From Desertimonas flava (GTDB lineage: Bacteria > Actinomycetota > Acidimicrobiia > Acidimicrobiales > Ilumatobacteraceae), in NCBI RefSeq assembly GCF_003426815.1, contig NZ_QKYK01000002.1, positions 248,001 to 312,000 on the forward strand: 64,000 nucleotides of DNA, written 5' to 3'. A model generated the notes under the pieces. The model was not told the DNA's origin. It was given only the letters and a program-made list of their open reading frames with translations, and did not search any database. Below are positions 1 to 64,000 of the stretch, piece by piece (position 1 is the stretch's first letter; each line of letters opens with the position of its first letter). Position numbers and translations under genes: made by a program.

Positions 1-87
1 TTCCCGCGCGCTCGCCGCCTCGGCGCGCAGGGCCTCGATCTTCGGCTTGAGGTTCCACTGCAGTTGGTAGGGGTCGTTCGGGGCCAT
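1..87 (-). CDS. N-terminal fragment of unknown protein
   Basis: Only the first 29 codons lie in the window; the gene runs off the left edge. It opens with ATG at 87 and reads MAPNDPYQLQWNLKPKIEAL and onward without a stop. The visible part is polar and helix-like, with an Ala/Glu-rich stretch at the edge. I do not recognise a family from this. It is transcribed away from the tRNA gene, and the 122 bases between them hold no other gene. The start is the only in-frame ATG near this position, but the gene call rests on codon usage only. Confidence 0.45.
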   Translation of the reverse strand, partial: MAPNDPYQLQWNLKPKIEALRAEAASARE

Positions 88-209
88 GGATGCGACGGTA
101 CGGATCGCCGTGGCGGCCGTCGCCCGGAAAACTCCCGGTTCGACGCCCCCGGAGTGCTCGAACGGGGGGCATCCGAGTCCGATCCGCTTGTCGTAGGCTG
201 GCGACGCCC

Positions 210-283
210 GCTCCAGTAGCTCAGTCGGATAGAGCGACTGCCTCCTAAGCAGTAGGCCGCAGGTTCGATTCCTGCCTGGGGCG
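210..283 (+). tRNA. tRNA-Arg (anticodon CCT)
   Basis: A full cloverleaf of 74 nt can be folded. The acceptor pairs GCTCCAG (210-216) with CTGGGGC (276-282), with discriminator G at 283. The D stem is GCTC/GAGC. The anticodon stem ACTGC/GCAGT encloses loop CTCCTAA, giving anticodon CCT, which reads the AGG arginine codon. The T stem GCAGG/CCTGC carries loop TTCGATT. No CCA is encoded at the 3' end. A possible -10 element TAGGCT lies at 194-199, without a clear -35. No integrase or attachment-site repeat is seen beside it. Confidence 0.97.
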
Positions 284-312
284 CTCGTGTGATGTCGCCG
301 GACATCCCGCAC

Positions 313-341
313 CAGCCGAGCCCCCGATGGAGACTCGGCTG
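313..341. terminator. Hairpin between tRNA-Arg and convergent gene
   Basis: An 8-bp perfect inverted repeat, CAGCCGAG/CTCGGCTG, with a 13-nt loop sits between the tRNA and the 3' end of the minus-strand surface-protein gene. Neither side has a T tract. Its place between converging units suggests a bidirectional terminator. Confidence 0.5.
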
Positions 342-371
342 ATTCGGCCCCGGCCGCGAACTCCGTCCAGG

Positions 372-1496
372 TCAGCGGGTCGCGTCGTGGCGGCGTCCGC
401 CGCGTGCGAGCAACGCCACAGCGACGCCGACGCCCGTCACGAGCAGCGCCCACACCATCGTCGACGGCGCCGACGTCGAGCCGGTGGGCGGGATCTGCGG
501 CGTGGTCGTCGTGGTGGTCGGGGCCGGCTCACCCTGCGGACGGGACACCTCGCTCGCCGCGAGGGCCATGTCGAACAGCGTGCCGGTGGCGTTCAATTCG
601 AGCACCGGAGTCACCTGTGCCGCAGCCCGGACACCGCTCGCCGGCGAGCGCAGAGCGGCCGGCCCGCTTCCGAGCGAGACGTGGAGGTCGAGTGTGGCGA
701 CGGCCTGCAGGCCGACGGCGGTGGCCGAGTCGCTGCCGACGGTGGTCGCGGACTCGGCCGTCACCGTGATCGAACCGAACCACGACAGGACGGTCAGATC
801 GTCGAACGGGAGGTCGGCGATTCCGCGGGTCACCTCTTCGAGCTGCGCGTCGGTCAGGAAGAACTCGCTCGTGATGGGCTGGTTGGGCACGAGGCCGAAC
901 GGGATGCCGCCGATGGAGAAGGTCGCGACGTCTGCGGTTGCCGTCGGGGGGTCGACGGACCCGTTGTCGAGATCGTCGACGCGAGCGTCGGCCCGGGACG
1001 TGATCTCCTCAGCAGACAGGATCGGGATCGTGCCAAGTCGAGCCGAGGCGACGGCGATGCCGGAGAGGGCTTCGAGCCCGTCGTGGTACGACTGCCAGTA
1101 CGTGGAGTAGGCGGCGTCGGTCGCGCGAGCGGAGTGCACGGTCAGCTCGCTCAGCGACACCACCGGGCTCACCGCAGGGATCTCTGCCGCGGCCAGCTGG
1201 TCGTCGACGACTCCGTATGGTGCGTCCGGCGTGTCGGCTGCATCGGTGACGAAGCTCTCGCCGTCGATCAACGTGTCGCCGTTCAGCTGGGCCACCAGGC
1301 CCTCGAAGAGTGGACTGTTTGACGAGGCGTCGATGGTGATCTCACCGATCGAGACATCGGCGGCCTGCGCCTGGGCCGAGCCGCCGGCCGATGCCATCAC
1401 CGGCGTTTCGGCGGCCGCAGCGAGAGCGACACCGCCGACAGCGAGGCCTCCGGCAAGGGCCCAGCTGCGCACGCGTCGATGAGACTGTGAACGCAT
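372..1496 (-). CDS. Secreted protein with C-terminal sorting-like signal
   Basis: The 374-aa product begins with a basic stretch and a hydrophobic segment (about residues 10-32) typical of a signal peptide. The middle, about 290 residues, is acidic, Ala/Asp/Thr-rich and Cys-free, and I do not recognise its fold. A short PTTTTTT linker leads to IPPTG, a hydrophobic segment of about 20 residues, and a basic tail (GGRRHDATR). That is the order of a sortase signal, with Ile in place of Leu in the LPxTG box, so surface display is likely by family knowledge. An AAGGAG ribosome site precedes ATG 1496. No sortase gene is in the window, and the gene stands alone. Confidence 0.75.
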   Translation of the reverse strand: MRSQSHRRVRSWALAGGLAVGGVALAAAAETPVMASAGGSAQAQAADVSIGEITIDASSNSPLFEGLVAQLNGDTLIDGESFVTDAADTPDAPYGVVDDQLAAAEIPAVSPVVSLSELTVHSARATDAAYSTYWQSYHDGLEALSGIAVASARLGTIPILSAEEITSRADARVDDLDNGSVDPPTATADVATFSIGGIPFGLVPNQPITSEFFLTDAQLEEVTRGIADLPFDDLTVLSWFGSITVTAESATTVGSDSATAVGLQAVATLDLHVSLGSGPAALRSPASGVRAAAQVTPVLELNATGTLFDMALAASEVSRPQGEPAPTTTTTTPQIPPTGSTSAPSTMVWALLVTGVGVAVALLARGGRRHDATR

Positions 1497-1663
1497 TGCG
1501 CGCTCCTTTCGTCGTGCGGTCCGCTCCGAGCCGCGCCCGCGCCTCGTGTCGAGGATCGCTGTCTAGGCGAATGGTCCCGCCGTCGAGCGACCTGGGGTAG
1601 AGGCGAAGGACCACACCGATGCGACGCGCCGACCGGACCCGGGCCGGCGCTGGCAGGCCGGTG

Positions 1664-2131
1664 CTAGCCGTCGGCGAGACGGGCGGGGAAGCCGCCCGTC
1701 GCGATCGGGCCCCACGACTCGATCTCGAGGCGCAGCAGGCACTTGCCCTGCGCGACCATCGCCGCCCGGTACTCGTCCCAATCGGGATGTTCGCCGGAGA
1801 TCGACCGGAAGTACTCGACGAGCGGCTCCAGTGCGTCGGGTAGGTCGATCACCTCGAGGCGACCCCACACCTGGATCCACGGACCGTTCCAGTCGTCCGA
1901 CAGGACGAGGGCCGAGCCGGCGGGGTTGCGCCGAGCGTTGGCGGTCTTGGCCCGCTCGGGGTAGGTCGACACGACGAGCCGGCCGTCATCGTCGACACCG
2001 GCGGCGACAGGTGACGACTGCGGGCGGCCGTCGGCTCGCGTCGTGGTGAGCACGACGCGGTGGCGGGGCCGGATGAATGCGAGCAAGTCGTGGCGGTCGA
2101 CGACGTTGGCGGTGGCGATCGTGCGTGGCAT
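1664..2131 (-). CDS. PPOX-class F420-dependent oxidoreductase-like protein
   Basis: A 155-aa single-domain split-barrel protein. The N-terminal half carries the RPHRVVLTTTRADGRPQSSP pattern, and 'VVSTYPERAKTANARRNP' follows; both are typical of the TIGR03618 PPOX branch that uses F420 or flavin. Members reduce small molecules in the cytoplasm; the substrate is unknown here. ATG 2131 was chosen because it opens the conserved domain after about ten residues; the frame stays open upstream but there overlaps the divergent DUF1905 gene. A TAGCGT -10-like hexamer about 8 nt before the ATG suggests a nearly leaderless message. Only 36 bases separate it from the divergent gene. Confidence 0.85.
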   Translation of the reverse strand: MPRTIATANVVDRHDLLAFIRPRHRVVLTTTRADGRPQSSPVAAGVDDDGRLVVSTYPERAKTANARRNPAGSALVLSDDWNGPWIQVWGRLEVIDLPDALEPLVEYFRSISGEHPDWDEYRAAMVAQGKCLLRLEIESWGPIATGGFPARLADG

Positions 2132-2167
2132 GTGCCCGACGCTAGGACCTCGCGCAATACTCACCGC

Positions 2168-2479
2168 ATGGACGACGTCGCGACCGCGGACCCCTTCGAG
2201 TTCGACGCCGAGGTCTGGTTGGCCGACGGTGGGTCGTGGCACTTCGTCAGCGTTCCCGAGGACATCGCCGACGACATCGAGGCTCTCTACGGCCACCGCG
2301 CCGCTGGCTTCGGGTCGCTGCGAGTGGACGTCACTGTCGGCTCGTCGAGCTGGAAGACCTCGGTGTTCCCGGACTCGAAGCGGGCCACGTACGTGCTGCC
2401 GGTGAAGAAGGCCGTACGGACGGCAGAGCGCCTCGACGCCGGCTCGAGGGCGCGCGTGCGCCTCACCGTCATCGCCTGA
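2168..2479 (+). CDS. DUF1905 domain protein
   Basis: A 103-aa protein with the DUF1905 pattern: a small beta-rich domain with 'WHFVSVPEDIADDIE' near residue 20, a 'GFGSLRVDVTVGSSSWKTSVFP' region split around residue 60, and 'YVLPVKKAVR' followed by a basic C-terminus. This domain binds no known cofactor and its function is unassigned. It is often fused to or next to bacteriocin-resistance (OmdA-like) domains, but here it stands alone. ATG 2168 is used rather than an open upstream extension because the domain begins within about ten residues. It is divergent from the PPOX gene with a 36-bp shared promoter region. Confidence 0.8.
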   Translation: MDDVATADPFEFDAEVWLADGGSWHFVSVPEDIADDIEALYGHRAAGFGSLRVDVTVGSSSWKTSVFPDSKRATYVLPVKKAVRTAERLDAGSRARVRLTVIA

Positions 2480-2502
2480 AGCCGCCCGCCGAGGTGTGCA
2501 CG

Positions 2503-2579
2503 AAGTGCCGACCCAGCGCGCCGAATGCGACCCGTTCGGTGAGCACTTCCCGAGTACCGCCGCGGCGGGCGCTGGGTCA
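2503..2579. repeat. Convergent intergenic inverted repeats; relative at 39441
   Basis: The gap between two converging genes holds GACCCAGCGC (2510-2519) and its complement GCGCTGGGTC (2570-2579). Inside lies a shorter pair, GAAGTGC/GCACTTC. The 19-nt word at 2503-2521 recurs at 39441-39459 with 17 of 19 matches. A bidirectional terminator is plausible; no T tract is present. Confidence 0.5.
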
Positions 2580-3371
2580 GCGGGGCCGACCGACGTAGCG
2601 GAACGTCGACTGGGCGAGCTCGCCGGCGGCGACGGCCGCCAGTTCCTCGTCCGGCCCGATGCCGTCGACGAGCTGGCTGAAGTAGTAGGGGATCGGCGCC
2701 GACTCGACGCATTCGAAGTGGGCGTCGAGCGCGCGACGGATCCGGTCTCCGGGGTGGAGGCCGTGGCCGGTCGCCCACTCGGTGCGGTAGTCCGTCCACG
2801 ACGTGCCCGACTCGAGCCAGTTCTCGCGTTGTTGCGCCAGCCAGCCGGCGGGCACGCCCGAGTCGTGCACCGGCAGGCGGGCGAAGCACCATTCGGCGGC
2901 GGCGTCGTCGAACGCCGGCCAGTCCATCTCGAGCACGACGAGAACGCCTCCGGGCGAGAGCGCCTTGGCGGCCCGCTCGACCGCAGCCTCCAGGTCGTCG
3001 ACGTGGTGCAGCGACAGCGAGGCCGTGATCGCGTCGACCGAGCCGGGCAGTTCGGCCTCGCCGAACGGCGCGACGCGATAGTGGTCGGTCGCCGGGGCGC
3101 CGGGATCGATGCCGACGGCGTCGTAGCCGTCGCCGAGCAGCGCCGGGACGATGCCCCCGAACGTCCCGCAACCGATGTCGACGACGACGGCGGGGGCCGG
3201 CGGCAGGTGCGGCTTCGTCAGCCGGTAGGCGACGGGCAGCCAGCGTGCCGCGTGCCAGGCGACGGCCACTCGCTCCTGCGGATCGTCGTTGCCGCCGTGA
3301 GCGTGATGGCCGTCACGGTCGTCGTGGTCGTCGTGGTCGTGGGCATCGTGCGTGTCAGGGTCGTGCGCCAT
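2577..3371 (-). CDS. SAM-dependent methyltransferase with His/Asp-rich N-terminus
   Basis: A 264-aa class I methyltransferase. Motif I is VVVDIGCGTFGG (about residues 60-71), the acidic residue after strand 2 is in 'AVGIDPG', and 'ALSPGGVLVVLEMDW' gives the later strands. It resembles Methyltransf_11/25 enzymes; the acceptor is unknown. The first 35 residues are unusual: a run of His and Asp with HDAHDHDDHDD and GHHAHGG, which could bind Zn or Ni. ATG 3371 includes that segment; an internal start would remove it. It converges on the DUF1905 gene and its stop abuts an inverted repeat. Confidence 0.85.
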   Translation of the reverse strand: MAHDPDTHDAHDHDDHDDRDGHHAHGGNDDPQERVAVAWHAARWLPVAYRLTKPHLPPAPAVVVDIGCGTFGGIVPALLGDGYDAVGIDPGAPATDHYRVAPFGEAELPGSVDAITASLSLHHVDDLEAAVERAAKALSPGGVLVVLEMDWPAFDDAAAEWCFARLPVHDSGVPAGWLAQQRENWLESGTSWTDYRTEWATGHGLHPGDRIRRALDAHFECVESAPIPYYFSQLVDGIGPDEELAAVAAGELAQSTFRYVGRPR

Positions 3372-3488
3372 GCTTGGATCATGCCCGTCGTCCCGACGAA
3401 CGGCACGATGCGTTGCCAAAACAGCAGATCGGAACGCCAGGGCGCGGACCGCCGCGGCCGGATCTCCTGGCGACGTAACGTCGCGGCG

Positions 3489-3884
3489 ATGGCGCTGTGG
3501 AACCAGACGATGATCGCCGTGTCCGACGTCGCCGCGTCGAGCCGCTGGTACCAGGTCGTGCTCGGCGCCGAGAGCGGGCACGGTGGGGACGAGTACGAAC
3601 AGCTCGTGGTCGACGGGGAGATCGTGATGCAGCTGCACCATCTCGGCGATCCCCACCACCACGCGAGGATCGGCGATCCGGCCGTCCCGCTCGGCAACGG
3701 GGTTGCCTTGTGGTTCGAGGTGGACGACTTCGATGCTGCCGTCGCCCGCTGCCGCGAGGCGGGGGTCACCGTCGAGACCGAACCGCACGAGAACCCCAAC
3801 GCCCGTCAGATGGAGATCTGGCTGCGCGACCTCGACGGCTATCGCGTCGTCCTCGCCGGCCCGTCGGCGTACCGCCCCCGCTGA
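3489..3884 (+). CDS. Glyoxalase/VOC-family protein
   Basis: A 131-aa single VOC module (two beta-alpha-beta-beta-beta units). It has the family opening 'NQTMIAVSDVAASSRWYQVV', a central histidine cluster LHHLGDPHHH around residues 55-65, and the closing 'WLRDLDGYRVVLAGP'. VOC members bind a divalent metal or drugs/aldehydes; the His-rich middle may give metal ligands, but the reaction cannot be named. ATG 3489 is preceded by no strong ribosome site, and the upstream open frame lacks domain similarity. It is divergent from the methyltransferase (118 bp). Confidence 0.85.
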   Translation: MALWNQTMIAVSDVAASSRWYQVVLGAESGHGGDEYEQLVVDGEIVMQLHHLGDPHHHARIGDPAVPLGNGVALWFEVDDFDAAVARCREAGVTVETEPHENPNARQMEIWLRDLDGYRVVLAGPSAYRPR

Positions 3885-3926
3885 GCACGCGGCACCTCCG
3901 GTGACGGTGGTCGCACGCGACGATCG

Positions 3927-4523
3927 TCACCTCGCGGACGCCGCCGATGCGAGCTGCGCCTCGAGTTCGGCGATCCGCTCCCGCAGCGGTGCGGTGGCCG
4001 CCCGCACCTCCTCGGCGGTGAACCGTGGCGTGATGAGCTTCGGGCAGTTCCAGTCGAACGCCACCACCTCGACGGTGACCAAGCCTTCGAGGCGACCGTC
4101 GATGCCGAGCGCTTCGAGGGAGGCCGGGGTCGGGTCGGGATCGAATCGGGCGCGACCGAGCAGCTTGAGGCGGGTGCGGTTGGGGTAGTCGACGGCGATC
4201 ACGGCGATCCGGTCGTCGCGGTCCAGGTTGCCGGCGGTGATGTACTGCCGGTTCCCGGTGCGGTCGGCCCACGCCATGTGGGTGCGATCGGGGACCTTGA
4301 TGAACCCGGCCGGACCGCCGCGATGTTGGACATACGGCCACCCGTCGTCCGTCACGGACGCGACGTAGATGCTGTCGCGACGAGCGAGGAAGTCGATCTC
4401 CGTGTCGCCGAAACCTCGTGGTGGCGCCGACGCCCTCATCCGGGCGTAGCCGTCGAACGAACCGCGGCGGCGCTGGTGCTGAGCCGCCGCGTCGCCGACC
4501 GTGATGTCGAGGTACTGCTGCAT
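3927..4523 (-). CDS. PPOX/pyridoxamine-oxidase-like flavoprotein
   Basis: A 198-aa split-barrel protein. The core runs 'FLARRDSIYVASVTDDGWPY' then 'QHRGGPAGFIKV', 'GNRQYITAGNL', 'IAVDYPNRTRLKLLGRA', followed by a helical tail (APLRERIAELEAQLASA) that may form a short coiled coil. This pattern belongs to the pyridoxamine 5'-phosphate oxidase-related family that binds FMN in the cytoplasm. It follows a 42-codon ORF with one base between them, and both lie downstream of a TetR operator, so the pair is probably induced together when the TetR ligand appears. The start at 4523 is fixed by the small upstream gene. Confidence 0.85.
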   Translation of the reverse strand: MQQYLDITVGDAAAQHQRRRGSFDGYARMRASAPPRGFGDTEIDFLARRDSIYVASVTDDGWPYVQHRGGPAGFIKVPDRTHMAWADRTGNRQYITAGNLDRDDRIAVIAVDYPNRTRLKLLGRARFDPDPTPASLEALGIDGRLEGLVTVEVVAFDWNCPKLITPRFTAEEVRAATAPLRERIAELEAQLASAASAR

Positions 4524-4524
4524 G

Positions 4525-4653
4525 TCAGAACGACAAGATCCGGTAGCCGTCGTCGACGAGCGCTCGCACGCTGGCGACGTGCCCGGCCCGATCGAAGTCG
4601 CCCGCGGGATCGCTCACGATGAGCACGGGGGTCTTGCTCTCGGTGGTGGACAT
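4525..4653 (-). CDS. Small ORF (42 aa) heading the TetR-controlled operon
   Basis: Reads MSTTESKTPVLIVSDPAGDF and continues for 22 more residues to a TGA one base before the PPOX start. An AAGGAG ribosome site lies 9 bases before ATG 4653, the best such site in this neighbourhood, which supports translation. I recognise no family; 'VSVRALVDDGYRILSF'-like endings are not diagnostic. It may be a leader or a small partner of the PPOX protein. The TetR-type operator at 4672-4685 sits just upstream. Confidence 0.55.
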   Translation of the reverse strand: MSTTESKTPVLIVSDPAGDFDRAGHVASVRALVDDGYRILSF

Positions 4654-4671
4654 GAGTTGGATTCTCCTTGG

Positions 4672-4685
4672 ACGGAACGTCCGGT
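4672..4685. promoter_or_regulatory. TetR operator, copy 1
   Basis: ACGGAACGTCCGGT is an imperfect palindrome directly upstream of the ribosome site of the 42-aa ORF. On the complementary strand the site reads TGTACCGGACGTTCCGT, matching TGTACCGATCGTTCGGT ahead of the TetR gene (5335-5351) at 13 of 17 positions. The two copies imply that TetR controls both itself and the PPOX unit. Confidence 0.6.
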
Positions 4686-4756
4686 ACAAATGGTGGACGT
4701 CGGTGGTTGCTGGTTGATGGATCGTGGTGGCTGGTGGCTGGTGGCTGGCGCGCGGA

Positions 4757-5326
4757 TCAGGCGGCGGCCTCGCCGAGGAGCCGCTGGGGGAGCAGCCTGA
4801 CGGCGCGGGTGAAGGCATCGCGGTCACCGGTGACTCGGGAGACGACGAGAGCACCCTCGATCGCGGCAACCGCGTCCTGTGCTCGGGCCAGCGCCGTCGG
4901 GGCGTCGGCGCCGGACTCGCGGGCGAGCGCGGCGAAGATGTCGATCCAGGCGGCGGCAGCGGCGGCGAGGTTGGTTGCCGCGTCGACGCCGGGCTCGCCG
5001 ACCGACAGCATGTCGAGCAGGCAGTAGCGAGCTCCGCCGTCGTAGAACCGATCGAGGTTGGCCGCGATGGCCGCCACGCGCTCGTGGAGTGGATCGTCCC
5101 GGCCGGCGGGGGCGAGGACGGACGAGGCGAACTCGTCGAGCACGGCGGCGCTGGCTTCGGCGGCCATCTGCTGCTTGCCGCCCGGGAACCGGTGGTACAA
5201 GCTCGACTTCTGCAGCCCGGTGGCCTCGGCGATCGCGTTCAGACTGGCGCCTTCGTAGCCGACCTGCCGGAACAGTCCCGTCAGCCGCTCGACGAGCTGC
5301 TGGTCGGTGACGAGGCGAGGGGCCAT
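4757..5326 (-). CDS. TetR/AcrR-family repressor
   Basis: A 189-aa regulator. The N-terminal helix-turn-helix reads 'GASLNAIAEATGLQKSSLYH', followed by the usual 'RFPGGKQQM'. The rest is an all-helical ligand-binding domain rich in Ala, of usual family length. ATG 5326 puts about 24 residues before the HTH, as normal. A palindrome 12 bases upstream (5338-5351) fits autorepression, and a near-copy stands before the downstream sORF-PPOX unit. The natural ligand is unknown. The 66 bases downstream, to 4690, contain GTGGCTG-type short tandem repeats. Confidence 0.9.
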   Translation of the reverse strand: MAPRLVTDQQLVERLTGLFRQVGYEGASLNAIAEATGLQKSSLYHRFPGGKQQMAAEASAAVLDEFASSVLAPAGRDDPLHERVAAIAANLDRFYDGGARYCLLDMLSVGEPGVDAATNLAAAAAAWIDIFAALARESGADAPTALARAQDAVAAIEGALVVSRVTGDRDAFTRAVRLLPQRLLGEAAA

Positions 5327-5337
5327 GCGAGGACTGT

Positions 5338-5351
5338 ACCGATCGTTCGGT
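5338..5351. promoter_or_regulatory. TetR operator, copy 2 (autoregulatory)
   Basis: ACCGATCGTTCGGT is a near-perfect palindrome (ACCGA..CG..TCGGT) 12 bp before the TetR start codon. It shares the extended pattern TGTACCGnnCGTTCnGTnCAA with the site at 4668-4689. Confidence 0.65.
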
Positions 5352-5385
5352 TCAAACGCAACAGCTCCACGCATCGCCGCTCACG

Positions 5386-5422
5386 CCGTTCCGAGATAGT
5401 GCCTGGCACTATCTCGGAACGG
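5386..5422. terminator. Perfect 18-bp hairpin with GTGCCTGGCAC core
   Basis: The arms 5386-5403 and 5405-5422 are exact complements around a single T. The hairpin lies one base past the stop of the last maltose-operon gene, so it is probably that operon's terminator. Its centre AGTGCCTGGCACT matches the centres of hairpins at 51541-51573 and 38312-38344. Confidence 0.75.
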
Positions 5423-5423
5423 G

Positions 5424-6299
5424 TCAGCCCTTGACGGCGCCGCTCATGCCGTCCCCGCTCAGGAAGAAGCGGCGGAAGATCATGAAGAAGGCGATCGGCA
5501 GCACGGTCGAGATCGCCAGCGCGGCGAGGAACACGTCGAGCTGCAGGGTGTCGCGCACGAGCGGCAGCCGGACCGACAGCGGCTGGATCGACGGCTCGGG
5601 CAGGACGATCAGCGGCCAGAGGTAGTCCTTCCACGACACGAGCACGGCGAACACGGACACCACGCCGACCACGGGCTTGGACATCGGCAACACCACCGAC
5701 AACAACAGCCGCAACGGCCCCGCCCCGTCGACGCGGGCTGCTTCGATGATCTCGGTCGGCAGGTTCTCGAAGAAGCGTTTGACGAGGATCACGTTGAACG
5801 CGTTGGCGCCCGCAGGCAGCCAGATCGCCCAGTACGAGTTGAGGAGCGAGGTGCCGGTCAGCGGCATGTCGAGCACGGTGAGGAACATCGGCACCAGCAG
5901 CACGACCGGAGGAACGAACAACGTCACGAGGATCGCCCCGGTGACGATGCGGGCATACCACGGTCGCAGGATGCCCAGCACGTAGCCGCCGGTCACGGCG
6001 ACGAAGAGCTGCGACAGCCACGACCCGACGGCGATCTTCACCGTATTGACGAAGTACCGGCTGATCTCGGCGTCGTCCCATGCTTGGCGCAGGTTGTCGA
6101 GGTCGACACCGCTCGGCCACAGGCTCATCGGCTTCGTCAGCGTGTCGCGCGTCTCCGAGACCGCCGACTTGGCGAGCCACAACAGCGGCCCGAGCCCGAC
6201 GACCACCAGGACCGCGAGGAGCCCGGCGTGGACGGCCAGCAGTGTCCAGCGCACGCCGCGCCGTTGCCGATCGAGCGGCGAGATGATCGCCCGGGTCAC
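5424..6299 (-). CDS. Carbohydrate ABC importer, inner-membrane permease (MalG type)
   Basis: A 291-aa membrane protein with about six hydrophobic segments. Near residue 190 it carries the ATPase-contact loop EAARVDGAGPLRLLLSVVLP, the EAA motif of MalG-type permeases. It ends with 'FRRFFLSGDGMSGAVKG', typical of the family. Start is GTG 6299, whose GTGA overlaps the stop of the partner permease, giving translational coupling. It is the last gene of the operon and is followed by a strong hairpin. No ATPase is encoded in the operon; in actinobacteria a shared MsiK-type ATPase usually serves such importers (family knowledge). Confidence 0.92.
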   Translation of the reverse strand: MTRAIISPLDRQRRGVRWTLLAVHAGLLAVLVVVGLGPLLWLAKSAVSETRDTLTKPMSLWPSGVDLDNLRQAWDDAEISRYFVNTVKIAVGSWLSQLFVAVTGGYVLGILRPWYARIVTGAILVTLFVPPVVLLVPMFLTVLDMPLTGTSLLNSYWAIWLPAGANAFNVILVKRFFENLPTEIIEAARVDGAGPLRLLLSVVLPMSKPVVGVVSVFAVLVSWKDYLWPLIVLPEPSIQPLSVRLPLVRDTLQLDVFLAALAISTVLPIAFFMIFRRFFLSGDGMSGAVKG

Positions 6300-7297
6300 T
6301 TCGTCGACCAGCTCTTGGTGAGGCGGAAGTACACCGCGGTGAACACGGCGAGGACCGCGGCGAGCATCAGGCTCAGGGCGGCGGCGGCGCCGTAGTCCCC
6401 GCCGCCCCCGGCGCCGAACGCATAGCGGAACAGGAGCAGCACCACGGTCATCGTGGCGTTTGCCGGTCCGCCCTGCGTGAGGAGGTAGGGCTCGGTGAAC
6501 AGCTGGAACGTCCCGATCAGCTGCAGGATCAGTGTCACGAAGAGCACGGTCCGCAGCTGCGGCAGCGTCACGTGCCAGACCTTGCGCCACAGCGATGCAC
6601 CGTCGACCTCGGCCGCCTCGTACAGCTCGGTGTTCACCGCCGTGAGCGCGGCGAGGTAGATGATGACCGTCGCACCCGCTGACGACCAGGTGGCGAGGAG
6701 GACGATCGACGGCATCGCCCAGGTCGTCGACTGGAACCACGGGTACGGCCCGAGACCGATCCAACCGAGGATCGTGTTGAACGTCCCGCGCGGTGAGGCG
6801 TCGTAGAAGACGCGCCACAGCAGGATCGACGCGACGGGCGGGATGACGACCGGCAGGTAGGCGAGGCCGGCGTACAGCCCGCGGCCCCGGCGCAACTCGC
6901 CCACCAACACGGCGAGGATGATCGGCAGCGGGTAGCCGAACACCAGGGCCAGGAAGGCGAACCAGGCGGTGTTCTTCACCGCCGTCCACAGCAAGGGGTC
7001 GTCGAGCACGCGCCGGAAGTTGTCGAGGCCGGTCCACTGCGCGGCTTCGACGAGATTGGTCTCCTGCACGCTGAGGATCCCGGCCCGGACGAGCGGCCAC
7101 CAGGCGAAGCAGCCGAAGACGAACAGCATCGGCAGCGCCAGCAGGAACGTGGTGAGCGGATGGCTCGCCGTCGCCCGGCGGCGCTGCCGGAAGCGGGTCG
7201 GCGACGGTGACCGGTCGGCCCCCGGACGAGCCGCGCCCCGGCCCGCCACCGCCGTGGTGGTCGAGGCCGTGGTGCAGTCGTCCGGGAGCAGTCGCAT
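6296..7297 (-). CDS. Carbohydrate ABC importer, permease (MalF type)
   Basis: A 333-aa permease. After a basic cytoplasmic N-terminus of about 45 residues come six hydrophobic segments. The EAA loop 'ELYEAAEVDGASLWRKVWHV' is near residue 225, and 'TLPQLRTVLFVTLILQLIG' follows. It pairs with the MalG-type protein to form the channel. ATG 7297 is 5 bases from the end of the binding-protein gene. The region 'LTQGGPANATMTVVLLLFRY' is highly family-typical. Confidence 0.92.
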   Translation of the reverse strand: MRLLPDDCTTASTTTAVAGRGAARPGADRSPSPTRFRQRRRATASHPLTTFLLALPMLFVFGCFAWWPLVRAGILSVQETNLVEAAQWTGLDNFRRVLDDPLLWTAVKNTAWFAFLALVFGYPLPIILAVLVGELRRGRGLYAGLAYLPVVIPPVASILLWRVFYDASPRGTFNTILGWIGLGPYPWFQSTTWAMPSIVLLATWSSAGATVIIYLAALTAVNTELYEAAEVDGASLWRKVWHVTLPQLRTVLFVTLILQLIGTFQLFTEPYLLTQGGPANATMTVVLLLFRYAFGAGGGGDYGAAAALSLMLAAVLAVFTAVYFRLTKSWSTK

Positions 7298-7302
7298 CGT
7301 GG

Positions 7303-8700
7303 TCAGCCGGCAGCCGCCTCGACCAGTGCCGTCACCTCGGCATCGGCGTCGGCGAGCAGGGCGGCGATGTCGGCACCCTCGTCGGTGAGCACCGTCTGCA
7401 CGACGGTGTCGAGGATGGCGTACATCTCCTGTGTCGACGCCGGCGGCTCGGGGATCAGCGGCTGGTCGCCGATGTTGTCGCGGAACCCGGCCATCTGCGC
7501 TTGCGGCACGTTGACGAAGTCGGCGACCCAGGCGTCGGATTCGGCGAGCTGCTCGGCGCTGAAGATCGGCAGCGCCGGTGTCCCGATCGGGGCGTCGTTG
7601 GCGGCCAGCGCCTCGGCGTCGGCGACGGCGGCCTCCTCCGTGGTGAGCTTGGCCATGTAGTAGAAGTCGATCCACTGCACGGCCGCGGCCCGCTCAGCGT
7701 CGGTCGCGTCGGCGACGACGGCGGCGATCGTGCCGCCACCGAGCACGCCCGCGTCAGGTCCTTCGAGGGGCAGCACGGTGAGGCCGTACGTGTCGGGATC
7801 GATCTGATTCTCCGTGACGAGGCTGTTGTACACGTCGGATCCGCCCATGTACATGCCGATCTGGCCACCGGCGAACGCCTGGTTGATCGTGCCCCAGTCG
7901 AAGAGGAAGTTCGACCCCATCGAGTTGTCCTCCCATCGGAGGGCGTGGAGGTAGTCGAGGGCTGCGATCGTGCCGGGGTTGTCGATGGTGACGTCGACGG
8001 AGCCGTCCTCGGCGAGCTCCTGGAGGCGCCCGCCGAAGGCGTAGCTGAGCGTCGTGAGCATCCAGCCGCCCGTGTTGTTCTGGGTCATCTGGGCGAACCC
8101 GGCCATGCCGGTCGCCTCGGAGATCGCCTTGGCCGCGGCGCGGACCTCCTCCCAGGTCGTCGGCGGAGCGTCGGGTTCGAGACCGGCCTCCTCGAAGAGG
8201 GCCCGGTTGTACTGCAGGCCGATGCCGTAGGCGGCGATCGGGATGCCGTACGTGTTGCCCTCGGCGTCCTGGGCGACGCGCAGGACGTTGGGGTTGAAGC
8301 TGTCGGCGTACGGCAGGGCGGCCACCTCAGCGCTGATGTCGGACACCTGGCCGCGCTCGACGACACCCGTCGTGTCGGTGAACGCCATCTGGAAGACGGT
8401 CGGCATCGTTCCACCGGCGAGCTGGGCGGCGAACGTGGCGACGTCCCACTCGTACTCGGACGGTTCGATGTCGATGTTCGGGTGCAGCGCCTCGAACTGC
8501 TCGACGCGGGCGAGGAACGCCTCGCGGGCGCCAGCTTCGGTGCTCGGCGGCAGGTTGCTCACCGAGATCGTCACCTCCTCGGCGGTGGTCGCCGAGGCGG
8601 TGCCGTCGGCGAGCTGACCACCGGCGATGGCCGCGGCCCCCGGGAGGATGGCGAGCAGGGCGCCGTGGCGCCGCCGCCGGTTCGTGCGTGATGTGTTCAT
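7303..8700 (-). CDS. Extracellular sugar-binding protein (maltose/alpha-glucoside type)
   Basis: A 465-aa family 1 solute-binding protein. The signal region has a basic RRRRH start and a hydrophobic stretch to about residue 35; I see no clear lipobox cysteine. The mature part starts 'EEVTISVSNLPPSTEAG' and shows the cluster-B landmarks 'GTMPTVFQMAFTD', 'NTYGIPIAAYGIGLQYNR' and 'TTWEEVRAAAKAI'. It catches the oligosaccharide outside the membrane and delivers it to the two permeases. The ATG at 8700 overlaps the stop of the glucosidase gene (ATGA). The acidic, Ala-rich C-terminus is as in actinobacterial homologues. Confidence 0.92.
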   Translation of the reverse strand: MNTSRTNRRRRHGALLAILPGAAAIAGGQLADGTASATTAEEVTISVSNLPPSTEAGAREAFLARVEQFEALHPNIDIEPSEYEWDVATFAAQLAGGTMPTVFQMAFTDTTGVVERGQVSDISAEVAALPYADSFNPNVLRVAQDAEGNTYGIPIAAYGIGLQYNRALFEEAGLEPDAPPTTWEEVRAAAKAISEATGMAGFAQMTQNNTGGWMLTTLSYAFGGRLQELAEDGSVDVTIDNPGTIAALDYLHALRWEDNSMGSNFLFDWGTINQAFAGGQIGMYMGGSDVYNSLVTENQIDPDTYGLTVLPLEGPDAGVLGGGTIAAVVADATDAERAAAVQWIDFYYMAKLTTEEAAVADAEALAANDAPIGTPALPIFSAEQLAESDAWVADFVNVPQAQMAGFRDNIGDQPLIPEPPASTQEMYAILDTVVQTVLTDEGADIAALLADADAEVTALVEAAAG

Positions 8701-10352
8701 GAGGTTCCCCTTGTCTCGGTCGGGTCGTAGCTGGTGGGCGGGTCGGTGAGTTGGATCCAGGCGGCGGTGTCGGTCGGGAGGCCGCCGTCGACCAGCGGGC
8801 CGCTGGCGAGCACGACGGCACCCGCCGGCAAAGGTGCGGCCGTGTCGGCGAAGTTGACGACGCATGCCACAGCGCCGCGCCGGAAGGCGATCACGTCGTC
8901 GTCGCCGTCGAGCCAGACGAGGTCAGCGGTCTCGTGGCGGAGGTTCCGGCGCAGGGCGATGACATCCCGGTAGAGGGTGAGCATCGAGCTCCGGTCGCCG
9001 GTCTGGGCCTCGGCGGTGCGGTCGGCCCAGTCCGGTGGCTGGGGGAGCCACGGCGCCGACCCGGCCGGCCCGAATCCGTACGGCGGAGACGTGCCCGACC
9101 AGGGCAGGGGCACCCGGCAGCCGTCCCGACCCGGGTCGACGCCGCCGGATTGGAAGTGCATCGGGTCGTGCCGGTGTTCGGGCCCGAGGTCCTCCACCTC
9201 GGGCAGCCCGAGCTCGTCGCCCTGATACACGTAGAGCGTGCCGGGCAGCGCCGCCGCCAGCAGGATCGCCGCCCGGGCCCGTCGCGTTCCGAGCTCGAGA
9301 TCGGTGGGGGTGCCGTGTCGCTTGGCGGCGAAGGAGAACGACGAGTCGGAACGGCCGTAGCGGGTGACCACTCGCGTGACGTCGTGGTTGGCGAGTACCC
9401 AGCTCGCCGGCGCGCCGACGGCGGAATGATGGGCGAGCGTCGAGCGGATCGACCGCCGGAGGGCCGCCGCGGTCCACGGCGCGGCGAGGAAGTCGAAGTT
9501 GAACGCGCCGTGGAGCTCGTCGCTGCGCAGGTAGTGGCCGAACCGCTCGACGTCTTCGAGCCACACCTCGCCCACGAGTACGCGCGGCGGGTCGTACCCG
9601 TCGGCGATCCGCCGCCACGAGCGATACAGGTCGTGGATCTCGTCGCGGTCGGCGTAGGGATGGGGCCGGTCGCCGAGGGTCTCCACGTCGGGCAGGCCGG
9701 GATCCTTGATGGCCAGGGCCGCGGAGTCGATGCGGAACCCGGCGGCGCCCCGGTCGAACCAGAACCGCAGCACCTCCTCGTGCTCCTGGCGGACGGCGGG
9801 GTGCTCCCAGTTGAGGTCGGGTTGGGCCGGTGCGAAGAGGTGGAGGTACCAGTCGCCGGGGGTGCCGTCGGGCTGCTGGGTGCGCGTCCACGCCGACTCG
9901 CCGAAGTGCGACTGCCAGTCGTTGGGCGGCAACTCACCGCCGGGCCCCCGGCCGGGCCGGAACCAGAAGCGGTCGCGCATCGGCGAGCCGGGCCCGCCCT
10001 CGAGCGCCTCCACGAACCACGGATGCCGATCCGACACGTGGTTGGGGACGATGTCGATGATCGTGCGGATGCCGCCCTCGAGGGCCTCGGCGATCAGCGC
10101 CTCGGCTTCGGCGAGCGTGCCGAAGGACGGTTCGATGGCGCGGTAGTCGGCGACGTCGTAGCCCCCGTCGGCCAGCGGCGACGCGTACCACGGGTTGAAC
10201 CACATGGCGTCGACGCCGAGATCGCGGAGGTGGCCGAGCCGGGCCCGCACGCCCGCCAGGTCGCCGACACCGTCGCCGTTGCCGTCGGCGAAGCTGCGGA
10301 CGTACACCTGGTACACGACGGCGTGACGCCACCATTCCGCGGTCGATTGCAC
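8697..10352 (-). CDS. GH13 alpha-glucosidase
   Basis: A 551-aa glycoside hydrolase family 13 enzyme. It starts with 'WWRHAVVYQVYVRSFADGNG', has 'DIVPNHVS' (conserved region I), the nucleophile Asp in GFRIDSA, the acid/base Glu in VLVGEVWLED, and the third acidic residue in LANHDVTR. Members hydrolyse maltose, isomaltose or related oligosaccharides in the cytoplasm. I place the start at GTG 10352 because AGGGG lies 9 bases before it; GTG 10373 would add seven residues. It is the first structural gene after the LacI gene and shares an ATGA overlap with the binding-protein gene. Confidence 0.93.
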   Translation of the reverse strand: MQSTAEWWRHAVVYQVYVRSFADGNGDGVGDLAGVRARLGHLRDLGVDAMWFNPWYASPLADGGYDVADYRAIEPSFGTLAEAEALIAEALEGGIRTIIDIVPNHVSDRHPWFVEALEGGPGSPMRDRFWFRPGRGPGGELPPNDWQSHFGESAWTRTQQPDGTPGDWYLHLFAPAQPDLNWEHPAVRQEHEEVLRFWFDRGAAGFRIDSAALAIKDPGLPDVETLGDRPHPYADRDEIHDLYRSWRRIADGYDPPRVLVGEVWLEDVERFGHYLRSDELHGAFNFDFLAAPWTAAALRRSIRSTLAHHSAVGAPASWVLANHDVTRVVTRYGRSDSSFSFAAKRHGTPTDLELGTRRARAAILLAAALPGTLYVYQGDELGLPEVEDLGPEHRHDPMHFQSGGVDPGRDGCRVPLPWSGTSPPYGFGPAGSAPWLPQPPDWADRTAEAQTGDRSSMLTLYRDVIALRRNLRHETADLVWLDGDDDVIAFRRGAVACVVNFADTAAPLPAGAVVLASGPLVDGGLPTDTAAWIQLTDPPTSYDPTETRGTS

Positions 10353-10433
10353 GATCGGTTGCCCCCTCGACACCCCCGGGCCGCGCCGGATGCGCCGCCG
10401 TTGTCCGTCACCTCACCACAGCGGACCGCATGA

Positions 10434-10459
10434 TGCAAGAAGTCGCGGAACTTACGCAG
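10434..10459. promoter_or_regulatory. Probable LacI operator before the glucosidase gene
   Basis: In the 146-bp gap ahead of the operon, TGCAAGAAG (10434-10442) faces CTTACGCA (10451-10458), an imperfect inverted pair of the half-site TGCAAG that is perfect in front of the lacI-type gene (11525-11538). It suggests repression of the structural genes by the same LacI protein. Confidence 0.4.
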
Positions 10460-10498
10460 AATCACAACAGATGCGCGCTCGCTGCAAGCGCGCGTGCG

Positions 10499-11500
10499 TC
10501 AGGCCGGCCCCGTGGACGCCCGGACCACCAGCTCCGGTGCGAACAGGAGCTCGGTCGGCCCGTCCCTCCGACCGTCCAGTTGGCTGACGAGCCGTTCGAC
10601 GGCCGCCCGGCCCATCGACTCGATCGGCTGGCGCACGGTGGTCATCGGCGGGTCGGTGTGCTTCATGAACGCCGAGTCGTCGAAGCCGACGATCGACACG
10701 TCGCCGGGGACCGTGCGCCCGCTGCGGCGCACCGCCCGCACGGCGCCGAGGGCGAGCGGGTCGCTGGCGCAGACGATCGCCGACACGCCGGTGCCGAGGA
10801 GCTCGGTGCTCGCCGCCTGCCCGCCCTCCGCCGAGAACATCGTGCGCCCGATCCGCTCGTCGTCGATGGTGACGCCGTGACGGGCCGCGGCGGCGCGGGC
10901 TCCGTCGACCTTGCGGTTGCTCGGCACGTGGTCGGACGGGCCGACGAGCATACCGATGTTCCGGTGCCCGAGGGCCACGAGGTGGTCGACGGCCTGCTCG
11001 GCGGCCATCGCGTCGTCGCAGGACACGCGGGGGAACTGCAGCCAGTCTGCGGCGGCGTTGATGAACACGACCGGCAGGTTGCGCTCGGCGAGCTTGGCGT
11101 AGTGGCCGTGCGGGGCGTCGGCCTGGGCGTACAGACCGCCGGCGAACACGACGCCGGACACCTGCTGGTCGAAGAGCAGGTCGACGTAGGCGGCCTCGGT
11201 GAACCCGCCGACCGTCCGCGTGCACAGCACCGGAGTGAAGCCGTGTTGGGCGAGGGCGCCGCCGATCACATCGGCGAAGGCCGGGAAGATCGGGTTCTGC
11301 AGCTCGGGCAGGACCAGCCCGACGAGCCGGGCCCGTTCGCCGCGCAGCTGGGTGGGGCGTTCGTAGCCGAGGACGTCGAGGGCGGTGAGCACGGCGTCGC
11401 GGGTGGCGTCGGACACGCCCGGTCGTTGGTTGAGGACGCGGCTCACCGTCGCCTCGCTCACCCCGACATGGCGGGCGACCTCGGCAAGACGGCGCCGCAT
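10499..11500 (-). CDS. LacI-family repressor of the maltose operon
   Basis: A 333-aa regulator. The DNA-binding domain reads 'RLAEVARHVGVSEATVSRVL' at residues 4-23, with the hinge 'LGYERPTQLRGERARLVGLV', then a periplasmic-binding-protein-like sensor domain ending 'VRQPIESMGRAAVERLVSQL'. ATG 11500 puts the HTH at the extreme N-terminus as the family demands. The perfect palindrome TGCAAGTTCTTGCA lies 24 bp upstream, fitting autoregulation. Position just before the glucosidase and importer genes suggests it senses an alpha-glucoside. Confidence 0.93.
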   Translation of the reverse strand: MRRRLAEVARHVGVSEATVSRVLNQRPGVSDATRDAVLTALDVLGYERPTQLRGERARLVGLVLPELQNPIFPAFADVIGGALAQHGFTPVLCTRTVGGFTEAAYVDLLFDQQVSGVVFAGGLYAQADAPHGHYAKLAERNLPVVFINAAADWLQFPRVSCDDAMAAEQAVDHLVALGHRNIGMLVGPSDHVPSNRKVDGARAAAARHGVTIDDERIGRTMFSAEGGQAASTELLGTGVSAIVCASDPLALGAVRAVRRSGRTVPGDVSIVGFDDSAFMKHTDPPMTTVRQPIESMGRAAVERLVSQLDGRRDGPTELLFAPELVVRASTGPA

Positions 11501-11524
11501 GCCCGCAAGACTACGACATCCGAC

Positions 11525-11538
11525 TGCAAGTTCTTGCA
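11525..11538. promoter_or_regulatory. LacI operator (autoregulatory palindrome)
   Basis: TGCAAGTTCTTGCA is a perfect 14-bp palindrome 24 bp before the repressor start codon. The half-site TGCAAG recurs in front of the glucosidase gene. Similar CTTGCA words are known in operators of actinobacterial maltose regulators. Confidence 0.65.
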
Positions 11539-11578
11539 CGGGGGTGCGACGCCAACCGCCCGGCGTGTCCCCGAGGCG

Positions 11579-12571
11579 TCAGGTGCCCCCGAGGATCTCG
11601 TCGATGACGGCGAGGTTGCGCACCGCGTCGTCGGGCGAGATCGGAACGGGCGTGCCGTCGAGCACGGCCGCGGCAAAGGCGTCCGCCTGCAGGGCGTACT
11701 GGTCAGCGGTGTCGATCGAGATCACGTCCAGCGCTGGAGCGACCGGCGGGTCGCCTCCGGCGGCGACGAGGATGCGGGTCGGGCGGTCGGGCGGGATGTT
11801 GAAGGGGATCTCGACGGTGATCCGCCCCTGGGTCCCGAACAGGTCGACGCGCTGGTCCGGCTCGAGCTGGGTGGAGCACGAGAACGTCGCCTGGCGGCCG
11901 CCGAAATCGAGCACGGCGGACGTCAGCACGTCCGTACCGAACCTGGGGTCGCGGCGGACGACGCCGTGGACGGCAGTGGGCTCGCTGTCGAACAGCCAGC
12001 GCGACACGTTGATCGGATAGCACCCGATGTCGAGGAGTGCCCCGCCACCGAACGCGGCGACGTTGCGGATGTCGAGGGGATCGATGTTGCGGTACGCGAA
12101 TCGAGCCTGCACGCCCCAGAGCTCGCCGATGGTGCCCCGGCAGACGAGCGCGTGCACCCGCTGCCAGAGCGGATGGAAGCGATACATGAACCCCTCCATC
12201 AGCACGACGCCGGCGGCGCGGCACGCGTCGACCATCGACGCGGCGTCGGCGGCGGTCACGGCCAGTGGCTTCTCGCAGAGAACGTGTTTGCCGGCCTCGG
12301 CGGCTCGCAGGGTCCACGTCCGATGGAGGTGGTTGGGCAGAGGGATGTACACCGCGTCGACGTCGGGGTCGGCCAGCAGGGCCTCGTACGACCCGTAGGC
12401 GCGAGCGATGCCGAGCGACTCGGCGAGCGCCGTGGCCCGGTCACCGTCGCGCGACGCGATGGCCAGCACCTCGCCGCGGGTCGATCGCTGGGTTGCCGGG
12501 ATCACCTTTCCCACGGCGATCGCCGCGCCACCGAGCACCCCCCAGCGGAGCCGCGCCCCGGGGCGGCTCAT
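11579..12571 (-). CDS. Gfo/Idh/MocA-family NAD(P)-dependent oxidoreductase
   Basis: A 330-aa sugar or inositol dehydrogenase-like enzyme. The N-terminal Rossmann fold has 'RWGVLGGAAIAVGKVIPA', and the signature 'HVLCEKPLAV' (Lys in EKP) is near residue 98. The C-terminal half has 'DIGCYPINVSRWLF', which contains the family's D-G-x-H/Y-like catalytic surface. Substrate is unknown. ATG 12571 overlaps the stop of the ATPase gene (ATGA), so it is the last gene of the sugar-import operon and probably oxidises the imported sugar or cyclitol. Confidence 0.9.
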   Translation of the reverse strand: MSRPGARLRWGVLGGAAIAVGKVIPATQRSTRGEVLAIASRDGDRATALAESLGIARAYGSYEALLADPDVDAVYIPLPNHLHRTWTLRAAEAGKHVLCEKPLAVTAADAASMVDACRAAGVVLMEGFMYRFHPLWQRVHALVCRGTIGELWGVQARFAYRNIDPLDIRNVAAFGGGALLDIGCYPINVSRWLFDSEPTAVHGVVRRDPRFGTDVLTSAVLDFGGRQATFSCSTQLEPDQRVDLFGTQGRITVEIPFNIPPDRPTRILVAAGGDPPVAPALDVISIDTADQYALQADAFAAAVLDGTPVPISPDDAVRNLAVIDEILGGT

Positions 12572-13338
12572 TCGAGACCCTGTCGCGCGCGTCGGTACTC
12601 GGCGGCGACGAGATCGGTCAGCTCGTGAACGGACGTCTCGTCCACGAGCCGGTCGTAGGTGATTCGTCCGTGCTGCACGAGGTTGACACGATCGCACACG
12701 TCGAGGATCTGCGCGTAGTTGTGGGCGATCATGATCATCGAGACGTCACCGCGCCGTTTCAGCTCGCGGATCAGGTCGAGGATCACCATGCTCTCCTTCG
12801 CCCCCATCGCGGCGAGCGGTTCGTCGAGCAGGATCACCCTGGCGTCGGAGAAGAGGGCCCGGGCGATGGCGATCGCCTGACGCTGTCCACCCGACAGGTA
12901 CGCCACATCGGTCTCCACCGACGGCAGGGCGATCGCCATCTCCTGCAACCGTTGGGCCGCCATCCGGCGCATCCGCCGGCGATCGAGCAGCGGGATCCAT
13001 CGGAAGGTCAGCTCACGCTTCAGCGCCATGTTCAAGTACACCGGGAGCTCGTCGATGAGGGCGAGATCCTGATAGACGGTCTCGATCCCTCGTTGGCGGG
13101 CGTCGTTCACCGAGCGAAGTGTGACCGCCTCGCCGCCGATGAAGAGCCGGCCGGCGTCGGGCGGATGGAAGCCGGTGAGGATCTTGACGAGCGTCGACTT
13201 CCCCGCACCGTTGTCGCCGATGAGGCCCAGCACCTCACCCTCGTCGAGGTGGATCGACACGTCGCGAAGAGCGGTCACCGGGCCGTACCGCTTGGCGAGG
13301 CCCTCGGCACGGATCACCGACGTCCGACCGGCACTCAT
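12568..13338 (-). CDS. Sugar ABC importer ATPase (single-domain RbsA/XylG type)
   Basis: A 256-aa ATPase. Walker A is GDNGAGKSTL (about residues 39-48), the signature is LSGGQRQ, Walker B is VILLDEP, and the switch His is in MIAHNY. It carries one ATPase domain, half the usual RbsA length, as in FrcA-type importers. ATG 13338 overlaps the permease stop. With the permease and binding protein it forms a ribose/fructose/inositol-class importer. Confidence 0.92.
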   Translation of the reverse strand: MSAGRTSVIRAEGLAKRYGPVTALRDVSIHLDEGEVLGLIGDNGAGKSTLVKILTGFHPPDAGRLFIGGEAVTLRSVNDARQRGIETVYQDLALIDELPVYLNMALKRELTFRWIPLLDRRRMRRMAAQRLQEMAIALPSVETDVAYLSGGQRQAIAIARALFSDARVILLDEPLAAMGAKESMVILDLIRELKRRGDVSMIMIAHNYAQILDVCDRVNLVQHGRITYDRLVDETSVHELTDLVAAEYRRARQGLE

Positions 13339-14375
13339 GTCTGCCTCATGCGCAGGCGCAGCCGGTTGGCCGCGACGTTGAGGACCATCGATGCGATGAT
13401 CGCCACGCCGAGGATCATGTTGAACGTGAACGAACTGATGCCCTTGATCGTCAGCCCGTCGCGCAGCGTGCCGAGCACCACCGCGCCGAGCAGCGCCCCG
13501 ATCACCGTGCCCGAGCCACCGGCGAGGGCCGTCCCCCCGATGACCGCGGCGGCGACGCCCTGGAACATGACGGGCGCGCCGCCCGCCAGCGGCTCGAACG
13601 ACGTGATGCGGAATCCCTCCAGGAGTCCGGTGAGACCGGCGAGCGCGGCGGCGAGCATGAAGTTGCCGACCTTGATCCGCTTCGTCGCGATACCGGCCTC
13701 GCGGGCCCCGATCGGATTGCCGCCCGTGGCGACGGTGTAGATGCCCCACCGCGTGCTCGACAGCAGCAGGTGCAGGGCGACCGCCAGGCCGACCGCCCAC
13801 CAGAACCCCGAGAAGTCCGCCCCGCCGAGCACGTCGGCGACCGTGCCCTTCGGCGCCGGCTTGGGGAACCCGTCCGAGATCGTCAACGTGAACCCGTTGA
13901 GGAAGAACAGCATGCCGAGCGTCGTGATGAACGACGGCACGCCGGTCAGCACGGTGATCAGCCCGTTGGCGAGACCGACCAGCGACGCGCCGGCCACGGC
14001 CAGGACGGCGGCGATAGCGAGGGGAACGCCGGCCTCATGCGCGGCGTGGAGGATGAACGGAGCCATCGCGTAGATGTGGCCGAGCGACAGGTCGATCTCG
14101 CCGGCGACGAGCAGCATCACCTGGGCCATGGCTAGGATCGCGACCGGCGCCGTGAACTGGGTGATGACGCGAAGGTTGTTCTCGGTGGTGAAGTTCGTCG
14201 CGGACACCGCGAAGTAGCCGAAGAGGACGATCGCGACCACGGCGATGCTCGCCTCGCGCCGGCGGGTGACCACGTCGAGGGCCCGCCAACCCACCCCCAC
14301 GCGCGCGGTCGGCCGCTCGGCGGGCGGACCGAGGGGCGGATCGGCCGGCGGCTCGACCGCGCGCTCCTGCAACAT
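13335..14375 (-). CDS. Sugar ABC importer permease (RbsC/FrcC type)
   Basis: A 346-aa membrane protein with about ten hydrophobic segments. The hallmark 'LLVAGEIDLSLGHIYAMAP' is at about residues 88-106, and 'ATGGNPIGAREAGIATKRIK' at about 225; both define the branched RbsC family. The first 30 residues are Pro-rich and cytoplasmic. ATG 14375 shares one base with the stop of the binding-protein gene (TGATG). Confidence 0.93.
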   Translation of the reverse strand: MLQERAVEPPADPPLGPPAERPTARVGVGWRALDVVTRRREASIAVVAIVLFGYFAVSATNFTTENNLRVITQFTAPVAILAMAQVMLLVAGEIDLSLGHIYAMAPFILHAAHEAGVPLAIAAVLAVAGASLVGLANGLITVLTGVPSFITTLGMLFFLNGFTLTISDGFPKPAPKGTVADVLGGADFSGFWWAVGLAVALHLLLSSTRWGIYTVATGGNPIGAREAGIATKRIKVGNFMLAAALAGLTGLLEGFRITSFEPLAGGAPVMFQGVAAAVIGGTALAGGSGTVIGALLGAVVLGTLRDGLTIKGISSFTFNMILGVAIIASMVLNVAANRLRLRMRQT

Positions 14376-15445
14376 CAGTCGGACGCCCCGATCAGCTGCT
14401 GTGCGTCGGAATCGCCCTCGAACCGGCTCGCCGTCTCCAGGAAGAGGCCGGCGCCCGCTTGATCGAGGAACACGAGTCCGGTGTTGGTCTCGGGCGGCAG
14501 CACGACCCCTCCCGAGAGCTTCGAGAAGTAGAGGTACTGCACCGGCAGGAACCCTTGGAGGTAGGGCTGCTGATCGATCGTGAAGTCGATCACGCCTTGT
14601 GAGAGCAGCTCGACCGTCGTCGGGAGCAGGTCGAAGCCGCCGGCACCCAGCAGGCCCTGGTCTCGGGCCGAGTGTCGCTGCACCACCTGGGCGACCGCCT
14701 GGGTACTGCCGGCGTCGACGGCGAACATGCCGACGGCGTCGGTGTTGCCGAGGTACCACGCCTCGACCGCGTTGAGCTCCTCTTCGAGCACGGCGCCGGT
14801 CGCGATGTCAACGGCCTCGATCGCCGCCCCCGACTCGGCGATGGCGTCGAGAGCACCGTCGATGCGCGGCTGGATGTTGAGCTGCCCCGGGGTGGCGATG
14901 AACAGCGCCACCTTGCCCTCGCCGACGAGCTCGACGATGCGCTCGCCCATCGCGTACCCCGAGCCGTAGAGGTCTTGGCCGACGTAGGCGAGTCGCCCGT
15001 TGGCCGCGTCGGCGTTGTACGAGACGACGGGGATGCCGGCGTCGAGGGCTTGCTGGATCGGATCGTTGAACGCCTCGAGATCGACGAGGGCGACGGCGAT
15101 GCCGTCGGCACCCCCCGCCACGGCCGCCTCGAACGCGTTGACCATCTCGGCGTTGTCGGCGACCTCGGAGCCGGTCCATTGGAACGTGGTCCCCAACAAC
15201 GCCGAGGCGTCCTCGATGCCGTACTGCGTCGGCACGAAGAACGGATTCGTCGTGACGTGGTTGATGAACACGAAGTTCCACTCCGGTGTCGCCGGGAAAT
15301 CGCCGGCCCCGCCCGTCCGTCGGGCGGGCCGGCCGCTCGCCCCGGCGACCGATCCCACCCCCTGACTGACGGCCAGTCCAGCCGCCATCGTCATCCCCAT
15401 CGTGCGCAGTGCGTCGCGCCGTGAGTGGTGTCGTCGTGATTCCAT
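14375..15445 (-). CDS. Sugar-binding protein with Tat-like signal
   Basis: A 356-aa periplasmic-binding-protein-like (family 4) receptor. The N-terminus 'RRHHSRRDALRTMGMTMAAG' resembles a twin-arginine signal, followed by a Gly/Ala-rich segment to about residue 48. The receptor fold shows 'NWFVFINHVTTNPFFVPTQ'-like opening, 'GADGIAVALVDLEAF' and 'AGIPVVSYNADAA'. It is the first gene of the operon SBP-permease-ATPase-dehydrogenase. Probable ligands are ribose-, fructose- or inositol-like; the residues do not decide among them. Confidence 0.9.
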   Translation of the reverse strand: MESRRHHSRRDALRTMGMTMAAGLAVSQGVGSVAGASGRPARRTGGAGDFPATPEWNFVFINHVTTNPFFVPTQYGIEDASALLGTTFQWTGSEVADNAEMVNAFEAAVAGGADGIAVALVDLEAFNDPIQQALDAGIPVVSYNADAANGRLAYVGQDLYGSGYAMGERIVELVGEGKVALFIATPGQLNIQPRIDGALDAIAESGAAIEAVDIATGAVLEEELNAVEAWYLGNTDAVGMFAVDAGSTQAVAQVVQRHSARDQGLLGAGGFDLLPTTVELLSQGVIDFTIDQQPYLQGFLPVQYLYFSKLSGGVVLPPETNTGLVFLDQAGAGLFLETASRFEGDSDAQQLIGASD

Positions 15446-15762
15446 GGTCCCCCCTTGTGGTTGTGGGCTCGCTCGGAGCGAGATCTCTCACGGCCGGAGA
15501 CGCCGTTCGCCGGACCGCTCGGTCCTCGCGAGTGCGTGGCGAAGCGACTGCCGTCGATCGTGGTGTCCCCGACCCGTCCCGGCGCCTGCGCTGACACCCC
15601 CCGGTGTCCGCACGGAACAGGAGCCTTCGTCTGCAATCCTATGCAGTCATTCCAATGCCGTCAACCGAATGCGGGACCGAGGCGGGTTGGTAGGCTGATT
15701 GTCGACGAGCGGATGCCGACGACGCGTCCGGGGGAGCGGATGGGAACAGGGAGCGACCAGCG
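15446..15762. promoter_or_regulatory. Divergent promoter region, sugar operon / LacI
   Basis: This 317-bp gap separates the binding-protein gene (minus) from the LacI gene (plus) and must hold both promoters. TGCAATCCTATGCA (15632-15645) is a spaced TGCA/TGCA pair, and AATGCC and AATGCG words follow to about 15673; one of these may be the LacI operator. I see no further gene. Confidence 0.35.
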
Positions 15763-16800
15763 GTGACGACCATCGGCCCCGGCGATCCGGCACGTACGAT
15801 CACGATGCAGGACATCGCCCAGGCGTCGGGCGTGTCGCAGTCGACGGTCTCCCGGGTGCTCAACAACACCGCGACGTCGGTCCCGATCGCCGCCGCCACC
15901 CGCCGCCGCGTGCTCGAGGTCGCCGAGCGCCTCGGGTACCGGCCCAACCCGCTCGCCCGCGGACTGCGCGGGGCCAAGACGATGCTGCTCGGCGTGATCG
16001 TCCGTGAGATCTCCGACCCCGTGTTCACGGTGACGGTCGACGCGATCTCGACGGCCGCGCGGCGCCGGGACTACAACGTCGTGCTCGGGACCGCGCACAG
16101 CCAGGCCGAGGAGGCGATCGCGCTGCGTGCCGTCCTCGAGACCCGCCACTGCGACGGCATCGTCGTCGTCGGCGACATGCGCGACCAGCCGCGCCTGTTG
16201 AGCGACCTCCGCGCCGCCCGCGTCCCCGTAGTCATCCTCTGGCAGGGGCTCGAGCTGGCCGGGGCGGCGACGATCAACATCGACAACCGGGCCGGCATCG
16301 CGTCGGCCGTCGACCATCTCGCCGAGTTGGGCCACGTCCGCTTCGGATTCATCGGCGGTGACCCCCTCGGCGACATCCGCGAGCGGGAGGCCGCGCTCGT
16401 GGAGCGGCTGGCCGCACACGGCCTGTCGGTCGACCCGTCGCTGATGGCCCCCGCCAGCAACAACCCCCGGTCGGGCGCCGCCGCCTTCCACTCGTTGATG
16501 GAACGACCGGAGCCTCCGACGGCGATCGTCACCGCCACCGATCAGGTGGCCGTCGGCGCGCTCTACGCAGCCCACTCCCTCGGCATCGGCGTGCCTGAGC
16601 AGGTGTCGATCGTGGGATTCGACGACATACCGATGGCCGAGTACACGGCCCCGCCGCTCACCACCGTGCGTCAACCGTTCGACGACATCGCCGAGGTCGC
16701 CGTGCAGTTCGTCCTCGACGATCCGTCACCGGACAACCACCGCGTCTTCGCCACGTCGCTCAGCATCCGCGCCACCACCGGCCCGCCGCCGACGGGCTGA
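15763..16800 (+). CDS. LacI-family regulator of the sugar importer
   Basis: A 345-aa repressor. HTH 'TMQDIAQASGVSQSTVSRVL' lies at residues 14-33, followed by hinge 'LGYRPNPLARGLRGAKTMLL', then the sensor domain ending 'TTVRQPFDDIAEVAVQFVLD'. Start is GTG 15763 with GGGAG 9-13 bases upstream; a nearby ATG at 15740 is out of frame. It is divergent from the sugar-importer operon and most likely controls it. Confidence 0.92.
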   Translation: MTTIGPGDPARTITMQDIAQASGVSQSTVSRVLNNTATSVPIAAATRRRVLEVAERLGYRPNPLARGLRGAKTMLLGVIVREISDPVFTVTVDAISTAARRRDYNVVLGTAHSQAEEAIALRAVLETRHCDGIVVVGDMRDQPRLLSDLRAARVPVVILWQGLELAGAATINIDNRAGIASAVDHLAELGHVRFGFIGGDPLGDIREREAALVERLAAHGLSVDPSLMAPASNNPRSGAAAFHSLMERPEPPTAIVTATDQVAVGALYAAHSLGIGVPEQVSIVGFDDIPMAEYTAPPLTTVRQPFDDIAEVAVQFVLDDPSPDNHRVFATSLSIRATTGPPPTG

Positions 16801-16916
16801 CGCGCCCGTGTCCTTCGCGTCCGCGGAGCTCATCGAGATCGCCCATCCGGCGGGCCGTCCACGGCCGTAGCGTCGCCCCTCTGCTTTCGGTCATCCTCCT
16901 CCTCGCCGGTGTCGCC

Positions 16917-18038
16917 GTGATGTTCGTCCGGCCGCGCGGGCTCCCGCTGTGGGCGGGCCCGGTCGGTTGCGCGCTCGTGGGATTCCTGGTCACGGTGATC
17001 GACTGGGACGAGGTCACGAGTGCGCTCGGTCCCCTACGGGATCCTCTGCTGTTCGTCGCCTTTGCCGTTCCCCTCGCCGCCGCCCTCGAGGCGATCGGCG
17101 TGTTCGGCGCCATCGCCGCCTCGTTCGACGGGGGACGGCACCTCGCCGCCTGGCTCTGGCTGCTCGCCGCCGGCGTGGTCATCGTCTTCAACCTCGATGC
17201 CGCAGTCGTCCTGCTCACCCCGCTCTATATCCGCATCGCCCGGCGCCACGGCCTGTCCGCCGAGGCCCTGGCGTTCCAGCCGGCCCTGCTGGCATCACTG
17301 GCGTCGTCGGTGCTCCCGGTGTCGAACCTGACGAACCTCGTGGTCGCCGAGCAGTTCGATCTGCGCGTCGGTGACTTCCTCCGCGAGATGACGCTGCCGA
17401 CGCTCGCGGCCTGCGCGGTCGGGTATGCCGCGTACCGGGCGACGTTCCGCTCCGGCCCGCCGGGGGAGCGCGTCGACGACCCCGTCGATCGAGCCGCTCT
17501 CGCCCGCGGTCTGCCCATCATCGCGTTCGTACTGGTCGGCTTCACCGTCGGCGACGCCGTCGGCATCCCGGCCTGGGTCGTCGCGGCGATCGCCGCCGTG
17601 TCGGCATCGTTCGTCGCTCGGACGTTACCGTGGCGCAGCATCCCCTTGCCGGCGGTCGCTGTGGCCGCGGGACTCGCCGTGCTCGTCGGGTCGGCCGTTT
17701 CGCATCTCGGCCTCGAGCGAATCTTCGAGCGCTCGGGCACGGCCGGGGACCTCGGAGTCGTCGCGTTCGGCGTCGTCGCGTCGAACCTCACCAACAACCT
17801 TCCGGCCGTGTTGGCCGGGAGTCAGTCGATGGTCGACGCGACCCAGGCGTGGCCACTGTTGATCGGTGTCAACTTGGGACCGGCACTGGTGCTGACGGCG
17901 TCGCTCTCGAGCCTGCTGTGGCGCGACACTGCGAGGGCGATGGGCGTCGAGGTGTCGGTCCGCCGTTTCTCGGCCGTCGGCTTCCGCGTGGGGTTACCGG
18001 CGATCGTGGTCGGCGCCGTGCTCGTCTGCGTCGTCTGA
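16917..18038 (+). CDS. ArsB/NhaD-superfamily membrane transporter
   Basis: A protein of at least 373 aa with ten or so membrane segments. It has the paired re-entrant signatures of ArsB/CitM-like carriers, 'VSNLTNLVVAEQF' near residue 140 and 'ASNLTNNLPAVLAG' near 290. The substrate could be an oxyanion, a dicarboxylate or Na+/H+. The start is a problem: GTG 16917 follows an in-frame hydrophobic stretch (LLSVILLLAGVAV) that looks like part of the first membrane helix, and the frame stays open to the LacI stop with no ATG, GTG or TTG. CTG 16881 may be used, or the helix is simply short. It starts about 117 bp after the LacI gene. Confidence 0.8.
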   Translation: MMFVRPRGLPLWAGPVGCALVGFLVTVIDWDEVTSALGPLRDPLLFVAFAVPLAAALEAIGVFGAIAASFDGGRHLAAWLWLLAAGVVIVFNLDAAVVLLTPLYIRIARRHGLSAEALAFQPALLASLASSVLPVSNLTNLVVAEQFDLRVGDFLREMTLPTLAACAVGYAAYRATFRSGPPGERVDDPVDRAALARGLPIIAFVLVGFTVGDAVGIPAWVVAAIAAVSASFVARTLPWRSIPLPAVAVAAGLAVLVGSAVSHLGLERIFERSGTAGDLGVVAFGVVASNLTNNLPAVLAGSQSMVDATQAWPLLIGVNLGPALVLTASLSSLLWRDTARAMGVEVSVRRFSAVGFRVGLPAIVVGAVLVCVV

Positions 18039-18062
18039 ACGATCTACGCCGGTCCGTTCCTC

Positions 18063-18092
18063 TTGACGAGATGCCATACCGTATTGCAAGAT
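18063..18092 (+). promoter_or_regulatory. Promoter and regulon operator ahead of the dioxygenase operon
   Basis: TTGACG (18063-18068) and CAAGAT (18087-18092) are 18 bp apart. The operator TACCG-TATTG-CAAGA (18077-18091) overlaps the second element. It matches the shared 15-bp motif of this region and excludes an upstream start at ATG 18091. Confidence 0.6.
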
Positions 18093-18147
18093 GAGCCTGG
18101 TCAGTTGGGGGCTGAGCGACGAAACGAAGAGGGAGCGTGTGCAGCAG

Positions 18148-19002
18148 ATGTCCAACGAGTTGAGATGGCCCAACGGCAAGAAGGTCGCCATTGCAGTGAC
18201 CGTCATGTACGAGACGTGGTCCGAGGGCAAGGCCCCGCCCTACTCCGTGCAGGCCACCAGCCTGAAGGAGGGGACCGTCGACTACGCCGGCCGAGCCTGG
18301 TCCACGTACGGCGGCCGCGTCGGGGTGTGGCGCATCCTGCGCACCCTCGACCGCTGGCAGATGCCGGCCACCTTCTTCACCAACGCGGCCTGTGCCGAGC
18401 TGTACCCGGACTCGATCCTGCAGATCGCCAAGTCCGGCCACGAACTGGGCGGCCACGCCTATTACCAGGACGAGCAGCTCGCCTACATGACCCCCGACGA
18501 GCAGGCGCAGTGCATCAAGGCATCGCTCGACACGCTCGAAGGCGTCGGCGTCCCGCGCCCGACGGGCTGGCTGAGCCCGGTGCTGGCGTTCACGCCGGAG
18601 ACCGCCGGACTCCTCGCCCAGGCCGGCCTCGCCTGGCACGCCGACGTCACCTACGTCGACCTGCCGCACCGCGTCGAGACGCCCCACGGTGTCATCGCCG
18701 CCGTCCCCAACAGCGACTTCACCGACAATCGCGTCCTCAAGGCCAACGTGCTCGACCTGCTCGACGTGCACCGCAGCACGTTCGACTACCTGCTCGAGCA
18801 CGAGCCGATGAGCCTGCTCGTGCTCACCCTGCACTGCCAGTTCGGCGGTCGCCCGATGGTGATCTCGGCGTTCGAGCAGTTCATGAAGCACGTGTCCCAG
18901 TACTCCGACGACGTGTGGCTCGCCCGTCACAGCGAGCTCGCCCAGTGGGCGCTCGACGCCGAGAAGCCTGAGCACACCTACGCCGATCGTTATTTCTCGT
19001 GA
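18148..19002 (+). CDS. PuuE-like polysaccharide-deacetylase-family hydrolase
   Basis: A 284-aa NodB-fold protein of the branch that includes PuuE allantoinase and cyclic-imide hydrolases rather than sugar deacetylases. It opens 'MSNELRWPNGKKVAIAVTVM', has the metal-site segment SGHELGGHAYY near residue 98, and late 'VLTLHCQFGGRP'. The usual FDD aspartates are replaced by 'YETWSEG', so the metal set differs from sugar deacetylases. It likely hydrolyses a C-N bond of the pathway substrate. ATG 18148 was chosen because the upstream ATG 18091 lies inside the operator. It overlaps the cupin gene (GTGA). Confidence 0.8.
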   Translation: MSNELRWPNGKKVAIAVTVMYETWSEGKAPPYSVQATSLKEGTVDYAGRAWSTYGGRVGVWRILRTLDRWQMPATFFTNAACAELYPDSILQIAKSGHELGGHAYYQDEQLAYMTPDEQAQCIKASLDTLEGVGVPRPTGWLSPVLAFTPETAGLLAQAGLAWHADVTYVDLPHRVETPHGVIAAVPNSDFTDNRVLKANVLDLLDVHRSTFDYLLEHEPMSLLVLTLHCQFGGRPMVISAFEQFMKHVSQYSDDVWLARHSELAQWALDAEKPEHTYADRYFS

Positions 19003-19436
19003 CTGAACCGGTGGCGGCGAACTGGGACGACATCCCTTCCGAGGTCGTCCGTCGAGGTGTGTCGCGCAAGGGCTTCGGCACCTCCGACGTCATCTTGGTG
19101 ATGAACGAGATCGACCCGGTCATCGACGTCAAGCCGCACAAGCACGACGACTTCGACCAGATCGCCACCATCGTCAGTGGCGAGGCCATCTACCACGTCG
19201 GTGACGTCGCCCATCGCGTCCGCCCGGGATCGCTGCTGCTGATCCCCGCCGGCGTCGAGCACTACATCGAGCCACTGGGTACCGAGCCGGTGCAGAACCT
19301 CGACGTGTTCGCCCCGGCGCGATCCGACTACACCCACCTGCTCCACTGGATGCCGCGCCCGATCGAGGGCGCGAACGACGCCGACGACGGCAGACTCGAC
19401 TCGACCGATCGTCAGCAAGGAGAAGATTCTCGATGA
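18999..19436 (+). CDS. Cupin-domain protein
   Basis: A 145-aa single-cupin protein. Motif 1 is 'VKPHKHDDFDQIATIVSGE' (His, His, Asp as possible ligands) and motif 2 is 'PGSLLLIPAGVEHYIEPLG' with the last His. The C-terminus is disordered and acidic. Cupins of this size act as small dioxygenases, isomerases or sensors; the role here is unknown. The GTG start overlaps the hydrolase stop and the gene's stop overlaps the dioxygenase ATG, so it belongs to the dioxygenase operon. Confidence 0.85.
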   Translation: MTEPVAANWDDIPSEVVRRGVSRKGFGTSDVILVMNEIDPVIDVKPHKHDDFDQIATIVSGEAIYHVGDVAHRVRPGSLLLIPAGVEHYIEPLGTEPVQNLDVFAPARSDYTHLLHWMPRPIEGANDADDGRLDSTDRQQGEDSR

Positions 19437-20764
19437 CCCAGATCGACGTACCCACCACCACACCGGTGGAGGTGCGCCGGCCGTCGCTCGACGGGCCGTT
19501 CATCAAGGAGGACACGGAGGCTCGCACGTTCCGCGTGCATCGCTCGGCGCTCCGGTCTCCTGAAGTGTTCGCCCTCGAGCAGGAGCGGATCTGGGGCCGC
19601 ACGTGGTTGTACCTCGGCCACGAGAGCGAGATCCCCAACCCCAACGACTTCGTGGTCCGCACCCTCGGCGGTCGGCCGCTCATCTTCTGCCGCGACGCCG
19701 ACGGCGGCGTGCGGGTGTACTACAACTCCTGCCCCCACCGCGGCACCACGCTGTGCCGCGAGACCGAGGGCAACAACCGCTTCTTCCGCTGCTTCTACCA
19801 CGCCTGGACCTTCAACACGTCCGGTGAACTGGTGTCACTGCCCGGCGCCGACGGCTACCCCGACGGCGACGACTTCCGCGAGCGGCTCACGCTGCGCACC
19901 GTCGCCAAGGTGGAGTCGCTGCGGGGCTTCGTGTTCGTCAACTTCGACCCCGATGCCGGACCGCTCGCCGACCACCTCGGCAACGCCGCGGACTACATCG
20001 AGCTCGTCGCCGACCACAACGCCACCGGCATGGAGGTCATCCCGGGCACGCAGCGCTACAAGGTGTGGGGCAACTGGAAGCTCGCCGTCGAGAACGCCAT
20101 GGACGGCTACCACTTCACGCCGACCCACATCACGTTCGTCGACTACCTCAAGCGCACCGGCTACACGACCAGCGACGAAGGGGGAAAGAACCAGCGCCTC
20201 GACAACGGGCACAGCGTGCTGCTGCTCACCGGTCACAGCGGCCGCGCCGGCATGCAGTGGGAGCCCCGCTTCGGCGAGGCCGAGCGCATCCGCATCGAGG
20301 AGAACCGCGTCGAGCTCGAAGAGCGTCTCGGCGTCGAGCGAGCCGCCCGCGTCGCCGACGTGAGCCGCATCCTCTACGTGTTCCCGAACCTCATCCTCTT
20401 CGACATCGAAGCGCTGTCGATCCGCCGGCTCGAGCCCACCGCCGCCGACCGCACCGAGGTCGATGCCTGGGAGCTCGCTCCCCTCGGCGAGCCCGAGGAG
20501 GCCCGCGCCTTGCGCAACCGGGTGCTCGTCAGCTTCATCGGCCCCGGCGGTCTCGCCACGCCCGACGACATCGAGGCGTACGAGGCGATCCAGCGCGGCA
20601 TCGTCGCCACCGCGGGTGACCAGCGGCTCGGCCACGACTGGAACGACATCTCTCGCGGCATGGTCGACGACGACAAGCCCGGGCCCGGCCGCTCGATCGA
20701 CGAGGGCGGCATTCGTCACTTCTGGCGCAAGTGGAACGACGCGATCTCCGAGCGTGAATCATGA
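19433..20764 (+). CDS. Rieske ring-hydroxylating dioxygenase, large subunit
   Basis: A 443-aa oxygenase alpha subunit. The Rieske [2Fe-2S] ligands are Cys100, His102 (CPHRG), Cys120 and His123 (CFYHAW). The mononuclear iron motif is ENAMDGYHFTPTH with Asp224, His227 and His232. Length and motifs fit the benzoate/p-cumate/anthranilate type, which adds two hydroxyls to an aromatic ring with O2 and electrons from a reductase. No reductase or ferredoxin gene is adjacent; one must come from elsewhere. It overlaps the cupin gene upstream and the beta subunit downstream (ATGA at both). Confidence 0.95.
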   Translation: MTQIDVPTTTPVEVRRPSLDGPFIKEDTEARTFRVHRSALRSPEVFALEQERIWGRTWLYLGHESEIPNPNDFVVRTLGGRPLIFCRDADGGVRVYYNSCPHRGTTLCRETEGNNRFFRCFYHAWTFNTSGELVSLPGADGYPDGDDFRERLTLRTVAKVESLRGFVFVNFDPDAGPLADHLGNAADYIELVADHNATGMEVIPGTQRYKVWGNWKLAVENAMDGYHFTPTHITFVDYLKRTGYTTSDEGGKNQRLDNGHSVLLLTGHSGRAGMQWEPRFGEAERIRIEENRVELEERLGVERAARVADVSRILYVFPNLILFDIEALSIRRLEPTAADRTEVDAWELAPLGEPEEARALRNRVLVSFIGPGGLATPDDIEAYEAIQRGIVATAGDQRLGHDWNDISRGMVDDDKPGPGRSIDEGGIRHFWRKWNDAISERES

Positions 20765-21264
20765 GCGCGGCCACGTCCGACATGATCCTCACCCGTGCCG
20801 CCGCCGAGGAGTTCCTGTATCGCGAGGCCGAACTCCTCGAGACGAACGACCTCGACGCCTGGCTCGCCCTGTTCGAGGAGGGCGGTCGCTACCAGATCCC
20901 CACCACCGACGCTCCGGACGACGCCGACCCGACCAAGGTGCAGTTCTTCATCGCCGACGACTGGGACCTCCTCAACGCCCGCGTGATTCGCCTGCAGAGC
21001 CGCAACGCCCACGCCGAGAACCCGCGGTCGCGCACCCACCGCATGATCAGCAACGTTCGCGTCTCCCCGATGGACGACGGAACGTGGTCGGTCAAGGCGT
21101 CGTTCATCATCCACCGGATCCGCGACGGGCGCGCCGACCCGTACCTCGGGCGCTACGACCACACCCTCGTCTCCACCGGCGACGGGCTGCGCTTCCGGGT
21201 GCGCAAGTCATGGCTGGCGACCGAGTCGGTTGCGCCCGCCGGCCGCCTCAGCTTCATCCTCTGA
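20761..21264 (+). CDS. Ring-hydroxylating dioxygenase, small subunit
   Basis: A 167-aa NTF2-fold beta subunit. It begins with 'ILTRAAAEEFLYREAELLET', then 'WLALFEEGGRYQIP', and carries 'RNAHAENPRSRTHRMISNVR', all standard in aromatic dioxygenase beta subunits. It has no cofactor and stabilises the alpha3beta3 assembly. The ATG overlaps the alpha-subunit stop, so the two are coupled. Confidence 0.95.
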   Translation: MSAATSDMILTRAAAEEFLYREAELLETNDLDAWLALFEEGGRYQIPTTDAPDDADPTKVQFFIADDWDLLNARVIRLQSRNAHAENPRSRTHRMISNVRVSPMDDGTWSVKASFIIHRIRDGRADPYLGRYDHTLVSTGDGLRFRVRKSWLATESVAPAGRLSFIL

Positions 21265-21396
21265 TGCTGCGTTCCCCGGCCACGCAGGCCGGCGCGCCGG
21301 CGCCCTCCGCTGGCGCTCCGGACGCCTCCCCGCCGTGACCTCGGGACGCTCGCTTCGCTCGCTGTCCTCCATCAACCACCAGTAAGGAGCCTCGAA
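21265..21396. repeat. GC-rich intergenic repeat after the beta subunit
   Basis: Starting at the stop codon, the gap carries GGCCGGCGCGCCGGC-type palindromes and then CTCGGGACGCTCGCTTCGCTCG. The latter word recurs at 26367-26390 with one change. A good ribosome site AAGGAG precedes the next gene. Confidence 0.5.
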
Positions 21397-22290
21397 ATGA
21401 CAGACACCGCCTCGCGCCCCCGGGGGCCGTATGGAATGGAGTACGTCCGCCTCGAGGTGCCCGATCTCCAGGCCTCCCGGGAGTTCTACGAGTACCACGT
21501 GGGTCTCGAGCCGGTCGACGTCGAGGACGGCCGCGTCACGCTCCGCACGGGTATCTCGCACCACGTCGTCGAGCTGATCTCGGCCCCTGAGCGCGAGGCC
21601 GCGTTCGTGTCGGCCATCGGGTTCAGCGTCGAGTCGCCCGAGGTCCTCGCCGACCTCGCCCGGCGGGTGGATGCCGCCGGCCTCGAGCGCTTCGACATCG
21701 ACAAGAACGTCGCCGCGCTCTGCACCGACGGCTTCGCGGTCAACGACCCCAACGGGCTCACGATCGAACTGATCTACGAGTTCCAGGAGTTCGCCGAGCC
21801 GCCGCAGCTCCTCCTCCGGCCACTCGACATCGTCCACCCGTTCATCTCGACCGACAAGTACGAGGAGTCGCTCCAGTTCTACATGGGCGTGCTCGGGTTC
21901 CTCGCATCGGACTACATCGGTGACATGTCGGCGTTCCTCCGCTCCGAGGACCGCTACCACCACTCCTTCGCCGTCCGGCGCGACACGAAGTTCTACGTCG
22001 CCCACATCTGCTTCCGCATGCAGAGCCTCGACCACGTCTTCCGCGGCCGGGCGCGAGCGCGCTACAAGGGTGTGCGCATCGCCTCCGACATCGTCAACCA
22101 CTCGGCATCGACGTCGATCGCCTTCTACATGCAGGACGAGAAGCACGGGCCGCGCGTCGAGCTGTGCGACGGTCACCGCGTGCTCACCGAAGAGGAGCAC
22201 GAGCACACCCACCGCGCCCGCCGCATGTCCGTCGACCCCCGCAACATCGACGTCTGGCGCGCCGCCGCGGACGACTGGAAAGACTTCTGA
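21397..22290 (+). CDS. Extradiol ring-cleavage dioxygenase (VOC superfamily)
   Basis: A 297-aa two-module type I extradiol dioxygenase. The second module keeps the metal triad His147 (DIVHPF), His203 (YVAHICF) and Glu255 (PRVELCDG), plus the catalytic His189 (YHHSF) and Tyr244 (IAFYMQD) expected by comparison with BphC-type enzymes. It would open a catechol-like ring next to a hydroxyl, using Fe(II) and O2. Position after the Rieske dioxygenase fits sequential hydroxylation and cleavage, although no diol dehydrogenase is directly beside it. ATG 21397 has AAGGAG 8 bases upstream. Confidence 0.88.
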   Translation: MTDTASRPRGPYGMEYVRLEVPDLQASREFYEYHVGLEPVDVEDGRVTLRTGISHHVVELISAPEREAAFVSAIGFSVESPEVLADLARRVDAAGLERFDIDKNVAALCTDGFAVNDPNGLTIELIYEFQEFAEPPQLLLRPLDIVHPFISTDKYEESLQFYMGVLGFLASDYIGDMSAFLRSEDRYHHSFAVRRDTKFYVAHICFRMQSLDHVFRGRARARYKGVRIASDIVNHSASTSIAFYMQDEKHGPRVELCDGHRVLTEEEHEHTHRARRMSVDPRNIDVWRAAADDWKDF

Positions 22291-22500
22291 CGCGCCTCGC
22301 ATCGCTCGCTGCGCTCGCTCGCTACGGCGGGCAGAGGGGTTTCGACCGCTTCCGTTCGCTCGTTCCTCGCTCTCTCCAGCGGTCGAGGTTCTGTTCGAGC
22401 GGCTTCGCCGCACCCAGCTGCTGGGGGCGGGGCGAGCAAGCTCGCCTGATCCGCCCCGGCGAGGGGGCTACCGCCCCCTCTCGCACCCCCGACGGAGTCG
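22291..22500 (+). repeat. 3'-end hairpin-rich repeat element, copy 1 (divergent)
   Basis: Begins right after the dioxygenase stop. It opens with a CGCTCGCTGCGCTCGCTCGC stretch, then GAGCGGCTTCGCCGC, then hairpins GGCGAGC-aa-GCTCGCC and GGGGGCTACCGCCCCC, and ends CCCCCGACGGAG. Copies 2 and 3 (28107, 54676) have the same order. The first hairpin arm differs in sequence yet still pairs. Confidence 0.65.
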
Positions 22501-22519
22501 GATCGTTGATCGGGGGCCT

Positions 22520-22632
22520 ACCGTTGACACATCCCGCGTGCCCCTGCTTGCGGGGCACGCACGCCGGCGGAGGCGCTGATGGGCGCTTACCCGTTGACAC
22601 ATTCCGCGTGCCGCTGCTTGTGGGGGCACGCA
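22520..22632. repeat. Direct repeat with TTGACA and hairpin, two units
   Basis: Two units of about 43 nt, offset by 69 nt, each contain CGTTGACACAT, CCGCGTGCC and a small hairpin (GTGCCCC-tgcttgc-GGGGCAC in the first). Each holds a TTGACA that could act as a -35 box for the following reductase gene. Unit 1 pairs better than unit 2. Confidence 0.55.
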
Positions 22633-22658
22633 CCCTCGCTTGGAGTAGATGACTGATC

Positions 22659-23681
22659 ATGGAATATCGAGTGTTGGGGAACACGGGGGTGCGGGTGTCC
22701 CGCTTCGGGCTGGGGACGATGGTCCTCGGCGCGTGGGGCAACCAGGACCGGGCGGCGTGCCTGCGCATCATCAACCAGGCGATCGATGCCGGGATCAACC
22801 TCGTGGACACCGCCGACGTCTACGCCTTCGGCGAGAACGAGGAGATCGTCGGTGAGGCGATCCGCGGTCGGCGCGACGACCTCGTGCTGGCCACCAAGTT
22901 CCACAACCCGCTCGGGACCGACGAACCCAACCGGCGCGGCAACTCGCGCCGCTGGATCATGACCGCCATCGACGACAGCCTCCGGCGCCTCGGCGTCGAT
23001 CACGTTGACCTCTACCAGATCCACCGGCCCGATCCGCTCACACCGATCGAGGAGACGGTCGGCGCGCTCGACGATCTCGTCCGGGCGGGAAAGATCCGTT
23101 ACTGGGGCACGTCCACGTTCCCCGCCGCCGACCTCGTCGAAGCCCGCTGGGCCGCCGAACGACGGGGCATGAACGGTCCGCACACCGAGCAGCCGCCGTA
23201 CTCCATCTTCACGCGCGGCATCGAGGCCGACGTCCTACCGGCCTGCCGGCGCCACGGCCTCGGCGTCATCACGTGGAGCCCGCTGTCGGGCGGCTGGCTC
23301 ACCGGCAAGTACACCACGGCGTCCGCCGGCGGCGCGCCGCCCGCAGGGTCGCGCGGCGCGACTCAGCCCGACCACTTCGACGGCGGCAACCCGGCGAAGG
23401 CCGAAGCGGCCGTTGCCCTCGAGAAGGTGGCGGCCGACGCCGGTCTCTCGCTCACGCACATGGCGCTCGCCTGGGCGACCACGCACCCCGCGATCTCGTC
23501 CGTCCTCCTCGGCCCGAAGACCGAGGACCAGCTCGCTGATCTCCTCGGCGCCGCCGACGTGGTGCTCGACGCAGGCACGCTCGACGCGATCGACGCGATC
23601 GTCCCTCCCGGTGTGGACATCAACCCGGGCGACGCCGGCTACACGCCGCCCGGTCTCGACGTCGTCGCGCGACGCCGTTGA
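22659..23681 (+). CDS. Aldo/keto reductase
   Basis: A 340-aa NAD(P)H-dependent TIM-barrel reductase. It starts 'MEYRVLGNTGVRVSRFGLGT', has the catalytic Asp/Tyr in 'NLVDTADVYAFGENEEIVG', Lys in 'LVLATKFHNP', and His in 'VDLYQIHRPDPLTPIEET'. Length fits the AKR12/Tas-like group. It reduces an aldehyde or ketone, substrate unknown. It is the first of a two-gene unit and its stop overlaps the TTG start of the next gene. A weak ribosome site precedes ATG 22659. Confidence 0.93.
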   Translation: MEYRVLGNTGVRVSRFGLGTMVLGAWGNQDRAACLRIINQAIDAGINLVDTADVYAFGENEEIVGEAIRGRRDDLVLATKFHNPLGTDEPNRRGNSRRWIMTAIDDSLRRLGVDHVDLYQIHRPDPLTPIEETVGALDDLVRAGKIRYWGTSTFPAADLVEARWAAERRGMNGPHTEQPPYSIFTRGIEADVLPACRRHGLGVITWSPLSGGWLTGKYTTASAGGAPPAGSRGATQPDHFDGGNPAKAEAAVALEKVAADAGLSLTHMALAWATTHPAISSVLLGPKTEDQLADLLGAADVVLDAGTLDAIDAIVPPGVDINPGDAGYTPPGLDVVARRR

Positions 23682-24883
23682 GCTCGGCACGCACCGACGA
23701 GCTCGCCGAGGTCGTCGAGTTCCTCGCAGGCGTCCCCAGCCCGTTCGGACGCGAGGCCGACCTCGCCGACGCCCTCGTCCAGTGGGGCCGCGCCCGCTGG
23801 CCGAACCTGCGGTTCGCGACCGACCGCTTCGACGAGACCCGGGCCAACGTGCTCGTCGAGGCCGGCTCCGGCGATCCGTCGTCCGCCGTGGCGATGTATG
23901 CCCATCTCGACACCACGCTGACCGGTGATGTCGCCGTCGATGCGGCGATCACCGGTGATGCGTCGCCCGTCCCTCCCTGCCGGCGCGACGGTGACGAGCT
24001 CGTCGGCCTCGGTCTGTCGGTCGCCAAGGCGCCGGTCGCCGCGGCGCTGACCGCGCTCGACCAGGCCGCGGCGCGACTGGCGACGGCGCTGGCCGAGGAT
24101 GCCTACCGGCTGCAGCTGTTGCTGACCTCTGGTGGTACCCACCGCCTGCCGGAGGGCGCGACATCGTTCGGTGCCGGCGCCCGCCGGGCGGTTGCGGCGG
24201 GATTCGCCCCGGCCGGGCTGCTCAACGTCAAGGGCGGCGCGCCGGCACCCCTGGCCGCCGAGCCCGGCGCCGCCTATCTCGGCATCACCATTCGGGGCCA
24301 ATGGGAGCCGGCGCTGTTCCGCAGCGCCTCGCCGGGAGTGGTCGGCGCCCTGGGACCGATGGTGGGCGCGGTGGAGTCATGGCGCGCCGAGTTCGTCGCC
24401 GGTGCCGACGGCACCGAGGTGGCCCTCGGGGCGGTGCGGATGGGCGACCTCGACAAGCCGGACCTGATGCCGGCCACGGTGACGGCGCGGGTGTTCGTCG
24501 TACTCTCCGCCATCGACGTCCCGGCTCGCCTCGCCACCGATCTGCGCGCACGCATCGCCGACGCGGTCGGGCCGGACCTGGAGGTGACGGTCACCGTCGA
24601 CGCGTGGGACCGCGCGGGCGCCACGTCAACGGATCACCGGCTCGTCGGCCTGGTGGACGAGGAGTGGCGGCGGCGCTTCGGCGAGCCGCCGAGCGTGACC
24701 AACTGGCGCGGCTCGACCGACGGGGTGACGTTCCGGGCTGCCGGCATCCCGACCGTGCGCGTCGGGCCGGTGATCGGCCGCGACCCGGCCGACCTCCGCC
24801 TCGACCGCGTGTCACTCGCCGACCTCGCGGCCTTTGCCGATCTCTACGCCGACGTCGCGACCCGCTGGTTCCTCTCGCCCTGA
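23678..24883 (+). CDS. M20-peptidase-like protein with missing catalytic residues
   Basis: A 401-aa protein with the M20 layout. The first metal motif is kept (MYAHLDTT, His-x-Asp). The bridging-Asp motif, normally GRGxxDxKG, reads GLGLSVAKAP, with Val at the Asp position. The Glu-Glu catalytic pair appears as TSGGTHR, and the late metal His is not seen. The dimer-domain end 'GSTDGVTFRAAGIPTVRVGP' is retained. It is therefore probably not a working peptidase; a binding or scaffold role, or altered chemistry, is possible. Start is TTG 23678, overlapping the reductase stop (TTGA). Confidence 0.75.
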   Translation: MSSARTDELAEVVEFLAGVPSPFGREADLADALVQWGRARWPNLRFATDRFDETRANVLVEAGSGDPSSAVAMYAHLDTTLTGDVAVDAAITGDASPVPPCRRDGDELVGLGLSVAKAPVAAALTALDQAAARLATALAEDAYRLQLLLTSGGTHRLPEGATSFGAGARRAVAAGFAPAGLLNVKGGAPAPLAAEPGAAYLGITIRGQWEPALFRSASPGVVGALGPMVGAVESWRAEFVAGADGTEVALGAVRMGDLDKPDLMPATVTARVFVVLSAIDVPARLATDLRARIADAVGPDLEVTVTVDAWDRAGATSTDHRLVGLVDEEWRRRFGEPPSVTNWRGSTDGVTFRAAGIPTVRVGPVIGRDPADLRLDRVSLADLAAFADLYADVATRWFLSP

Positions 24884-24952
24884 GTCCTCGACGCACTGGC
24901 CTGCGTCCACCGGCGGCGATACCGACCGACCAGTGCGTCCCGTCCGTCTATG

Positions 24953-24982
24953 TTGACAAGACGGTGTCTCGTAATTCAAGAT
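24953..24982 (+). promoter_or_regulatory. Promoter and regulon operator ahead of the FAA hydrolase
   Basis: TTGACA (24953-24958) and CAAGAT (24977-24982) are 18 bp apart. The operator TCTCG-TAATT-CAAGA (24967-24981) overlaps the latter. The first possible start after it is GTG 24989, so the message may be nearly leaderless. Confidence 0.65.
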
Positions 24983-24988
24983 CACCTC

Positions 24989-25804
24989 GTGCTGCTCGGT
25001 GTCACCTCCAACGGGATCGTTCGAATCGACGGCGACGAGGTGTCGCGCCTCGATCTGCCCCATCGTGATCTCACCGAGCTGCTGGCCGAACCCGACGGTC
25101 GGGCTGCGGCGCTCGCCGCGACGGTGGTCGACCGGGCAGCGCTCGCCGACGTGTCGTTGCGCTGCCCGCTCGGCGCCTCGTCGAGCATCTGGGGCGTCGG
25201 ACTGAACTACCACGCCAAGGCCGCCGAAACGGGCCGCGGCGTGCCCGACACCCCGATCCTCTACGTGAAGCCCGGCCCCGCGCTCGCCGGCCCCGGCGCC
25301 GTCGTGCCGATTCCGGCCGTGCCGTCGGACGAGCTCGACTACGAGGCCGAAGTCGCCCTCGTCGTCGGCGCCGTCCTCGACTGCGCGTCGCCGGACGAGG
25401 CGTGGGCTGCCGTGGCCGGCATCACGGCCGCCAACGACCTCACCGCCCGTGACGTCATGCGCACCACCGGCAACCCCGGACTGGCCAAGGGCTTCACCGG
25501 CTTCTCGCCCGTCGGCCCCACGATGCGCACGGCCGACGAACTGACCCCCGACTTCGATCTCGGGGTCCGTGGCTACGTCAACGGCGAGCTCCGCCAGGAC
25601 GGACGCACGAGCGACTTCATCTTCGGCGCAGCCGACCTGCTCGCTCGGGTCTCGCAGTTCACGACGCTGCGCCCCGGCGACGTCGTGCTCACCGGCACGC
25701 CGCCCGGGACCGGTCAGGACCGCGGCGAGTTCCTCGCAGCCGGCGACCGCCTCACCGTCGAGGTGGACGGACTGCTGCCGCTGCACAACACCCTCGGCGG
25801 CTGA
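24989..25804 (+). CDS. Fumarylacetoacetate-hydrolase-family protein
   Basis: A 271-aa FAH-fold enzyme. It shows 'IWGVGLNYHAKAAETGRG', the metal Glu/Asp residues in 'PSDELDYEAEVALVVG', and 'GITAANDLTARDVMRT' and 'VVLTGTPPGTGQDR', a complete active-site set. Members hydrolyse acylpyruvates or decarboxylate/hydrate oxo-acids after ring cleavage. I start at GTG 24989 because the longer frame to 24950 would translate through the operator and -10 region. It is a single-gene unit in the regulon. Confidence 0.92.
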   Translation: MLLGVTSNGIVRIDGDEVSRLDLPHRDLTELLAEPDGRAAALAATVVDRAALADVSLRCPLGASSSIWGVGLNYHAKAAETGRGVPDTPILYVKPGPALAGPGAVVPIPAVPSDELDYEAEVALVVGAVLDCASPDEAWAAVAGITAANDLTARDVMRTTGNPGLAKGFTGFSPVGPTMRTADELTPDFDLGVRGYVNGELRQDGRTSDFIFGAADLLARVSQFTTLRPGDVVLTGTPPGTGQDRGEFLAAGDRLTVEVDGLLPLHNTLGG

Positions 25805-25825
25805 CGGCGCGGGCCGGCCGGGCGT

Positions 25826-25906
25826 GATCTGGACACCGATCGGTTCAGATCTGCGACGCGTGGTGCCCAGATCGCCGAATGACACGATCGGTGCCCAGAT
25901 CGGCGA
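25826..25906. repeat. Intergenic inverted repeat, shared with 39299-39337
   Basis: Arms 25826-25842 and 25885-25901 are complementary over 17 bp with one mismatch (GATCTGGnCACCGATCG). The segment 25868-25906 matches 39299-39337 at about 30 of 39 positions, including CCGAATG and CACGATCGG. It lies between converging genes. Confidence 0.55.
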
Positions 25907-25935
25907 GCGGGAGCGTGCTCGACGGCGCGGTGCGG

Positions 25936-26244
25936 TCAGGCCGACGGGTCGATGACCTCGAAGCTGGTGATCGCCCGGTCGCTCACGTTGGGCCGCCAAC
26001 GCTCGGCGACGAAGCGCTCGTGGCGCTCGCTGTCGAGATAGGCCACCAGCTCCTCCTCGGTGTCGAAGTCGACGACGAACGCGTGGGCGTACGTGCGGTC
26101 CCGCTTGCTGATGTTGTCGCCACGAGTCCAGTTGCGCATCGCCGGGAAGTGGCTGGGAAGGGCGTCGAGCTCGGCGCAGATCGCGGCCCGCGTCTCGGCG
26201 TCGACATGCTCATCGAAGTTCCACGTCAAGACATGACGGATCAT
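25936..26244 (-). CDS. Dabb (stress-responsive A/B barrel) protein
   Basis: A 102-aa ferredoxin-like alpha/beta barrel. It begins 'MIRHVLTWNFDEHVDAETRA', has 'LDALPSHFPAMRNWTRGDNI' and 'YAHAFVVDFDTEEELVAYLD', and ends 'DRAITSFEVIDPSA', matching the Dabb family closely. Such small dimers occur as cyclases or unknown partners in catabolic clusters. It follows the aldolase gene on the same strand after 160 bp of repeat DNA. Confidence 0.9.
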   Translation of the reverse strand: MIRHVLTWNFDEHVDAETRAAICAELDALPSHFPAMRNWTRGDNISKRDRTYAHAFVVDFDTEEELVAYLDSERHERFVAERWRPNVSDRAITSFEVIDPSA

Positions 26245-26404
26245 GGCGTTGCTACAAGCGCTTCGCTGAAGCTCACGAGGCCACGCGGGCCGCGCGAACG
26301 GACGGCCGACAAGCCGGCTCGGCTGAAGCCTCGGCTAGCGCTCCGCCGTCCTTGCCCGGTTGGACCTCGGGACGCTCGCTGCGCTCGCTGAACGGTTCGA
26401 TCGG
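26245..26404. repeat. GC-rich repeat between aldolase and Dabb genes
   Basis: The gap holds AGCGCTTCGCTGAAGCT and the word CTCGGGACGCTCGCTGCGCTCG (26367-26388), which also occurs at 21341-21362. Several short complementary words suggest hairpins. No gene is seen. Confidence 0.45.
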
Positions 26405-27205
26405 TCATGGCGTGGCCTCCGGGGTGGTGGGGTCGAGGGTGGATCGGACGGCGCTGAGGGTCGATCGCATCGCCGAGCCCAGCAGGGCGATGTCCGACGC
26501 GGCGACGATGTAGCGGGCGCCGAGCGTGAGGAGCGCCGGGATCTCCTGTGCCGAGTTGGCGAAGGCGCCGAACACCCGGCCGACCCCCGTCGTCGCCTCG
26601 GCGATGGCGGCGACCCGCGACACCACCTCGGGATGGTCGAGCTCACCCGGCCGGCCGAGGTCGACCGTGAGGTCCGTGGTGCCGACGAACACGACGTCGA
26701 GGGCGGCGGCGATGTCGGCGGGCGTGGACTCGGTGGTGGCCGTCTCGATCTGGCCGACCACCAACGGTGGTGCGGCGGCCGATGCCGCGAGGTGGTCGAC
26801 GAGGGATCGGGCGCCGAAGCCCGCCGCCGGCTGGGCGAGGCTCACACTGCGCGTGCCCCCCGGCGGGTACGCCGTGGCACTGCGCAGCGCGGCGGCGGTC
26901 CCGTGGTCGCGCACCGTCGAGAGCTGGACGCCCGCGGCGCCCTGCTCCAGGGCGCGATTGACGAGATCGCCGTCGAGCGCCGCCAACCGCACCAGCGCCG
27001 GCACGCCGAGGGCGGCCGCGTGGCGCACGAGCTCGAGCGCCGTGCGGACGTCGAGGACCGAGTGCTCGAGATCGACGACGACGAAGTCGAATCCGGCGGC
27101 GGCGATCACGTCGATCACATCGAGCGACGGCAGCTTGACGAAGGTGCCGACGATCGGACCGGCGGCGAGACGCTCACGGAGAGCGGCGGGGGAGTCGTTC
27201 GGCAT
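26405..27205 (-). CDS. HpcH/HpaI-family aldolase
   Basis: A 266-aa class II aldolase-like TIM barrel. It has 'GTFVKLPSLDVIDVIAAAGF', 'DFVVVDLEHSVLD', the metal Glu in 'GQIETATTES' and Asp in 'VFVGTTDLTVDLG'. Members split 2-keto-3-deoxy acids or 4-hydroxy-2-ketopimelate into pyruvate plus an aldehyde. It is the natural last step after extradiol cleavage and FAH chemistry. It is divergent from the IclR gene, 41 bp away, so both probably share the operators between them. Confidence 0.92.
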   Translation of the reverse strand: MPNDSPAALRERLAAGPIVGTFVKLPSLDVIDVIAAAGFDFVVVDLEHSVLDVRTALELVRHAAALGVPALVRLAALDGDLVNRALEQGAAGVQLSTVRDHGTAAALRSATAYPPGGTRSVSLAQPAAGFGARSLVDHLAASAAAPPLVVGQIETATTESTPADIAAALDVVFVGTTDLTVDLGRPGELDHPEVVSRVAAIAEATTGVGRVFGAFANSAQEIPALLTLGARYIVAASDIALLGSAMRSTLSAVRSTLDPTTPEATP

Positions 27206-27208
27206 CGT

Positions 27209-27242
27209 CTCAGTATTCGCGACTGAGTATCGTCATGCAAGA
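27209..27242. promoter_or_regulatory. Divergent operators between aldolase and IclR genes
   Basis: CTCAGT-attcgcg-ACTGAG (27209-27227) is a perfect 6-bp inverted pair. Next to it is TATCG-TCATG-CAAGA (27228-27242), a copy of the shared 15-bp operator, ending 3 bases before the IclR ATG. The placing fits autoregulation. Confidence 0.55.
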
Positions 27243-27245
27243 ACT

Positions 27246-28106
27246 ATGACTGCCGAACTCGAGATGCACGACACTAGCCGGCCGGACGGCTACGTTCAGG
27301 CGATGACGTCGGACGCCGCAGACGACGAACCGGGTGCCGCAGAGGGCGACGCGGCCGACATCTCGGAGTCCGGTGAGAACGGCGACAGCGCGGCGACGAT
27401 CAAGTCGGTGGAACGGGCGGCGCGCATCCTCGGCTTCTTCACGCCGAGCCGGCCACGCCTCACGCTCGGCGAGATGACCGCCCGCCTCGGCGTGTCGAAG
27501 GCGACCGCCCACCGGTACGCGATGGCCCTGCGCAAGGTCAATCTCCTCCGGTACGACCGGCCGGCCGCCGAGTACACGCTCGGGCCGCAGGTCCTCACGC
27601 TCGCCGCCGCGGCCCGCGCCGGCCTGCCGCTCATCACCCTCGCCGGTCCGATCATGGAACGTCTCGTGCGCGAGGTGAACGAGACGGTGGTGCTCAGCGT
27701 GTGGGACGGCGAAGCTCCCGTCGTGGTGCGCATCGACGACAGCACCGAGCGCACGCTGCGCATCAGTGTCCGCGCCGGCGCCCGTCTCGACCTCGAGTCG
27801 GCCCAGAGCCAAGTGTTCCGCGCGTTCCTCGAGACCGAGGAGCTCGGCGATGCGGCACCGACCGCAGCCGATCACGAGGAGCTGCGCCTCGTTCGCGAGC
27901 ACGGCATCGCCATGAACACCCCCGGACGCCACGGCGTGCGCACCGTGGCCGCGCCGGTCTTCGGTGACGGTCGGGTGGTCGCCGTCCTCGCCGTGGTCGG
28001 GACCACCTCCACCGTGGCCGACGACATCTCCTCGGGGACGGCCAAGGCGGTCATCGCCGCTGCCGAGACCCTGACGGCCCGCCTCGGCGCGCCATTCGAC
28101 GAATAG
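27246..28106 (+). CDS. IclR-family regulator
   Basis: A 286-aa regulator. An acidic, disordered head of about 50 residues precedes 'IKSVERAARILGFFTPSRPR' and the HTH 'LTLGEMTARLGVSKATAHRY' at about residues 73-92. The C-terminal effector domain has 'GRHGVRTVAAPVFGDGRVVA'. IclR proteins control aromatic and short-acid catabolism from 15-bp palindromes. It is the only IclR gene in the window, sits inside the catabolic cluster, and has the shared motif in its own promoter, making it the leading candidate for the regulon. ATG 27303 is an alternative start without the acidic head. Confidence 0.9.
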   Translation: MTAELEMHDTSRPDGYVQAMTSDAADDEPGAAEGDAADISESGENGDSAATIKSVERAARILGFFTPSRPRLTLGEMTARLGVSKATAHRYAMALRKVNLLRYDRPAAEYTLGPQVLTLAAAARAGLPLITLAGPIMERLVREVNETVVLSVWDGEAPVVVRIDDSTERTLRISVRAGARLDLESAQSQVFRAFLETEELGDAAPTAADHEELRLVREHGIAMNTPGRHGVRTVAAPVFGDGRVVAVLAVVGTTSTVADDISSGTAKAVIAAAETLTARLGAPFDE

Positions 28107-28260
28107 TCGTCCTCGCTTCGCATCGCTCGCTGCGCTCGCTCGCTTCGCTGCGGCGAGGAATGTCGAGCGGCTTCGCCGCGCCTAGCTGCAGGCGGCGGCC
28201 GGCAAAGCCGGCCCGTCCGCCGCATCGGGGGGCTACCGCCCCCCGAACCCCCCGACGGAG
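28107..28260 (+). repeat. 3'-end hairpin-rich repeat element, copy 2
   Basis: Starts at the IclR stop codon. It contains CGCATCGCTCGCTGCGCTCG, GAGCGGCTTCGCCGC, the hairpin CCGGC-aaa-GCCGG, and CGGGGGGCTACCGCCCCCCG, ending CCCGACGGAG. The 71-nt block 28190-28260 is identical to 54765-54835 except one base. Confidence 0.75.
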
Positions 28261-28339
28261 GTTGTACCGCGCCCCGGCGGCCGACCGGTCTGCATGCCGC
28301 GCGCCTGTGTTCACGTGTGCTCACGGTTGCGGCCGTGTC

Positions 28340-28391
28340 TTGACGGGGAGGGGTTTCGAGGGGCAAGATTGCGTCTCGTAATCAAAGACGC
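28340..28391 (+). promoter_or_regulatory. Promoter and regulon operator ahead of the dehydrogenase operon
   Basis: TTGACG (28340-28345) and CAAGAT (28364-28369) are again 18 bp apart. The operator TCTCG-TAATC-AAAGA (28374-28388) follows, inside a longer pair GCGTCT/AGACGC (28371-28391). Confidence 0.6.
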
Positions 28392-28420
28392 GATCTCGCG
28401 TCGGCTCGAGGGGATGACGA

Positions 28421-29452
28421 GTGAAGGCAGTCCGCTACACGGAACACGGCGACGAGTCCGTCCTCCGCTACAGCGACGTCACCGACCCGGAGCCCGGTCC
28501 CGCCGACGTGCTGGTGGCGATCGCCGCCGCGTCGGTCAACCGCCTCGACCTGATCCAGCGGGCCGGTCCGGGCCTGCTTCCCGGATATGCGCTGCCGCAC
28601 ATCCCCGGCATGGACATCGCCGGCACGATCGTCGCCGTCGGCGCCGACGTGGACGATGCCCGGGTGGGGGAGCGGGTCGTCCTCAATCCGGCCATCGCGT
28701 GCGGCCGCTGCCTGTGGTGTGAGCGCGGAGGCGATGACCTGTGCACGTCGATGATGGTCGTCGGGGCGAGTGGCGACGGCGGTTACGCCGAACGGTGCGT
28801 CGTGCCGGCCACCCACGCGCTGGAGATCCCCGACTCCGTCGACTTCGCCGAGGCGGCGACCTGGCCCACCGCCTATTCGACGGCGTGGCACGCGCTCTTC
28901 GCCAGCGGTGAGCTGCGGCTCGGTGAGACCGTCGTCATCCACGGTGCCTCGAGCGGCGTGTCCAGCGCGGCGATCCAGCTCGCCGCACGTGCCGGGGCCA
29001 CGGTGATCGCCACCGCACGCGGCGAGGAGAAGCTCGACTGGGCGGCCAAGCTCGGCGCTCACCTCACCATCAACAGCCAGCGTGCCGACATCGCCACGGC
29101 GGTGCGGGAGGCCACCGACGGCCGCGGGGCCGACCTCGTGATCGACCACGTCGGTCCGGCGCTGTTCGACGCCTCCCTCCGCAGTCTCCGACCGCGCGGT
29201 CGGCTCGTCTTCTTCGGCACCACCACCGGTGCCCGCGTCGAGATGTCCCTGCCCTCCGTGTACCGCACGGGTCTGCGGCTCATCGGCTCGGAGAACTACA
29301 GCGGCGCCGAGTACGCGGCGATGATCGCCCATCTCTCGTCGGCGTCGCTCCCGTCCATCATCGATCGCGAACTGCCGCTCGACGCCGCCGGCGAGGCCCA
29401 CCGCCTCCTCGCCCGAGGTGAGGTGCTCGGCAAACTCGTCCTGCGCCCATGA
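28421..29452 (+). CDS. Zinc-type alcohol dehydrogenase / quinone reductase-like
   Basis: A 343-aa MDR-family enzyme. The GroES-like part has 'ASVNRLDLIQRAGPGLLPGY' and 'HIPGMDIAGTIVAVG', and structural-zinc cysteines in 'CGRCLWCERGGDDLC'. The Rossmann part has 'VVIHGASSGVSSAAIQLAAR'. The catalytic zinc site is weak (Asn-Arg-Leu-Asp replaces the usual Cys), as in quinone reductase-like members. GTG 28421 follows AGGGG 8 bases upstream. It heads a four-gene unit. Confidence 0.9.
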   Translation: MKAVRYTEHGDESVLRYSDVTDPEPGPADVLVAIAAASVNRLDLIQRAGPGLLPGYALPHIPGMDIAGTIVAVGADVDDARVGERVVLNPAIACGRCLWCERGGDDLCTSMMVVGASGDGGYAERCVVPATHALEIPDSVDFAEAATWPTAYSTAWHALFASGELRLGETVVIHGASSGVSSAAIQLAARAGATVIATARGEEKLDWAAKLGAHLTINSQRADIATAVREATDGRGADLVIDHVGPALFDASLRSLRPRGRLVFFGTTTGARVEMSLPSVYRTGLRLIGSENYSGAEYAAMIAHLSSASLPSIIDRELPLDAAGEAHRLLARGEVLGKLVLRP

Positions 29453-29549
29453 TCGCTGCGGCGGTCTGCGTGCCGGCTCGTCCGACCATCCGCAGGGTTC
29501 AGGCCACCCTGGCCAGCACGAACCGAACCATCCCGAGGAGGATCACGAA

Positions 29550-30050
29550 GTGACCGACGTACAGACCGACAAGGAGACCGCCGGCGAGCAGTCGACCGGC
29601 CCGGGGATCAACACGATCCTCACGCACATCGCACTCCCGGTGCGCAACCTCGACGCCCAGCTGGCGTTCTACGCCAAGTACACCAACATGGTGTCGATCT
29701 TCGAGCGCGTCGACCCGGAGACCAACCTGCGCACGGCGTGGATCGCCAACCAGCGCGACATCACCGAGCAGGCGGCCCGGTTCGTGATCGTCCTGATCGA
29801 GGGCAGCATCCCGCGCGACATCGTCGGCGACGAGATGAAGGAGGAGTTCACGTTCCTCACCTCGTTCAGCCACCTCGGGATCTCGGTCGACACCCGCGAG
29901 GAGGTCGATCGCATCGCCGCGATGGCCAAGGAGGACGGCGTCCTGGTGCTCGGGCCGATGTACCGCAACGCGATCGTCGGCTACATCTGCCTCGTCCGGG
30001 ACCCCGACGGCAACAACGTCGAGTTCTCCGTCGAGCAAGTGCTCGGATGA
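29550..30050 (+). CDS. VOC-family protein
   Basis: A 166-aa single-module VOC protein. It begins with a polar head, then 'ILTHIALPVRNLDAQLAFYA', 'SFSHLGISVDTREEVDRIAA' and 'YICLVRDPDGNNVEFSVEQV'. The possible metal ligands are His in THIAL, His in SHLGI and Glu in NVEFS. It may be an isomerase or dioxygenase for a pathway intermediate. GTG 29550 has GAGGAGG 9 bases upstream, an excellent ribosome site that fixes the start. Its stop overlaps the next ATG (ATGA). Confidence 0.88.
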   Translation: MTDVQTDKETAGEQSTGPGINTILTHIALPVRNLDAQLAFYAKYTNMVSIFERVDPETNLRTAWIANQRDITEQAARFVIVLIEGSIPRDIVGDEMKEEFTFLTSFSHLGISVDTREEVDRIAAMAKEDGVLVLGPMYRNAIVGYICLVRDPDGNNVEFSVEQVLG

Positions 30051-30493
30051 CGGCGGAGAGTGCCGGGAGCGTCGACCCGGCGAGCGAGCGGGAGGCGGTC
30101 GCCGCGGTGGTGACCGGCTACCTTGCTGCCTTCGCCACGGGCGACCCCGACCGCATCGCCTCGTTCGTGAGCGAGGACTTCATCAACGAGCACAGTTCGG
30201 CGCTCGGTTCCAGCCTCGTCGGCCGCGACAACTACCGCCAACGCCTGCCGACCTTCCTGGCCCGCTTCATCGGGCTGCGGTACGACATCGAGGACCTCGT
30301 CATCGAGGGGGAGCGCGCCGTCGCCGCCTACCGGATGACGTTCACCTACCGGGATGACGACGGGCGGGAGTGGCCGGTGTCATTGCCGGGCGTGTTCCGG
30401 TTCACCACCTCGGGCGGCAGGATCACATCCCGAGTGGACTACTGGGACGGCATCAACTTCCAGAATCAGACGACCGACCGGAGCGAGTCGTGA
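30047..30493 (+). CDS. SnoaL-like (NTF2-fold) protein
   Basis: A 148-aa cone-shaped NTF2-fold protein. It shows 'AVVTGYLAAFATGDPDRIAS', 'EHSSALGSSLVGRDNYRQRL' and 'GRITSRVDYWDGINFQNQ'. The fold serves as cyclase, isomerase or hydrolase in many pathways. The reaction cannot be assigned. It overlaps both neighbours (ATGA before, GTGA after), so it is made with the VOC protein and the amidohydrolase. Confidence 0.85.
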   Translation: MTAESAGSVDPASEREAVAAVVTGYLAAFATGDPDRIASFVSEDFINEHSSALGSSLVGRDNYRQRLPTFLARFIGLRYDIEDLVIEGERAVAAYRMTFTYRDDDGREWPVSLPGVFRFTTSGGRITSRVDYWDGINFQNQTTDRSES

Positions 30494-31902
30494 GCGACAT
30501 CGACGTCGACGGCGTGCCAGAGGTGCTGATCGCCGGCGGCCAGGTGGTCACGATGAACCCCACACGCGACGTGTGGCGTGACGGCGCGGTGGCGGTCGCC
30601 GACGACCGCATCGTGGCGGTCGGGTCATCCGCCGAGCTGCAGGCGAGGTGGCCGCAGGTGCCGGTGCACGACGCGTCGGGCTGCGTGGTCACGCCCGGGT
30701 ACGTCAACGGTCACCAGCACTTCACGGGTGATCCGTTGGTGCGCAGCTGCATCCCCGACGACCTCAAGCCGGGCGAATCGATCTTCAGCTGGTCGGTGCC
30801 GCTGCACGGGGCCCACACCGGCGACGACGACGAGCTCTCGGCGACGCTCACCACGCTCGAGTCCCTGCAGAACGGGGTGACCACCACCATCGAGGCCGGC
30901 ACCGTCGCCCATCCCGACCGAGTCGCCAAGGGCATCCTGGCCGCCGGTGGCCGCGGCGCGATCGGGCCCTGGGGGTGGGACGTCGACGGCGTGCCGTACT
31001 CAGGCACCGTCGACGAGATCGTCGACCGGCAACGGTCCAATCTCGACGCCCTGCCGAGCGGCGGCCGCGTCGAGGGGTGGGTCACCCTCGTCGGCCACAA
31101 CCTGGCGTCCGACGAACTGCTCGTCGCGGCGACCGAGCTGGCCCGCGAGCGGGGCGTCAACATGACGATGCACATCTCCCCGACGTCGTCGGACCCCGTG
31201 GCCTACCGGGAGGCTCACGGCCGGGCTCCGGTCGTGCACTTCGACCATCTCGGGATCCTCGGATCGCACCTCCTGCTCGGCCACGCCGTGTGGCTCGACG
31301 ACGACGAGGTGGAGGCCGTGCTCGCTCACGACGTCGCCATCGCCTACTGCCCGTGGGCCTACCTGCGGCTCGGTCAGGGCGTCTGTCACCACGGACGTCA
31401 CGCCGAGATCTCCACCCGAGGCGGCCGGATCGCCCTCGGCTGCGACGCAACCAACGCCGGCGATTCGATCGACATCCTGCGCACCGCGGCGCTTGCCGCC
31501 GGCATCGCCAAGGACACCAGCTTCGACCGTCACGGGACCGACGGGTCGTGGTTCGGCGCCCATGAGGCGCTCGAATGGGCCACCATCGGCGGCGCCGCCG
31601 CAATCGGGATGGCCGACCGGGTGGGATCGCTCGAGCCGGGCAAGCTTGCCGACGTCGTCCTGCACGATGCCACCGACCCCCGCTGGGCGCCGGGCGGCGA
31701 CATCGCCCTCCAGCTCGTCTGGGGCACCGACGGACGCAGCGTCCGCGACGTCTTCGTGGGGGGCGAGCTGGTCCTGGAGCACGGCCGCTCGACCGTGGTC
31801 GACGAGGCGGCACTGGCCGCCGACGCAGCCGATGCCTCGTGGGCGATGCTCGGGCGGGCCGGCATCGAGTTGCCTCGCCGCTGGCCGGTCAGGGACGCGT
31901 GA
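30490..31902 (+). CDS. Amidohydrolase (cytosine/guanine-deaminase-like, ATZ/TRZ type)
   Basis: A 470-aa metal-dependent amidohydrolase. The barrel metal motif is NGHQHF (His-x-His) near residue 76, with further ligands in 'NMTMHIS', 'LLGHAVWL' and 'LGCDATNAGD'. 'GKLADVVLHDATDPRWAPGG' marks the C-terminal beta domain. The family deaminates or dechlorinates purines, pyrimidines and triazines, so it points to a nitrogen-containing substrate. Start is GTG 30490, overlapping the SnoaL stop. Confidence 0.9.
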   Translation: MSDIDVDGVPEVLIAGGQVVTMNPTRDVWRDGAVAVADDRIVAVGSSAELQARWPQVPVHDASGCVVTPGYVNGHQHFTGDPLVRSCIPDDLKPGESIFSWSVPLHGAHTGDDDELSATLTTLESLQNGVTTTIEAGTVAHPDRVAKGILAAGGRGAIGPWGWDVDGVPYSGTVDEIVDRQRSNLDALPSGGRVEGWVTLVGHNLASDELLVAATELARERGVNMTMHISPTSSDPVAYREAHGRAPVVHFDHLGILGSHLLLGHAVWLDDDEVEAVLAHDVAIAYCPWAYLRLGQGVCHHGRHAEISTRGGRIALGCDATNAGDSIDILRTAALAAGIAKDTSFDRHGTDGSWFGAHEALEWATIGGAAAIGMADRVGSLEPGKLADVVLHDATDPRWAPGGDIALQLVWGTDGRSVRDVFVGGELVLEHGRSTVVDEAALAADAADASWAMLGRAGIELPRRWPVRDA

Positions 31903-31959
31903 CCGGGGTGGTCGGCGGGGCCAGCCGGTCGCGGCTTTCGGCAATGTTTCCGGCACGTT

Positions 31960-32019
31960 TCTCGTATAGCGAGATCTCGTCTCTCATAGCTTGACACTGA
32001 TCGCGTGAGCACGTACCGT
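31960..32019 (+). promoter_or_regulatory. Operator and promoter of the BMP importer operon
   Basis: TCTCG-TATAG-CGAGA (31960-31974) is a perfect palindrome of the shared motif. Downstream are TTGACA (31991-31996), a 17-bp spacer, and TACCGT (32014-32019). That gives a 5' leader of about 120 nt, with a weak second site TCTCG-ATTCG-CAATG at 32128-32142. Confidence 0.65.
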
Positions 32020-32149
32020 ACGTCCCAGCACGAGCCGTCGGCGGAACGGTCCGTCGCACACCGACCGAGCCGGGACCGGTCCGATTCACGGGCGAATCAC
32101 CGAAACCCCGGAACGAGGGATCTGGTCTCTCGATTCGCAATGACTCTCC

Positions 32150-33786
<1,637 letters not shown>

Positions 33787-33790
<4 letters not shown>

Positions 33791-34932
33791 ACCTCGCAGT
33801 GTTCTCCGACCCGGCCCGCAGGGTGGCGGCCGTGCGCATGTTCGGCATGTACCTCGGCGCCTTCGCCGTCGCTCTCGGCGTGAGTGGAACGCTCGTGATG
33901 GTCACGGGCGGTTCGGCGTTCGAGGTCTTCCAGGCGCTGTGGGATGGCAGCATCAGCAGCTGGCCGAGCATCAGCCTCACCATCGACGAGTCGGTCCCCG
34001 TGCTCGTGGTGGCGCTCGGCATCATCGTCGCCACTCGCGCCGGCATCGTGAACATCGGTCCCGAGGGACAGCTCCTGATCGGTGGGCTGACCGGTGCCGC
34101 GGCGGCGATCAAGCTGCCCGTGCCCGACTGGATGCTCGTTCCGGCCACGCTGATCGGCGCCGCCCTCGGTGGCGCCGTGTGGGCCGGCATCGCCGCCGTG
34201 TTGCAGTACAAGAGCAAGGTCGACGTCGTCATCAGCACGCTGCTGCTGAACCTCGTGGCGATCCAGGTGGTCTCGTTCGCCGTCGGCCGCTCCTACCTCC
34301 TGCAGGAGAACACCGACGCCAGCTTCGCCGCCCCGCAGTCGGACCAGATCCCGAGCGCCGCCCGCCTGCCCATCCTCGGGACGTACGGCTCGCTCCGGGT
34401 GAGTAGCGGCGTCTTCATCGCCATCGCCCTGCTCGTCGTCGTCGGCGTGCTCGTCACCCGCAGCCGCTGGGGGTTCCGCCTCCGCATGCTCGGACTCAAT
34501 GCCGAAGCAGCCCACCGGGTGGGCATACGCGCGGCCATCGTCGGCGGCGGTGCCCTCATCGTGTCGGGCGCCACGGCCGGTCTGGCCGGCGGCATCGTCC
34601 TGTCGGACCGCGTCTTCCGCATCCAGTCCGGGTTCTCCAACAACCTCGGGTACAACGGCCTGCTCGTTGCCCTGATCGCCCGCCGCAACCCGTGGGCCGC
34701 CGTTCCGGCCGCCTTGCTGTTCGGCGTCCTACGGGCCGGCGGCGGGTTCGTCTCGACGACCGGCGTGCCCCGCTACGTCGTCGACATCATGCAGGCCCTC
34801 ATCGTGCTGGCCGCCCTGTTCCCGCCGATGCTCGAGGAGATCCGGGCCCGGCGGGCGGCCAGGAAGCTGGCGCTGCAGCGGGCCAACCGGCCGACGAGGG
34901 CCACCGCACCCGTACTGGAGGTCGCCAGCTGA
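33787..34932 (+). CDS. BMP-type ABC importer permease 1
   Basis: A 381-aa inner-membrane permease with about nine hydrophobic segments. It has 'TRAGIVNIGPEGQLLIGGLT' and, later, 'RSRWGFRLRMLGLNAEAAHR', the cytoplasmic loop typical of NupP/YufP-like permeases. The C-terminal tail is basic. ATG 33787 overlaps the ATPase stop and its own stop overlaps the next ATG. It forms half of the channel for a nucleoside or similar small polar ligand. Confidence 0.92.
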
Positions 34933-35837
34933 TGGACGCCGTCACCACCATCCTCGGCAGTGCCGTCCGCCAGACGGCGCCGCTCGCCTTCGCCACCTGT
35001 GGTGAGTACGCGGCAGAACGTTCGGGCACCCTCAACATCTCGATCGAGGCGATGATGCTCGGCGGCGCCTTCTTCGGCGTCCTCGGCAGCTCGGTCACGG
35101 GCAGCGTCGCCGGCGGCCTCGTGCTCGGATCGCTGGTCGGCTTCCTCGTCGCCTTCATCCATGCCCAGCTGAGCCACCGGCTGGCGGCCAACACATTCGT
35201 CGTCGGTCTCTCACTGAACGCCTTGCTGCTCGGCCTCACGAGCTACCTGCTCGAGACGACCGACCTCGATCCGGAACAGGCCGGCGTCGTGACGATCCCG
35301 CTGCTGTCGGAGATCCCGTGGATCGGCGAGCCGCTGTTCAAGAACCGCTGGCCGATCTATCTCCTCCTCGTCGCCATCCCTCTCACCAAGTGGCTGATCG
35401 ACCGCACCCGCTGGGGCCTGGAGGTGCGCTCGGCCGGCGAGGACCCGCAGGCCGCCGACGTCACCGGCATCGACGTCAACAAGCGCCGCCGCCAGAGCCT
35501 CTACTACTGCGGCGTGCTCTCCGGGATGGGTGGCGCCTATCTGTCGGTGGGCGAGGTCGGTCTGTTCAACAACAACATGACCGCCGGGGCTGGGTTCCTG
35601 GTGAACGCCGCCGTCATCTTCGGCGCCTGGCGCCTCGGCGGCGCCCTCATGGGCTGCGTCCTCTTCGGAACGGCCTCGTCGATCCAGTTGGCACTGCCGG
35701 CGCTCGGTCATCGCGTCACGCCACAACTGCTCATCGTCCTGCCGTACATCCTGGCGCTCGCCGCCATGGTCATCTTCGCCAGCCGCGGCCGCAAGCCGGC
35801 CGCGCTCGCCAGACCGTTCGTTCGAGGCTTGGCCTGA
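34932..35837 (+). CDS. BMP-type ABC importer permease 2
   Basis: A 301-aa permease with about eight hydrophobic segments. 'AERSGTLNISIEAMMLGGAF' is the diagnostic loop of the YufQ-type partner, and 'TRWGLEVRSAGEDPQAADVT' is its later cytoplasmic loop. It completes the importer channel with permease 1. ATG 34932 lies in a TGATG overlap. Confidence 0.93.
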   Translation: MDAVTTILGSAVRQTAPLAFATCGEYAAERSGTLNISIEAMMLGGAFFGVLGSSVTGSVAGGLVLGSLVGFLVAFIHAQLSHRLAANTFVVGLSLNALLLGLTSYLLETTDLDPEQAGVVTIPLLSEIPWIGEPLFKNRWPIYLLLVAIPLTKWLIDRTRWGLEVRSAGEDPQAADVTGIDVNKRRRQSLYYCGVLSGMGGAYLSVGEVGLFNNNMTAGAGFLVNAAVIFGAWRLGGALMGCVLFGTASSIQLALPALGHRVTPQLLIVLPYILALAAMVIFASRGRKPAALARPFVRGLA

Positions 35838-35952
35838 CCGCCAGACCCCGCACCCCAGAGCGGACCACTTCCTCGCCCGTGGGGGCCGGAACCGTACCCG
35901 AACACCAACTCCCGCGGCCGTGTCGGCCGGGGAACGCAAGGAGAAGACACCA

Positions 35953-37104
35953 ATGATTCGATCACGACGAGTAGCAGGCGTCTCGATCGCCGCGCTCATG
36001 GGCGTCGCGACCGTGGCCACCCAGTCGATCGTTGCGTCTGCGGCGAGCGACGACACGGCGGCTGGCACGGCGGCCGAGGAGAGCGAGGGCACCGCCGCCG
36101 CCGAGGAGACGGGCGAGACCCGCCCGGTTGTCGACGAGCGTCAGCCCGACGTCAACGGTGACGGCACGGTCGTCATCGGTGTCATCAGCCCCGGGGACAC
36201 CAACGACGGCGGCTATTACGAGGCGTTCATCACCGCCGCCGAGGCCTACACCGAGGCGAACGGCTGGGAGCTGACGGTCGTCGACCGCGTCAACGCGGCC
36301 GACGGCGCCAACCAGGCCCGCAACCTCTGCCGCCAGGGCGCCGACATGGTCGCCATCGCCGCCACCGAGAACCGCGACGCGGTGCCGGTGGCCGAGGAGG
36401 ACGTGTGCGCCAACTCGGTGTTCACCCTCTTCGGCGACTTCACCGAGCAGTACTCCGACAAGGTCGCCCAGGTGACCGGCGAGAGTGATGCCACGGAGTA
36501 CCTCATCGGCGTCGCCGTCGGCCAGGTGCTCCTCGAGCAGGGCAGCACGACGGCCGGCTGGGTCGGCGGTCCCGAGCTCGACTTCTCGGTGCGTGCGGTG
36601 CAGTTCTACACCGAGGGCGTGCTGTCGCAGGTGCCCGACGCCGAGGTGCTCGTCACCTACACCGGCTCGTTCGACGACGGTGGCAAGGCTCGCGAGGCCG
36701 TCGTGTCGCAGACCGGCCAGGGTGCGACCGTCGTCTACACGTACCTCGGCGGGGCGACCGACGCCGCGGCCTCGGCCGCACTCGACGCCGGCGCCCTCGC
36801 CGTGTCGCCGGGCACAGACCGCTGTGACGACGAGGACGGCCGCTTCGGCGTGTCCGGTCTCTTCGCCCCCGGCCTGTACTTCGAGAACCTCCTGAACGAC
36901 TTCTCGCAGGGTCGTGTCGCTGTCGGCACCATCATCCAGTACAAGGTCGGTGTCGATCCGGTGCCGGGTGCCAAGGTCTGCGACACCGTGGAGACCGCCG
37001 CCGAGATCCAGGCCATCGTCGATGAGGTCGCCGCTGGGATCGCCGACGGCAGCATCGCCGTCGGCGACGAGGAGAGCACCCTGCCGACGACCGGCGAGGG
37101 CTGA
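35953..37104 (+). CDS. BMP-family substrate-binding protein
   Basis: A 383-aa receptor of the basic-membrane-protein family. The signal peptide (residues 1-31) ends in ASAAS and lacks a lipobox Cys. An acidic Thr/Glu/Ala linker of about 35 residues leads to 'VVIGVISPGDTNDGGYYEAF', then 'NQARNLCRQGADMVAIAATE'. It ends with LPTTGEG, the letters of a sortase box but with no membrane segment after it. AAGGAG precedes ATG 35953. Ligands in the family are purine nucleosides, allantoin-like compounds or other small polar molecules. Confidence 0.9.
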   Translation: MIRSRRVAGVSIAALMGVATVATQSIVASAASDDTAAGTAAEESEGTAAAEETGETRPVVDERQPDVNGDGTVVIGVISPGDTNDGGYYEAFITAAEAYTEANGWELTVVDRVNAADGANQARNLCRQGADMVAIAATENRDAVPVAEEDVCANSVFTLFGDFTEQYSDKVAQVTGESDATEYLIGVAVGQVLLEQGSTTAGWVGGPELDFSVRAVQFYTEGVLSQVPDAEVLVTYTGSFDDGGKAREAVVSQTGQGATVVYTYLGGATDAAASAALDAGALAVSPGTDRCDDEDGRFGVSGLFAPGLYFENLLNDFSQGRVAVGTIIQYKVGVDPVPGAKVCDTVETAAEIQAIVDEVAAGIADGSIAVGDEESTLPTTGEG

Positions 37105-37143
37105 ACCCCACCAATCACGAAGGCCGCCGCGAGGCGCCATGGC

Positions 37144-37176
37144 AGAGAGGGTCCGGGCCGTGCCCGGGCCCTCTCT
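37144..37176. terminator. 15-bp hairpin between importer and dehydrogenase genes
   Basis: Arms 37144-37158 and 37162-37176 pair over 15 bp with one G-U position and a CGT loop. No T tract follows. It could attenuate transcription into the dehydrogenase gene or set off the binding-protein message. Confidence 0.55.
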
Positions 37177-37210
37177 CCGCGAGCAGACTGAGAGAGATCG
37201 AGGAATTCAC

Positions 37211-38299
37211 ATGACGACCATCGCCACCGCCGCCGTGCTCCGTGAGCCCGCCGGCTCGTTCAGCTTCGAGGAGGTCGAGCTGGAGGGCCCGCGCGCCGAT
37301 GAGGTGCTCGTGCGGATGGTCAGCACCGGCATCTGCCGCACCGACATCGAGTTCGCCAACTTCTGGCCGCTGCCGGCCGTGCTCGGCCACGAGGGTGCCG
37401 GCATCGTCGAGGCCGTCGGCGATGGCGTCGCCAAGGTCGCCGTCGGCGATCGGGTCGTGATGAGCTTCCGGTCGTGCGGCGGTTGCCGCTCGTGCCTCCA
37501 GGCCGAGCCGGCGTACTGCTGCCACTTCGACGACTACAACTTCGGCGGCCGCCGCCCCGACGGCTCGACGGCGATCACGGCCGCGGGCGAGGACGTCAAC
37601 GGTCACTTCCTCGGCCAGTCGGCGTTCGCCACCCACGCCGTGGTGCACCACAGCAGCCTCGTTCGCGTCGACGACGACGTCGATCTCAACGTGCTCGGCG
37701 CCCTCGGCTGCGGGTTCCAGACCGGCGCCGGCACGGTGTTGCGGGTCCTCGCCGCCCGTCCCGGCGATTCGATCGTGATCTTCGGCGCCGGCGCCGTCGG
37801 CCTCGCAGCGGTGATGGCGGCGGCCGCTGCCGGCTGCTCACCGATCGTCGTCGCCGACCCCATTGCCGAACGCTGCGAGCTTGCCGTCTCGCTCGGCGCC
37901 ACCACCGGCCTCGACGCCCTGTCGCCGACCCTGGCCGACGAGCTCGCCGCCATCGTTCCCGGTGGCTTCGACGCAGCGATCGACACGACCGGTCGCACGT
38001 CGGTGGTGTCGCTCGCCGCCGGGGCCCTCAACCGGCGGGGCACGGTGGCCGTGGTCGGAGTCGGCTCGGACGAGCTGGTGCAAGTCGACTGGCGCACGTT
38101 GCTCAACGGCCGCACGGTCACCGGTGTGATCGGCGGGAACAGCAACCCCGACGTCTTCATCCCCGAGCTCATCGAGCTGCACCGCCGCGGTCAGTTCCCC
38201 GTCGACCGCCTCGTGCAGACCTACCCCTTCGCCGACCTCGAGCAGGCCTTCGCCGCCACCAAGTCGGGCGCCGTCGTCAAGGCCGTCCTCACGTTCTGA
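37211..38299 (+). CDS. Zinc-dependent aryl-alcohol dehydrogenase-like
   Basis: A 362-aa MDR enzyme of the benzyl-alcohol dehydrogenase (XylB-like) type. The catalytic zinc ligands appear as Cys in 'STGICRTDIEF' and His-Glu in 'VLGHEGAGIVEAVGDG'; the structural site has 'CGGCRSCLQAEPAYC'. NAD binding is 'IFGAGAVGLAAVMAAAA'. It probably oxidises an alcohol to an aldehyde that the ALDH at 39534 could take further. GAGG precedes ATG 37211. Confidence 0.92.
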   Translation: MTTIATAAVLREPAGSFSFEEVELEGPRADEVLVRMVSTGICRTDIEFANFWPLPAVLGHEGAGIVEAVGDGVAKVAVGDRVVMSFRSCGGCRSCLQAEPAYCCHFDDYNFGGRRPDGSTAITAAGEDVNGHFLGQSAFATHAVVHHSSLVRVDDDVDLNVLGALGCGFQTGAGTVLRVLAARPGDSIVIFGAGAVGLAAVMAAAAAGCSPIVVADPIAERCELAVSLGATTGLDALSPTLADELAAIVPGGFDAAIDTTGRTSVVSLAAGALNRRGTVAVVGVGSDELVQVDWRTLLNGRTVTGVIGGNSNPDVFIPELIELHRRGQFPVDRLVQTYPFADLEQAFAATKSGAVVKAVLTF

Positions 38300-38311
38300 C
38301 GCCTGCGGCGA

Positions 38312-38344
38312 CCTGACGGGGTGGGCCTGGCACATCCCGTCAGG
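38312..38344. terminator. Hairpin with GCCTGGCAC core between converging genes
   Basis: Arms CCTGACGGGGTGGGCC and GGCACATCCCGTCAGG pair over 16 positions with one G-U and one mismatch around a single T. Thirteen bases after the dehydrogenase stop and facing the next gene's end, it is a likely bidirectional terminator. Its centre resembles the hairpins at 5386 and 51541. Confidence 0.6.
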
Positions 38345-38365
38345 GGTAGAGGTCCATGCGTTCCG

Positions 38366-39094
38366 CTACGTGGACGAGGCGGCGAGCTCGTCGTAGGCGT
38401 CGGCGAGCGAGTGAAGGGCGGCGCGGCCGTCGCCGCGGAACGAGGCGCCGTGCATCACGGCCAATGTCTCGGGCTCGAGGGCGGCGAGCTGGCGGATCGT
38501 CGCGCCGGTCTGGGGGGCCAGCGAGCTCGAGTGGAACATCTCCTCGGCAGCCATCGCCGCCGGTACCAGATCGTCGGTGAGGACCGGCGGTGGGGCGCCG
38601 ACCTGGGTGAACAGGTCGCCGCAGAACAGCGTCTTCGTCGTCTCCTCGAACAACACTTGTGCCTCCCAGCCGTGGGGGACATGGGGCGTCGAGATCTGCC
38701 GGACGCGCCGGCCACCGAGGTCGAGCACGTCGTCGTCGAGGACCTGCGGAGGCCGATCGCAGAGGTCGTTCAGCGAGACCATGCAGCCGAGCATCCCGAA
38801 CACGACGGTGCTCTCGGGCGCGGCGGCGAGCCAGTCGTTCATCGCACCGCACTCGTCGGACTCCACGTGGCCGAAGCTGATCCATCGCAACGAGTCGACG
38901 GGCACCACCGAGGCGACGGCCGCCGACACGAGCGGGAACAGCTGCCGCGCGCCGGCGTGGAAGAGCAGCGGCTGCTCGGCACGGACGAGGAACTGGTTGA
39001 ACGTGAACCCGGTGGGCGAGATGTCGGGAATCCATGTCGAGATGCGGAAGACGTCGTCGGCGATCTCGTCGACCTGAGGGCTGAATGGTTCCAT
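38366..39094 (-). CDS. ODP-like metallo-beta-lactamase-fold protein
   Basis: A 242-aa MBL-fold protein. The metal motif reads GHVESDECGA (His-x-Glu-x-Asp), as in flavodiiron and oxygen-binding diiron proteins rather than the HxHxDH of hydrolases. Later ligands are His in TPHVPHG, Asp in FCGDLF and His in VMHGAS. There is no flavodoxin domain. A role in O2 or peroxide sensing or scavenging is possible (family inference). It is a single gene, preceded by 439 bp of repeat-bearing DNA. Confidence 0.8.
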   Translation of the reverse strand: MEPFSPQVDEIADDVFRISTWIPDISPTGFTFNQFLVRAEQPLLFHAGARQLFPLVSAAVASVVPVDSLRWISFGHVESDECGAMNDWLAAAPESTVVFGMLGCMVSLNDLCDRPPQVLDDDVLDLGGRRVRQISTPHVPHGWEAQVLFEETTKTLFCGDLFTQVGAPPPVLTDDLVPAAMAAEEMFHSSSLAPQTGATIRQLAALEPETLAVMHGASFRGDGRAALHSLADAYDELAASST

Positions 39095-39533
39095 GCGACA
39101 GCGTCGCGCCGCTCGCGGGACCGGTCGACAGGTTTTCGGGCGCTCTGTCGGACCTGTGGGGTCAGGTAAGAGGTGTGATCGCGTGCGGCGGGCCGATTGT
39201 CGGTTCGTGAGGCTGGAGTGCCGGTGGCCTGACGCCGGTCGGGCTCGTGGTCACGTTTCCAGGGCGGGATCGTGACGATTTTCGACACGATCCAGCCCCG
39301 GATCACCGAATGGCACGATCGGGCCCCAGATTCTCGACGTTCTCCGTCTTCCCTCGGCCACCGACGTCGATCCTGTCACCTTCGCAGCCGCAGCCGTCAC
39401 CGTCGACGCGGACCGACCTCCGAGGCGCGACGGCCCAGCAAGGTGCCGACCCGGCGCGCTCCAGAGGCCCATCCCGTCGGCACTTCCACCGTTCAGAACG
39501 CACGGAAGCGGCAGGAGGGCCGGTTCGGCCGTC
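39095..39533. repeat. 439-bp gene-free region with several repeats
   Basis: It contains a perfect 8-bp inverted pair GGATCGTG/CACGATCC (39267-39293), the 39-nt relative of 25868-25906 at 39299-39337, and the 19-nt relative of 2503-2521 at 39441-39459 with GTGCCGAC/GTCGGCAC arms. No gene is supported. Confidence 0.55.
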
Positions 39534-40994
39534 TCACAGGAGGCGGATGGTGATCGCCTTCTCGCGGGTGTACTCGTTCATCGCGTTGTAGCCGCCGCCG
39601 TGGTTGTACCCACTCTCGCCGGTGACGTTGAACGGGAAGCCGACGACCGAGGTGTTGCCGTGCTCGTTGACGGAGACCTGGCCGCTCTTCACCTTGTCGG
39701 CCACACCGAAGGCCTGGGTGATGTCGTTGGTCCACACGCTCACGAGCAGGCCGAACTCGGTGGCGGCCGCCTTGGCGACGGCATCGTCGATGCCGTCGAA
39801 CTTCTGGGCGACGAGCACCGGCCCGAAGACCTCTTCGCGGGCGATGCGCATCTCGGGAGTGACGCCGTCGAAGAGCGTCGGCGCGACGAACCAGCCGGGA
39901 CGGGGAGCGTCGGCGTCGATGCCTCCGGTCACCGCCTTGGCCCCCTCGTCGGCGGCGATGCGCTGGTAGCCGGTGACGCGCTCGTACTGGCCGGCGTTGA
40001 TCAGCGGTCCCATGTCGAGGTTCTCGTGCCACGCGCCGATCTGCAGCGAGCGCATCTGCTCGGCCACCCGCTCGATCACGTCGTCGTAGATCGCCGACTC
40101 GACGAGCAGCCGCGATCCTGCGTTGCAGTTCTGGCCGGCGTTCTCGGTGATCGCCGACACGATGGCCGGGACGGCGGCGTCGAGGTCGGCGTCGGCGAAC
40201 ACGATGTTGGGGGATTTGCCGCCGAGCTCGAGCTTCACCGGCACGAGGAGATCGGCCGCGGCATGGGCGATCGCCCGGCCGGTGACGGTCGAGCCGACGA
40301 AGCTGATGTGGTCGATCCGGCGACTCGACGTGAGGGCGGCGCCGGCGTCGGGGCCGAATCCGGGAACGACGTTGAGGACACCGTCGGGGAGGCCGGCCCG
40401 GCGGCCCAGCTCGGCCAGCGCCATCGGCGCGAGCGGTGCATGTTCGGACGGCTTGAGGACCACGGCGTTGCCGGCGGCGAGCGCCGGGGCGAGCTCGGCG
40501 GCGGCGAGCACGGTGGGGACGTTCCACGCGATGATCAGCGCGCAGACGCCGAGTGGCTCGCGTTGCGTGAAGCCCCGCCGGTCGTTCGCGCGGGTGGGCA
40601 GCGTGACGCCGAAGTGCTTGTCGGCGTAGCCGCCGAAGTAGGCGAACAGGCTGCCGCCGAAGTAGATGTTGTCGAAGGCGTGGCGCAGCGGCTTGCCCAC
40701 GTCCTGGGCCTCGATCTTGGCCAGTTCCTCGGCGTGCTGGAAGACGAGGTCCGACCAACGACGCAAGATCGCGCCGCGATCGGATGCCGGCGTGGCGGCC
40801 CAGCCCGGCTGGGCGCGGCGCGCCGCGTCGATCGCTCGCTCGACGTCGGAGGCGACGGCGAGGCCGACCTCGTGGAACGGCTCCTGCGTCGCCGGGTCGA
40901 CCACCGGCAGCACGGCGTCAGCGGTGTCCCATCGCCCGTCGATGAACAGGGAGCGGGCCGTCGCGTCGAGGAGCGGGGAGTCGGTCGAGGACAT
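39534..40994 (-). CDS. NAD(P)-dependent aldehyde dehydrogenase
   Basis: A 486-aa ALDH of normal length. The active-site Cys290 is in ENAGQNCNAGSR, the general base Glu256 in KLELGGKSPN, the oxyanion Asn158 in IIAWNVP, and the coenzyme Gly motif in 'SFVGSTVTGRAIA'. The C-terminus ends 'YTREKAITIRLL' as in betaine/gamma-aminobutyraldehyde-type enzymes. The -35 box TTGACA of its promoter lies inside the shared operator at 41018-41032. It is divergent from the TauD-like gene. Confidence 0.95.
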   Translation of the reverse strand: MSSTDSPLLDATARSLFIDGRWDTADAVLPVVDPATQEPFHEVGLAVASDVERAIDAARRAQPGWAATPASDRGAILRRWSDLVFQHAEELAKIEAQDVGKPLRHAFDNIYFGGSLFAYFGGYADKHFGVTLPTRANDRRGFTQREPLGVCALIIAWNVPTVLAAAELAPALAAGNAVVLKPSEHAPLAPMALAELGRRAGLPDGVLNVVPGFGPDAGAALTSSRRIDHISFVGSTVTGRAIAHAAADLLVPVKLELGGKSPNIVFADADLDAAVPAIVSAITENAGQNCNAGSRLLVESAIYDDVIERVAEQMRSLQIGAWHENLDMGPLINAGQYERVTGYQRIAADEGAKAVTGGIDADAPRPGWFVAPTLFDGVTPEMRIAREEVFGPVLVAQKFDGIDDAVAKAAATEFGLLVSVWTNDITQAFGVADKVKSGQVSVNEHGNTSVVGFPFNVTGESGYNHGGGYNAMNEYTREKAITIRLL

Positions 40995-41017
40995 CTCCCT
41001 GGTGTATCGGGGATGTG

Positions 41018-41075
41018 TCCCGTATGTCAAGATCTCATCTCGCATATTGACGGTGGTTGGTGTCACTCGTATCGT
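41018..41075. promoter_or_regulatory. Divergent promoter with regulon operator (ALDH / TauD-like)
   Basis: TCCCG-TATGT-CAAGA (41018-41032) is a copy of the shared motif; on the minus strand it contains TTGACA for the ALDH gene. A weaker second site TCTCG-CATAT-TGACG is at 41038-41052. For the plus strand TTGACG (41047-41052), 17 bp and TATCGT (41070-41075) place the transcript start at about the ATG. Confidence 0.7.
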
Positions 41076-41081
41076 GGAGCC

Positions 41082-42173
41082 ATGACGTCCGACGCCCCCT
41101 CGACCCTGCCCACGCTGGAGCCGATCAGCGGTCCGTCCGCCTGGCGCGGCGACGAGCTGTCCCAGACCACCGAGTGGATCTACCTGCTGTCCGATGCCGA
41201 ACGCGAGGACTTCGAAGCGGTCGGGCGCAAGTTCGTCGCCGACGATCCCGACCTGCGCACCGTGACCGCCGATGCCTACCCGCTCGGGGCCGGCCAGGCG
41301 GTCATCGACGAGTGTGCGATGCAGATGGACCGGGGCCGCGGCTTCGTCCTCGTCCGGGGACTGCGCACCGAGGAGTACGGCGACACGCTCGCCGGCGCCA
41401 TCTTCTTCGTGATGGGCCTCCACCTCGGGGTGCCGATGGAGCAGAACCAGCTGGGCAACGTGCTCGACCACGTCATCGCCACCTCCAACAAGACCATGAA
41501 CGACCCGGGCGCACTGCCCTCGCGTGTGCGTGACCGGCTCATCTTCCACTCCGACAGCTCCGACGTCGTGGCCCTGATGTGCCTGCGCGGCTCGAAGTCG
41601 GGCGGGGCGAGCAGCCTGGCGAGCGGCACCACGATCTACAACGAGATCCTCCGCCGTCGCCCCGACCTCGCCCCGCTGCTGTTCGAGGACTGGTACTGGG
41701 ATTGGCGGGGTCAGGATCCCGACGCCAAGGCCGACTACTACGTGTCGCCGATCTGCAGCTACGTCGACGGCGTGTTCAGCACGTACGCGGGCAGCACGAT
41801 GATCTTGTCGGCGCAGGCCTACGACGGTGTGCCGAAGCTGACCGACGACCAGATCGAACTCCTCCGCCTCTACGACGAGATCACCGAGGAGCCGGGTCTG
41901 GCGATCGACATGGACTTCCAGCCCGGCGACGTGCAGTGGCTGCTCAACTACGCCGCACTCCACTCACGCACCTCCTACGAGGACTGGCCCGAGCCCGAGC
42001 GTCGTCGTCATCTCCTCCGTCTCTGGCTCAAGCGCGACGTCGGCCGACCGCTCGTCGAGAACTTCGGCAAGAACGTCGTCGCCGCCCGTTCGGACAGCTC
42101 CAAGCTCGTCGCCGGAGGTGCCTTCCGGATCGCCGAGGCCGTCGTCCCCAATGAGGACTGGGGCGCCTACTGA
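41082..42173 (+). CDS. TauD/TfdA-like Fe(II)/2-oxoglutarate oxygenase
   Basis: A 363-aa double-stranded beta-helix oxygenase. The iron ligands are His and Asp in FHSDSSD and the distal His in ALHSRTSYED; a 2-oxoglutarate-binding Arg is likely in 'RRRHLLRLWLKRD'. It is longer than TauD and has an insert near residues 200-230. The substrate is unknown. The -10 hexamer TATCGT ends 6 bases before the ATG, so the message is probably leaderless. It shares a regulatory region with the ALDH gene. Confidence 0.87.
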   Translation: MTSDAPSTLPTLEPISGPSAWRGDELSQTTEWIYLLSDAEREDFEAVGRKFVADDPDLRTVTADAYPLGAGQAVIDECAMQMDRGRGFVLVRGLRTEEYGDTLAGAIFFVMGLHLGVPMEQNQLGNVLDHVIATSNKTMNDPGALPSRVRDRLIFHSDSSDVVALMCLRGSKSGGASSLASGTTIYNEILRRRPDLAPLLFEDWYWDWRGQDPDAKADYYVSPICSYVDGVFSTYAGSTMILSAQAYDGVPKLTDDQIELLRLYDEITEEPGLAIDMDFQPGDVQWLLNYAALHSRTSYEDWPEPERRRHLLRLWLKRDVGRPLVENFGKNVVAARSDSSKLVAGGAFRIAEAVVPNEDWGAY

Positions 42174-42193
42174 CGCCGAGCGGCTCTGCTCGA

Positions 42194-42260
42194 CCGAGTG
42201 CCGGCGCCCTGCGGGGGCACCGGCACTCGGGAGCGGTTCGACACTCGGGCGGTGTCGAAC
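42194..42260. terminator. Two stacked hairpins between converging genes
   Basis: CCGAGTGCCGG/CCGGCACTCGG (42194-42230, 11-bp arms) is followed by GTTCGACAC/GTGTCGAAC (42236-42260, 9-bp arms). A 29-nt part (42224-42252) resembles 61528-61556, also between converging genes. Confidence 0.7.
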
Positions 42261-42265
42261 GTCCG

Positions 42266-42940
42266 TCAGGCCTCCGTCGCCCCCGCTGAGGCGGCCACGA
42301 AGTCGCGGTAGGGGACACGGGGCAGCTGGAACATCGACTCCGGGGTCGCCCGGTTGAACCACGGGAAGCCCATGCGGCCGACGGGGCGCAGGGCCGCCTG
42401 GTCGACGCGATAGTCGGGGGTGCAGACCGACTCGTCCATCACGAGGCAGACGACCTCGGCGATGACGAGGTGGACGCCGGAGTGCAACACCTTGGGGTCT
42501 CCCAGGTCGACGACCTGGTGGATGCGGCATTCCATGTGGACGGGGGACTCGGCGATCGACGGCGCCGACACCACCTGCGACGGGATCGCCGTCCAGCCGA
42601 TGTGGTCGACTTCGCTGACGTCGCCGGGGAACTCCATCGCCGCCGTCTCGATGTGCTGACCCATCGGGTCCGAGGTGACGTTGATGACGAACTCGCCGGT
42701 GCGGGTGGCGTTCTCGTAGGTGTGCTTGGGCAGACCGTCGGCCTCACGGAGCGCACCCATCGTCACGCCGACGAGCATCGGTTCACCCGTGATCGCCATG
42801 AAGTACGAGTAGGGGGCAACGTTGGTGACGCCGTCGCTGTTGGCCGTGGAGATCATCGCGATCGGGCGGGGGGCGATGACCTGGGCGAGCATTCCCTGGC
42901 GCTTCGTCGGTGTGTGCTCGGCGGGGTCGAAGATGATCAT
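42266..42940 (-). CDS. Flavin reductase-like (DIM6/NTAB) protein
   Basis: A 224-aa FMN-binding split-barrel protein. It begins 'MIIFDPAEHTPTKRQGMLAQ', then 'VIAPRPIAMISTANSDGVTN' and 'APYSYFMAITGEPMLVGVTM', the flavin-binding core of the family. Members supply reduced flavin to monooxygenases or act alone. ATG 42940 has a perfect AAGGAGG 7 bases upstream. It is the last gene after the NitT/TauT-type importer, though the 96-bp gap may hold its own promoter. Confidence 0.9.
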   Translation of the reverse strand: MIIFDPAEHTPTKRQGMLAQVIAPRPIAMISTANSDGVTNVAPYSYFMAITGEPMLVGVTMGALREADGLPKHTYENATRTGEFVINVTSDPMGQHIETAAMEFPGDVSEVDHIGWTAIPSQVVSAPSIAESPVHMECRIHQVVDLGDPKVLHSGVHLVIAEVVCLVMDESVCTPDYRVDQAALRPVGRMGFPWFNRATPESMFQLPRVPYRDFVAASAGATEA

Positions 42941-43038
42941 GGGATCCTCCTTGGGGTTCTGTTGATGGGGCGCGCCGATCAAAGGCGCGAGCGGCGCGCC
43001 GTCGAACGGTCACTGATGGGGCTCGGGGTGGACCGGGG

Positions 43039-43872
43039 CTACTTGCGGTTGCGGGAGTCGAAGTGCCAGCGAAGGAGCCGGCGCTCGGCAGCGCCGAACA
43101 CGACGTTGACGAGCAGGCCGAGGACGCCGACGAGGAAGATCCCCGCCCAGACGTCGAGGAACCGGAACGCCTGCTGGCTGGACAGGATGAACCGCCCGAC
43201 GCCCTCCGTCGCGGCGAACAGCTCCGACGACACCATGACGATGAGGGCGATGCCGAGGCTGACCCGCAAGCCGGCCACGATCTGCGGGCTGGCGCCGGGG
43301 ACGAGGACGTAGCGGAACGAGTCGAAGCGGCTGAGCCGCATCGAGCGGGCGCTGAGCAGGGCGACGCGATCGACCGCCCTGACGCCTGCGACCGTGCTGA
43401 TCAGGACCGTCCAGACGCAGCCGAGGGCGATCACGAAGATGTTCATCGCGTCGCCGAGCCCGAACAGCGTGATGGCGAGGGGGAGCAGCATCACCGACGG
43501 CGTGGCCATGCCGAACCGCACGACGGGGTTGAGCAGCCATTCGGCGCGCCGCGACACGCCCAGAGCGATACCGAGCGGCAGGGCGACGGCGACGGCGATG
43601 GTCCAGCCCCGCAGCATGCGGGAGATGCTCGGCCCGACGTGCTCGAAGAACTCGTCGGACAGGAACAGGTGCGTGGCGGGTCCGCCGAACCACAGCTCGC
43701 GGCAGCGGGTGAGGATCGCCGACACCTCGGGGACGAACAGCGACGGGCTGTTGGTGGCGCGCAGCTCCCAGAGGAGCAGCAGGGTGACGAGCAGCCAGAC
43801 GCGCACGACCGTGCGGCGGGACAGGAGCGCAGCGCGACGAGCCGATCCGGAGATCGTGCCGGCGTCAGCCAT
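43039..43872 (-). CDS. NitT/TauT-type ABC importer permease 2
   Basis: A 277-aa permease with about six hydrophobic segments. It has 'MLRGWTIAVAVALPLGIALG' and the ATPase-contact loop 'RFDSFRYVLVPGASPQIVAG', both typical of SsuC/TauC/ThiX-like permeases. I use ATG 43872; GTG 43875 would add one residue. It overlaps the first permease gene by eight bases. Confidence 0.92.
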   Translation of the reverse strand: MADAGTISGSARRAALLSRRTVVRVWLLVTLLLLWELRATNSPSLFVPEVSAILTRCRELWFGGPATHLFLSDEFFEHVGPSISRMLRGWTIAVAVALPLGIALGVSRRAEWLLNPVVRFGMATPSVMLLPLAITLFGLGDAMNIFVIALGCVWTVLISTVAGVRAVDRVALLSARSMRLSRFDSFRYVLVPGASPQIVAGLRVSLGIALIVMVSSELFAATEGVGRFILSSQQAFRFLDVWAGIFLVGVLGLLVNVVFGAAERRLLRWHFDSRNRK

Positions 43873-44656
43873 CACGGAACGCTCCGTGCCACCTGAGGAG
43901 GCGCTTCTCGATCGCCGTCAGCACGGCGGCGAGCGTGACGCCGATGGCGCCGATGACGACGATCGCCGCGTAGACGGCCTCGGTGTCGTTGGCTTCGCCG
44001 AAGCGCAGCATCTGGGCGCCCACGCCGTCGCCGGCGCCGAGCAGTTCGGCGCTGAGCACGACCACGAAGGCGATCGCCGCGGCGAGCTTGATGCCCGTGG
44101 CGATGGACGGTGATGCGCTCGGCAGGATCACCCGCCAGAACGTCTGCAGCTTCGTCCAACGCAACGAGCGGGCGACTTGGAGCGCGGTGGGGTCGACGCC
44201 GCGCACCCCGTACACCGTGTTGACGAGGATCAGCCAGACGATGGCGAAGGAGACGACGAAGAGCTTCGTCTGGAACCCCAGTCCGAAGATCGAGATCGCC
44301 GCCGGGATGAGCGCGGCGGGCGGCACCGACCGGGCGATGTCCACGATCATGCCCGCCGAGCGGTACCAGAAGTCGAACCGCCCGATGACGAGCCCGAGCG
44401 GGACGGCGACGACGATGGCGAGGAGCAGGGCCCACGCCCATGCCTGCATCGTCACGCCGAGCTCGGCGCGGAACCGGTCGTTGCCGAGGAGGCGACCGAC
44501 GCTGCGGGCCGTCGCGGCCGGGCCCGGGAGTGACGACCGGGCGACGAGATCGAACGTGACGGCCAGCTGCCAGACGCCGACGACCGCCGCCAGGCCGGCG
44601 CCGCCCCAGAGGAGCGGCGCCGAACTGGTCACGGCGGCAAGGCGCCTCGTCGTCAC
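43865..44656 (-). CDS. NitT/TauT-type ABC importer permease 1
   Basis: A 263-aa permease. It contains 'GVTMQAWAWALLLAIVVAVP', 'IARSVPPAALIPAAISIFGL' and the contact loop 'KLQTFWRVILPSASPSIATG'. It is a paralogue of the next permease, giving a heterodimeric channel. GTG 44656 overlaps the stop of the binding-protein gene (GTGA). Confidence 0.92.
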   Translation of the reverse strand: MTTRRLAAVTSSAPLLWGGAGLAAVVGVWQLAVTFDLVARSSLPGPAATARSVGRLLGNDRFRAELGVTMQAWAWALLLAIVVAVPLGLVIGRFDFWYRSAGMIVDIARSVPPAALIPAAISIFGLGFQTKLFVVSFAIVWLILVNTVYGVRGVDPTALQVARSLRWTKLQTFWRVILPSASPSIATGIKLAAAIAFVVVLSAELLGAGDGVGAQMLRFGEANDTEAVYAAIVVIGAIGVTLAAVLTAIEKRLLRWHGAFRDG

Positions 44657-45642
44657 GGCATCGCCAGCGGGGCGAGCAGCTCGTCGACGTCGACCGGTTC
44701 GGGCAGGAAGCCACCGGCGACCATCGTGTCGACCATGCCGGCGAGGACGTCGTGGTCGACGGTGGTGATCTGCGGCTCGTTGGCGATCGAGCGGAGCAGT
44801 TCGACCGTCGTGCCGCCGTGCTCGGCCATCAACTCGAACACGGCGTCCTCGTTGGCGGGGTCGGTGATCTGGGCCAGCGATTCGTCGAGGGCGGCGCGCC
44901 AGCGCACGAGCACCTCTTCGTGCGCCGCGAGGTAGTCGGCCGTGGTGATGTACACGGCGTAGGCGACGTCACCGGCGACGACGCCCATCGGGTCGAGGAG
45001 GAGCACCCCGTCGCCGCTGCTGACGATGGCCTGCGCGCGGGTCGCGTTGAGTCCCACGGCGTCGACGCGGCCGCTGAGGAAGGCCGTGTCGAGCTGGCCG
45101 TTCGGCAGGGCGATGAAGTCGACCTCGTTGGGGTCGCACCCGTCGTCGGCGATCCAGGCCGCCATGTAGATGTGGCCGATGCCGCCGACCTCGTCGATGG
45201 CGACCTTGCGACCCACGAGGTCGCACGGCGACTCGATGCCCGAGTCGGGCGCGACGACGACGCCGCGGCCGTTGGGCTGGGGCGGGTTGACGTTGCCGTA
45301 CGCCGCTCCGACGATGCGGATCGGGAAGCCCTGCTGGAACGCCTTGATGGCGTCGGTCCCACCGACGAAACCGATGTCGGCCGAGCCCGACATCACGGCG
45401 GCCACGCCCGCCGCGCCGCCTCCGGTCTGCACCGGTTCGAAGTCGATGCCGTGCTCCTCGAAGATGTCGTGCTCCTGGGCCCACACCCAGTTGATCTCGT
45501 TGGCGAAGCCGATGTAGGTCTGGCGAACCTCGTCGAGCTCGTCCGCGGACGCGGCGACGGGGATACTGGTGGAGGCGGCGACACCACCGAGGGCGACGGT
45601 GGCGGCTGCGCCGAGTGCGAGTCGGCGAAGGGAACGGTTCAC
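44653..45642 (-). CDS. NitT/TauT-type ABC importer binding protein
   Basis: A 329-aa receptor of the NMT1/THI5-like class. The signal peptide (1-33) ends ASA. The mature part has 'RQTYIGFANEINWVWAQEHD', 'MSGSADIGFVGGTDAIKAFQ' and 'DEVGGIGHIYMAAWIADDG'. Ligands in this class include sulfonates, nitrate, hydroxymethylpyrimidine, riboflavin and aromatic acids; the sequence does not decide. Start is GTG 45642. Confidence 0.9.
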   Translation of the reverse strand: MNRSLRRLALGAAATVALGGVAASTSIPVAASADELDEVRQTYIGFANEINWVWAQEHDIFEEHGIDFEPVQTGGGAAGVAAVMSGSADIGFVGGTDAIKAFQQGFPIRIVGAAYGNVNPPQPNGRGVVVAPDSGIESPCDLVGRKVAIDEVGGIGHIYMAAWIADDGCDPNEVDFIALPNGQLDTAFLSGRVDAVGLNATRAQAIVSSGDGVLLLDPMGVVAGDVAYAVYITTADYLAAHEEVLVRWRAALDESLAQITDPANEDAVFELMAEHGGTTVELLRSIANEPQITTVDHDVLAGMVDTMVAGGFLPEPVDVDELLAPLAMP

Positions 45643-45715
45643 GGGGTGGGTCTCCTCATGGTCGGGGTGATGGTCGGGGTGCGATTGGGGTGGGCAGGAA
45701 CAGGCGGGCGTGGCG

Positions 45716-46540
45716 TCACGCGCTGCGCGAGGCCATGAGGCGCGTCCGCAATGAGTCGGAGCTGCGCGCCGGCTCGTTGCGGCGGTGCATCACGAGCTCG
45801 AAGATCTCCGAGCGCAGGTGGGCGAACTCGGGCAGCTCCTTGGTCGCGATCTGGTCGCGAGGGCGGGGTAGGTCGACGGTGACCTCACTCACCACGCGGC
45901 CGGGGCGCTCACCGAGCACGACGACACGGTCGGCCAGGTACACCGCCTCGTCGATGTCGTGGGTGACGAACAGGATCGTGAAGCCGAGGTCGGTCCACAG
46001 TTCGAGGACGAGGTCTTCGAGGTCGGCGCGGGTCTGGGCGTCGACGGCGGCGAACGGTTCGTCCATCAGCATGACGGCGGGACCGACGGCGAGCGCTCGG
46101 GCGATCGCCACGCGCTGCTGCATGCCGCCCGACAGCTGCCACGGGTACAGCTTCCCGGTGGCCCCGAGCCCGACCGCCTCGAGCGTGTCCGACACCAGGC
46201 TCTTGACCTCGGCGCGCGAGTGTCCACGGCCCTTGAGGGCGAGAGCGACATTGCGCTCGACGCTCAGCCAGGGAAAGAGCGACCGGCTGTAGTCCTGGAA
46301 CACGAGCGAGAGGTCGGCCGGTGGTTCGGTGACGGCGGCATCGCCGAGGCGCACCAGGCCGGTCGTCGGGGCCAGCAGACCAGACAGGATGCCGAGCAGC
46401 GTCGACTTGCCGCATCCGGAGGGGCCGACGATCGAGACGAACGTCCCGGACGGCACGGAGAACGAGATCTCCGCCAGGGCCGGCCGGACCTCGCCGGACA
46501 CGACGTATTCTTTGGCGACTCGATCGACGACGAACTGCAC
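45716..46540 (-). CDS. NitT/TauT-type ABC importer ATPase
   Basis: A 274-aa ATPase. Walker A is GPSGCGKST, the Q-loop is in 'LSLVFQDYSRSLFPWLSVER', the signature is LSGGMQQRVA, Walker B is VMLMDEP and the switch His is in FVTHDIDEAV. It heads the importer operon. GTG 46540 has GAGG upstream. The gene is 205 bp downstream of the PucR-like gene on the same strand, and I see no clear promoter in that gap. Confidence 0.94.
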   Translation of the reverse strand: MQFVVDRVAKEYVVSGEVRPALAEISFSVPSGTFVSIVGPSGCGKSTLLGILSGLLAPTTGLVRLGDAAVTEPPADLSLVFQDYSRSLFPWLSVERNVALALKGRGHSRAEVKSLVSDTLEAVGLGATGKLYPWQLSGGMQQRVAIARALAVGPAVMLMDEPFAAVDAQTRADLEDLVLELWTDLGFTILFVTHDIDEAVYLADRVVVLGERPGRVVSEVTVDLPRPRDQIATKELPEFAHLRSEIFELVMHRRNEPARSSDSLRTRLMASRSA

Positions 46541-46745
46541 GGATTCCGCCTCCTCTCAGGCTCGTGGCTGTGGGATTCGGCGAAGGTACCGACGGGGTCG
46601 TCGGCGATCGAGGTGCTCCCGGACGTTTCGCGACGCATCCCGCAGTGGCTCCGGACCACCGGTCCTGGCGCTCCGACGGGGCTGCGGTGTTCAGCGCGCC
46701 CGGTCGCGGGCCCGGCGGCTGTGCACCGCGATCAGCGCGGGGCAG

Positions 46746-47972
46746 TCAGCCGTGACCGAGGCGATCGCGCGCCCGCAGCACGCGGTCGGCCTCGAGTGCG
46801 CACCACAAATCGGTCCACACGTCGGGCTCGGCGAAGTCGACCCCGAGGAGCGAGGCCGCTCGGTGCAGGCGCTGCGTGAGCGAGTTGCGGTGCAGGTGCA
46901 TGCGGGCCGCAGCCGCGGCCCGGTTGCCGCGCTCGGCCAGCCAGACGCGGACCGTCTCGAGCAGGTCGGCACGCTCGCTGAGCGGCGCCAGCGTGCGATC
47001 GACGAACGCGCGGAGCTGCCAGGTCGGCAGGTCGAGCAGCACGCCGGCCATGCCGAGGTCGTGGCGCGAGACGCGGCGGGCACGCGGGTCGTGCGATGCC
47101 AACTCGTGGACGAGCTCGGCATGCTTGAACGATCGCGGCGCCGAGCTCGGCTCGTGCACGGTCGGGCCCAGCGCGGCGAGCACCGCGACGTCGCCGAGCG
47201 CCCGCTCGAGGTCGCCGGCCACGTCCGCGAGGTCGGCGACGGGGTCACCCATGACGACGGTGAGCAGCCGATCGTCGATGATGGCGGCCGGTCGGCCCAG
47301 CCACCGGGCGACGGCCGACCACCGATGGCCTCGGGCGAGGTCGGCGGACAGCACTGCCGCAGCGAACGGCTGGGCCAGATCGACACCGAGCCGCCGCGCG
47401 ACCGCCTCGGTCGACGCACTGAGCGTGGTGCCGTTGCGCTGTAGTTCGTGGATGAGCCAAGAGCCGAGATCGTCGATCGCCGATTCGGCGGCGGCGATGC
47501 ACGAACGCTGAACGGCCACCGGGACGGCACAGGCGGCCAACAGGCGGTCGACCTGGGCGACCGGGTCACCGTCGCGATCACCACCGGCGGTGGCTCCGAC
47601 GCCGCTCACCGCAGGCAGGAGCGCGAGGGCCAAGAAGCCGTGGTGCATCCCCCACTGGGTGAGGGCGAGGACACGCCCCGGTTCGCCATCGATCACGTGG
47701 TGGAACGCCCGTCCTGATCCGATCGCCGAGACCGAGTCGGCGGCGGCGGCGAGCATCGGGGCGCCGCCGGCGACCGAGACCGCCGTGCCCGATGGAGCGG
47801 CGCGGGCCTGCAGCTCACCGCTGGGCGCGAGATACCACGCCCGTCGCCGGGCCGCGACCGCGATCTCCGTGAGCACCGTGTCGATGTCGGCGTTGGCGAG
47901 CGCGGCGGCCATCGCGCCCGCCGGTGGCGGCAGGCCGTGCACGTCGTCCGTGGCGTGGGCGGCCAGGCTCAC
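46746..47972 (-). CDS. PucR-like helix-turn-helix regulator 1
   Basis: A 408-aa regulator with a PucR-type C-terminal HTH: 'RAAAAARMHLHRNSLTQRLH' near residues 355-375, preceded by a GGDEF-like/middle domain and a GAF-like N-terminal half. PucR-type proteins activate purine and other catabolic genes. GTG 47972 overlaps the stop of regulator 2 (GTGA), so the two are translated together. It has paralogues at 47969-49141 and 51596-52765. Confidence 0.85.
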   Translation of the reverse strand: MSLAAHATDDVHGLPPPAGAMAAALANADIDTVLTEIAVAARRRAWYLAPSGELQARAAPSGTAVSVAGGAPMLAAAADSVSAIGSGRAFHHVIDGEPGRVLALTQWGMHHGFLALALLPAVSGVGATAGGDRDGDPVAQVDRLLAACAVPVAVQRSCIAAAESAIDDLGSWLIHELQRNGTTLSASTEAVARRLGVDLAQPFAAAVLSADLARGHRWSAVARWLGRPAAIIDDRLLTVVMGDPVADLADVAGDLERALGDVAVLAALGPTVHEPSSAPRSFKHAELVHELASHDPRARRVSRHDLGMAGVLLDLPTWQLRAFVDRTLAPLSERADLLETVRVWLAERGNRAAAAARMHLHRNSLTQRLHRAASLLGVDFAEPDVWTDLWCALEADRVLRARDRLGHG

Positions 47973-49141
47973 GGTTCGCGCCGATCGAGTGCGAGGGTGC
48001 GCAGGGCGCCGATCACATCGGGGGAGATACCCGGGTCGAGGGCCCCCGCCGGCAGCAGTTCGGCCGCTCGGGCCATGCGATGGCCGACCGTGTTGCGGTG
48101 GAGCCCGAGCAGCGCGGCGGCGTCGTCGCGCCGGCAGCGGGAGCGCACCCATGCATGGAGCGTGTCGACGAGATCGGTGCGGTCGGCGACGGCGCCGAGC
48201 TGCGACCGGACGAACGCCGCTCGGTCCGCTGCCGGCACCGACAGGAGCAACGCTGAGGCGCCGAGCCGGTCGTAGACGATCTGGGTCTCCCCGCGCTCCT
48301 CGGCGACCACGAGCAGCAGGTCGGCGAGGGCGAAGCTCGCCGCCGCCGCGGCGGCCCCGGTGACGGTGGGTCCGGCCGACGCCCGCACCGTCCCCGATCC
48401 CGTGATGGCCTCCAGGCGCTGCCGCACGCGCGTGAGCTGCGCATCGACCGCGCCGGTGAACAGGGTCCAGGCGTGCCGGCCGACGACGAGGACGGGGTTC
48501 TCGATCCAGCTCGCCGCGGTGGTCCAGGCCGGCGTAGCGGTCGAGCACGACATGGCGACGGCGGCGTACGGTTCGGAGAGGTCGAGCGCCCAGTACGCCG
48601 CCGTCCGGGCCAGCCCGGCCTCGTCGAGGCGCTCGCCCGAGCGGAGCGAGGCGATGAACCCGGTCCCCCGACCGGCGCGGACCGCCGCGGTGGCATCGCG
48701 ATGGGCCGCCGCCACGGCGAGCGGCAGGCGGGCCGCAGCCATCAGCTGATGGGCCGACGGCGGTGCCGGCTGTTCGAGCAGCAACAGGCCGATCCGGCGG
48801 TCGGCGTTGACGATCGGAAGGGCGACGGCGGCGAACCCGTCGCGGCAGGTGACGTTGGCGGGCCGGCGGGCGGCGAAGATGCTGGCGACAGTGGCCCGGT
48901 CGAGTCCGAGGTCGTCGTGGTCGGCCGCGGCGATCCCGGCGCGCGGTGAACGGGTGGAGAACGTCGTCGTTCCGGCGCTGTCGGACGCCACGAACGTCCC
49001 GCCGTGCGACCCGATGAGCCGGGTCGGGCGGTCGGCCGCCCGGCTCAGCACGGCGAGCACGTGAGGCCAGCCGCGCCCTGCGATGACGTCGGCGAGCAGC
49101 CTGGCCTCGAACGCGGCGAGCTCGTCGTCCGGTACCGTCAT
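47969..49141 (-). CDS. PucR-like helix-turn-helix regulator 2
   Basis: A 390-aa paralogue with the HTH 'RRDDAAALLGLHRNTVGHRM' near the C-terminus and the linker 'LVDTLHAWVRSRCRRDDAA' before it. The N-terminal 200 residues look like a GAF/PucR sensor. I use ATG 49141, because starts at 49150 or 49204 run toward or into the palindrome at 49186-49202. It is divergent from the P450 gene and probably regulates it, which is inference from position. Confidence 0.85.
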   Translation of the reverse strand: MTVPDDELAAFEARLLADVIAGRGWPHVLAVLSRAADRPTRLIGSHGGTFVASDSAGTTTFSTRSPRAGIAAADHDDLGLDRATVASIFAARRPANVTCRDGFAAVALPIVNADRRIGLLLLEQPAPPSAHQLMAAARLPLAVAAAHRDATAAVRAGRGTGFIASLRSGERLDEAGLARTAAYWALDLSEPYAAVAMSCSTATPAWTTAASWIENPVLVVGRHAWTLFTGAVDAQLTRVRQRLEAITGSGTVRASAGPTVTGAAAAAASFALADLLLVVAEERGETQIVYDRLGASALLLSVPAADRAAFVRSQLGAVADRTDLVDTLHAWVRSRCRRDDAAALLGLHRNTVGHRMARAAELLPAGALDPGISPDVIGALRTLALDRREP

Positions 49142-49185
49142 CGGCCCCATGGCCGTGTGGGCGGCGCTGGCGCGCGTCTCGCGTC

Positions 49186-49202
49186 GCGTGATCCCATCAC
49201 GC
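49186..49202. promoter_or_regulatory. Palindrome in the PucR-like / P450 divergent promoter
   Basis: GCGTGAT-CCC-ATCACGC is a perfect 7-bp inverted repeat with a 3-bp centre, midway between divergent genes. It differs from the 15-bp regulon motif, so it may be the site of a PucR-like protein. Confidence 0.5.
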
Positions 49203-49276
49203 ATACTGTAGACTCGATCGACACCCGGTGGCGCGGCCGGGAAACACCGCGCGACGCTCTTCCGGCAGGAGTACCG

Positions 49277-51499
49277 ATGCCGAACATCACGTCGAACCTC
49301 GACCGTCCCGATTTCGATCACCACTCGGCGGAGGCCAACGCCGATCCGGTGGCGTACTACGAGCGCTTCCGGTCGGAGTGCCCGGTCGGTCGTACTGCGG
49401 CCCACGGCGGCTTCGCCTATACGACGCGGTACGACGACGTCGTGCGCATCGCCCGCGACGACGCCACGTTCTCGTGCACCCGCGCCTTGGCCGGCGACCC
49501 CGACGCCGTGGCGATCGTCATCCCGGGCGGCCTCGGCCTCGAGCAGTACCCGCTCGAGCTCGACCCACCCCGTTCGCGGGAGTATCGGGAGCTGATCGAT
49601 CCCCTCCTCACGCAGTCGGCGATCGACAAGCTGCGGCCGATGATCGCCAAGCACGCCGCCCGCGTCGTGGACGCCTTCGCCGACAAGGGCCGCTGCGACT
49701 TCGTCGACGACCTCACCAACCCGTTGCCGACGGCGGTGACGCTCGACTGGCTGGGGTTCCCGGAGGAGGACTGGGCCCGCCTCGCCAAGCCCGTGCACGA
49801 CATCTTCGCCTGCCCGCCCGACAGCCCTCGGGCCATCGAGGGGGCCGCCGGACTCGCCTACATGGACCAGCGGATCCGCGAGCTCGTCGCCGCGCGACGT
49901 GAGGAGCCGCTCGACGACGCCGTGTCGTACCTTGCCAACGCCCGGCGCGCCGGCGGCGAGCTGTGGGGTGTCGACGAGCTCGTGTCGGTGATCGGCCTGC
50001 TCATCGCCGGCGGCGTCGACACCACGACGTCGCTCACCGGCTCGACACTGGTCCACCTCGCTCGCCATCCCGAGCAGCGGCGCGAGCTCGCCGAGCGGCC
50101 CGAGCTGATCGCGTTGGCCACCGACGAGTTCCTCCGGGCGTTCGCCCCGTCGCAGTCGATGGCCCGCACGGCGACCACCGATGTGACGGTCGGCGGTCTC
50201 GAACTGGCCGCGGGCGAGCGGGTGCTCATCCCCTGGGTGGCGGCCAACCACGATCCCGAGGTGTTCGAGAACCCCACCGAGGTCCGGCTCGACCGAGACG
50301 CCTCACGTCACGTCAGCTTCGGCATCGGCAGCCACCGCTGCGCCGGCGCCCACCTGGCGAGGGCGATGTTCCGCGAGATGATGACCCAGGTGCTCACGCG
50401 CCTGCCCGACTACGAGATCGACGAGGACGGTCTCGTGGCCTACCCGACGAGCGGCAACCAAGCCGGCTGGGACTCCATCCCGGCCACGTTCACGCCCGAG
50501 ATCGAGCGCGTGCAAACCACCGCGGTGATCCGTCGGCAGCACGTCGCCATCGACCGCTCGCTGATGATCACCGAGGCCCGTGTCGAGGCGGACAACGTCG
50601 TGTCGATACGCCTCGCCGACCCCGCGGGCGGCGACCTGCCGGTGGGCGATCCCGGCGCCCACCTCGAGTTCCGCCTCCCGTCGGGCCGTCTCCGGCAGTA
50701 CTCGCTGCTCGGCGGCGACGGCACCACCGGCTACCGCGTCGCCGTGCTGCGTGAGGAGAGCGGCCGGGGCGGTTCGGTCGAGGTCCACGACCTCGCACGC
50801 GCCGGCGGGTCACTCCACGTGGCCACCCTGCGCAACAACTTCCCCCTCGTCGAACGTGGGTCCTACCTCTTCCTCGCCGGCGGCATCGGCGTCACCCCGC
50901 TGCTGGCGATGACCCGTCACCTCGCCGCCACCCGCCGCGACGCGGTGGTCACCATGGTCTACGGCGGCCGCAGCCGTTCGTCGATGGCGTTCGTCCCGGC
51001 CCTCGAGGAGGTGCTCGGCGACCGCCTCACGGTGGTCACCGAGGAGGAGCACGGCTATCCCGACTTCAACGCCATCATCGGCGCCCAGCTGCTCGGGACG
51101 GCCATCTACTGCTGCGGCCCGCCGGCGATGATCGCCGCCGTCGAGCGAGCCTGCGAGGCCCTCGGCCGGCTCGACGATCTGCACGTCGAACGCTTCATGG
51201 CGGGAGACATCGACGAGTCGATCGGCTTCGGCGAGCCGTTCGACGTCACCCTCGCCCGCAGTGGCGTCACGGTGCACGTCGAGGGCCAGCAACGCCTCAT
51301 CGACGCGGTGCGGGGCACGGTGCCGGGCCTCAGCTACGACTGCGAACGGGGTCACTGCGGCGCCTGCGAGACCACGATCCTGGCCGGAACCCCCGACCAT
51401 CGTGACTCCGTCCTGAGCGCCGAGGAGCGGGCCGCCGGCCGGACGATGATGATCTGCGTCGGTCGGGCCAAGACGCCGTCGATCACCCTCGACCTGTGA
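49277..51499 (+). CDS. Self-sufficient cytochrome P450 - reductase fusion (CYP116B-like)
   Basis: A 740-aa fusion. The P450 domain (about 1-395) has the I-helix A244-G-G-V-D-T-T, ExxR at Glu284-Arg287, and heme Cys355 in FGIGSHRCAGAHL. The C-terminal part (about 410-740) is a phthalate-dioxygenase-reductase type unit: flavin motif RQYSLLGG, NAD motif GGIGVTPLLAM, and [2Fe-2S] cysteines in CERGHCGAC plus a later ICVG. Such class VII enzymes oxidise small organics with NAD(P)H and need no partner. AGGAG precedes ATG 49277. Confidence 0.95.
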   Translation: MPNITSNLDRPDFDHHSAEANADPVAYYERFRSECPVGRTAAHGGFAYTTRYDDVVRIARDDATFSCTRALAGDPDAVAIVIPGGLGLEQYPLELDPPRSREYRELIDPLLTQSAIDKLRPMIAKHAARVVDAFADKGRCDFVDDLTNPLPTAVTLDWLGFPEEDWARLAKPVHDIFACPPDSPRAIEGAAGLAYMDQRIRELVAARREEPLDDAVSYLANARRAGGELWGVDELVSVIGLLIAGGVDTTTSLTGSTLVHLARHPEQRRELAERPELIALATDEFLRAFAPSQSMARTATTDVTVGGLELAAGERVLIPWVAANHDPEVFENPTEVRLDRDASRHVSFGIGSHRCAGAHLARAMFREMMTQVLTRLPDYEIDEDGLVAYPTSGNQAGWDSIPATFTPEIERVQTTAVIRRQHVAIDRSLMITEARVEADNVVSIRLADPAGGDLPVGDPGAHLEFRLPSGRLRQYSLLGGDGTTGYRVAVLREESGRGGSVEVHDLARAGGSLHVATLRNNFPLVERGSYLFLAGGIGVTPLLAMTRHLAATRRDAVVTMVYGGRSRSSMAFVPALEEVLGDRLTVVTEEEHGYPDFNAIIGAQLLGTAIYCCGPPAMIAAVERACEALGRLDDLHVERFMAGDIDESIGFGEPFDVTLARSGVTVHVEGQQRLIDAVRGTVPGLSYDCERGHCGACETTILAGTPDHRDSVLSAEERAAGRTMMICVGRAKTPSITLDL

Positions 51500-51540
51500 C
51501 CGACCGACCGGGCGTGACGTGATCGCCCGTGCTCGCCGAG

Positions 51541-51573
51541 CGTTACGGTTGGTGCCTGGCACCAACCGTAACG
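51541..51573. terminator. Perfect 16-bp hairpin with GTGCCTGGCAC core
   Basis: Arms CGTTACGGTTGGTGCC (51541-51556) and its exact complement (51558-51573) enclose a single T, 41 bases after the P450 stop. The central GTGCCTGGCAC is the same as in the hairpin at 5386-5422, although the outer arms differ. Confidence 0.7.
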
Positions 51574-51595
51574 GCCTCCCGGTCGGGCGGTGCTG

Positions 51596-52765
51596 ATGTC
51601 CGCCGACCGGTTGCGCGACGAGCTCCAGGAGTTGGCCTTCGCCGGCTCGTCGTGGCCCGACCTGCTGCGCCACATCCATCACGCCACGGGGCGTCCGGTC
51701 CGCCTCGTCGCCGTCGACGGTGCCCTGCTCGCCCAGCACGGCGTCGCCGGGGAGGCCTCGGGCGATCACGAGGGCCGCTCGTTCGACCGCATCCGCCCGC
51801 GCGTGCTCGACGCCGCGGCGATCGCGGCCGTGGACGTCGCCGCCGGGGCGATCGACGTGCCCGCCTCGGACGGCGCGATGCGTGGACTCGCGGTGAGGGC
51901 GGGGGAGCGGCGCGTCGGCGTCCTCCTGGTCGGCGACGCCGAGGGTCAGGGCGGCGTGGGCGCCGACGACGTGCTCGCCGCCGCCGTCACGGCGCTCGCC
52001 ATCGTCGCCGTCCGCCGCGACGCCGAGGCTGGAGCGGTCGCCGAGAGCGCCGCCTGGTTCGTCGACGAACTGCGTTTCGGCTGGCGCCGCACCGACGACG
52101 ACCTGCTCACGATGGGCCGGCGCTTCGGGGTGAATCTCGCCCAGCCCCACGCCGCGGTCGTCGCCACCTATGAGGGCGCCGACGAACGCATGTGGCGGAC
52201 CGCCGTCTCGTGGTTGGACACGCCCGTGCGCGTCGACGGCGGCCGGGCCTGGACGATCGCCGGCGGCGACGTCGGGCACCGCGTGGCGGTGATGCAGGCA
52301 CGCCTCCAGGAGTTCGTGAGCAGCGGCGAGGTGCGGGTGGCCGCCGGCCCCGTCGGGGTGGGAGCGGAGTCGCTGCGATCGGGGTTCCGGCTCGCCGGGA
52401 TCGTCCTCGGTCTGGGCATCCGGCGTCGCGGACCGGCTGCCAGCACGTACGCCGACGCCGGCACCGCCGGCCTGCTTTCCCAGGTGCCGCCGGAGGCCCT
52501 GCGGGTGTTCGTGGCACAGCATCTCGGGGCCCTCGAGGGTCGCCGTGATCTGCTCGACACGCTCGATGCGTGGTACGCCACCGGTGGCAGCCGCAGCCGT
52601 GTCGCCGAGTCGGTGCACCTCCACCGCAACTCCGTCGGACACCGAATGCACAGGATCCGCGACCTCCTCGGCGTCGACCCGAACGACCCGGTGGTGGCCG
52701 AACGGCTGCGCACGGCCCTCGCCGCGGCCGACGTCCTCGCCGTCCTCGACGACGCGGAGTCCTGA
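51596..52765 (+). CDS. PucR-like helix-turn-helix regulator 3
   Basis: A 389-aa paralogue of the two regulators at 46.7-49.1 kb. The C-terminal HTH reads 'RSRVAESVHLHRNSVGHRMH', and the start 'MSADRLRDELQELAFAGSSW' resembles regulator 2 ('WPHVLAVLSRAADRPTRLIG' against 'WPDLLRHIHHATGRPVRLVA' nearby). It stands alone between the P450 and the HD-domain unit and may control either. ATG 51596 is used; GTG 51590 would add two residues. Confidence 0.85.
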   Translation: MSADRLRDELQELAFAGSSWPDLLRHIHHATGRPVRLVAVDGALLAQHGVAGEASGDHEGRSFDRIRPRVLDAAAIAAVDVAAGAIDVPASDGAMRGLAVRAGERRVGVLLVGDAEGQGGVGADDVLAAAVTALAIVAVRRDAEAGAVAESAAWFVDELRFGWRRTDDDLLTMGRRFGVNLAQPHAAVVATYEGADERMWRTAVSWLDTPVRVDGGRAWTIAGGDVGHRVAVMQARLQEFVSSGEVRVAAGPVGVGAESLRSGFRLAGIVLGLGIRRRGPAASTYADAGTAGLLSQVPPEALRVFVAQHLGALEGRRDLLDTLDAWYATGGSRSRVAESVHLHRNSVGHRMHRIRDLLGVDPNDPVVAERLRTALAAADVLAVLDDAES

Positions 52766-52849
52766 CTGTGCTGCCGGCACAGTCGGCGTGATCACCGACG
52801 CGCGGCGGGCACGATGCGCCGAGCGCCCCTCACGTCGTAGCTTCGTCGC

Positions 52850-53515
52850 ATGAGCAACGTCTTCCCTGTGCCGCCGCCGACGCCGACGTTCGACGGGTAC
52901 ATGGCGCCGCGCATGTCGGAGTTCAGCCCGGCGTTCAACGAGTTCCTCAACGAGCAGCTGATCATCGACCGGGAGCAGATGGCCGACCGCGTGCTCGGCC
53001 TGCTGCGTCTCTCCGACTTCGTGGTCCAGGGCTTCGGCCTGACCCAGTTGGACCACGGGCTGCAGACGGCCGCCTACGCCGAGGCCGCCGGCATGGACGT
53101 CGACATCGTGGTCGCCGCCCTCTGCCACGACATGGGCAAGGTCATCTCCACGCCCAACCACGGCGCCATCGCCGCCGAGATGATCAAGTTGTACGTGCAC
53201 CGGGACGCCTATTGGGCGGTGCTCGTCCATCAGGACTTCGAGGGCATCCACTACCTCGGCGAGATGGGGATCGACCCGATGCTGCGCCGTCGGTACTCCG
53301 ACGATCCGGCCTACGAGCTCGCCGAGCAGTTCGCCGACGAGTGGGACGAGCGGGCGTTCGACCCCAACGGCTCCCCGCCGCCACTCGAGCACTTCGAGCC
53401 GATGGTGCGCGAGGTCTTCGGCCGCAAGCCCCGCCTCCTCGACCACTGGGAGGAGAGCCGGGCCGCCAACGCCGCAGCCGCAGGCGCCGACGCTCCCACC
53501 GCCGTTCCGGCGTGA
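52850..53515 (+). CDS. HD-domain protein, PhnZ/MIOX-like oxygenase candidate
   Basis: A 221-aa HD-fold protein. Metal residues visible are His69 (QLDHG), His93-Asp94 (LCHDMGK), His104 (PNHG), and His117 and His127. The layout, with an extra helix before the HD core and no nucleotide motif, is closer to PhnZ and inositol oxygenase (diiron C-C/C-P cleaving enzymes) than to phosphohydrolases, but a hydrolase cannot be excluded. The stop overlaps the GTG of the enolase-superfamily gene, so the two enzymes are probably consecutive in a pathway. Confidence 0.75.
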   Translation: MSNVFPVPPPTPTFDGYMAPRMSEFSPAFNEFLNEQLIIDREQMADRVLGLLRLSDFVVQGFGLTQLDHGLQTAAYAEAAGMDVDIVVAALCHDMGKVISTPNHGAIAAEMIKLYVHRDAYWAVLVHQDFEGIHYLGEMGIDPMLRRRYSDDPAYELAEQFADEWDERAFDPNGSPPPLEHFEPMVREVFGRKPRLLDHWEESRAANAAAAGADAPTAVPA

Positions 53516-54675
53516 AGATCACCAGCGTCACCGTCACGCCGGCGACGTACGACTTCGGCTGGGCGCCGATGTCGTTCTGCTTCGTCGCCATCGAGTCCGA
53601 CGAGGGTCTGGTCGGGTGGGGCGAGGCGTGCGACAGCTTCGGCTGCACGTACGCCGGCGTCGTCGGCGCGGTCGTCGAACAGGCCTTCGCGCCGCTCCTC
53701 GTCGGCCAGGAACTGACGGCGGTCGATGCCGTCGCCGATCGCATGCGCCTGTTCACGCGGCGCCGCCTCGGCGATGCGTGGATCGCCGCCCAGGCCCGCA
53801 GTGCCGTCGAGAACGCGCTGTGGGACCTCGTCGGCAAGTCCGCCGGTCGCTCGGTGAGCGACCTGCTCGGACGGGCGAGGGACTCGGTGGAGGTCTACGC
53901 GTCCGGCACCTTCCTCGAGGAGATGGACGCCGCCGGCCACGTCGCGTCGTTCCGCCCACTCGTCGAGCGTGGCGTGCAGAAGGCCAAGTCGCGGGTGGGG
54001 CCGAACTGGCAACGAGATCTCGACACGCTGGCCGCCGTCATGGCCGAGCTCCCGGGAGTGGAGTTCATGGTCGACGGCAGTGAGACGTTCACCGTGCCGA
54101 CGGCCCTGCGGATCGCCGACCGCCTCGCCGCCATGGGCATCGCCTGGTTCGAGGAGCCGATCCCGCAGAACGAGCACGCTGCGCTTGAGATCCTCGGCTC
54201 GCGGTCGCCCGTGCCGATCGCCTACGGCGAGCACCTGTACGGCCGCGAGGAGGCGCTCGACTGCCTGCGTGGCGGCCACGCCACCGTGCTGCAGCCCGAC
54301 GCGTCCACCAGCGGCGGTCTGAGCGAGGCCCGGCGCATGGCCGAGGTGGCTGCGCCGTTCGGCGCTCGGGTCGTGCCCCACAACTGCGCGGGTCCAGTCG
54401 CCCTGGCGGCCAACCTCCACCTGGCGGCGTCCGTGCCGGCGATCCGCCTGATCGAGTACCCGATCCACCTGGTGCCGGTGTGGGCGGCGTTCGGCACGAC
54501 CGCCCCGTTCGCGCCGGAGCACATCGTCGACGGCCACCTGCGCATCCCCGATCGTCCCGGCCTCGGCGTCGAGCCCGACGTCGCCGGCCTCGCCGCCCAC
54601 CCCTACGAGCTCCCCGGCGATCGCGTCGCCGGCACCTCAGTCGGCCTCCCTGACCGCTTCGTCGGAGACGTCTAG
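53512..54675 (+). CDS. Mandelate racemase/muconate lactonizing-family enzyme
   Basis: A 387-aa enolase-superfamily enzyme. The KxK motif is in VQKAKSRVGP, the metal ligands are Asp in FMVDGSET, Glu in WFEEPIP and Glu in YGEHLYG, and the His-Asp dyad is in LQPDAST and VVPHNCAG. This full set fits acid-sugar dehydratases or racemases. Start is GTG 53512. Pairing with an HD-type oxygenase suggests an oxidised sugar or cyclitol acid, which is inference. Confidence 0.92.
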   Translation: MKITSVTVTPATYDFGWAPMSFCFVAIESDEGLVGWGEACDSFGCTYAGVVGAVVEQAFAPLLVGQELTAVDAVADRMRLFTRRRLGDAWIAAQARSAVENALWDLVGKSAGRSVSDLLGRARDSVEVYASGTFLEEMDAAGHVASFRPLVERGVQKAKSRVGPNWQRDLDTLAAVMAELPGVEFMVDGSETFTVPTALRIADRLAAMGIAWFEEPIPQNEHAALEILGSRSPVPIAYGEHLYGREEALDCLRGGHATVLQPDASTSGGLSEARRMAEVAAPFGARVVPHNCAGPVALAANLHLAASVPAIRLIEYPIHLVPVWAAFGTTAPFAPEHIVDGHLRIPDRPGLGVEPDVAGLAAHPYELPGDRVAGTSVGLPDRFVGDV

Positions 54676-54979
54676 GTTTCGTCCTCGGCTCGCATCGTCG
54701 CTTCGCTCCTCGCTCGCCTGCGGCGAGTTCTGATGAGCTCGCTTCGCTCGCACGAAGAGCCGAAAGGCGGCGGCCGGCAGAGCCGGCCCGTCCGCCGCAT
54801 CGGGGGGCTACCGCCCCCCGAACCCCCCGACGGAGTCGGAACGTGGCACGGAGGCCGACCGGACTCGGCCTCCGCGCCGCGCTTCCTCCGGTCTCCGCCG
54901 CGCTCTGTACTTCGGTCTCCGCGCCGCGCTGCCTTCGGCCTCCGCGCCGCGTCCTTGTGCGTGTCTGTGTGTGTGTCGG
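54676..54979 (+). repeat. 3'-end hairpin-rich repeat element, copy 3, plus tail
   Basis: Directly follows the enolase-type stop. Block 54765-54835 equals 28190-28260 except for one base. The remainder to 54979 is a run of GTCTCCGCGCCGCGCT-like words with C/T-rich imperfect tandem units (about 54860-54960). No gene is seen in this 304-bp stretch. Confidence 0.75.
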
Positions 54980-56059
54980 CTAGGCGTTGGCGTGTTGGGC
55001 GATGATGGCTTTGGAGAAGGCGGCGTGGCAGCCGACGGTGCCGTCGACGACCTGGGTCACGCCGAGGTCGGCGGCGACCGAGGCGATGGAGTAGGCGTCG
55101 TCGGCCGACAGGCCGAGGACGCGGCGGATGAAGATGATGAGCTCCTCGGCGGCCTGGCGCATGGCTGCGTCGAGCGTGTCGCCGAACCCGTGCACGTACC
55201 ACGCGTCGGCCGTCTCCAGCAGCGGCGTCCGCAGCTCGAGGTCGGGAGCGAGCGACAGTGTCAGGTCGACCGTGGCCGATGCCTCGATCGCCGTGCCGCA
55301 GATCTCGCCGTCGCCCTGGGCGAAGTGGGGGTCACCGACGTAGAAGCCGGCCCCAGGGCGGAAGACCGGCAGGTAGAGCGTGGCACCGGGCCCGAATCGC
55401 CAGTTGTCGACGTTGCCGCCGAACGGTCCGGGCGGGATGCTCGACAGGCGGCCCGATTCGGCAGGGGCGACGCCCATCACGCCGAGGTGCGGTCGGACCG
55501 GCACGCGCACGCGACCGTCGACCGGCTCGCGCACGACGTCGGCAGGAGCGGACACGAAGCCGGGGGCGTCGTACAGCGGGCGGGCGGTGAAGTCGAAGGC
55601 GAACTCGGGATGAGCCCAGCGGCCGAAGCCGGGCTCCGAGCCCGAGGCGGCGTCGGCGTCGAGGGCGTACACCGTGACCCGCTCCTTCTTGTACGTGTCG
55701 TACAGGACCCCCCAGTGGGCGGCGACGTTGGCGCCGAAGGGGTGTCGGGGCGTCATCGCACCGATCGACACCGCCAGGGCCATGCCCGGTTCGGCACCGA
55801 CCACCTCGATCGGTCCCGACAGGATGTGCACACCGGGACCCCGCTCGTCGGGCGGGATCGCCGCCCAGAGCGCCTCGAGCTCGGCGTCGAGGGTGAGGTC
55901 GGGAGCATCCCCGGCGTGATGGCTGACGGCATCGATGCGGACGCGGTCGCCGTCGGCGACGGTGAGGCGGGCCGGCTCGTCGGGGTCGATGTAGCCCCAC
56001 ACGCAGTGGTCGGCCGAGGCGGTCAGGTGATGGAGGCGGTCCGTGGATGCGAGCGTCAC
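54980..56059 (-). CDS. Acetamidase/formamidase (FmdA/AmdA) family protein
   Basis: A 359-aa enzyme of the FmdA fold. It has 'TASADHCVWGYIDPDEPARL', 'IPPGPFGGNVDNWRFGPG' and 'VGDPHFAQGDGEICGTAIE', which are the family's diagnostic segments. It would hydrolyse formamide or a short amide to ammonia, fitting a nitrogen-containing pathway. Start is GTG 56059 with GGAGG 12 bases upstream. The shared operator is at 56134-56148, so it probably belongs to the regulon although it follows the SDR gene on the same strand. Confidence 0.92.
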   Translation of the reverse strand: MTLASTDRLHHLTASADHCVWGYIDPDEPARLTVADGDRVRIDAVSHHAGDAPDLTLDAELEALWAAIPPDERGPGVHILSGPIEVVGAEPGMALAVSIGAMTPRHPFGANVAAHWGVLYDTYKKERVTVYALDADAASGSEPGFGRWAHPEFAFDFTARPLYDAPGFVSAPADVVREPVDGRVRVPVRPHLGVMGVAPAESGRLSSIPPGPFGGNVDNWRFGPGATLYLPVFRPGAGFYVGDPHFAQGDGEICGTAIEASATVDLTLSLAPDLELRTPLLETADAWYVHGFGDTLDAAMRQAAEELIIFIRRVLGLSADDAYSIASVAADLGVTQVVDGTVGCHAAFSKAIIAQHANA

Positions 56060-56133
56060 GACACCACTTCACCTCCGTTGCGTTTCGGGAAGATTGCCGG
56101 CGCATCAACTGCATGTCACGATCTGACACGCTG

Positions 56134-56148
56134 TCTTGCGATGCGGTA
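56134..56148 (-). promoter_or_regulatory. Regulon operator ahead of the FmdA-type gene
   Basis: On the minus strand TACCG-CATCG-CAAGA, nearly the same as TACCG-TATTG-CAAGA at 18077-18091. It is 75 bp before the amidase start. Confidence 0.55.
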
Positions 56149-56188
56149 CCTCGTCATCGCGCCAGGAGCGGATCAGGCACCGTCCGTG

Positions 56189-56956
56189 TCACAGCGGCGT
56201 GACGTAGGCACCCGAGATGCCCCCGTCGACGAGGAAGGTGGACGCCGTGATGAACGACGCCTCGTCGGACGCGAGGAACAGCACCGCGTTGGCGATCTCG
56301 CTGGGTTCGGCGAATCGCCCGACGGGAACGTGGACCAGTCGCCGCGCGGCCCGCTCGGGATCGTTGGCGAACAGTTCCTGCAGAAGCGGCGTGTTGACGG
56401 GGCCGGGGCACAGGGCGTTGACGCGGATCCCCTGACGCGCGAACTCCACGCCGAGCTCCCGTGACATGGACAACACGCCACCTTTCGACGCCGAGTAGGA
56501 GATCTGCGAGGTGGCGGCGCCCATCACGGCGACGAACGACGCGGTGTTGATGATCGACCCGCGGCGTTGCTCGAGCATGTACGGCAGCGCCGCCTTGCAG
56601 CACAGGTACACGCTCGTCAGGTTGACGTCCTGCACGCGCTTCCACGCCTCGAGATCGGTTTCGAGGATCGAGCCGTCGTCCGCCGGTGAGATGCCGGCGT
56701 TGTTGAACGCCACGTCCACCGAGCCGTACGTCGTCTTGGCGGTGTGGAACAGAGCGTCGACGGCGTCCTTGTCGGTCACGTCGACGGCCACGAACGTGCC
56801 GCCGACCTCCTGGGCGACGGCGGGCCCCTTGACGGTGTCGACGTCGCCGATCACGACGCGAGCGCCTTCCTCGGCGAAGCGGCGAACGGTCGCCAATCCG
56901 ATCCCGGAGCAGCCTCCGGTGACAACTGCGGTCTTGTCGGCGAGCCGTCCGGTCAT
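56189..56956 (-). CDS. Short-chain dehydrogenase/reductase
   Basis: A 255-aa classical SDR. NAD motif is TGGCSGIG (residues 14-21), with NNAG in 'VDVAFNNAGISP', and the catalytic Ser-Tyr-Lys is in 'TSQISYSASKGG' (YxxxK). Asp in 'VIGDVDTV' favours NAD. Substrate is an alcohol or ketone of the pathway. ATG 56956 has AAGGA upstream. The gene is divergent from malate synthase, and both may use the palindrome at 57111-57131. Confidence 0.93.
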   Translation of the reverse strand: MTGRLADKTAVVTGGCSGIGLATVRRFAEEGARVVIGDVDTVKGPAVAQEVGGTFVAVDVTDKDAVDALFHTAKTTYGSVDVAFNNAGISPADDGSILETDLEAWKRVQDVNLTSVYLCCKAALPYMLEQRRGSIINTASFVAVMGAATSQISYSASKGGVLSMSRELGVEFARQGIRVNALCPGPVNTPLLQELFANDPERAARRLVHVPVGRFAEPSEIANAVLFLASDEASFITASTFLVDGGISGAYVTPL

Positions 56957-57110
56957 CGCTGGGTCCTTCCGATGGGGGAGTGTGTGGATCTGCCGCCCCC
57001 ATACAAGCCGAACGGCGACCCCGGCTGATCCGTCCGGATCGTGGAGGCGGGCGGCCCCGATCCGGGTCGCGTTTGGGATCGTGGGGACCGTGATGTCACC
57101 ATGAGGGACA

Positions 57111-57131
57111 TCATCTTGCAATACAAGATGA
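57111..57131. promoter_or_regulatory. Regulon operator, best palindrome (SDR / malate synthase)
   Basis: TCATCTTG-CAATA-CAAGATGA has 8-bp perfect arms and contains the 15-bp motif TCTTG-N5-CAAGA (57114-57128). It lies 26 bp before the malate synthase GTG, between divergent genes. Confidence 0.7.
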
Positions 57132-57156
57132 GTCCTAGCAGAAGAGAGGAGCCCGT

Positions 57157-59352
57157 GTGACCACCGACGAGGTACACGGTCGCGACCACGTAGCGGTCGC
57201 AGGTCTTCAGGTCGACCGGACGTTGTTCGAGTTCGCCGAGCAGGAGGCCCTGGTCGGCACGGGAGTCTCGCCGGAGAGCCTGTGGGACGGGCTCGCCGCC
57301 CTGGTGGCAGAGTTCGGGCCCCGCAACGCCGAGCTCCTCGCCGAACGCAGTCGTCTCCAGGCCCAGCTCGACGCCTGGCACGATGCCAACCCGGGACCGA
57401 TCGCCGACCCGGCGTCGTATCGCGCCTTCCTCGAAGAGATCGGCTACCTCCTCCCCGACGGCGAGCCGTTCACGATCGACACCGCCGACGTCGACCCCGA
57501 GATCGCCGACATCGCCGGCCCGCAGCTCGTCGTGCCGGTCACCAACGCCCGATACGCGCTGAACGCGGTCAACGCCCGCTGGGGATCGCTGTACGACGCC
57601 TACTACGGCACCGACGCGCTCGGTTCGCCGCCGCCGGCCGGCCCGTACGACCCGGCGCGTGGTGCCGAGGTGATCCGTGCCGCGACCAGCTTCCTCGACG
57701 ACGTCGTTCCTCTCGCCGGGGTCTCGCACGGCGCGGTCACCGCGTACCGGGTCGTCGACGGTTCCCTCGTGGCCGACGGCGACGGCGGCCCCGTGCCGCT
57801 CGCCGAGCCCCCGTTGTTCACCGGCCATCTCGGTGCCGCAGGGTCTCCCGACTCGGTGTTCCTCCGCCACCACGGGCTGCTCATCGAGCTCGTCGTCGAC
57901 CGCTCGCACCACGTCGGCGCCGATCATCCGGCAGGGGTGGCGGACGTCCGGCTCGAGTCGGCGTTGACGGCCATCATCGACTGTGAGGACTCCGTCGCCA
58001 CGGTGGATGGCGAGGACAAGGCAGCGGCGTACCGCAACTGGTTGGGCCTCATGCGTGGCGACCTGACGGCCAGCTTCACCAAGGGGAGCACCGTCGTCGA
58101 CCGTTCGATCGAGCCCGACCGCACGATCGTCGGCGCCGACGGCTCGCCGGTCTCCGTCCGCAGCCGGGCGCTGCTGCTCGTACGCAACGTCGGACATCTC
58201 ATGAGCACGCAGGCCGTGCTCGACGCCGACGGCGACGAGATCCCCGAAGGGTTGCTCGACGCCCTCTTCACCACGCTCTGCGCCCTCCACGACCTGCGCC
58301 GCGACGGGGGACCGCGCAACTCGCCGGCCGGATCGGTCTACGTCGTCAAGCCGAAGATGCACGGTCCGGCAGAGGTGGCTTTCACCAACGACGTGTTCAC
58401 CCGTGTCGAGACGATCCTCGGTCTGCCCGCCGACACCGTGAAGCTCGGCCTGATGGACGAAGAGCGGCGCACGACGGTGAACCTCCCCGAGTGCATCCGC
58501 GCCGCCCGGTCCCGTGTCGCGTTCATCAACACCGGCTTCCTCGACCGCACCGGCGACGAGATCCACACGTCGATGCACGCCGGCCCGGTCGTGCCCAAGG
58601 CGGCGATGACGCAGCAACGCTGGATCGCCGCCTACGAGGACTGGAACGTGGACGTCGGGCTGCGCTGCGGCCTGCCCGGCCGGGCCCAGATCGGCAAGGG
58701 CATGTGGGCCGCGCCCGATCTGATGCACGACATGCTGGCCACCAAGGGCGGCCATCCCGCCGCCGGGGCCAACTGCGCGTGGGTGCCGTCGCCAACCGCG
58801 GCCACCCTCCACGCCACGCACTACCACCGCGTCGACGTGCTCGCCCGACACGCTGAGCTGCGGGCCGGCGGTCCGCGGGCGACGGTCGACGACATCCTCG
58901 ACGTCCCGCTGCTGCCTGCCGACGCCGTCACCGCGCTCACCGCCGAGCAGATCGCCGACGAGGTCGCCAACAACGCCCAGGGCATCTTGGGCTACGTGGT
59001 GCGTTGGATCGACCAGGGGGTCGGCTGCTCGAAGGTTCCCGACATCCACGACGTCGGGCTGATGGAGGATCGCGCCACGTGCCGCATCTCGTCACAGCAC
59101 ATCGCCAACTGGCTGCGCCACGGCGTGGTCACCCCTCAGCAGGTCGACGAGACGTTCCGGCGCATGGCCGAGGTGGTCGACGGCCAGAACGCCGGCGACG
59201 ACGCCTACACCCCGATGGCTCCGGCCTTCGACGGCCCGGCCTTCCTCGCCGCCCGCCACCTCGTGTTCGACGGGGCCGAGCAGCCGAGCGGCTACACCGA
59301 ACCCATCCTCCACCACTGGCGCCTCGTCAAGAAAGCGAACGACCATGCCTGA
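57157..59352 (+). CDS. glcB: Malate synthase G
   Basis: A 731-aa single-chain malate synthase, the normal G-form length. It has '[20 protein letters not shown]', '[16 protein letters not shown]' and '[20 protein letters not shown]', with the catalytic Asp near the C-terminus in the '[12 protein letters not shown]' part. It condenses glyoxylate with acetyl-CoA to malate in the cytoplasm, so the pathway or a linked route yields glyoxylate. GTG 57157 has AGAGGAG 7 bases upstream. It overlaps the GlcG gene and carries the regulon palindrome. Confidence 0.97.
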
Positions 59353-59794
59353 CCACGCCGCATCTATCTCCCTCACCATCGAGGCCGCTCGCACGATCAT
59401 CGGCGGCGCACTCGCCGCCGCCCGTGCCGCCAACCTCAAGCCGCTCGCCGTCGTCGTCCTCGATGCCGGCGGCAGCCCCGTCGCCTTCGAGCGCGAGGAC
59501 GGGGCGTCTCCGGGCCGCTTCGCCATCGCCAACGGCAAGGCGGCCGGGGCGATCGCCTTCGGCGTGGGCTCGCGAGCGCTCGGCGACTGGGCGGCCGAGC
59601 GGCCCTCGTTCGTCGCCGCCGCCGGGCAGGCCCTCGGCGGCGCCCTGATCCCGGTTCCCGGCGGCGTGCTCGTGCGCGACGACGCCGGACGTGTGATCGG
59701 CGCCGTCGGTGTCACCGGCGACACGTCCGACCACGACGAGTCGTCCGCCATCGCCGGGATCGAAGCCGCCGGGCTCACCGCCGATCCCGGCTGA
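59345..59794 (+). CDS. glcG: GlcG/HbpS-family protein
   Basis: A 149-aa small protein of the GlcG/HbpS/DUF336 family. It starts '[20 protein letters not shown]', then '[20 protein letters not shown]' and '[20 protein letters not shown]'. Relatives accompany glycolate oxidase or bind heme and cobalamin-related cofactors. Here it overlaps malate synthase by eight bases, but no glycolate oxidase genes (glcDEF) are near. Confidence 0.9.
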
Positions 59795-59883
59795 TCGACG
59801 GCGCCACCCACCGGCAACGACTCGTCCGCGGGCGGAGAAACCGGCTGCGACTCTCGGTCGACCGATCCGTACTGTCGGGTCGG

Positions 59884-60621
59884 ATGCTGACCGAGGAGCA
59901 ACTGCACGCCTTCGCCCGCGACGGCTATCTCGTCGTCCCCGGCGTGGTCGGCGAGGACCTCCTCGCCGCGGCCGATGCCGAGGTCGACGCGATCGTCGCT
60001 GCCGATCCGCCTCCCGACGGGACAGTCGGGTCGCACTTCTACTTCCTGCCGCCGGAGCGACTGCCGGCGGCCGACGCCGCCCTGCGGGCCTCCGTCGCGC
60101 TCGAGCTCGCCGATCAGCTCGTCGCGCCGGGATCGGTCGATCACGCCTTCGATCACATCCAGGTCGCCCTCAACATCCCGCCGTACCCCCACCGGCCCGG
60201 CATCCCCCACATCGACGGTCACCGTCCCGACGAGCCGATCAGCTCGTTCACGATGCTCGCCGCCGTGTTCCTCAGCGACGAGTCCGAGCCCGAGCGGGGC
60301 AACCTGTGGGTGTGGCCGGGCTCCCACGTCGGCCACCAGCAGATCTTCACCGACCGGGGCGTCGAGACGCTGAAACCGGTCAGTGGCCACGCCGGACTGC
60401 TCGACCCGCCGGTGTTCTTCGGTCCCGGTCAACCCCTCCTGGCGAATCGCGGCGACCTCCTCCTCGCCCACTACCTCCTCGGCCACAACATCGGCGGTAA
60501 CACCAGCGGCCACGTTCGGCGGGTGCTCTACTACCGCCTCGCCCGCGCCGATCACCGTGAGCGGTGGGCCGACACGTTCACCGACGTGCTCGCGGAGTAC
60601 GAGCCTCTCCGTGGCCTGTAG
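59884..60621 (+). CDS. Phytanoyl-CoA-dioxygenase-family (PhyH) oxygenase
   Basis: A 245-aa Fe(II)/2-oxoglutarate enzyme. It begins 'LTEEQLHAFARDGYLVVPGV', the iron His and Asp are in PHIDGH, the distal His is in 'YLLGHNIGGN', and the 2-OG Arg is in 'VRRVLYYRLA'. The function is not limited to lipids in bacteria. TACTGT, a -10-like hexamer, ends 8 bases before ATG 59884, so the gene may have its own leaderless message, although it may also be read from the upstream genes. Confidence 0.88.
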   Translation: MLTEEQLHAFARDGYLVVPGVVGEDLLAAADAEVDAIVAADPPPDGTVGSHFYFLPPERLPAADAALRASVALELADQLVAPGSVDHAFDHIQVALNIPPYPHRPGIPHIDGHRPDEPISSFTMLAAVFLSDESEPERGNLWVWPGSHVGHQQIFTDRGVETLKPVSGHAGLLDPPVFFGPGQPLLANRGDLLLAHYLLGHNIGGNTSGHVRRVLYYRLARADHRERWADTFTDVLAEYEPLRGL

Positions 60622-60631
60622 CCGACGTGTC

Positions 60632-61471
60632 GTGACCACCGACGCCTGGGCCGTGCATCGGCTCGACCTCGAGGGCTACCTCGCCCGTGTCGGTGTGCCG
60701 GCTCGCCCACCGTCGCGCGTCGCGCTGGACGAACTGCACGAGGCCCACGTGCGCACGTTCACGTTCGACTACATCGACGTCGCCCTCGATCAACACGCAG
60801 GGGTCGACCTCGACGCCGTCCAGGCGAAGTTCGTCGGCCGTGGCCGCGGCGGCTACTGCTTCGAGCACGGCACGCTGTTCGCCGCAGTGCTCGAGCGGCT
60901 GGGCTACACCGTGCAGCGGCGCCTCGGCCGCGTTCCGTCGTCGCCCGACCCCGCCCGGACCCACTGCGTGGTCGCGGTCACCATCGACGGCACCGTCCTC
61001 CTCGCCGACCCCGGGTTCGGCATGAGCGTGCTGCGCCCGATCGAGCTGGCCGACGGCGTCGTGGACGAGTACGGCGGCTGGCGGTTCCAGGTCGGCGCGG
61101 TCCGGCTCGGCGACGTCCGGGCGTGGGAGCTGCGGCGCTGGCGGGACGATCGCTGGGAGCTGATGCACACCCACGACGAGCTGCCGGTCACCCCGGTCGA
61201 CCTGCGTGTCGGGCATCACTACACCAGCACGTTCCCCGAGAGTCACTTCCGCCACGGCCTGGCGGTGACGCGCCACGTCGACGGTGGCCACGTGTCGATC
61301 ACCCACCGCACGCTCACCGTCCGCCGGCCCGGCCAGCCGACCGAGCACCGCGAGATCGGCGGGGCCGAGGTCCTCGAGCAGATCCTCGCCCTCGGCGTCG
61401 CCCTCACCGACGACGAGCAGCAGTGCCTGCTGACGCGCATCGAAGCCCTCCGCGCCGAGTCGCAGACGTGA
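60632..61471 (+). CDS. Arylamine N-acetyltransferase
   Basis: A 279-aa NAT-family enzyme. The catalytic Cys is in GRGGYCFEHG near residue 73, His in RTHCVVAV and Asp in LADPGFGM, the family's thiol-His-Asp triad. It transfers acetyl from acetyl-CoA to arylamines or arylhydroxylamines. GTG 60632 is 10 bases after the PhyH stop; the earlier open frame overlaps PhyH and is not used. An arylamine role fits an aromatic, nitrogen-containing substrate. Confidence 0.93.
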   Translation: MTTDAWAVHRLDLEGYLARVGVPARPPSRVALDELHEAHVRTFTFDYIDVALDQHAGVDLDAVQAKFVGRGRGGYCFEHGTLFAAVLERLGYTVQRRLGRVPSSPDPARTHCVVAVTIDGTVLLADPGFGMSVLRPIELADGVVDEYGGWRFQVGAVRLGDVRAWELRRWRDDRWELMHTHDELPVTPVDLRVGHHYTSTFPESHFRHGLAVTRHVDGGHVSITHRTLTVRRPGQPTEHREIGGAEVLEQILALGVALTDDEQQCLLTRIEALRAESQT

Positions 61472-61493
61472 GCAGGCGTCGGTGGTCGGCTAT

Positions 61494-61556
61494 CCGAGTG
61501 TCGAGCGTCCGACCGGGGGGCGCCCCACACTCGGGCGCGCTTGAACACTCGGGTGG
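61494..61556. terminator. Hairpins between converging genes, CACTCGGG repeat
   Basis: CCGAGTGT (61494-61501) can pair with ACACTCGG at 61527-61534 or 61545-61552. The 29-nt stretch 61528-61556 resembles 42224-42252. It lies between NAT and the converging acyl-CoA dehydrogenase gene. Confidence 0.55.
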
Positions 61557-61562
61557 GTGGGG

Positions 61563-62693
61563 CTAGCGCGGCAATCCGAGGATGCGTTCGGCGATGATGT
61601 TGCGCTGGATCTCGCTGGTACCACCGCCGAGCTTCATGCCCGGGGCGTAGAGGAACGGACGCAGTCGGGGTCCGGCGAGGAGGGCCTCGGCGCCGCGCAG
61701 CTGCACCTCGAGCAGCTGGGCGTCGAACTCGAGCTCCGAGCGCATCAGCTTGCCGGCGGCGGCCGAGGCGGGCCCGCCGTCGGACCGCAGCATCATCGCC
61801 TTCAGCGCCAGGCCCCGTGACAGCAGCTGCATCAGGGCGTCGGTGTGCACCGGGTCGTCGCTCGACAGTTCGCGCAGCTGGGCGAGGCGCCGTTCGAGAC
61901 CGATCAGCCCGGCGCTGCCGCTGGAGCCCCGCTCGTCCTGGAGCACCTCCATCGCCACCCGCCAGCCGCCGTGCAGCGGACCGAGCAGGCCGTCGGCGGG
62001 GATCACCACGTCGTCGAGGAACACCTCGCAGAACTCGGCGTCACCGGTCATCTGCCGCAACGGCCGCACGTCGATGCCGGGGGAGTGCATGTCGACGAGG
62101 AAGAACGAGATGCCCCGATGGCCCGGCTCGTCGGGGTTCGTGCGCGCCATCAAGATGGCGTGCTCGGCGAACTGGCCGTTGGAGGTCCACACCTTCTGGC
62201 CGTTGACCACGAAGCGGTCACCGTCGGGGATGGCCGTCGTCTGCAGCGAGGCCAGATCCGAGCCGGCGTTCGGCTCGGAGAAGAGCTGGCACCACAGGAT
62301 CTCGCCCGTGAGCGTGGCCGGCAGGTAACGCCGGCGCTGCTCGTCGGTGCCCGAACGTAGGATCGCCTCACCGGCGAGCACGAGTCCCTGCAGGTTGAGG
62401 TACGGGGAGACGCCGAAGCGGGCGCACTCCTCCATCCACACGGCGATGTACGTGCGGGGGAGCCCGCGACCCCCGAACTCGGTGGGCCAGTGGATCCCGG
62501 CGAAGCCGGCCGCCGCCACCTTGGCCTGCCACGACCGGGCGATCTCGTGGAGGTCCGGCGGCAGGATCGCGCCGAACGACGGGCACGCCGAACCGTCGGC
62601 CTTCGATGTCTCGAGGAAGGCGACCACATCGGATCGGAACGCGTCGAGGTCGGACGGGGTCACTCCGTCGAGCGTCGGGACGGCACTGGTCAT
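61563..62693 (-). CDS. Acyl-CoA dehydrogenase-family protein
   Basis: A 376-aa FAD enzyme. It has 'GIHWPTEFGGRGLPRTYIAV', the FAD-binding 'QLFSEPNAGSDLASLQTTA' and 'VVNGQKVWTSNGQFAEHAIL', and ends 'GMKLGGGTSEIQRNIIAERI', standard for the family. A catalytic Glu is not obvious at the usual place, so substrate class is unassigned. ATG 62693; the gene is single and converges on NAT. Confidence 0.93.
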   Translation of the reverse strand: MTSAVPTLDGVTPSDLDAFRSDVVAFLETSKADGSACPSFGAILPPDLHEIARSWQAKVAAAGFAGIHWPTEFGGRGLPRTYIAVWMEECARFGVSPYLNLQGLVLAGEAILRSGTDEQRRRYLPATLTGEILWCQLFSEPNAGSDLASLQTTAIPDGDRFVVNGQKVWTSNGQFAEHAILMARTNPDEPGHRGISFFLVDMHSPGIDVRPLRQMTGDAEFCEVFLDDVVIPADGLLGPLHGGWRVAMEVLQDERGSSGSAGLIGLERRLAQLRELSSDDPVHTDALMQLLSRGLALKAMMLRSDGGPASAAAGKLMRSELEFDAQLLEVQLRGAEALLAGPRLRPFLYAPGMKLGGGTSEIQRNIIAERILGLPR

Positions 62694-62789
62694 CTCGGGA
62701 TTGTGCCGTCACGGAGCCCGGCGCGGCGAGCCGGCGAGTCGATCACCACCATCTTCACCGGCACGAACACCGGTGGCGGAACGGCATAC

Positions 62790-63587
62790 GTGACGGAGAT
62801 CCGGCTGCGGGCCGACCGCATCGCGGGCAGCGTGGCGATCTCCGACTTCCGCGGCTCGGCGCCGTCGGTGGAGGAGGTCCACGTCTTCGCCGAGGAGATG
62901 GTGCGCCGGATCCGCGACGGGATCGCCGCCAACTGGACCGGGATGTACCACCGGATGGTGCGCCTCGACGACACGGAGCCGTGGGTGGCGTCGGCGGCGG
63001 AGACCTACACGATGATCGACGGCACGTTCGTCCCGTTCCTCGGGGTGCCGCAGGAGGCGATCGACGAGGCGGCGACGTTCCTCACGTCGGCGCGCGTGAT
63101 CGACGCGTACACCTACCATGGCCCGCTCGAGAACGGGGCCGACGGCCGGGCGATCGGCCACACCGCGTGTATCTACTCGTTCGCCAGCGAGAGTGACGCG
63201 GCCGCCTACCTCGAGCGGGCCGGGTGGTCCGTCACCGCCACGTGCGGACGGGAGGGTAAATACCCCACCGAAGCGTCCGGTATTTACCCTCCGGTTGGGA
63301 CGGCGACCAGCGGACGGCCCTGCGCCTCGCACGCCCTTTCCGCTCACCGCCCAGGCGCCAACGGTCAGGTCGCCGCCTCGGCTGCGAGCCGGTCGGCCGC
63401 CCAACCGATCATCCGCCGCACGAGGTCGTCGAAGGCGGTCACGGCGAGCTCGAGGTCGGCGGTCGCCGTGTCCTCGATGTGGGTGTGCGACAGCCCGCCG
63501 AGCGACGGCGTGAACATCATCACGGTCGGCACACCGGCTCGAGACATCTCGGCCGAGTCGTGCATCGGGCCCGAGGGCATGACGTGA
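62790..63587 (+). CDS. Hypothetical protein with read-through C-terminus
   Basis: The part from GTG 62790 to about 63245 looks coding: 'VTEIRLRADRIAGSVAISDF', 'EEVHVFAEEMVRRIRDGIAA' and 'SARVIDAYTYHGPLENGADG' are protein-like and use normal codons. I do not recognise the family. From about 63250 the frame runs through a 14-bp inverted repeat and then antisense to the amidohydrolase gene until a stop at 63587; that part looks non-coding. The true end may have been lost. An earlier GTG (62703) is possible. Confidence 0.4.
   Translation: MTEIRLRADRIAGSVAISDFRGSAPSVEEVHVFAEEMVRRIRDGIAANWTGMYHRMVRLDDTEPWVASAAETYTMIDGTFVPFLGVPQEAIDEAATFLTSARVIDAYTYHGPLENGADGRAIGHTACIYSFASESDAAAYLERAGWSVTATCGREGKYPTEASGIYPPVGTATSGRPCASHALSAHRPGANGQVAASAASRSAAQPIIRRTRSSKAVTASSRSAVAVSSMWVCDSPPSDGVNIITVGTPARDISAESCIGPEGMT
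63251..63292. terminator. Perfect 14-bp inverted repeat within the hypothetical ORF end
   Basis: GGAGGGTAAATACC (63251-63264) and GGTATTTACCCTCC (63279-63292) enclose 14 bases. It is A/T-richer than its surroundings and lies between converging genes, so it is a likely terminator or inserted repeat. Confidence 0.6.
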
Positions 63588-64000
63588 CGGACGCCCGAGC
63601 GCTCCTCGACGACGTCGGCGGCGAACTGGACGAGATCGGGGTGGAACTCGATCGGGTCGATCGACCAGAGCACGTCGACGGTCGCCTCGACGTTCTCCTC
63701 CCTGGCGATGCGGGCGACCAGTTCGTCGAGCCCGGCGACCAGCGCGTCGAGCGTGTCGCGCGAGAGATGGCGCATGTCGACACTGAACTCCGTGCGGCCG
63801 TTGACGGCCGTCGGGACCGACGGGTGCACTCGCCAGACCCCGACGGTGGTGAAGGCGTCGTGCTCCAACCCGAGATCACGGACGGCCAATGCCATCCTCG
63901 ACGCGGCGACCGTGGGGTCGCGGCGCATCGGGATCGGCGTGGCCCCGGCGTGGCAGGCCTGGCCCTTGACCCGGACCATGCGCCGCTCGACGCCCAAGAT
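63365..64000 (-). CDS. Zn-dependent allantoate/carbamoyl amidohydrolase (partial)
   Basis: The C-terminal 211 residues of an M20-family amidohydrolase; the start lies beyond the right edge. Visible are 'VKGQACHAGATPIPMRRDPT' (dimer-domain start), 'MPSGPMHDSAEMSRAGVPTV' and 'MMFTPSLGGLSHTHIEDTAT' with the last metal His. These are diagnostic of allantoate, ureidoglycolate or N-carbamoyl amino-acid amidohydrolases. It would release ammonia from a ureido compound. Confidence 0.92.
   Translation of the reverse strand: MLGVERRMVRVKGQACHAGATPIPMRRDPTVAASRMALAVRDLGLEHDAFTTVGVWRVHPSVPTAVNGRTEFSVDMRHLSRDTLDALVAGLDELVARIAREENVEATVDVLWSIDPIEFHPDLVQFAADVVEERSGVRHVMPSGPMHDSAEMSRAGVPTVMMFTPSLGGLSHTHIEDTATADLELAVTAFDDLVRRMIGWAADRLAAEAAT

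Follow-up and report, generated by a model that had tools for sequence, protein, structure and literature searches.

The HD oxygenases described in the accessible portion of PMC8177086 are MIOX, PhnZ, and TmpB, for all of which it gives the metal-ligand motif H...HD...H...H...D; the same set is reported there for dinuclear HD hydrolases, so the ligands alone are no proof of an oxygenase. PhnZ and TmpB, as presented in that portion, bear a YxxE loop, missing from MIOX, that acts as a gate to the iron and binds the amine of the substrate, and both act after Fe/2OG hydroxylases. The accessible portion of PMC10574752 counts four versions of the PhnY/PhnZ-type pathway, with close PhnZ variants. As far as these partly accessible sources go, described HD oxygenases besides MIOX cleave C–P bonds. 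A widespread clade that has this ligand set and conserved partners but no phosphonate loop would reveal further uses of the cofactor, and an HD gene coupled to an enolase gene is a defined pair for testing such uses.

The HD protein and its relatives

The locus compared here lies within a 64,000-nucleotide stretch of DNA (the window) from a genome assembled into 73 contigs totaling 6.2 Mb. All coordinates are positions in the window unless another locus is named. The HD gene and its immediate neighbors are as follows:

49277–51499, + strand: cytochrome P450 fused to NAD-binding and 2Fe-2S domains
51590–52765, + strand: PucR/CdaR-type regulator, upstream of the HD gene
52850–53515, + strand: HD-domain protein, putative diiron oxygenase (ATG start at 52850, 221 aa)
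53512–54675, + strand: enolase superfamily enzyme, mandelate racemase-type (GTG start at 53512, 387 aa)
54980–56059, − strand: acetamidase/formamidase family protein, downstream of the enolase gene

Both the HD and the enolase reading frame were called by a homology-free gene caller, and the composition of the HD frame is coding-like (GC3 0.95). The sequence-only reading had described the pair as fused by overlap; the overlap stands, at four shared bases (GTGA), and the fusion was rejected, as these are two separate reading frames.

Of 296 genomes from the class, 126 contain relatives of the HD protein at E ≤ 0.001, and Actinomadura and Alphaproteobacteria also have relatives among the 80 loci listed from named genomes. 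Removal of four fragments shorter than 150 aa (L104_5, L118_0, L111_3, and L111_4) and of identical duplicates reduced 116 HD matches to 109 nonredundant sequences. The tree and residue counts used 108 rows, L065_11 being left out for its wrong N terminus, and the profile alignment used the 69 that remained of the 109 after thinning at 80% identity. Against Pfam, the window protein matched PF01966 (HD; 1.2e-06) as its sole hit at E ≤ 0.01, with no match to PF05153 (MIOX) at that threshold, and on this ground a MIOX ortholog was rejected. A MIOX family search gave no match in the host genome, but as it also gave none in any of the 14 control genomes, it is uninformative as to whether the host has a MIOX. 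The best curated NCBIfam models were the phosphonate HD oxygenases (TIGR03276, NF049941, and NF052439 were tested), all well under cut-off: 38.3 versus 214.6 bits for TIGR03276, 30.6 versus 300 bits for the TmpB model, and 23.4 versus 300 bits for the third. When the host genome was searched with TIGR03276, the HD gene and its paralog were the only matches (33.4 and 30.7 bits). A second HD protein of the wider family in the host genome (locus L032, 10500–11039; C12:330517–330972) is 38% identical and encoded ∼29 kb downstream, with no adjoining enolase gene.

A PDB search with the profile built from the 69 relatives ranked PhnZ (6.5e-14) and TmpB (2.7e-10) first, followed by dNTPase-like chains (0.062 and 0.068), an HD protein (0.13), and MIOX (0.26), the last being weak and not better than some hydrolases. 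The predicted structure of the HD protein (pLDDT 93.7, pTM 0.87) returned PhnZ or TmpB as all 10 chains matched by Foldseek at E ≤ 0.001. In VIA-align, the model was closest to PhnZ (Z 18.3, rmsd 3.2, 153 aligned) and TmpB (Z 17.6, rmsd 2.9, 154 aligned), with MIOX as the second-nearest fold group (Z 12.2, rmsd 3.3, 141 aligned; and Z 11.6) and the remaining entries listed at Z ≤ 9.0. Thus the proposed resemblance to PhnZ/MIOX diiron oxygenases is borne out by fold, where PhnZ/TmpB and then MIOX stand above any hydrolase, and by ligand set; by profile, it extends to PhnZ and TmpB and not to MIOX.

The sequence-only reading had credited the HD protein with several His/Asp ligands, and all six are in fact present (H69, H93, D94, H104, H127, and D166). 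They are invariant in 108 of 108 rows, window protein included, and align with the corresponding residues of four Phn-HD-like rows (L161–L164), D166 doing so in three of the four because L164 loses likeness toward its C terminus. The predicted site is accordingly not the mononuclear phosphohydrolase site that had been named as refuting an oxygenase, and a mononuclear phosphohydrolase was rejected on the six ligands and the oxygenase-like fold. The second ligand pair is followed by HDxGK, the Lys of which we take to match a Lys of MIOX. The HD protein shares with PhnZ the HD fold, the six-ligand motif, and the nearest profile and fold match but differs from it at ∼23% identity in the fold alignment; it groups with the HD oxygenases by fold and ligand set, yet is not a PhnZ/TmpB, and orthology to either was rejected on the model cut-offs and the loop.

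An alternative with a small though real chance of being correct is that the HD protein is a dinuclear HD phosphohydrolase acting on a nucleotide or phosphodiester, the proximity of the enolase gene reflecting regulation or nucleotide salvage. The six-ligand motif is also that of dinuclear hydrolases (PMC8177086, accessible portion), and PF01966 is the one Pfam family matched. In 28 of 108 rows, genes of an ispH/aroA locus lie beside the HD gene (LytB and EPSP synthase, confirmed in one member each), an uninformative context, and much of the wider HD family is without oxidative context. The gene module described below includes a BMP-type importer, and the BMP-type importer family includes nucleoside importers. 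However, hydrolases rank well under PhnZ/TmpB in both the profile and the fold comparison, and the genes of some HD relatives directly follow a gene for an Fe/2OG hydroxylase, the type of enzyme that partners PhnZ and TmpB. Such a gene adjoins HD in 12 of the 109 wider relatives, neighbor-cluster labels having been checked by family scans of single members: a TauD/GBBH-type (TmpA-like) gene is directly upstream in seven (four scanned) and a PhyH-type gene in five (two scanned). The scanned neighbors in L123, L071, L114, and L122 gave TauD and/or a TmpA-model score below its cut-off; those in L142 and L124 are PhyH. The L123 hydroxylase, although under the TmpA model cut-off, has TmpA (6npb) as its best PDB match (6.2e-41), and the PhyH-type protein of L142 a monooxygenase entry (6zyk); L123, L127, and L128 are near-copies of one locus and account for three of the seven TmpA-like neighbors. 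Since PhnZ and TmpB act after such hydroxylases, these arrangements support oxygenase chemistry in the HD family. While the wider relatives thus resemble TmpB in adjoining TmpA-like hydroxylases, the window clade differs in having an enolase as partner: neither the window nor any of the eight other enolase-linked loci has an Fe/2OG hydroxylase gene beside HD, the nearest window genes of this kind being those at 59884 (a PhyH protein) and 41082 (a TauD-family protein).

Two further contexts were observed in the wider family. In eight of eight Actinomadura loci, the HD gene is flanked by a gene for a TPP-dependent enzyme on one side and one for a zinc alcohol dehydrogenase on the other (L112, L113, L115–L117, and L119–L121; one member of each scanned). 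In locus L129 (7622–10564), from a MAG labeled gammaproteobacterial, a different MR_MLE_C-type enolase lies two genes upstream of an HD relative, possibly an independent HD–enolase association.

Pairing with an enolase superfamily enzyme

The partner enzyme is a mandelate racemase-type enolase by its domains (MR_MLE_C, 3e-53; MR_MLE_N, 9.8e-16) and its fold. Residues D188, E214, E240, the D263/H290 pair, and E315 are invariant in nine of nine orthologs; D188, E214, and E240 are presumably the acidic metal ligands and D263/H290 the His/Asp dyad. The active site, which the sequence-only reading had called a complete acid-sugar one, is better termed nearly complete, as the acidic, D263/H290, and E315 positions are all in place and the second-strand motif is K159-x-R161 in all nine orthologs, none of which has the Lys-x-Lys/His base motif. 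The nearest solved enolases by fold, at 28 to 32% identity and with the acidic and His/Asp positions aligned, are two Bordetella enolases, 3h12 (Z 48.9) and 3ozm (Z 48.6; its title names m-xylarate and L-lyxarate), and 4hpn, a proposed galactarolactone cycloisomerase (Z 46.5). The galactarolactone cycloisomerase 4ggb has KxK where the window enolase has KxR, a motif shared by 3bjs, whose title says no more than enolase superfamily member. The nine orthologs further share a cap motif, CDSxGC, and an invariant C-terminal GLPDRFVGD (residues 378–386), a tail modeled with low confidence (pLDDT <50 at 370–379 and 384–387). No NCBIfam equivalog cut-off for a named acid-sugar dehydratase was reached, the best listed being galactonate dehydratase at 146.3 versus 311; the nearest solved enolases suggest an acid-sugar substrate.

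An enolase profile search of the 296 class genomes (E ≤ 1e-80), which has no bias toward HD neighborhoods apart from the rows in the profile itself, gave matches in nine, five at 690 to 733 bits and four at 272 to 278 bits. All five high scorers adjoin an HD match, while each of the four low scorers is on a contig other than that of the single HD match listed for its genome. The five high scorers were already in the profile, so what the search shows is that no further close ortholog without HD came up in the samples, and their genomes belong to one family and hence do not represent five independent events. A phylum sample (396 genomes, overlapping the class sample; E ≤ 1e-100) yielded four enolases, all among the same five. 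Four further loci (L072, L073, L074, and L076) were reached through HD and are not an unbiased test; with these, nine of nine enolase orthologs, in nine genomes, adjoin HD in three arrangements: HD then enolase (the window), enolase then HD (seven loci, with gaps of 21–82 bases), and divergent (L072). Among these nine genomes, the genes overlap in the window alone, and a branch of a quick tree separates the nine enolase-linked HD proteins from the remaining rows (SH-aLRT 90). The gene-neighborhood survey thus upholds the coupling proposed from the window alone: the link is real and conserved, and because the pairing survives changes of order and orientation, it is taken to be functional.

Window genes were also compared with the eight other enolase–HD loci, of which L072 (6.9 kb) and L076 are on contigs shorter than 7 kb. 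The following genes recur:

22659–23681, + strand: aldo/keto reductase (52–72%, five of eight other loci)
28421–29452, + strand: zinc-type alcohol dehydrogenase/quinone oxidoreductase (46–48%, three of eight)
29550–30050, + strand: VOC/glyoxalase-fold protein (six of eight, one at 32% only)
30047–30493, + strand: SnoaL-like protein (two of eight, L073 and L033)
30490–31902, + strand: TRZ/ATZ-type amidohydrolase (best copy 54–64% in seven of eight, the eighth being L072)
32150–37104, + strand: ABC importer, with ATPase (32150–33790) and BMP (PnrA-like) binding protein (35998–37104)
33787–34932 and 34932–35837, + strand: ABC permeases, named from place and relatives

Relatives of the importer lie near the HD–enolase pair in L034–L036 and in L076, the last without a binding protein, at a contig start; counted singly, the BMP-type binding protein (27–32%) and the ABC ATPase and permeases each recur in four of the eight loci. 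The acetamidase, P450, and PucR genes recur in one of eight each: a 58% relative of the acetamidase/formamidase is two genes from HD in L073, which also encodes hydantoinase A and B, and in L072, a 62% relative of the P450 fusion (domain order P450, NAD-binding, 2Fe-2S, a self-sufficient arrangement) lies near the enolase gene and a 45% relative of the regulator (partial, at the contig end) adjoins HD. Ten amidohydrolases at 60% identity or above were found in the 296 genomes, the window's own included, and for at least 8 of the 10, a listed HD match lies within ∼23 kb. Sister HD proteins in L078 and L043 occur with Rieske-type oxygenases, VOC and SnoaL proteins, and the amidohydrolase (62 and 61%) and without an enolase, so the enolase is not obligatory. 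The module looks like one for degradation of an organic compound, possibly a nitrogen-containing one because a TRZ/ATZ amidohydrolase and Rieske oxygenases recur, with hydantoinase and acetamidase in single loci; the recurrent neighbors point to a nitrogen-containing compound as much as the enolases do to acid sugars.

It is improbable that the region is a loose catabolic island in which the HD protein and the enolase serve different pathways. The module genes are scattered over more than 30 kb of the window and the sister loci lack an enolase, as such an island would predict, but adjacency to HD in nine of nine enolase orthologs and three arrangements argues against it, four of the nine having been fetched through HD.

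Substrate and proposed route

Among the substrates suggested in the sequence-only reading, a cyclitol or a sugar acid is a candidate and a phosphonate is unlikely because scores fall far under the model cut-offs and the YxxE loop before the first ligand His occurs in 0 of 108 HD-family rows. The residue at the position of its Glu is F (72 rows), Y (35), or M (1). The four Phn-HD-like rows all have YxxE, a motif also used to pick them and hence not independent. Two other positions differ: HDxGH of the Phn-HD-like rows is HDxGK (74) or HDxGD (34) in the 108 rows, which also have Q (97) or E (11) in place of the K of the Phn-HD-like stretch HVAAKRY. The H of HDxGH and this K are, we assume, phosphonate-binding in PhnZ. 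Among the matches listed for the scanned neighbor genes, no phosphonate-specific NCBIfam model was above its cut-off. That the HD protein is nevertheless a PhnZ/TmpB-type phosphonate oxygenase with an altered loop, as its closest characterized proteins might suggest, is very improbable given these scores and residues and the presence, in 4 of 14 genomes with this HD family, of a separate Phn-HD-like gene scoring far higher (166–207 bits), itself just under the cut-off of 214.6.

The preferred reading, held with moderate confidence, is that the HD protein is a dinuclear (diiron) oxygenase of a separate PhnZ/TmpB/MIOX-type clade, with another substrate, acting in one catabolic route with the enolase. 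By analogy with characterized members, for which the accessible portion of PMC8177086 describes substrate on Fe1, O2 on Fe2, and hydrogen abstraction, a hydroxylated substrate would be bound on one iron (Fe1) and O2 activated on the other (Fe2). A hydrogen would then be abstracted from the hydroxyl-bearing carbon and the adjacent bond, presumably a C–C bond, cleaved without an external reductant to leave a carboxylate, a product deduced from those named for the characterized members. The enolase would in turn hold a carboxylate on Mg2+, abstract its alpha proton through the H290/D263 pair, possibly with R161 opposite, and dehydrate or isomerize it. An enzyme of the mandelate racemase type needs a carboxylate with an alpha proton, which makes passage from the HD product to the enolase the simplest order; the enolase might handle that product, a hydroxy acid, or its precursor. 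The BMP-type importer could feed such a route, in which the TRZ/ATZ amidohydrolase, VOC protein, and reductases may also act on an acid or nitrogen-containing substrate.

A literature search, mostly without subscription papers, brought up no account of an HD oxygenase coupled to an enolase, and the HD protein probably belongs to a previously undescribed branch of a known kind of HD oxygenase, in an undescribed pathway. More tentatively, and with somewhat less than an even chance, the branch as a whole would use neither phosphonate nor inositol, and its O2-dependent C–C (or C–N) cleavage would supply a dehydratase of the enolase type in an undescribed route that degrades an acid-sugar-like or nitrogen-containing compound, while the Fe/2OG hydroxylase-paired sister branches of Alphaproteobacteria and Actinomycetota would act on carboxylates rather than phosphonates.

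Other genes of the window were observed in passing. Genes at 19433–22290 encode both subunits (alpha and beta) of a Rieske dioxygenase together with an extradiol-type dioxygenase, an aromatic-degradation set in the same region. The TauD-family protein (41082–42173) lies in a region (41082–46540) that also encodes a sulfonate/taurine-type ABC importer, with an SsuA-like binding protein (below cut-off), a permease, and an ATPase. At 57157–59794, an HbpS-like gene comes after that of malate synthase G and overlaps it by 8 bases, a pair that suggests glyoxylate use nearby.
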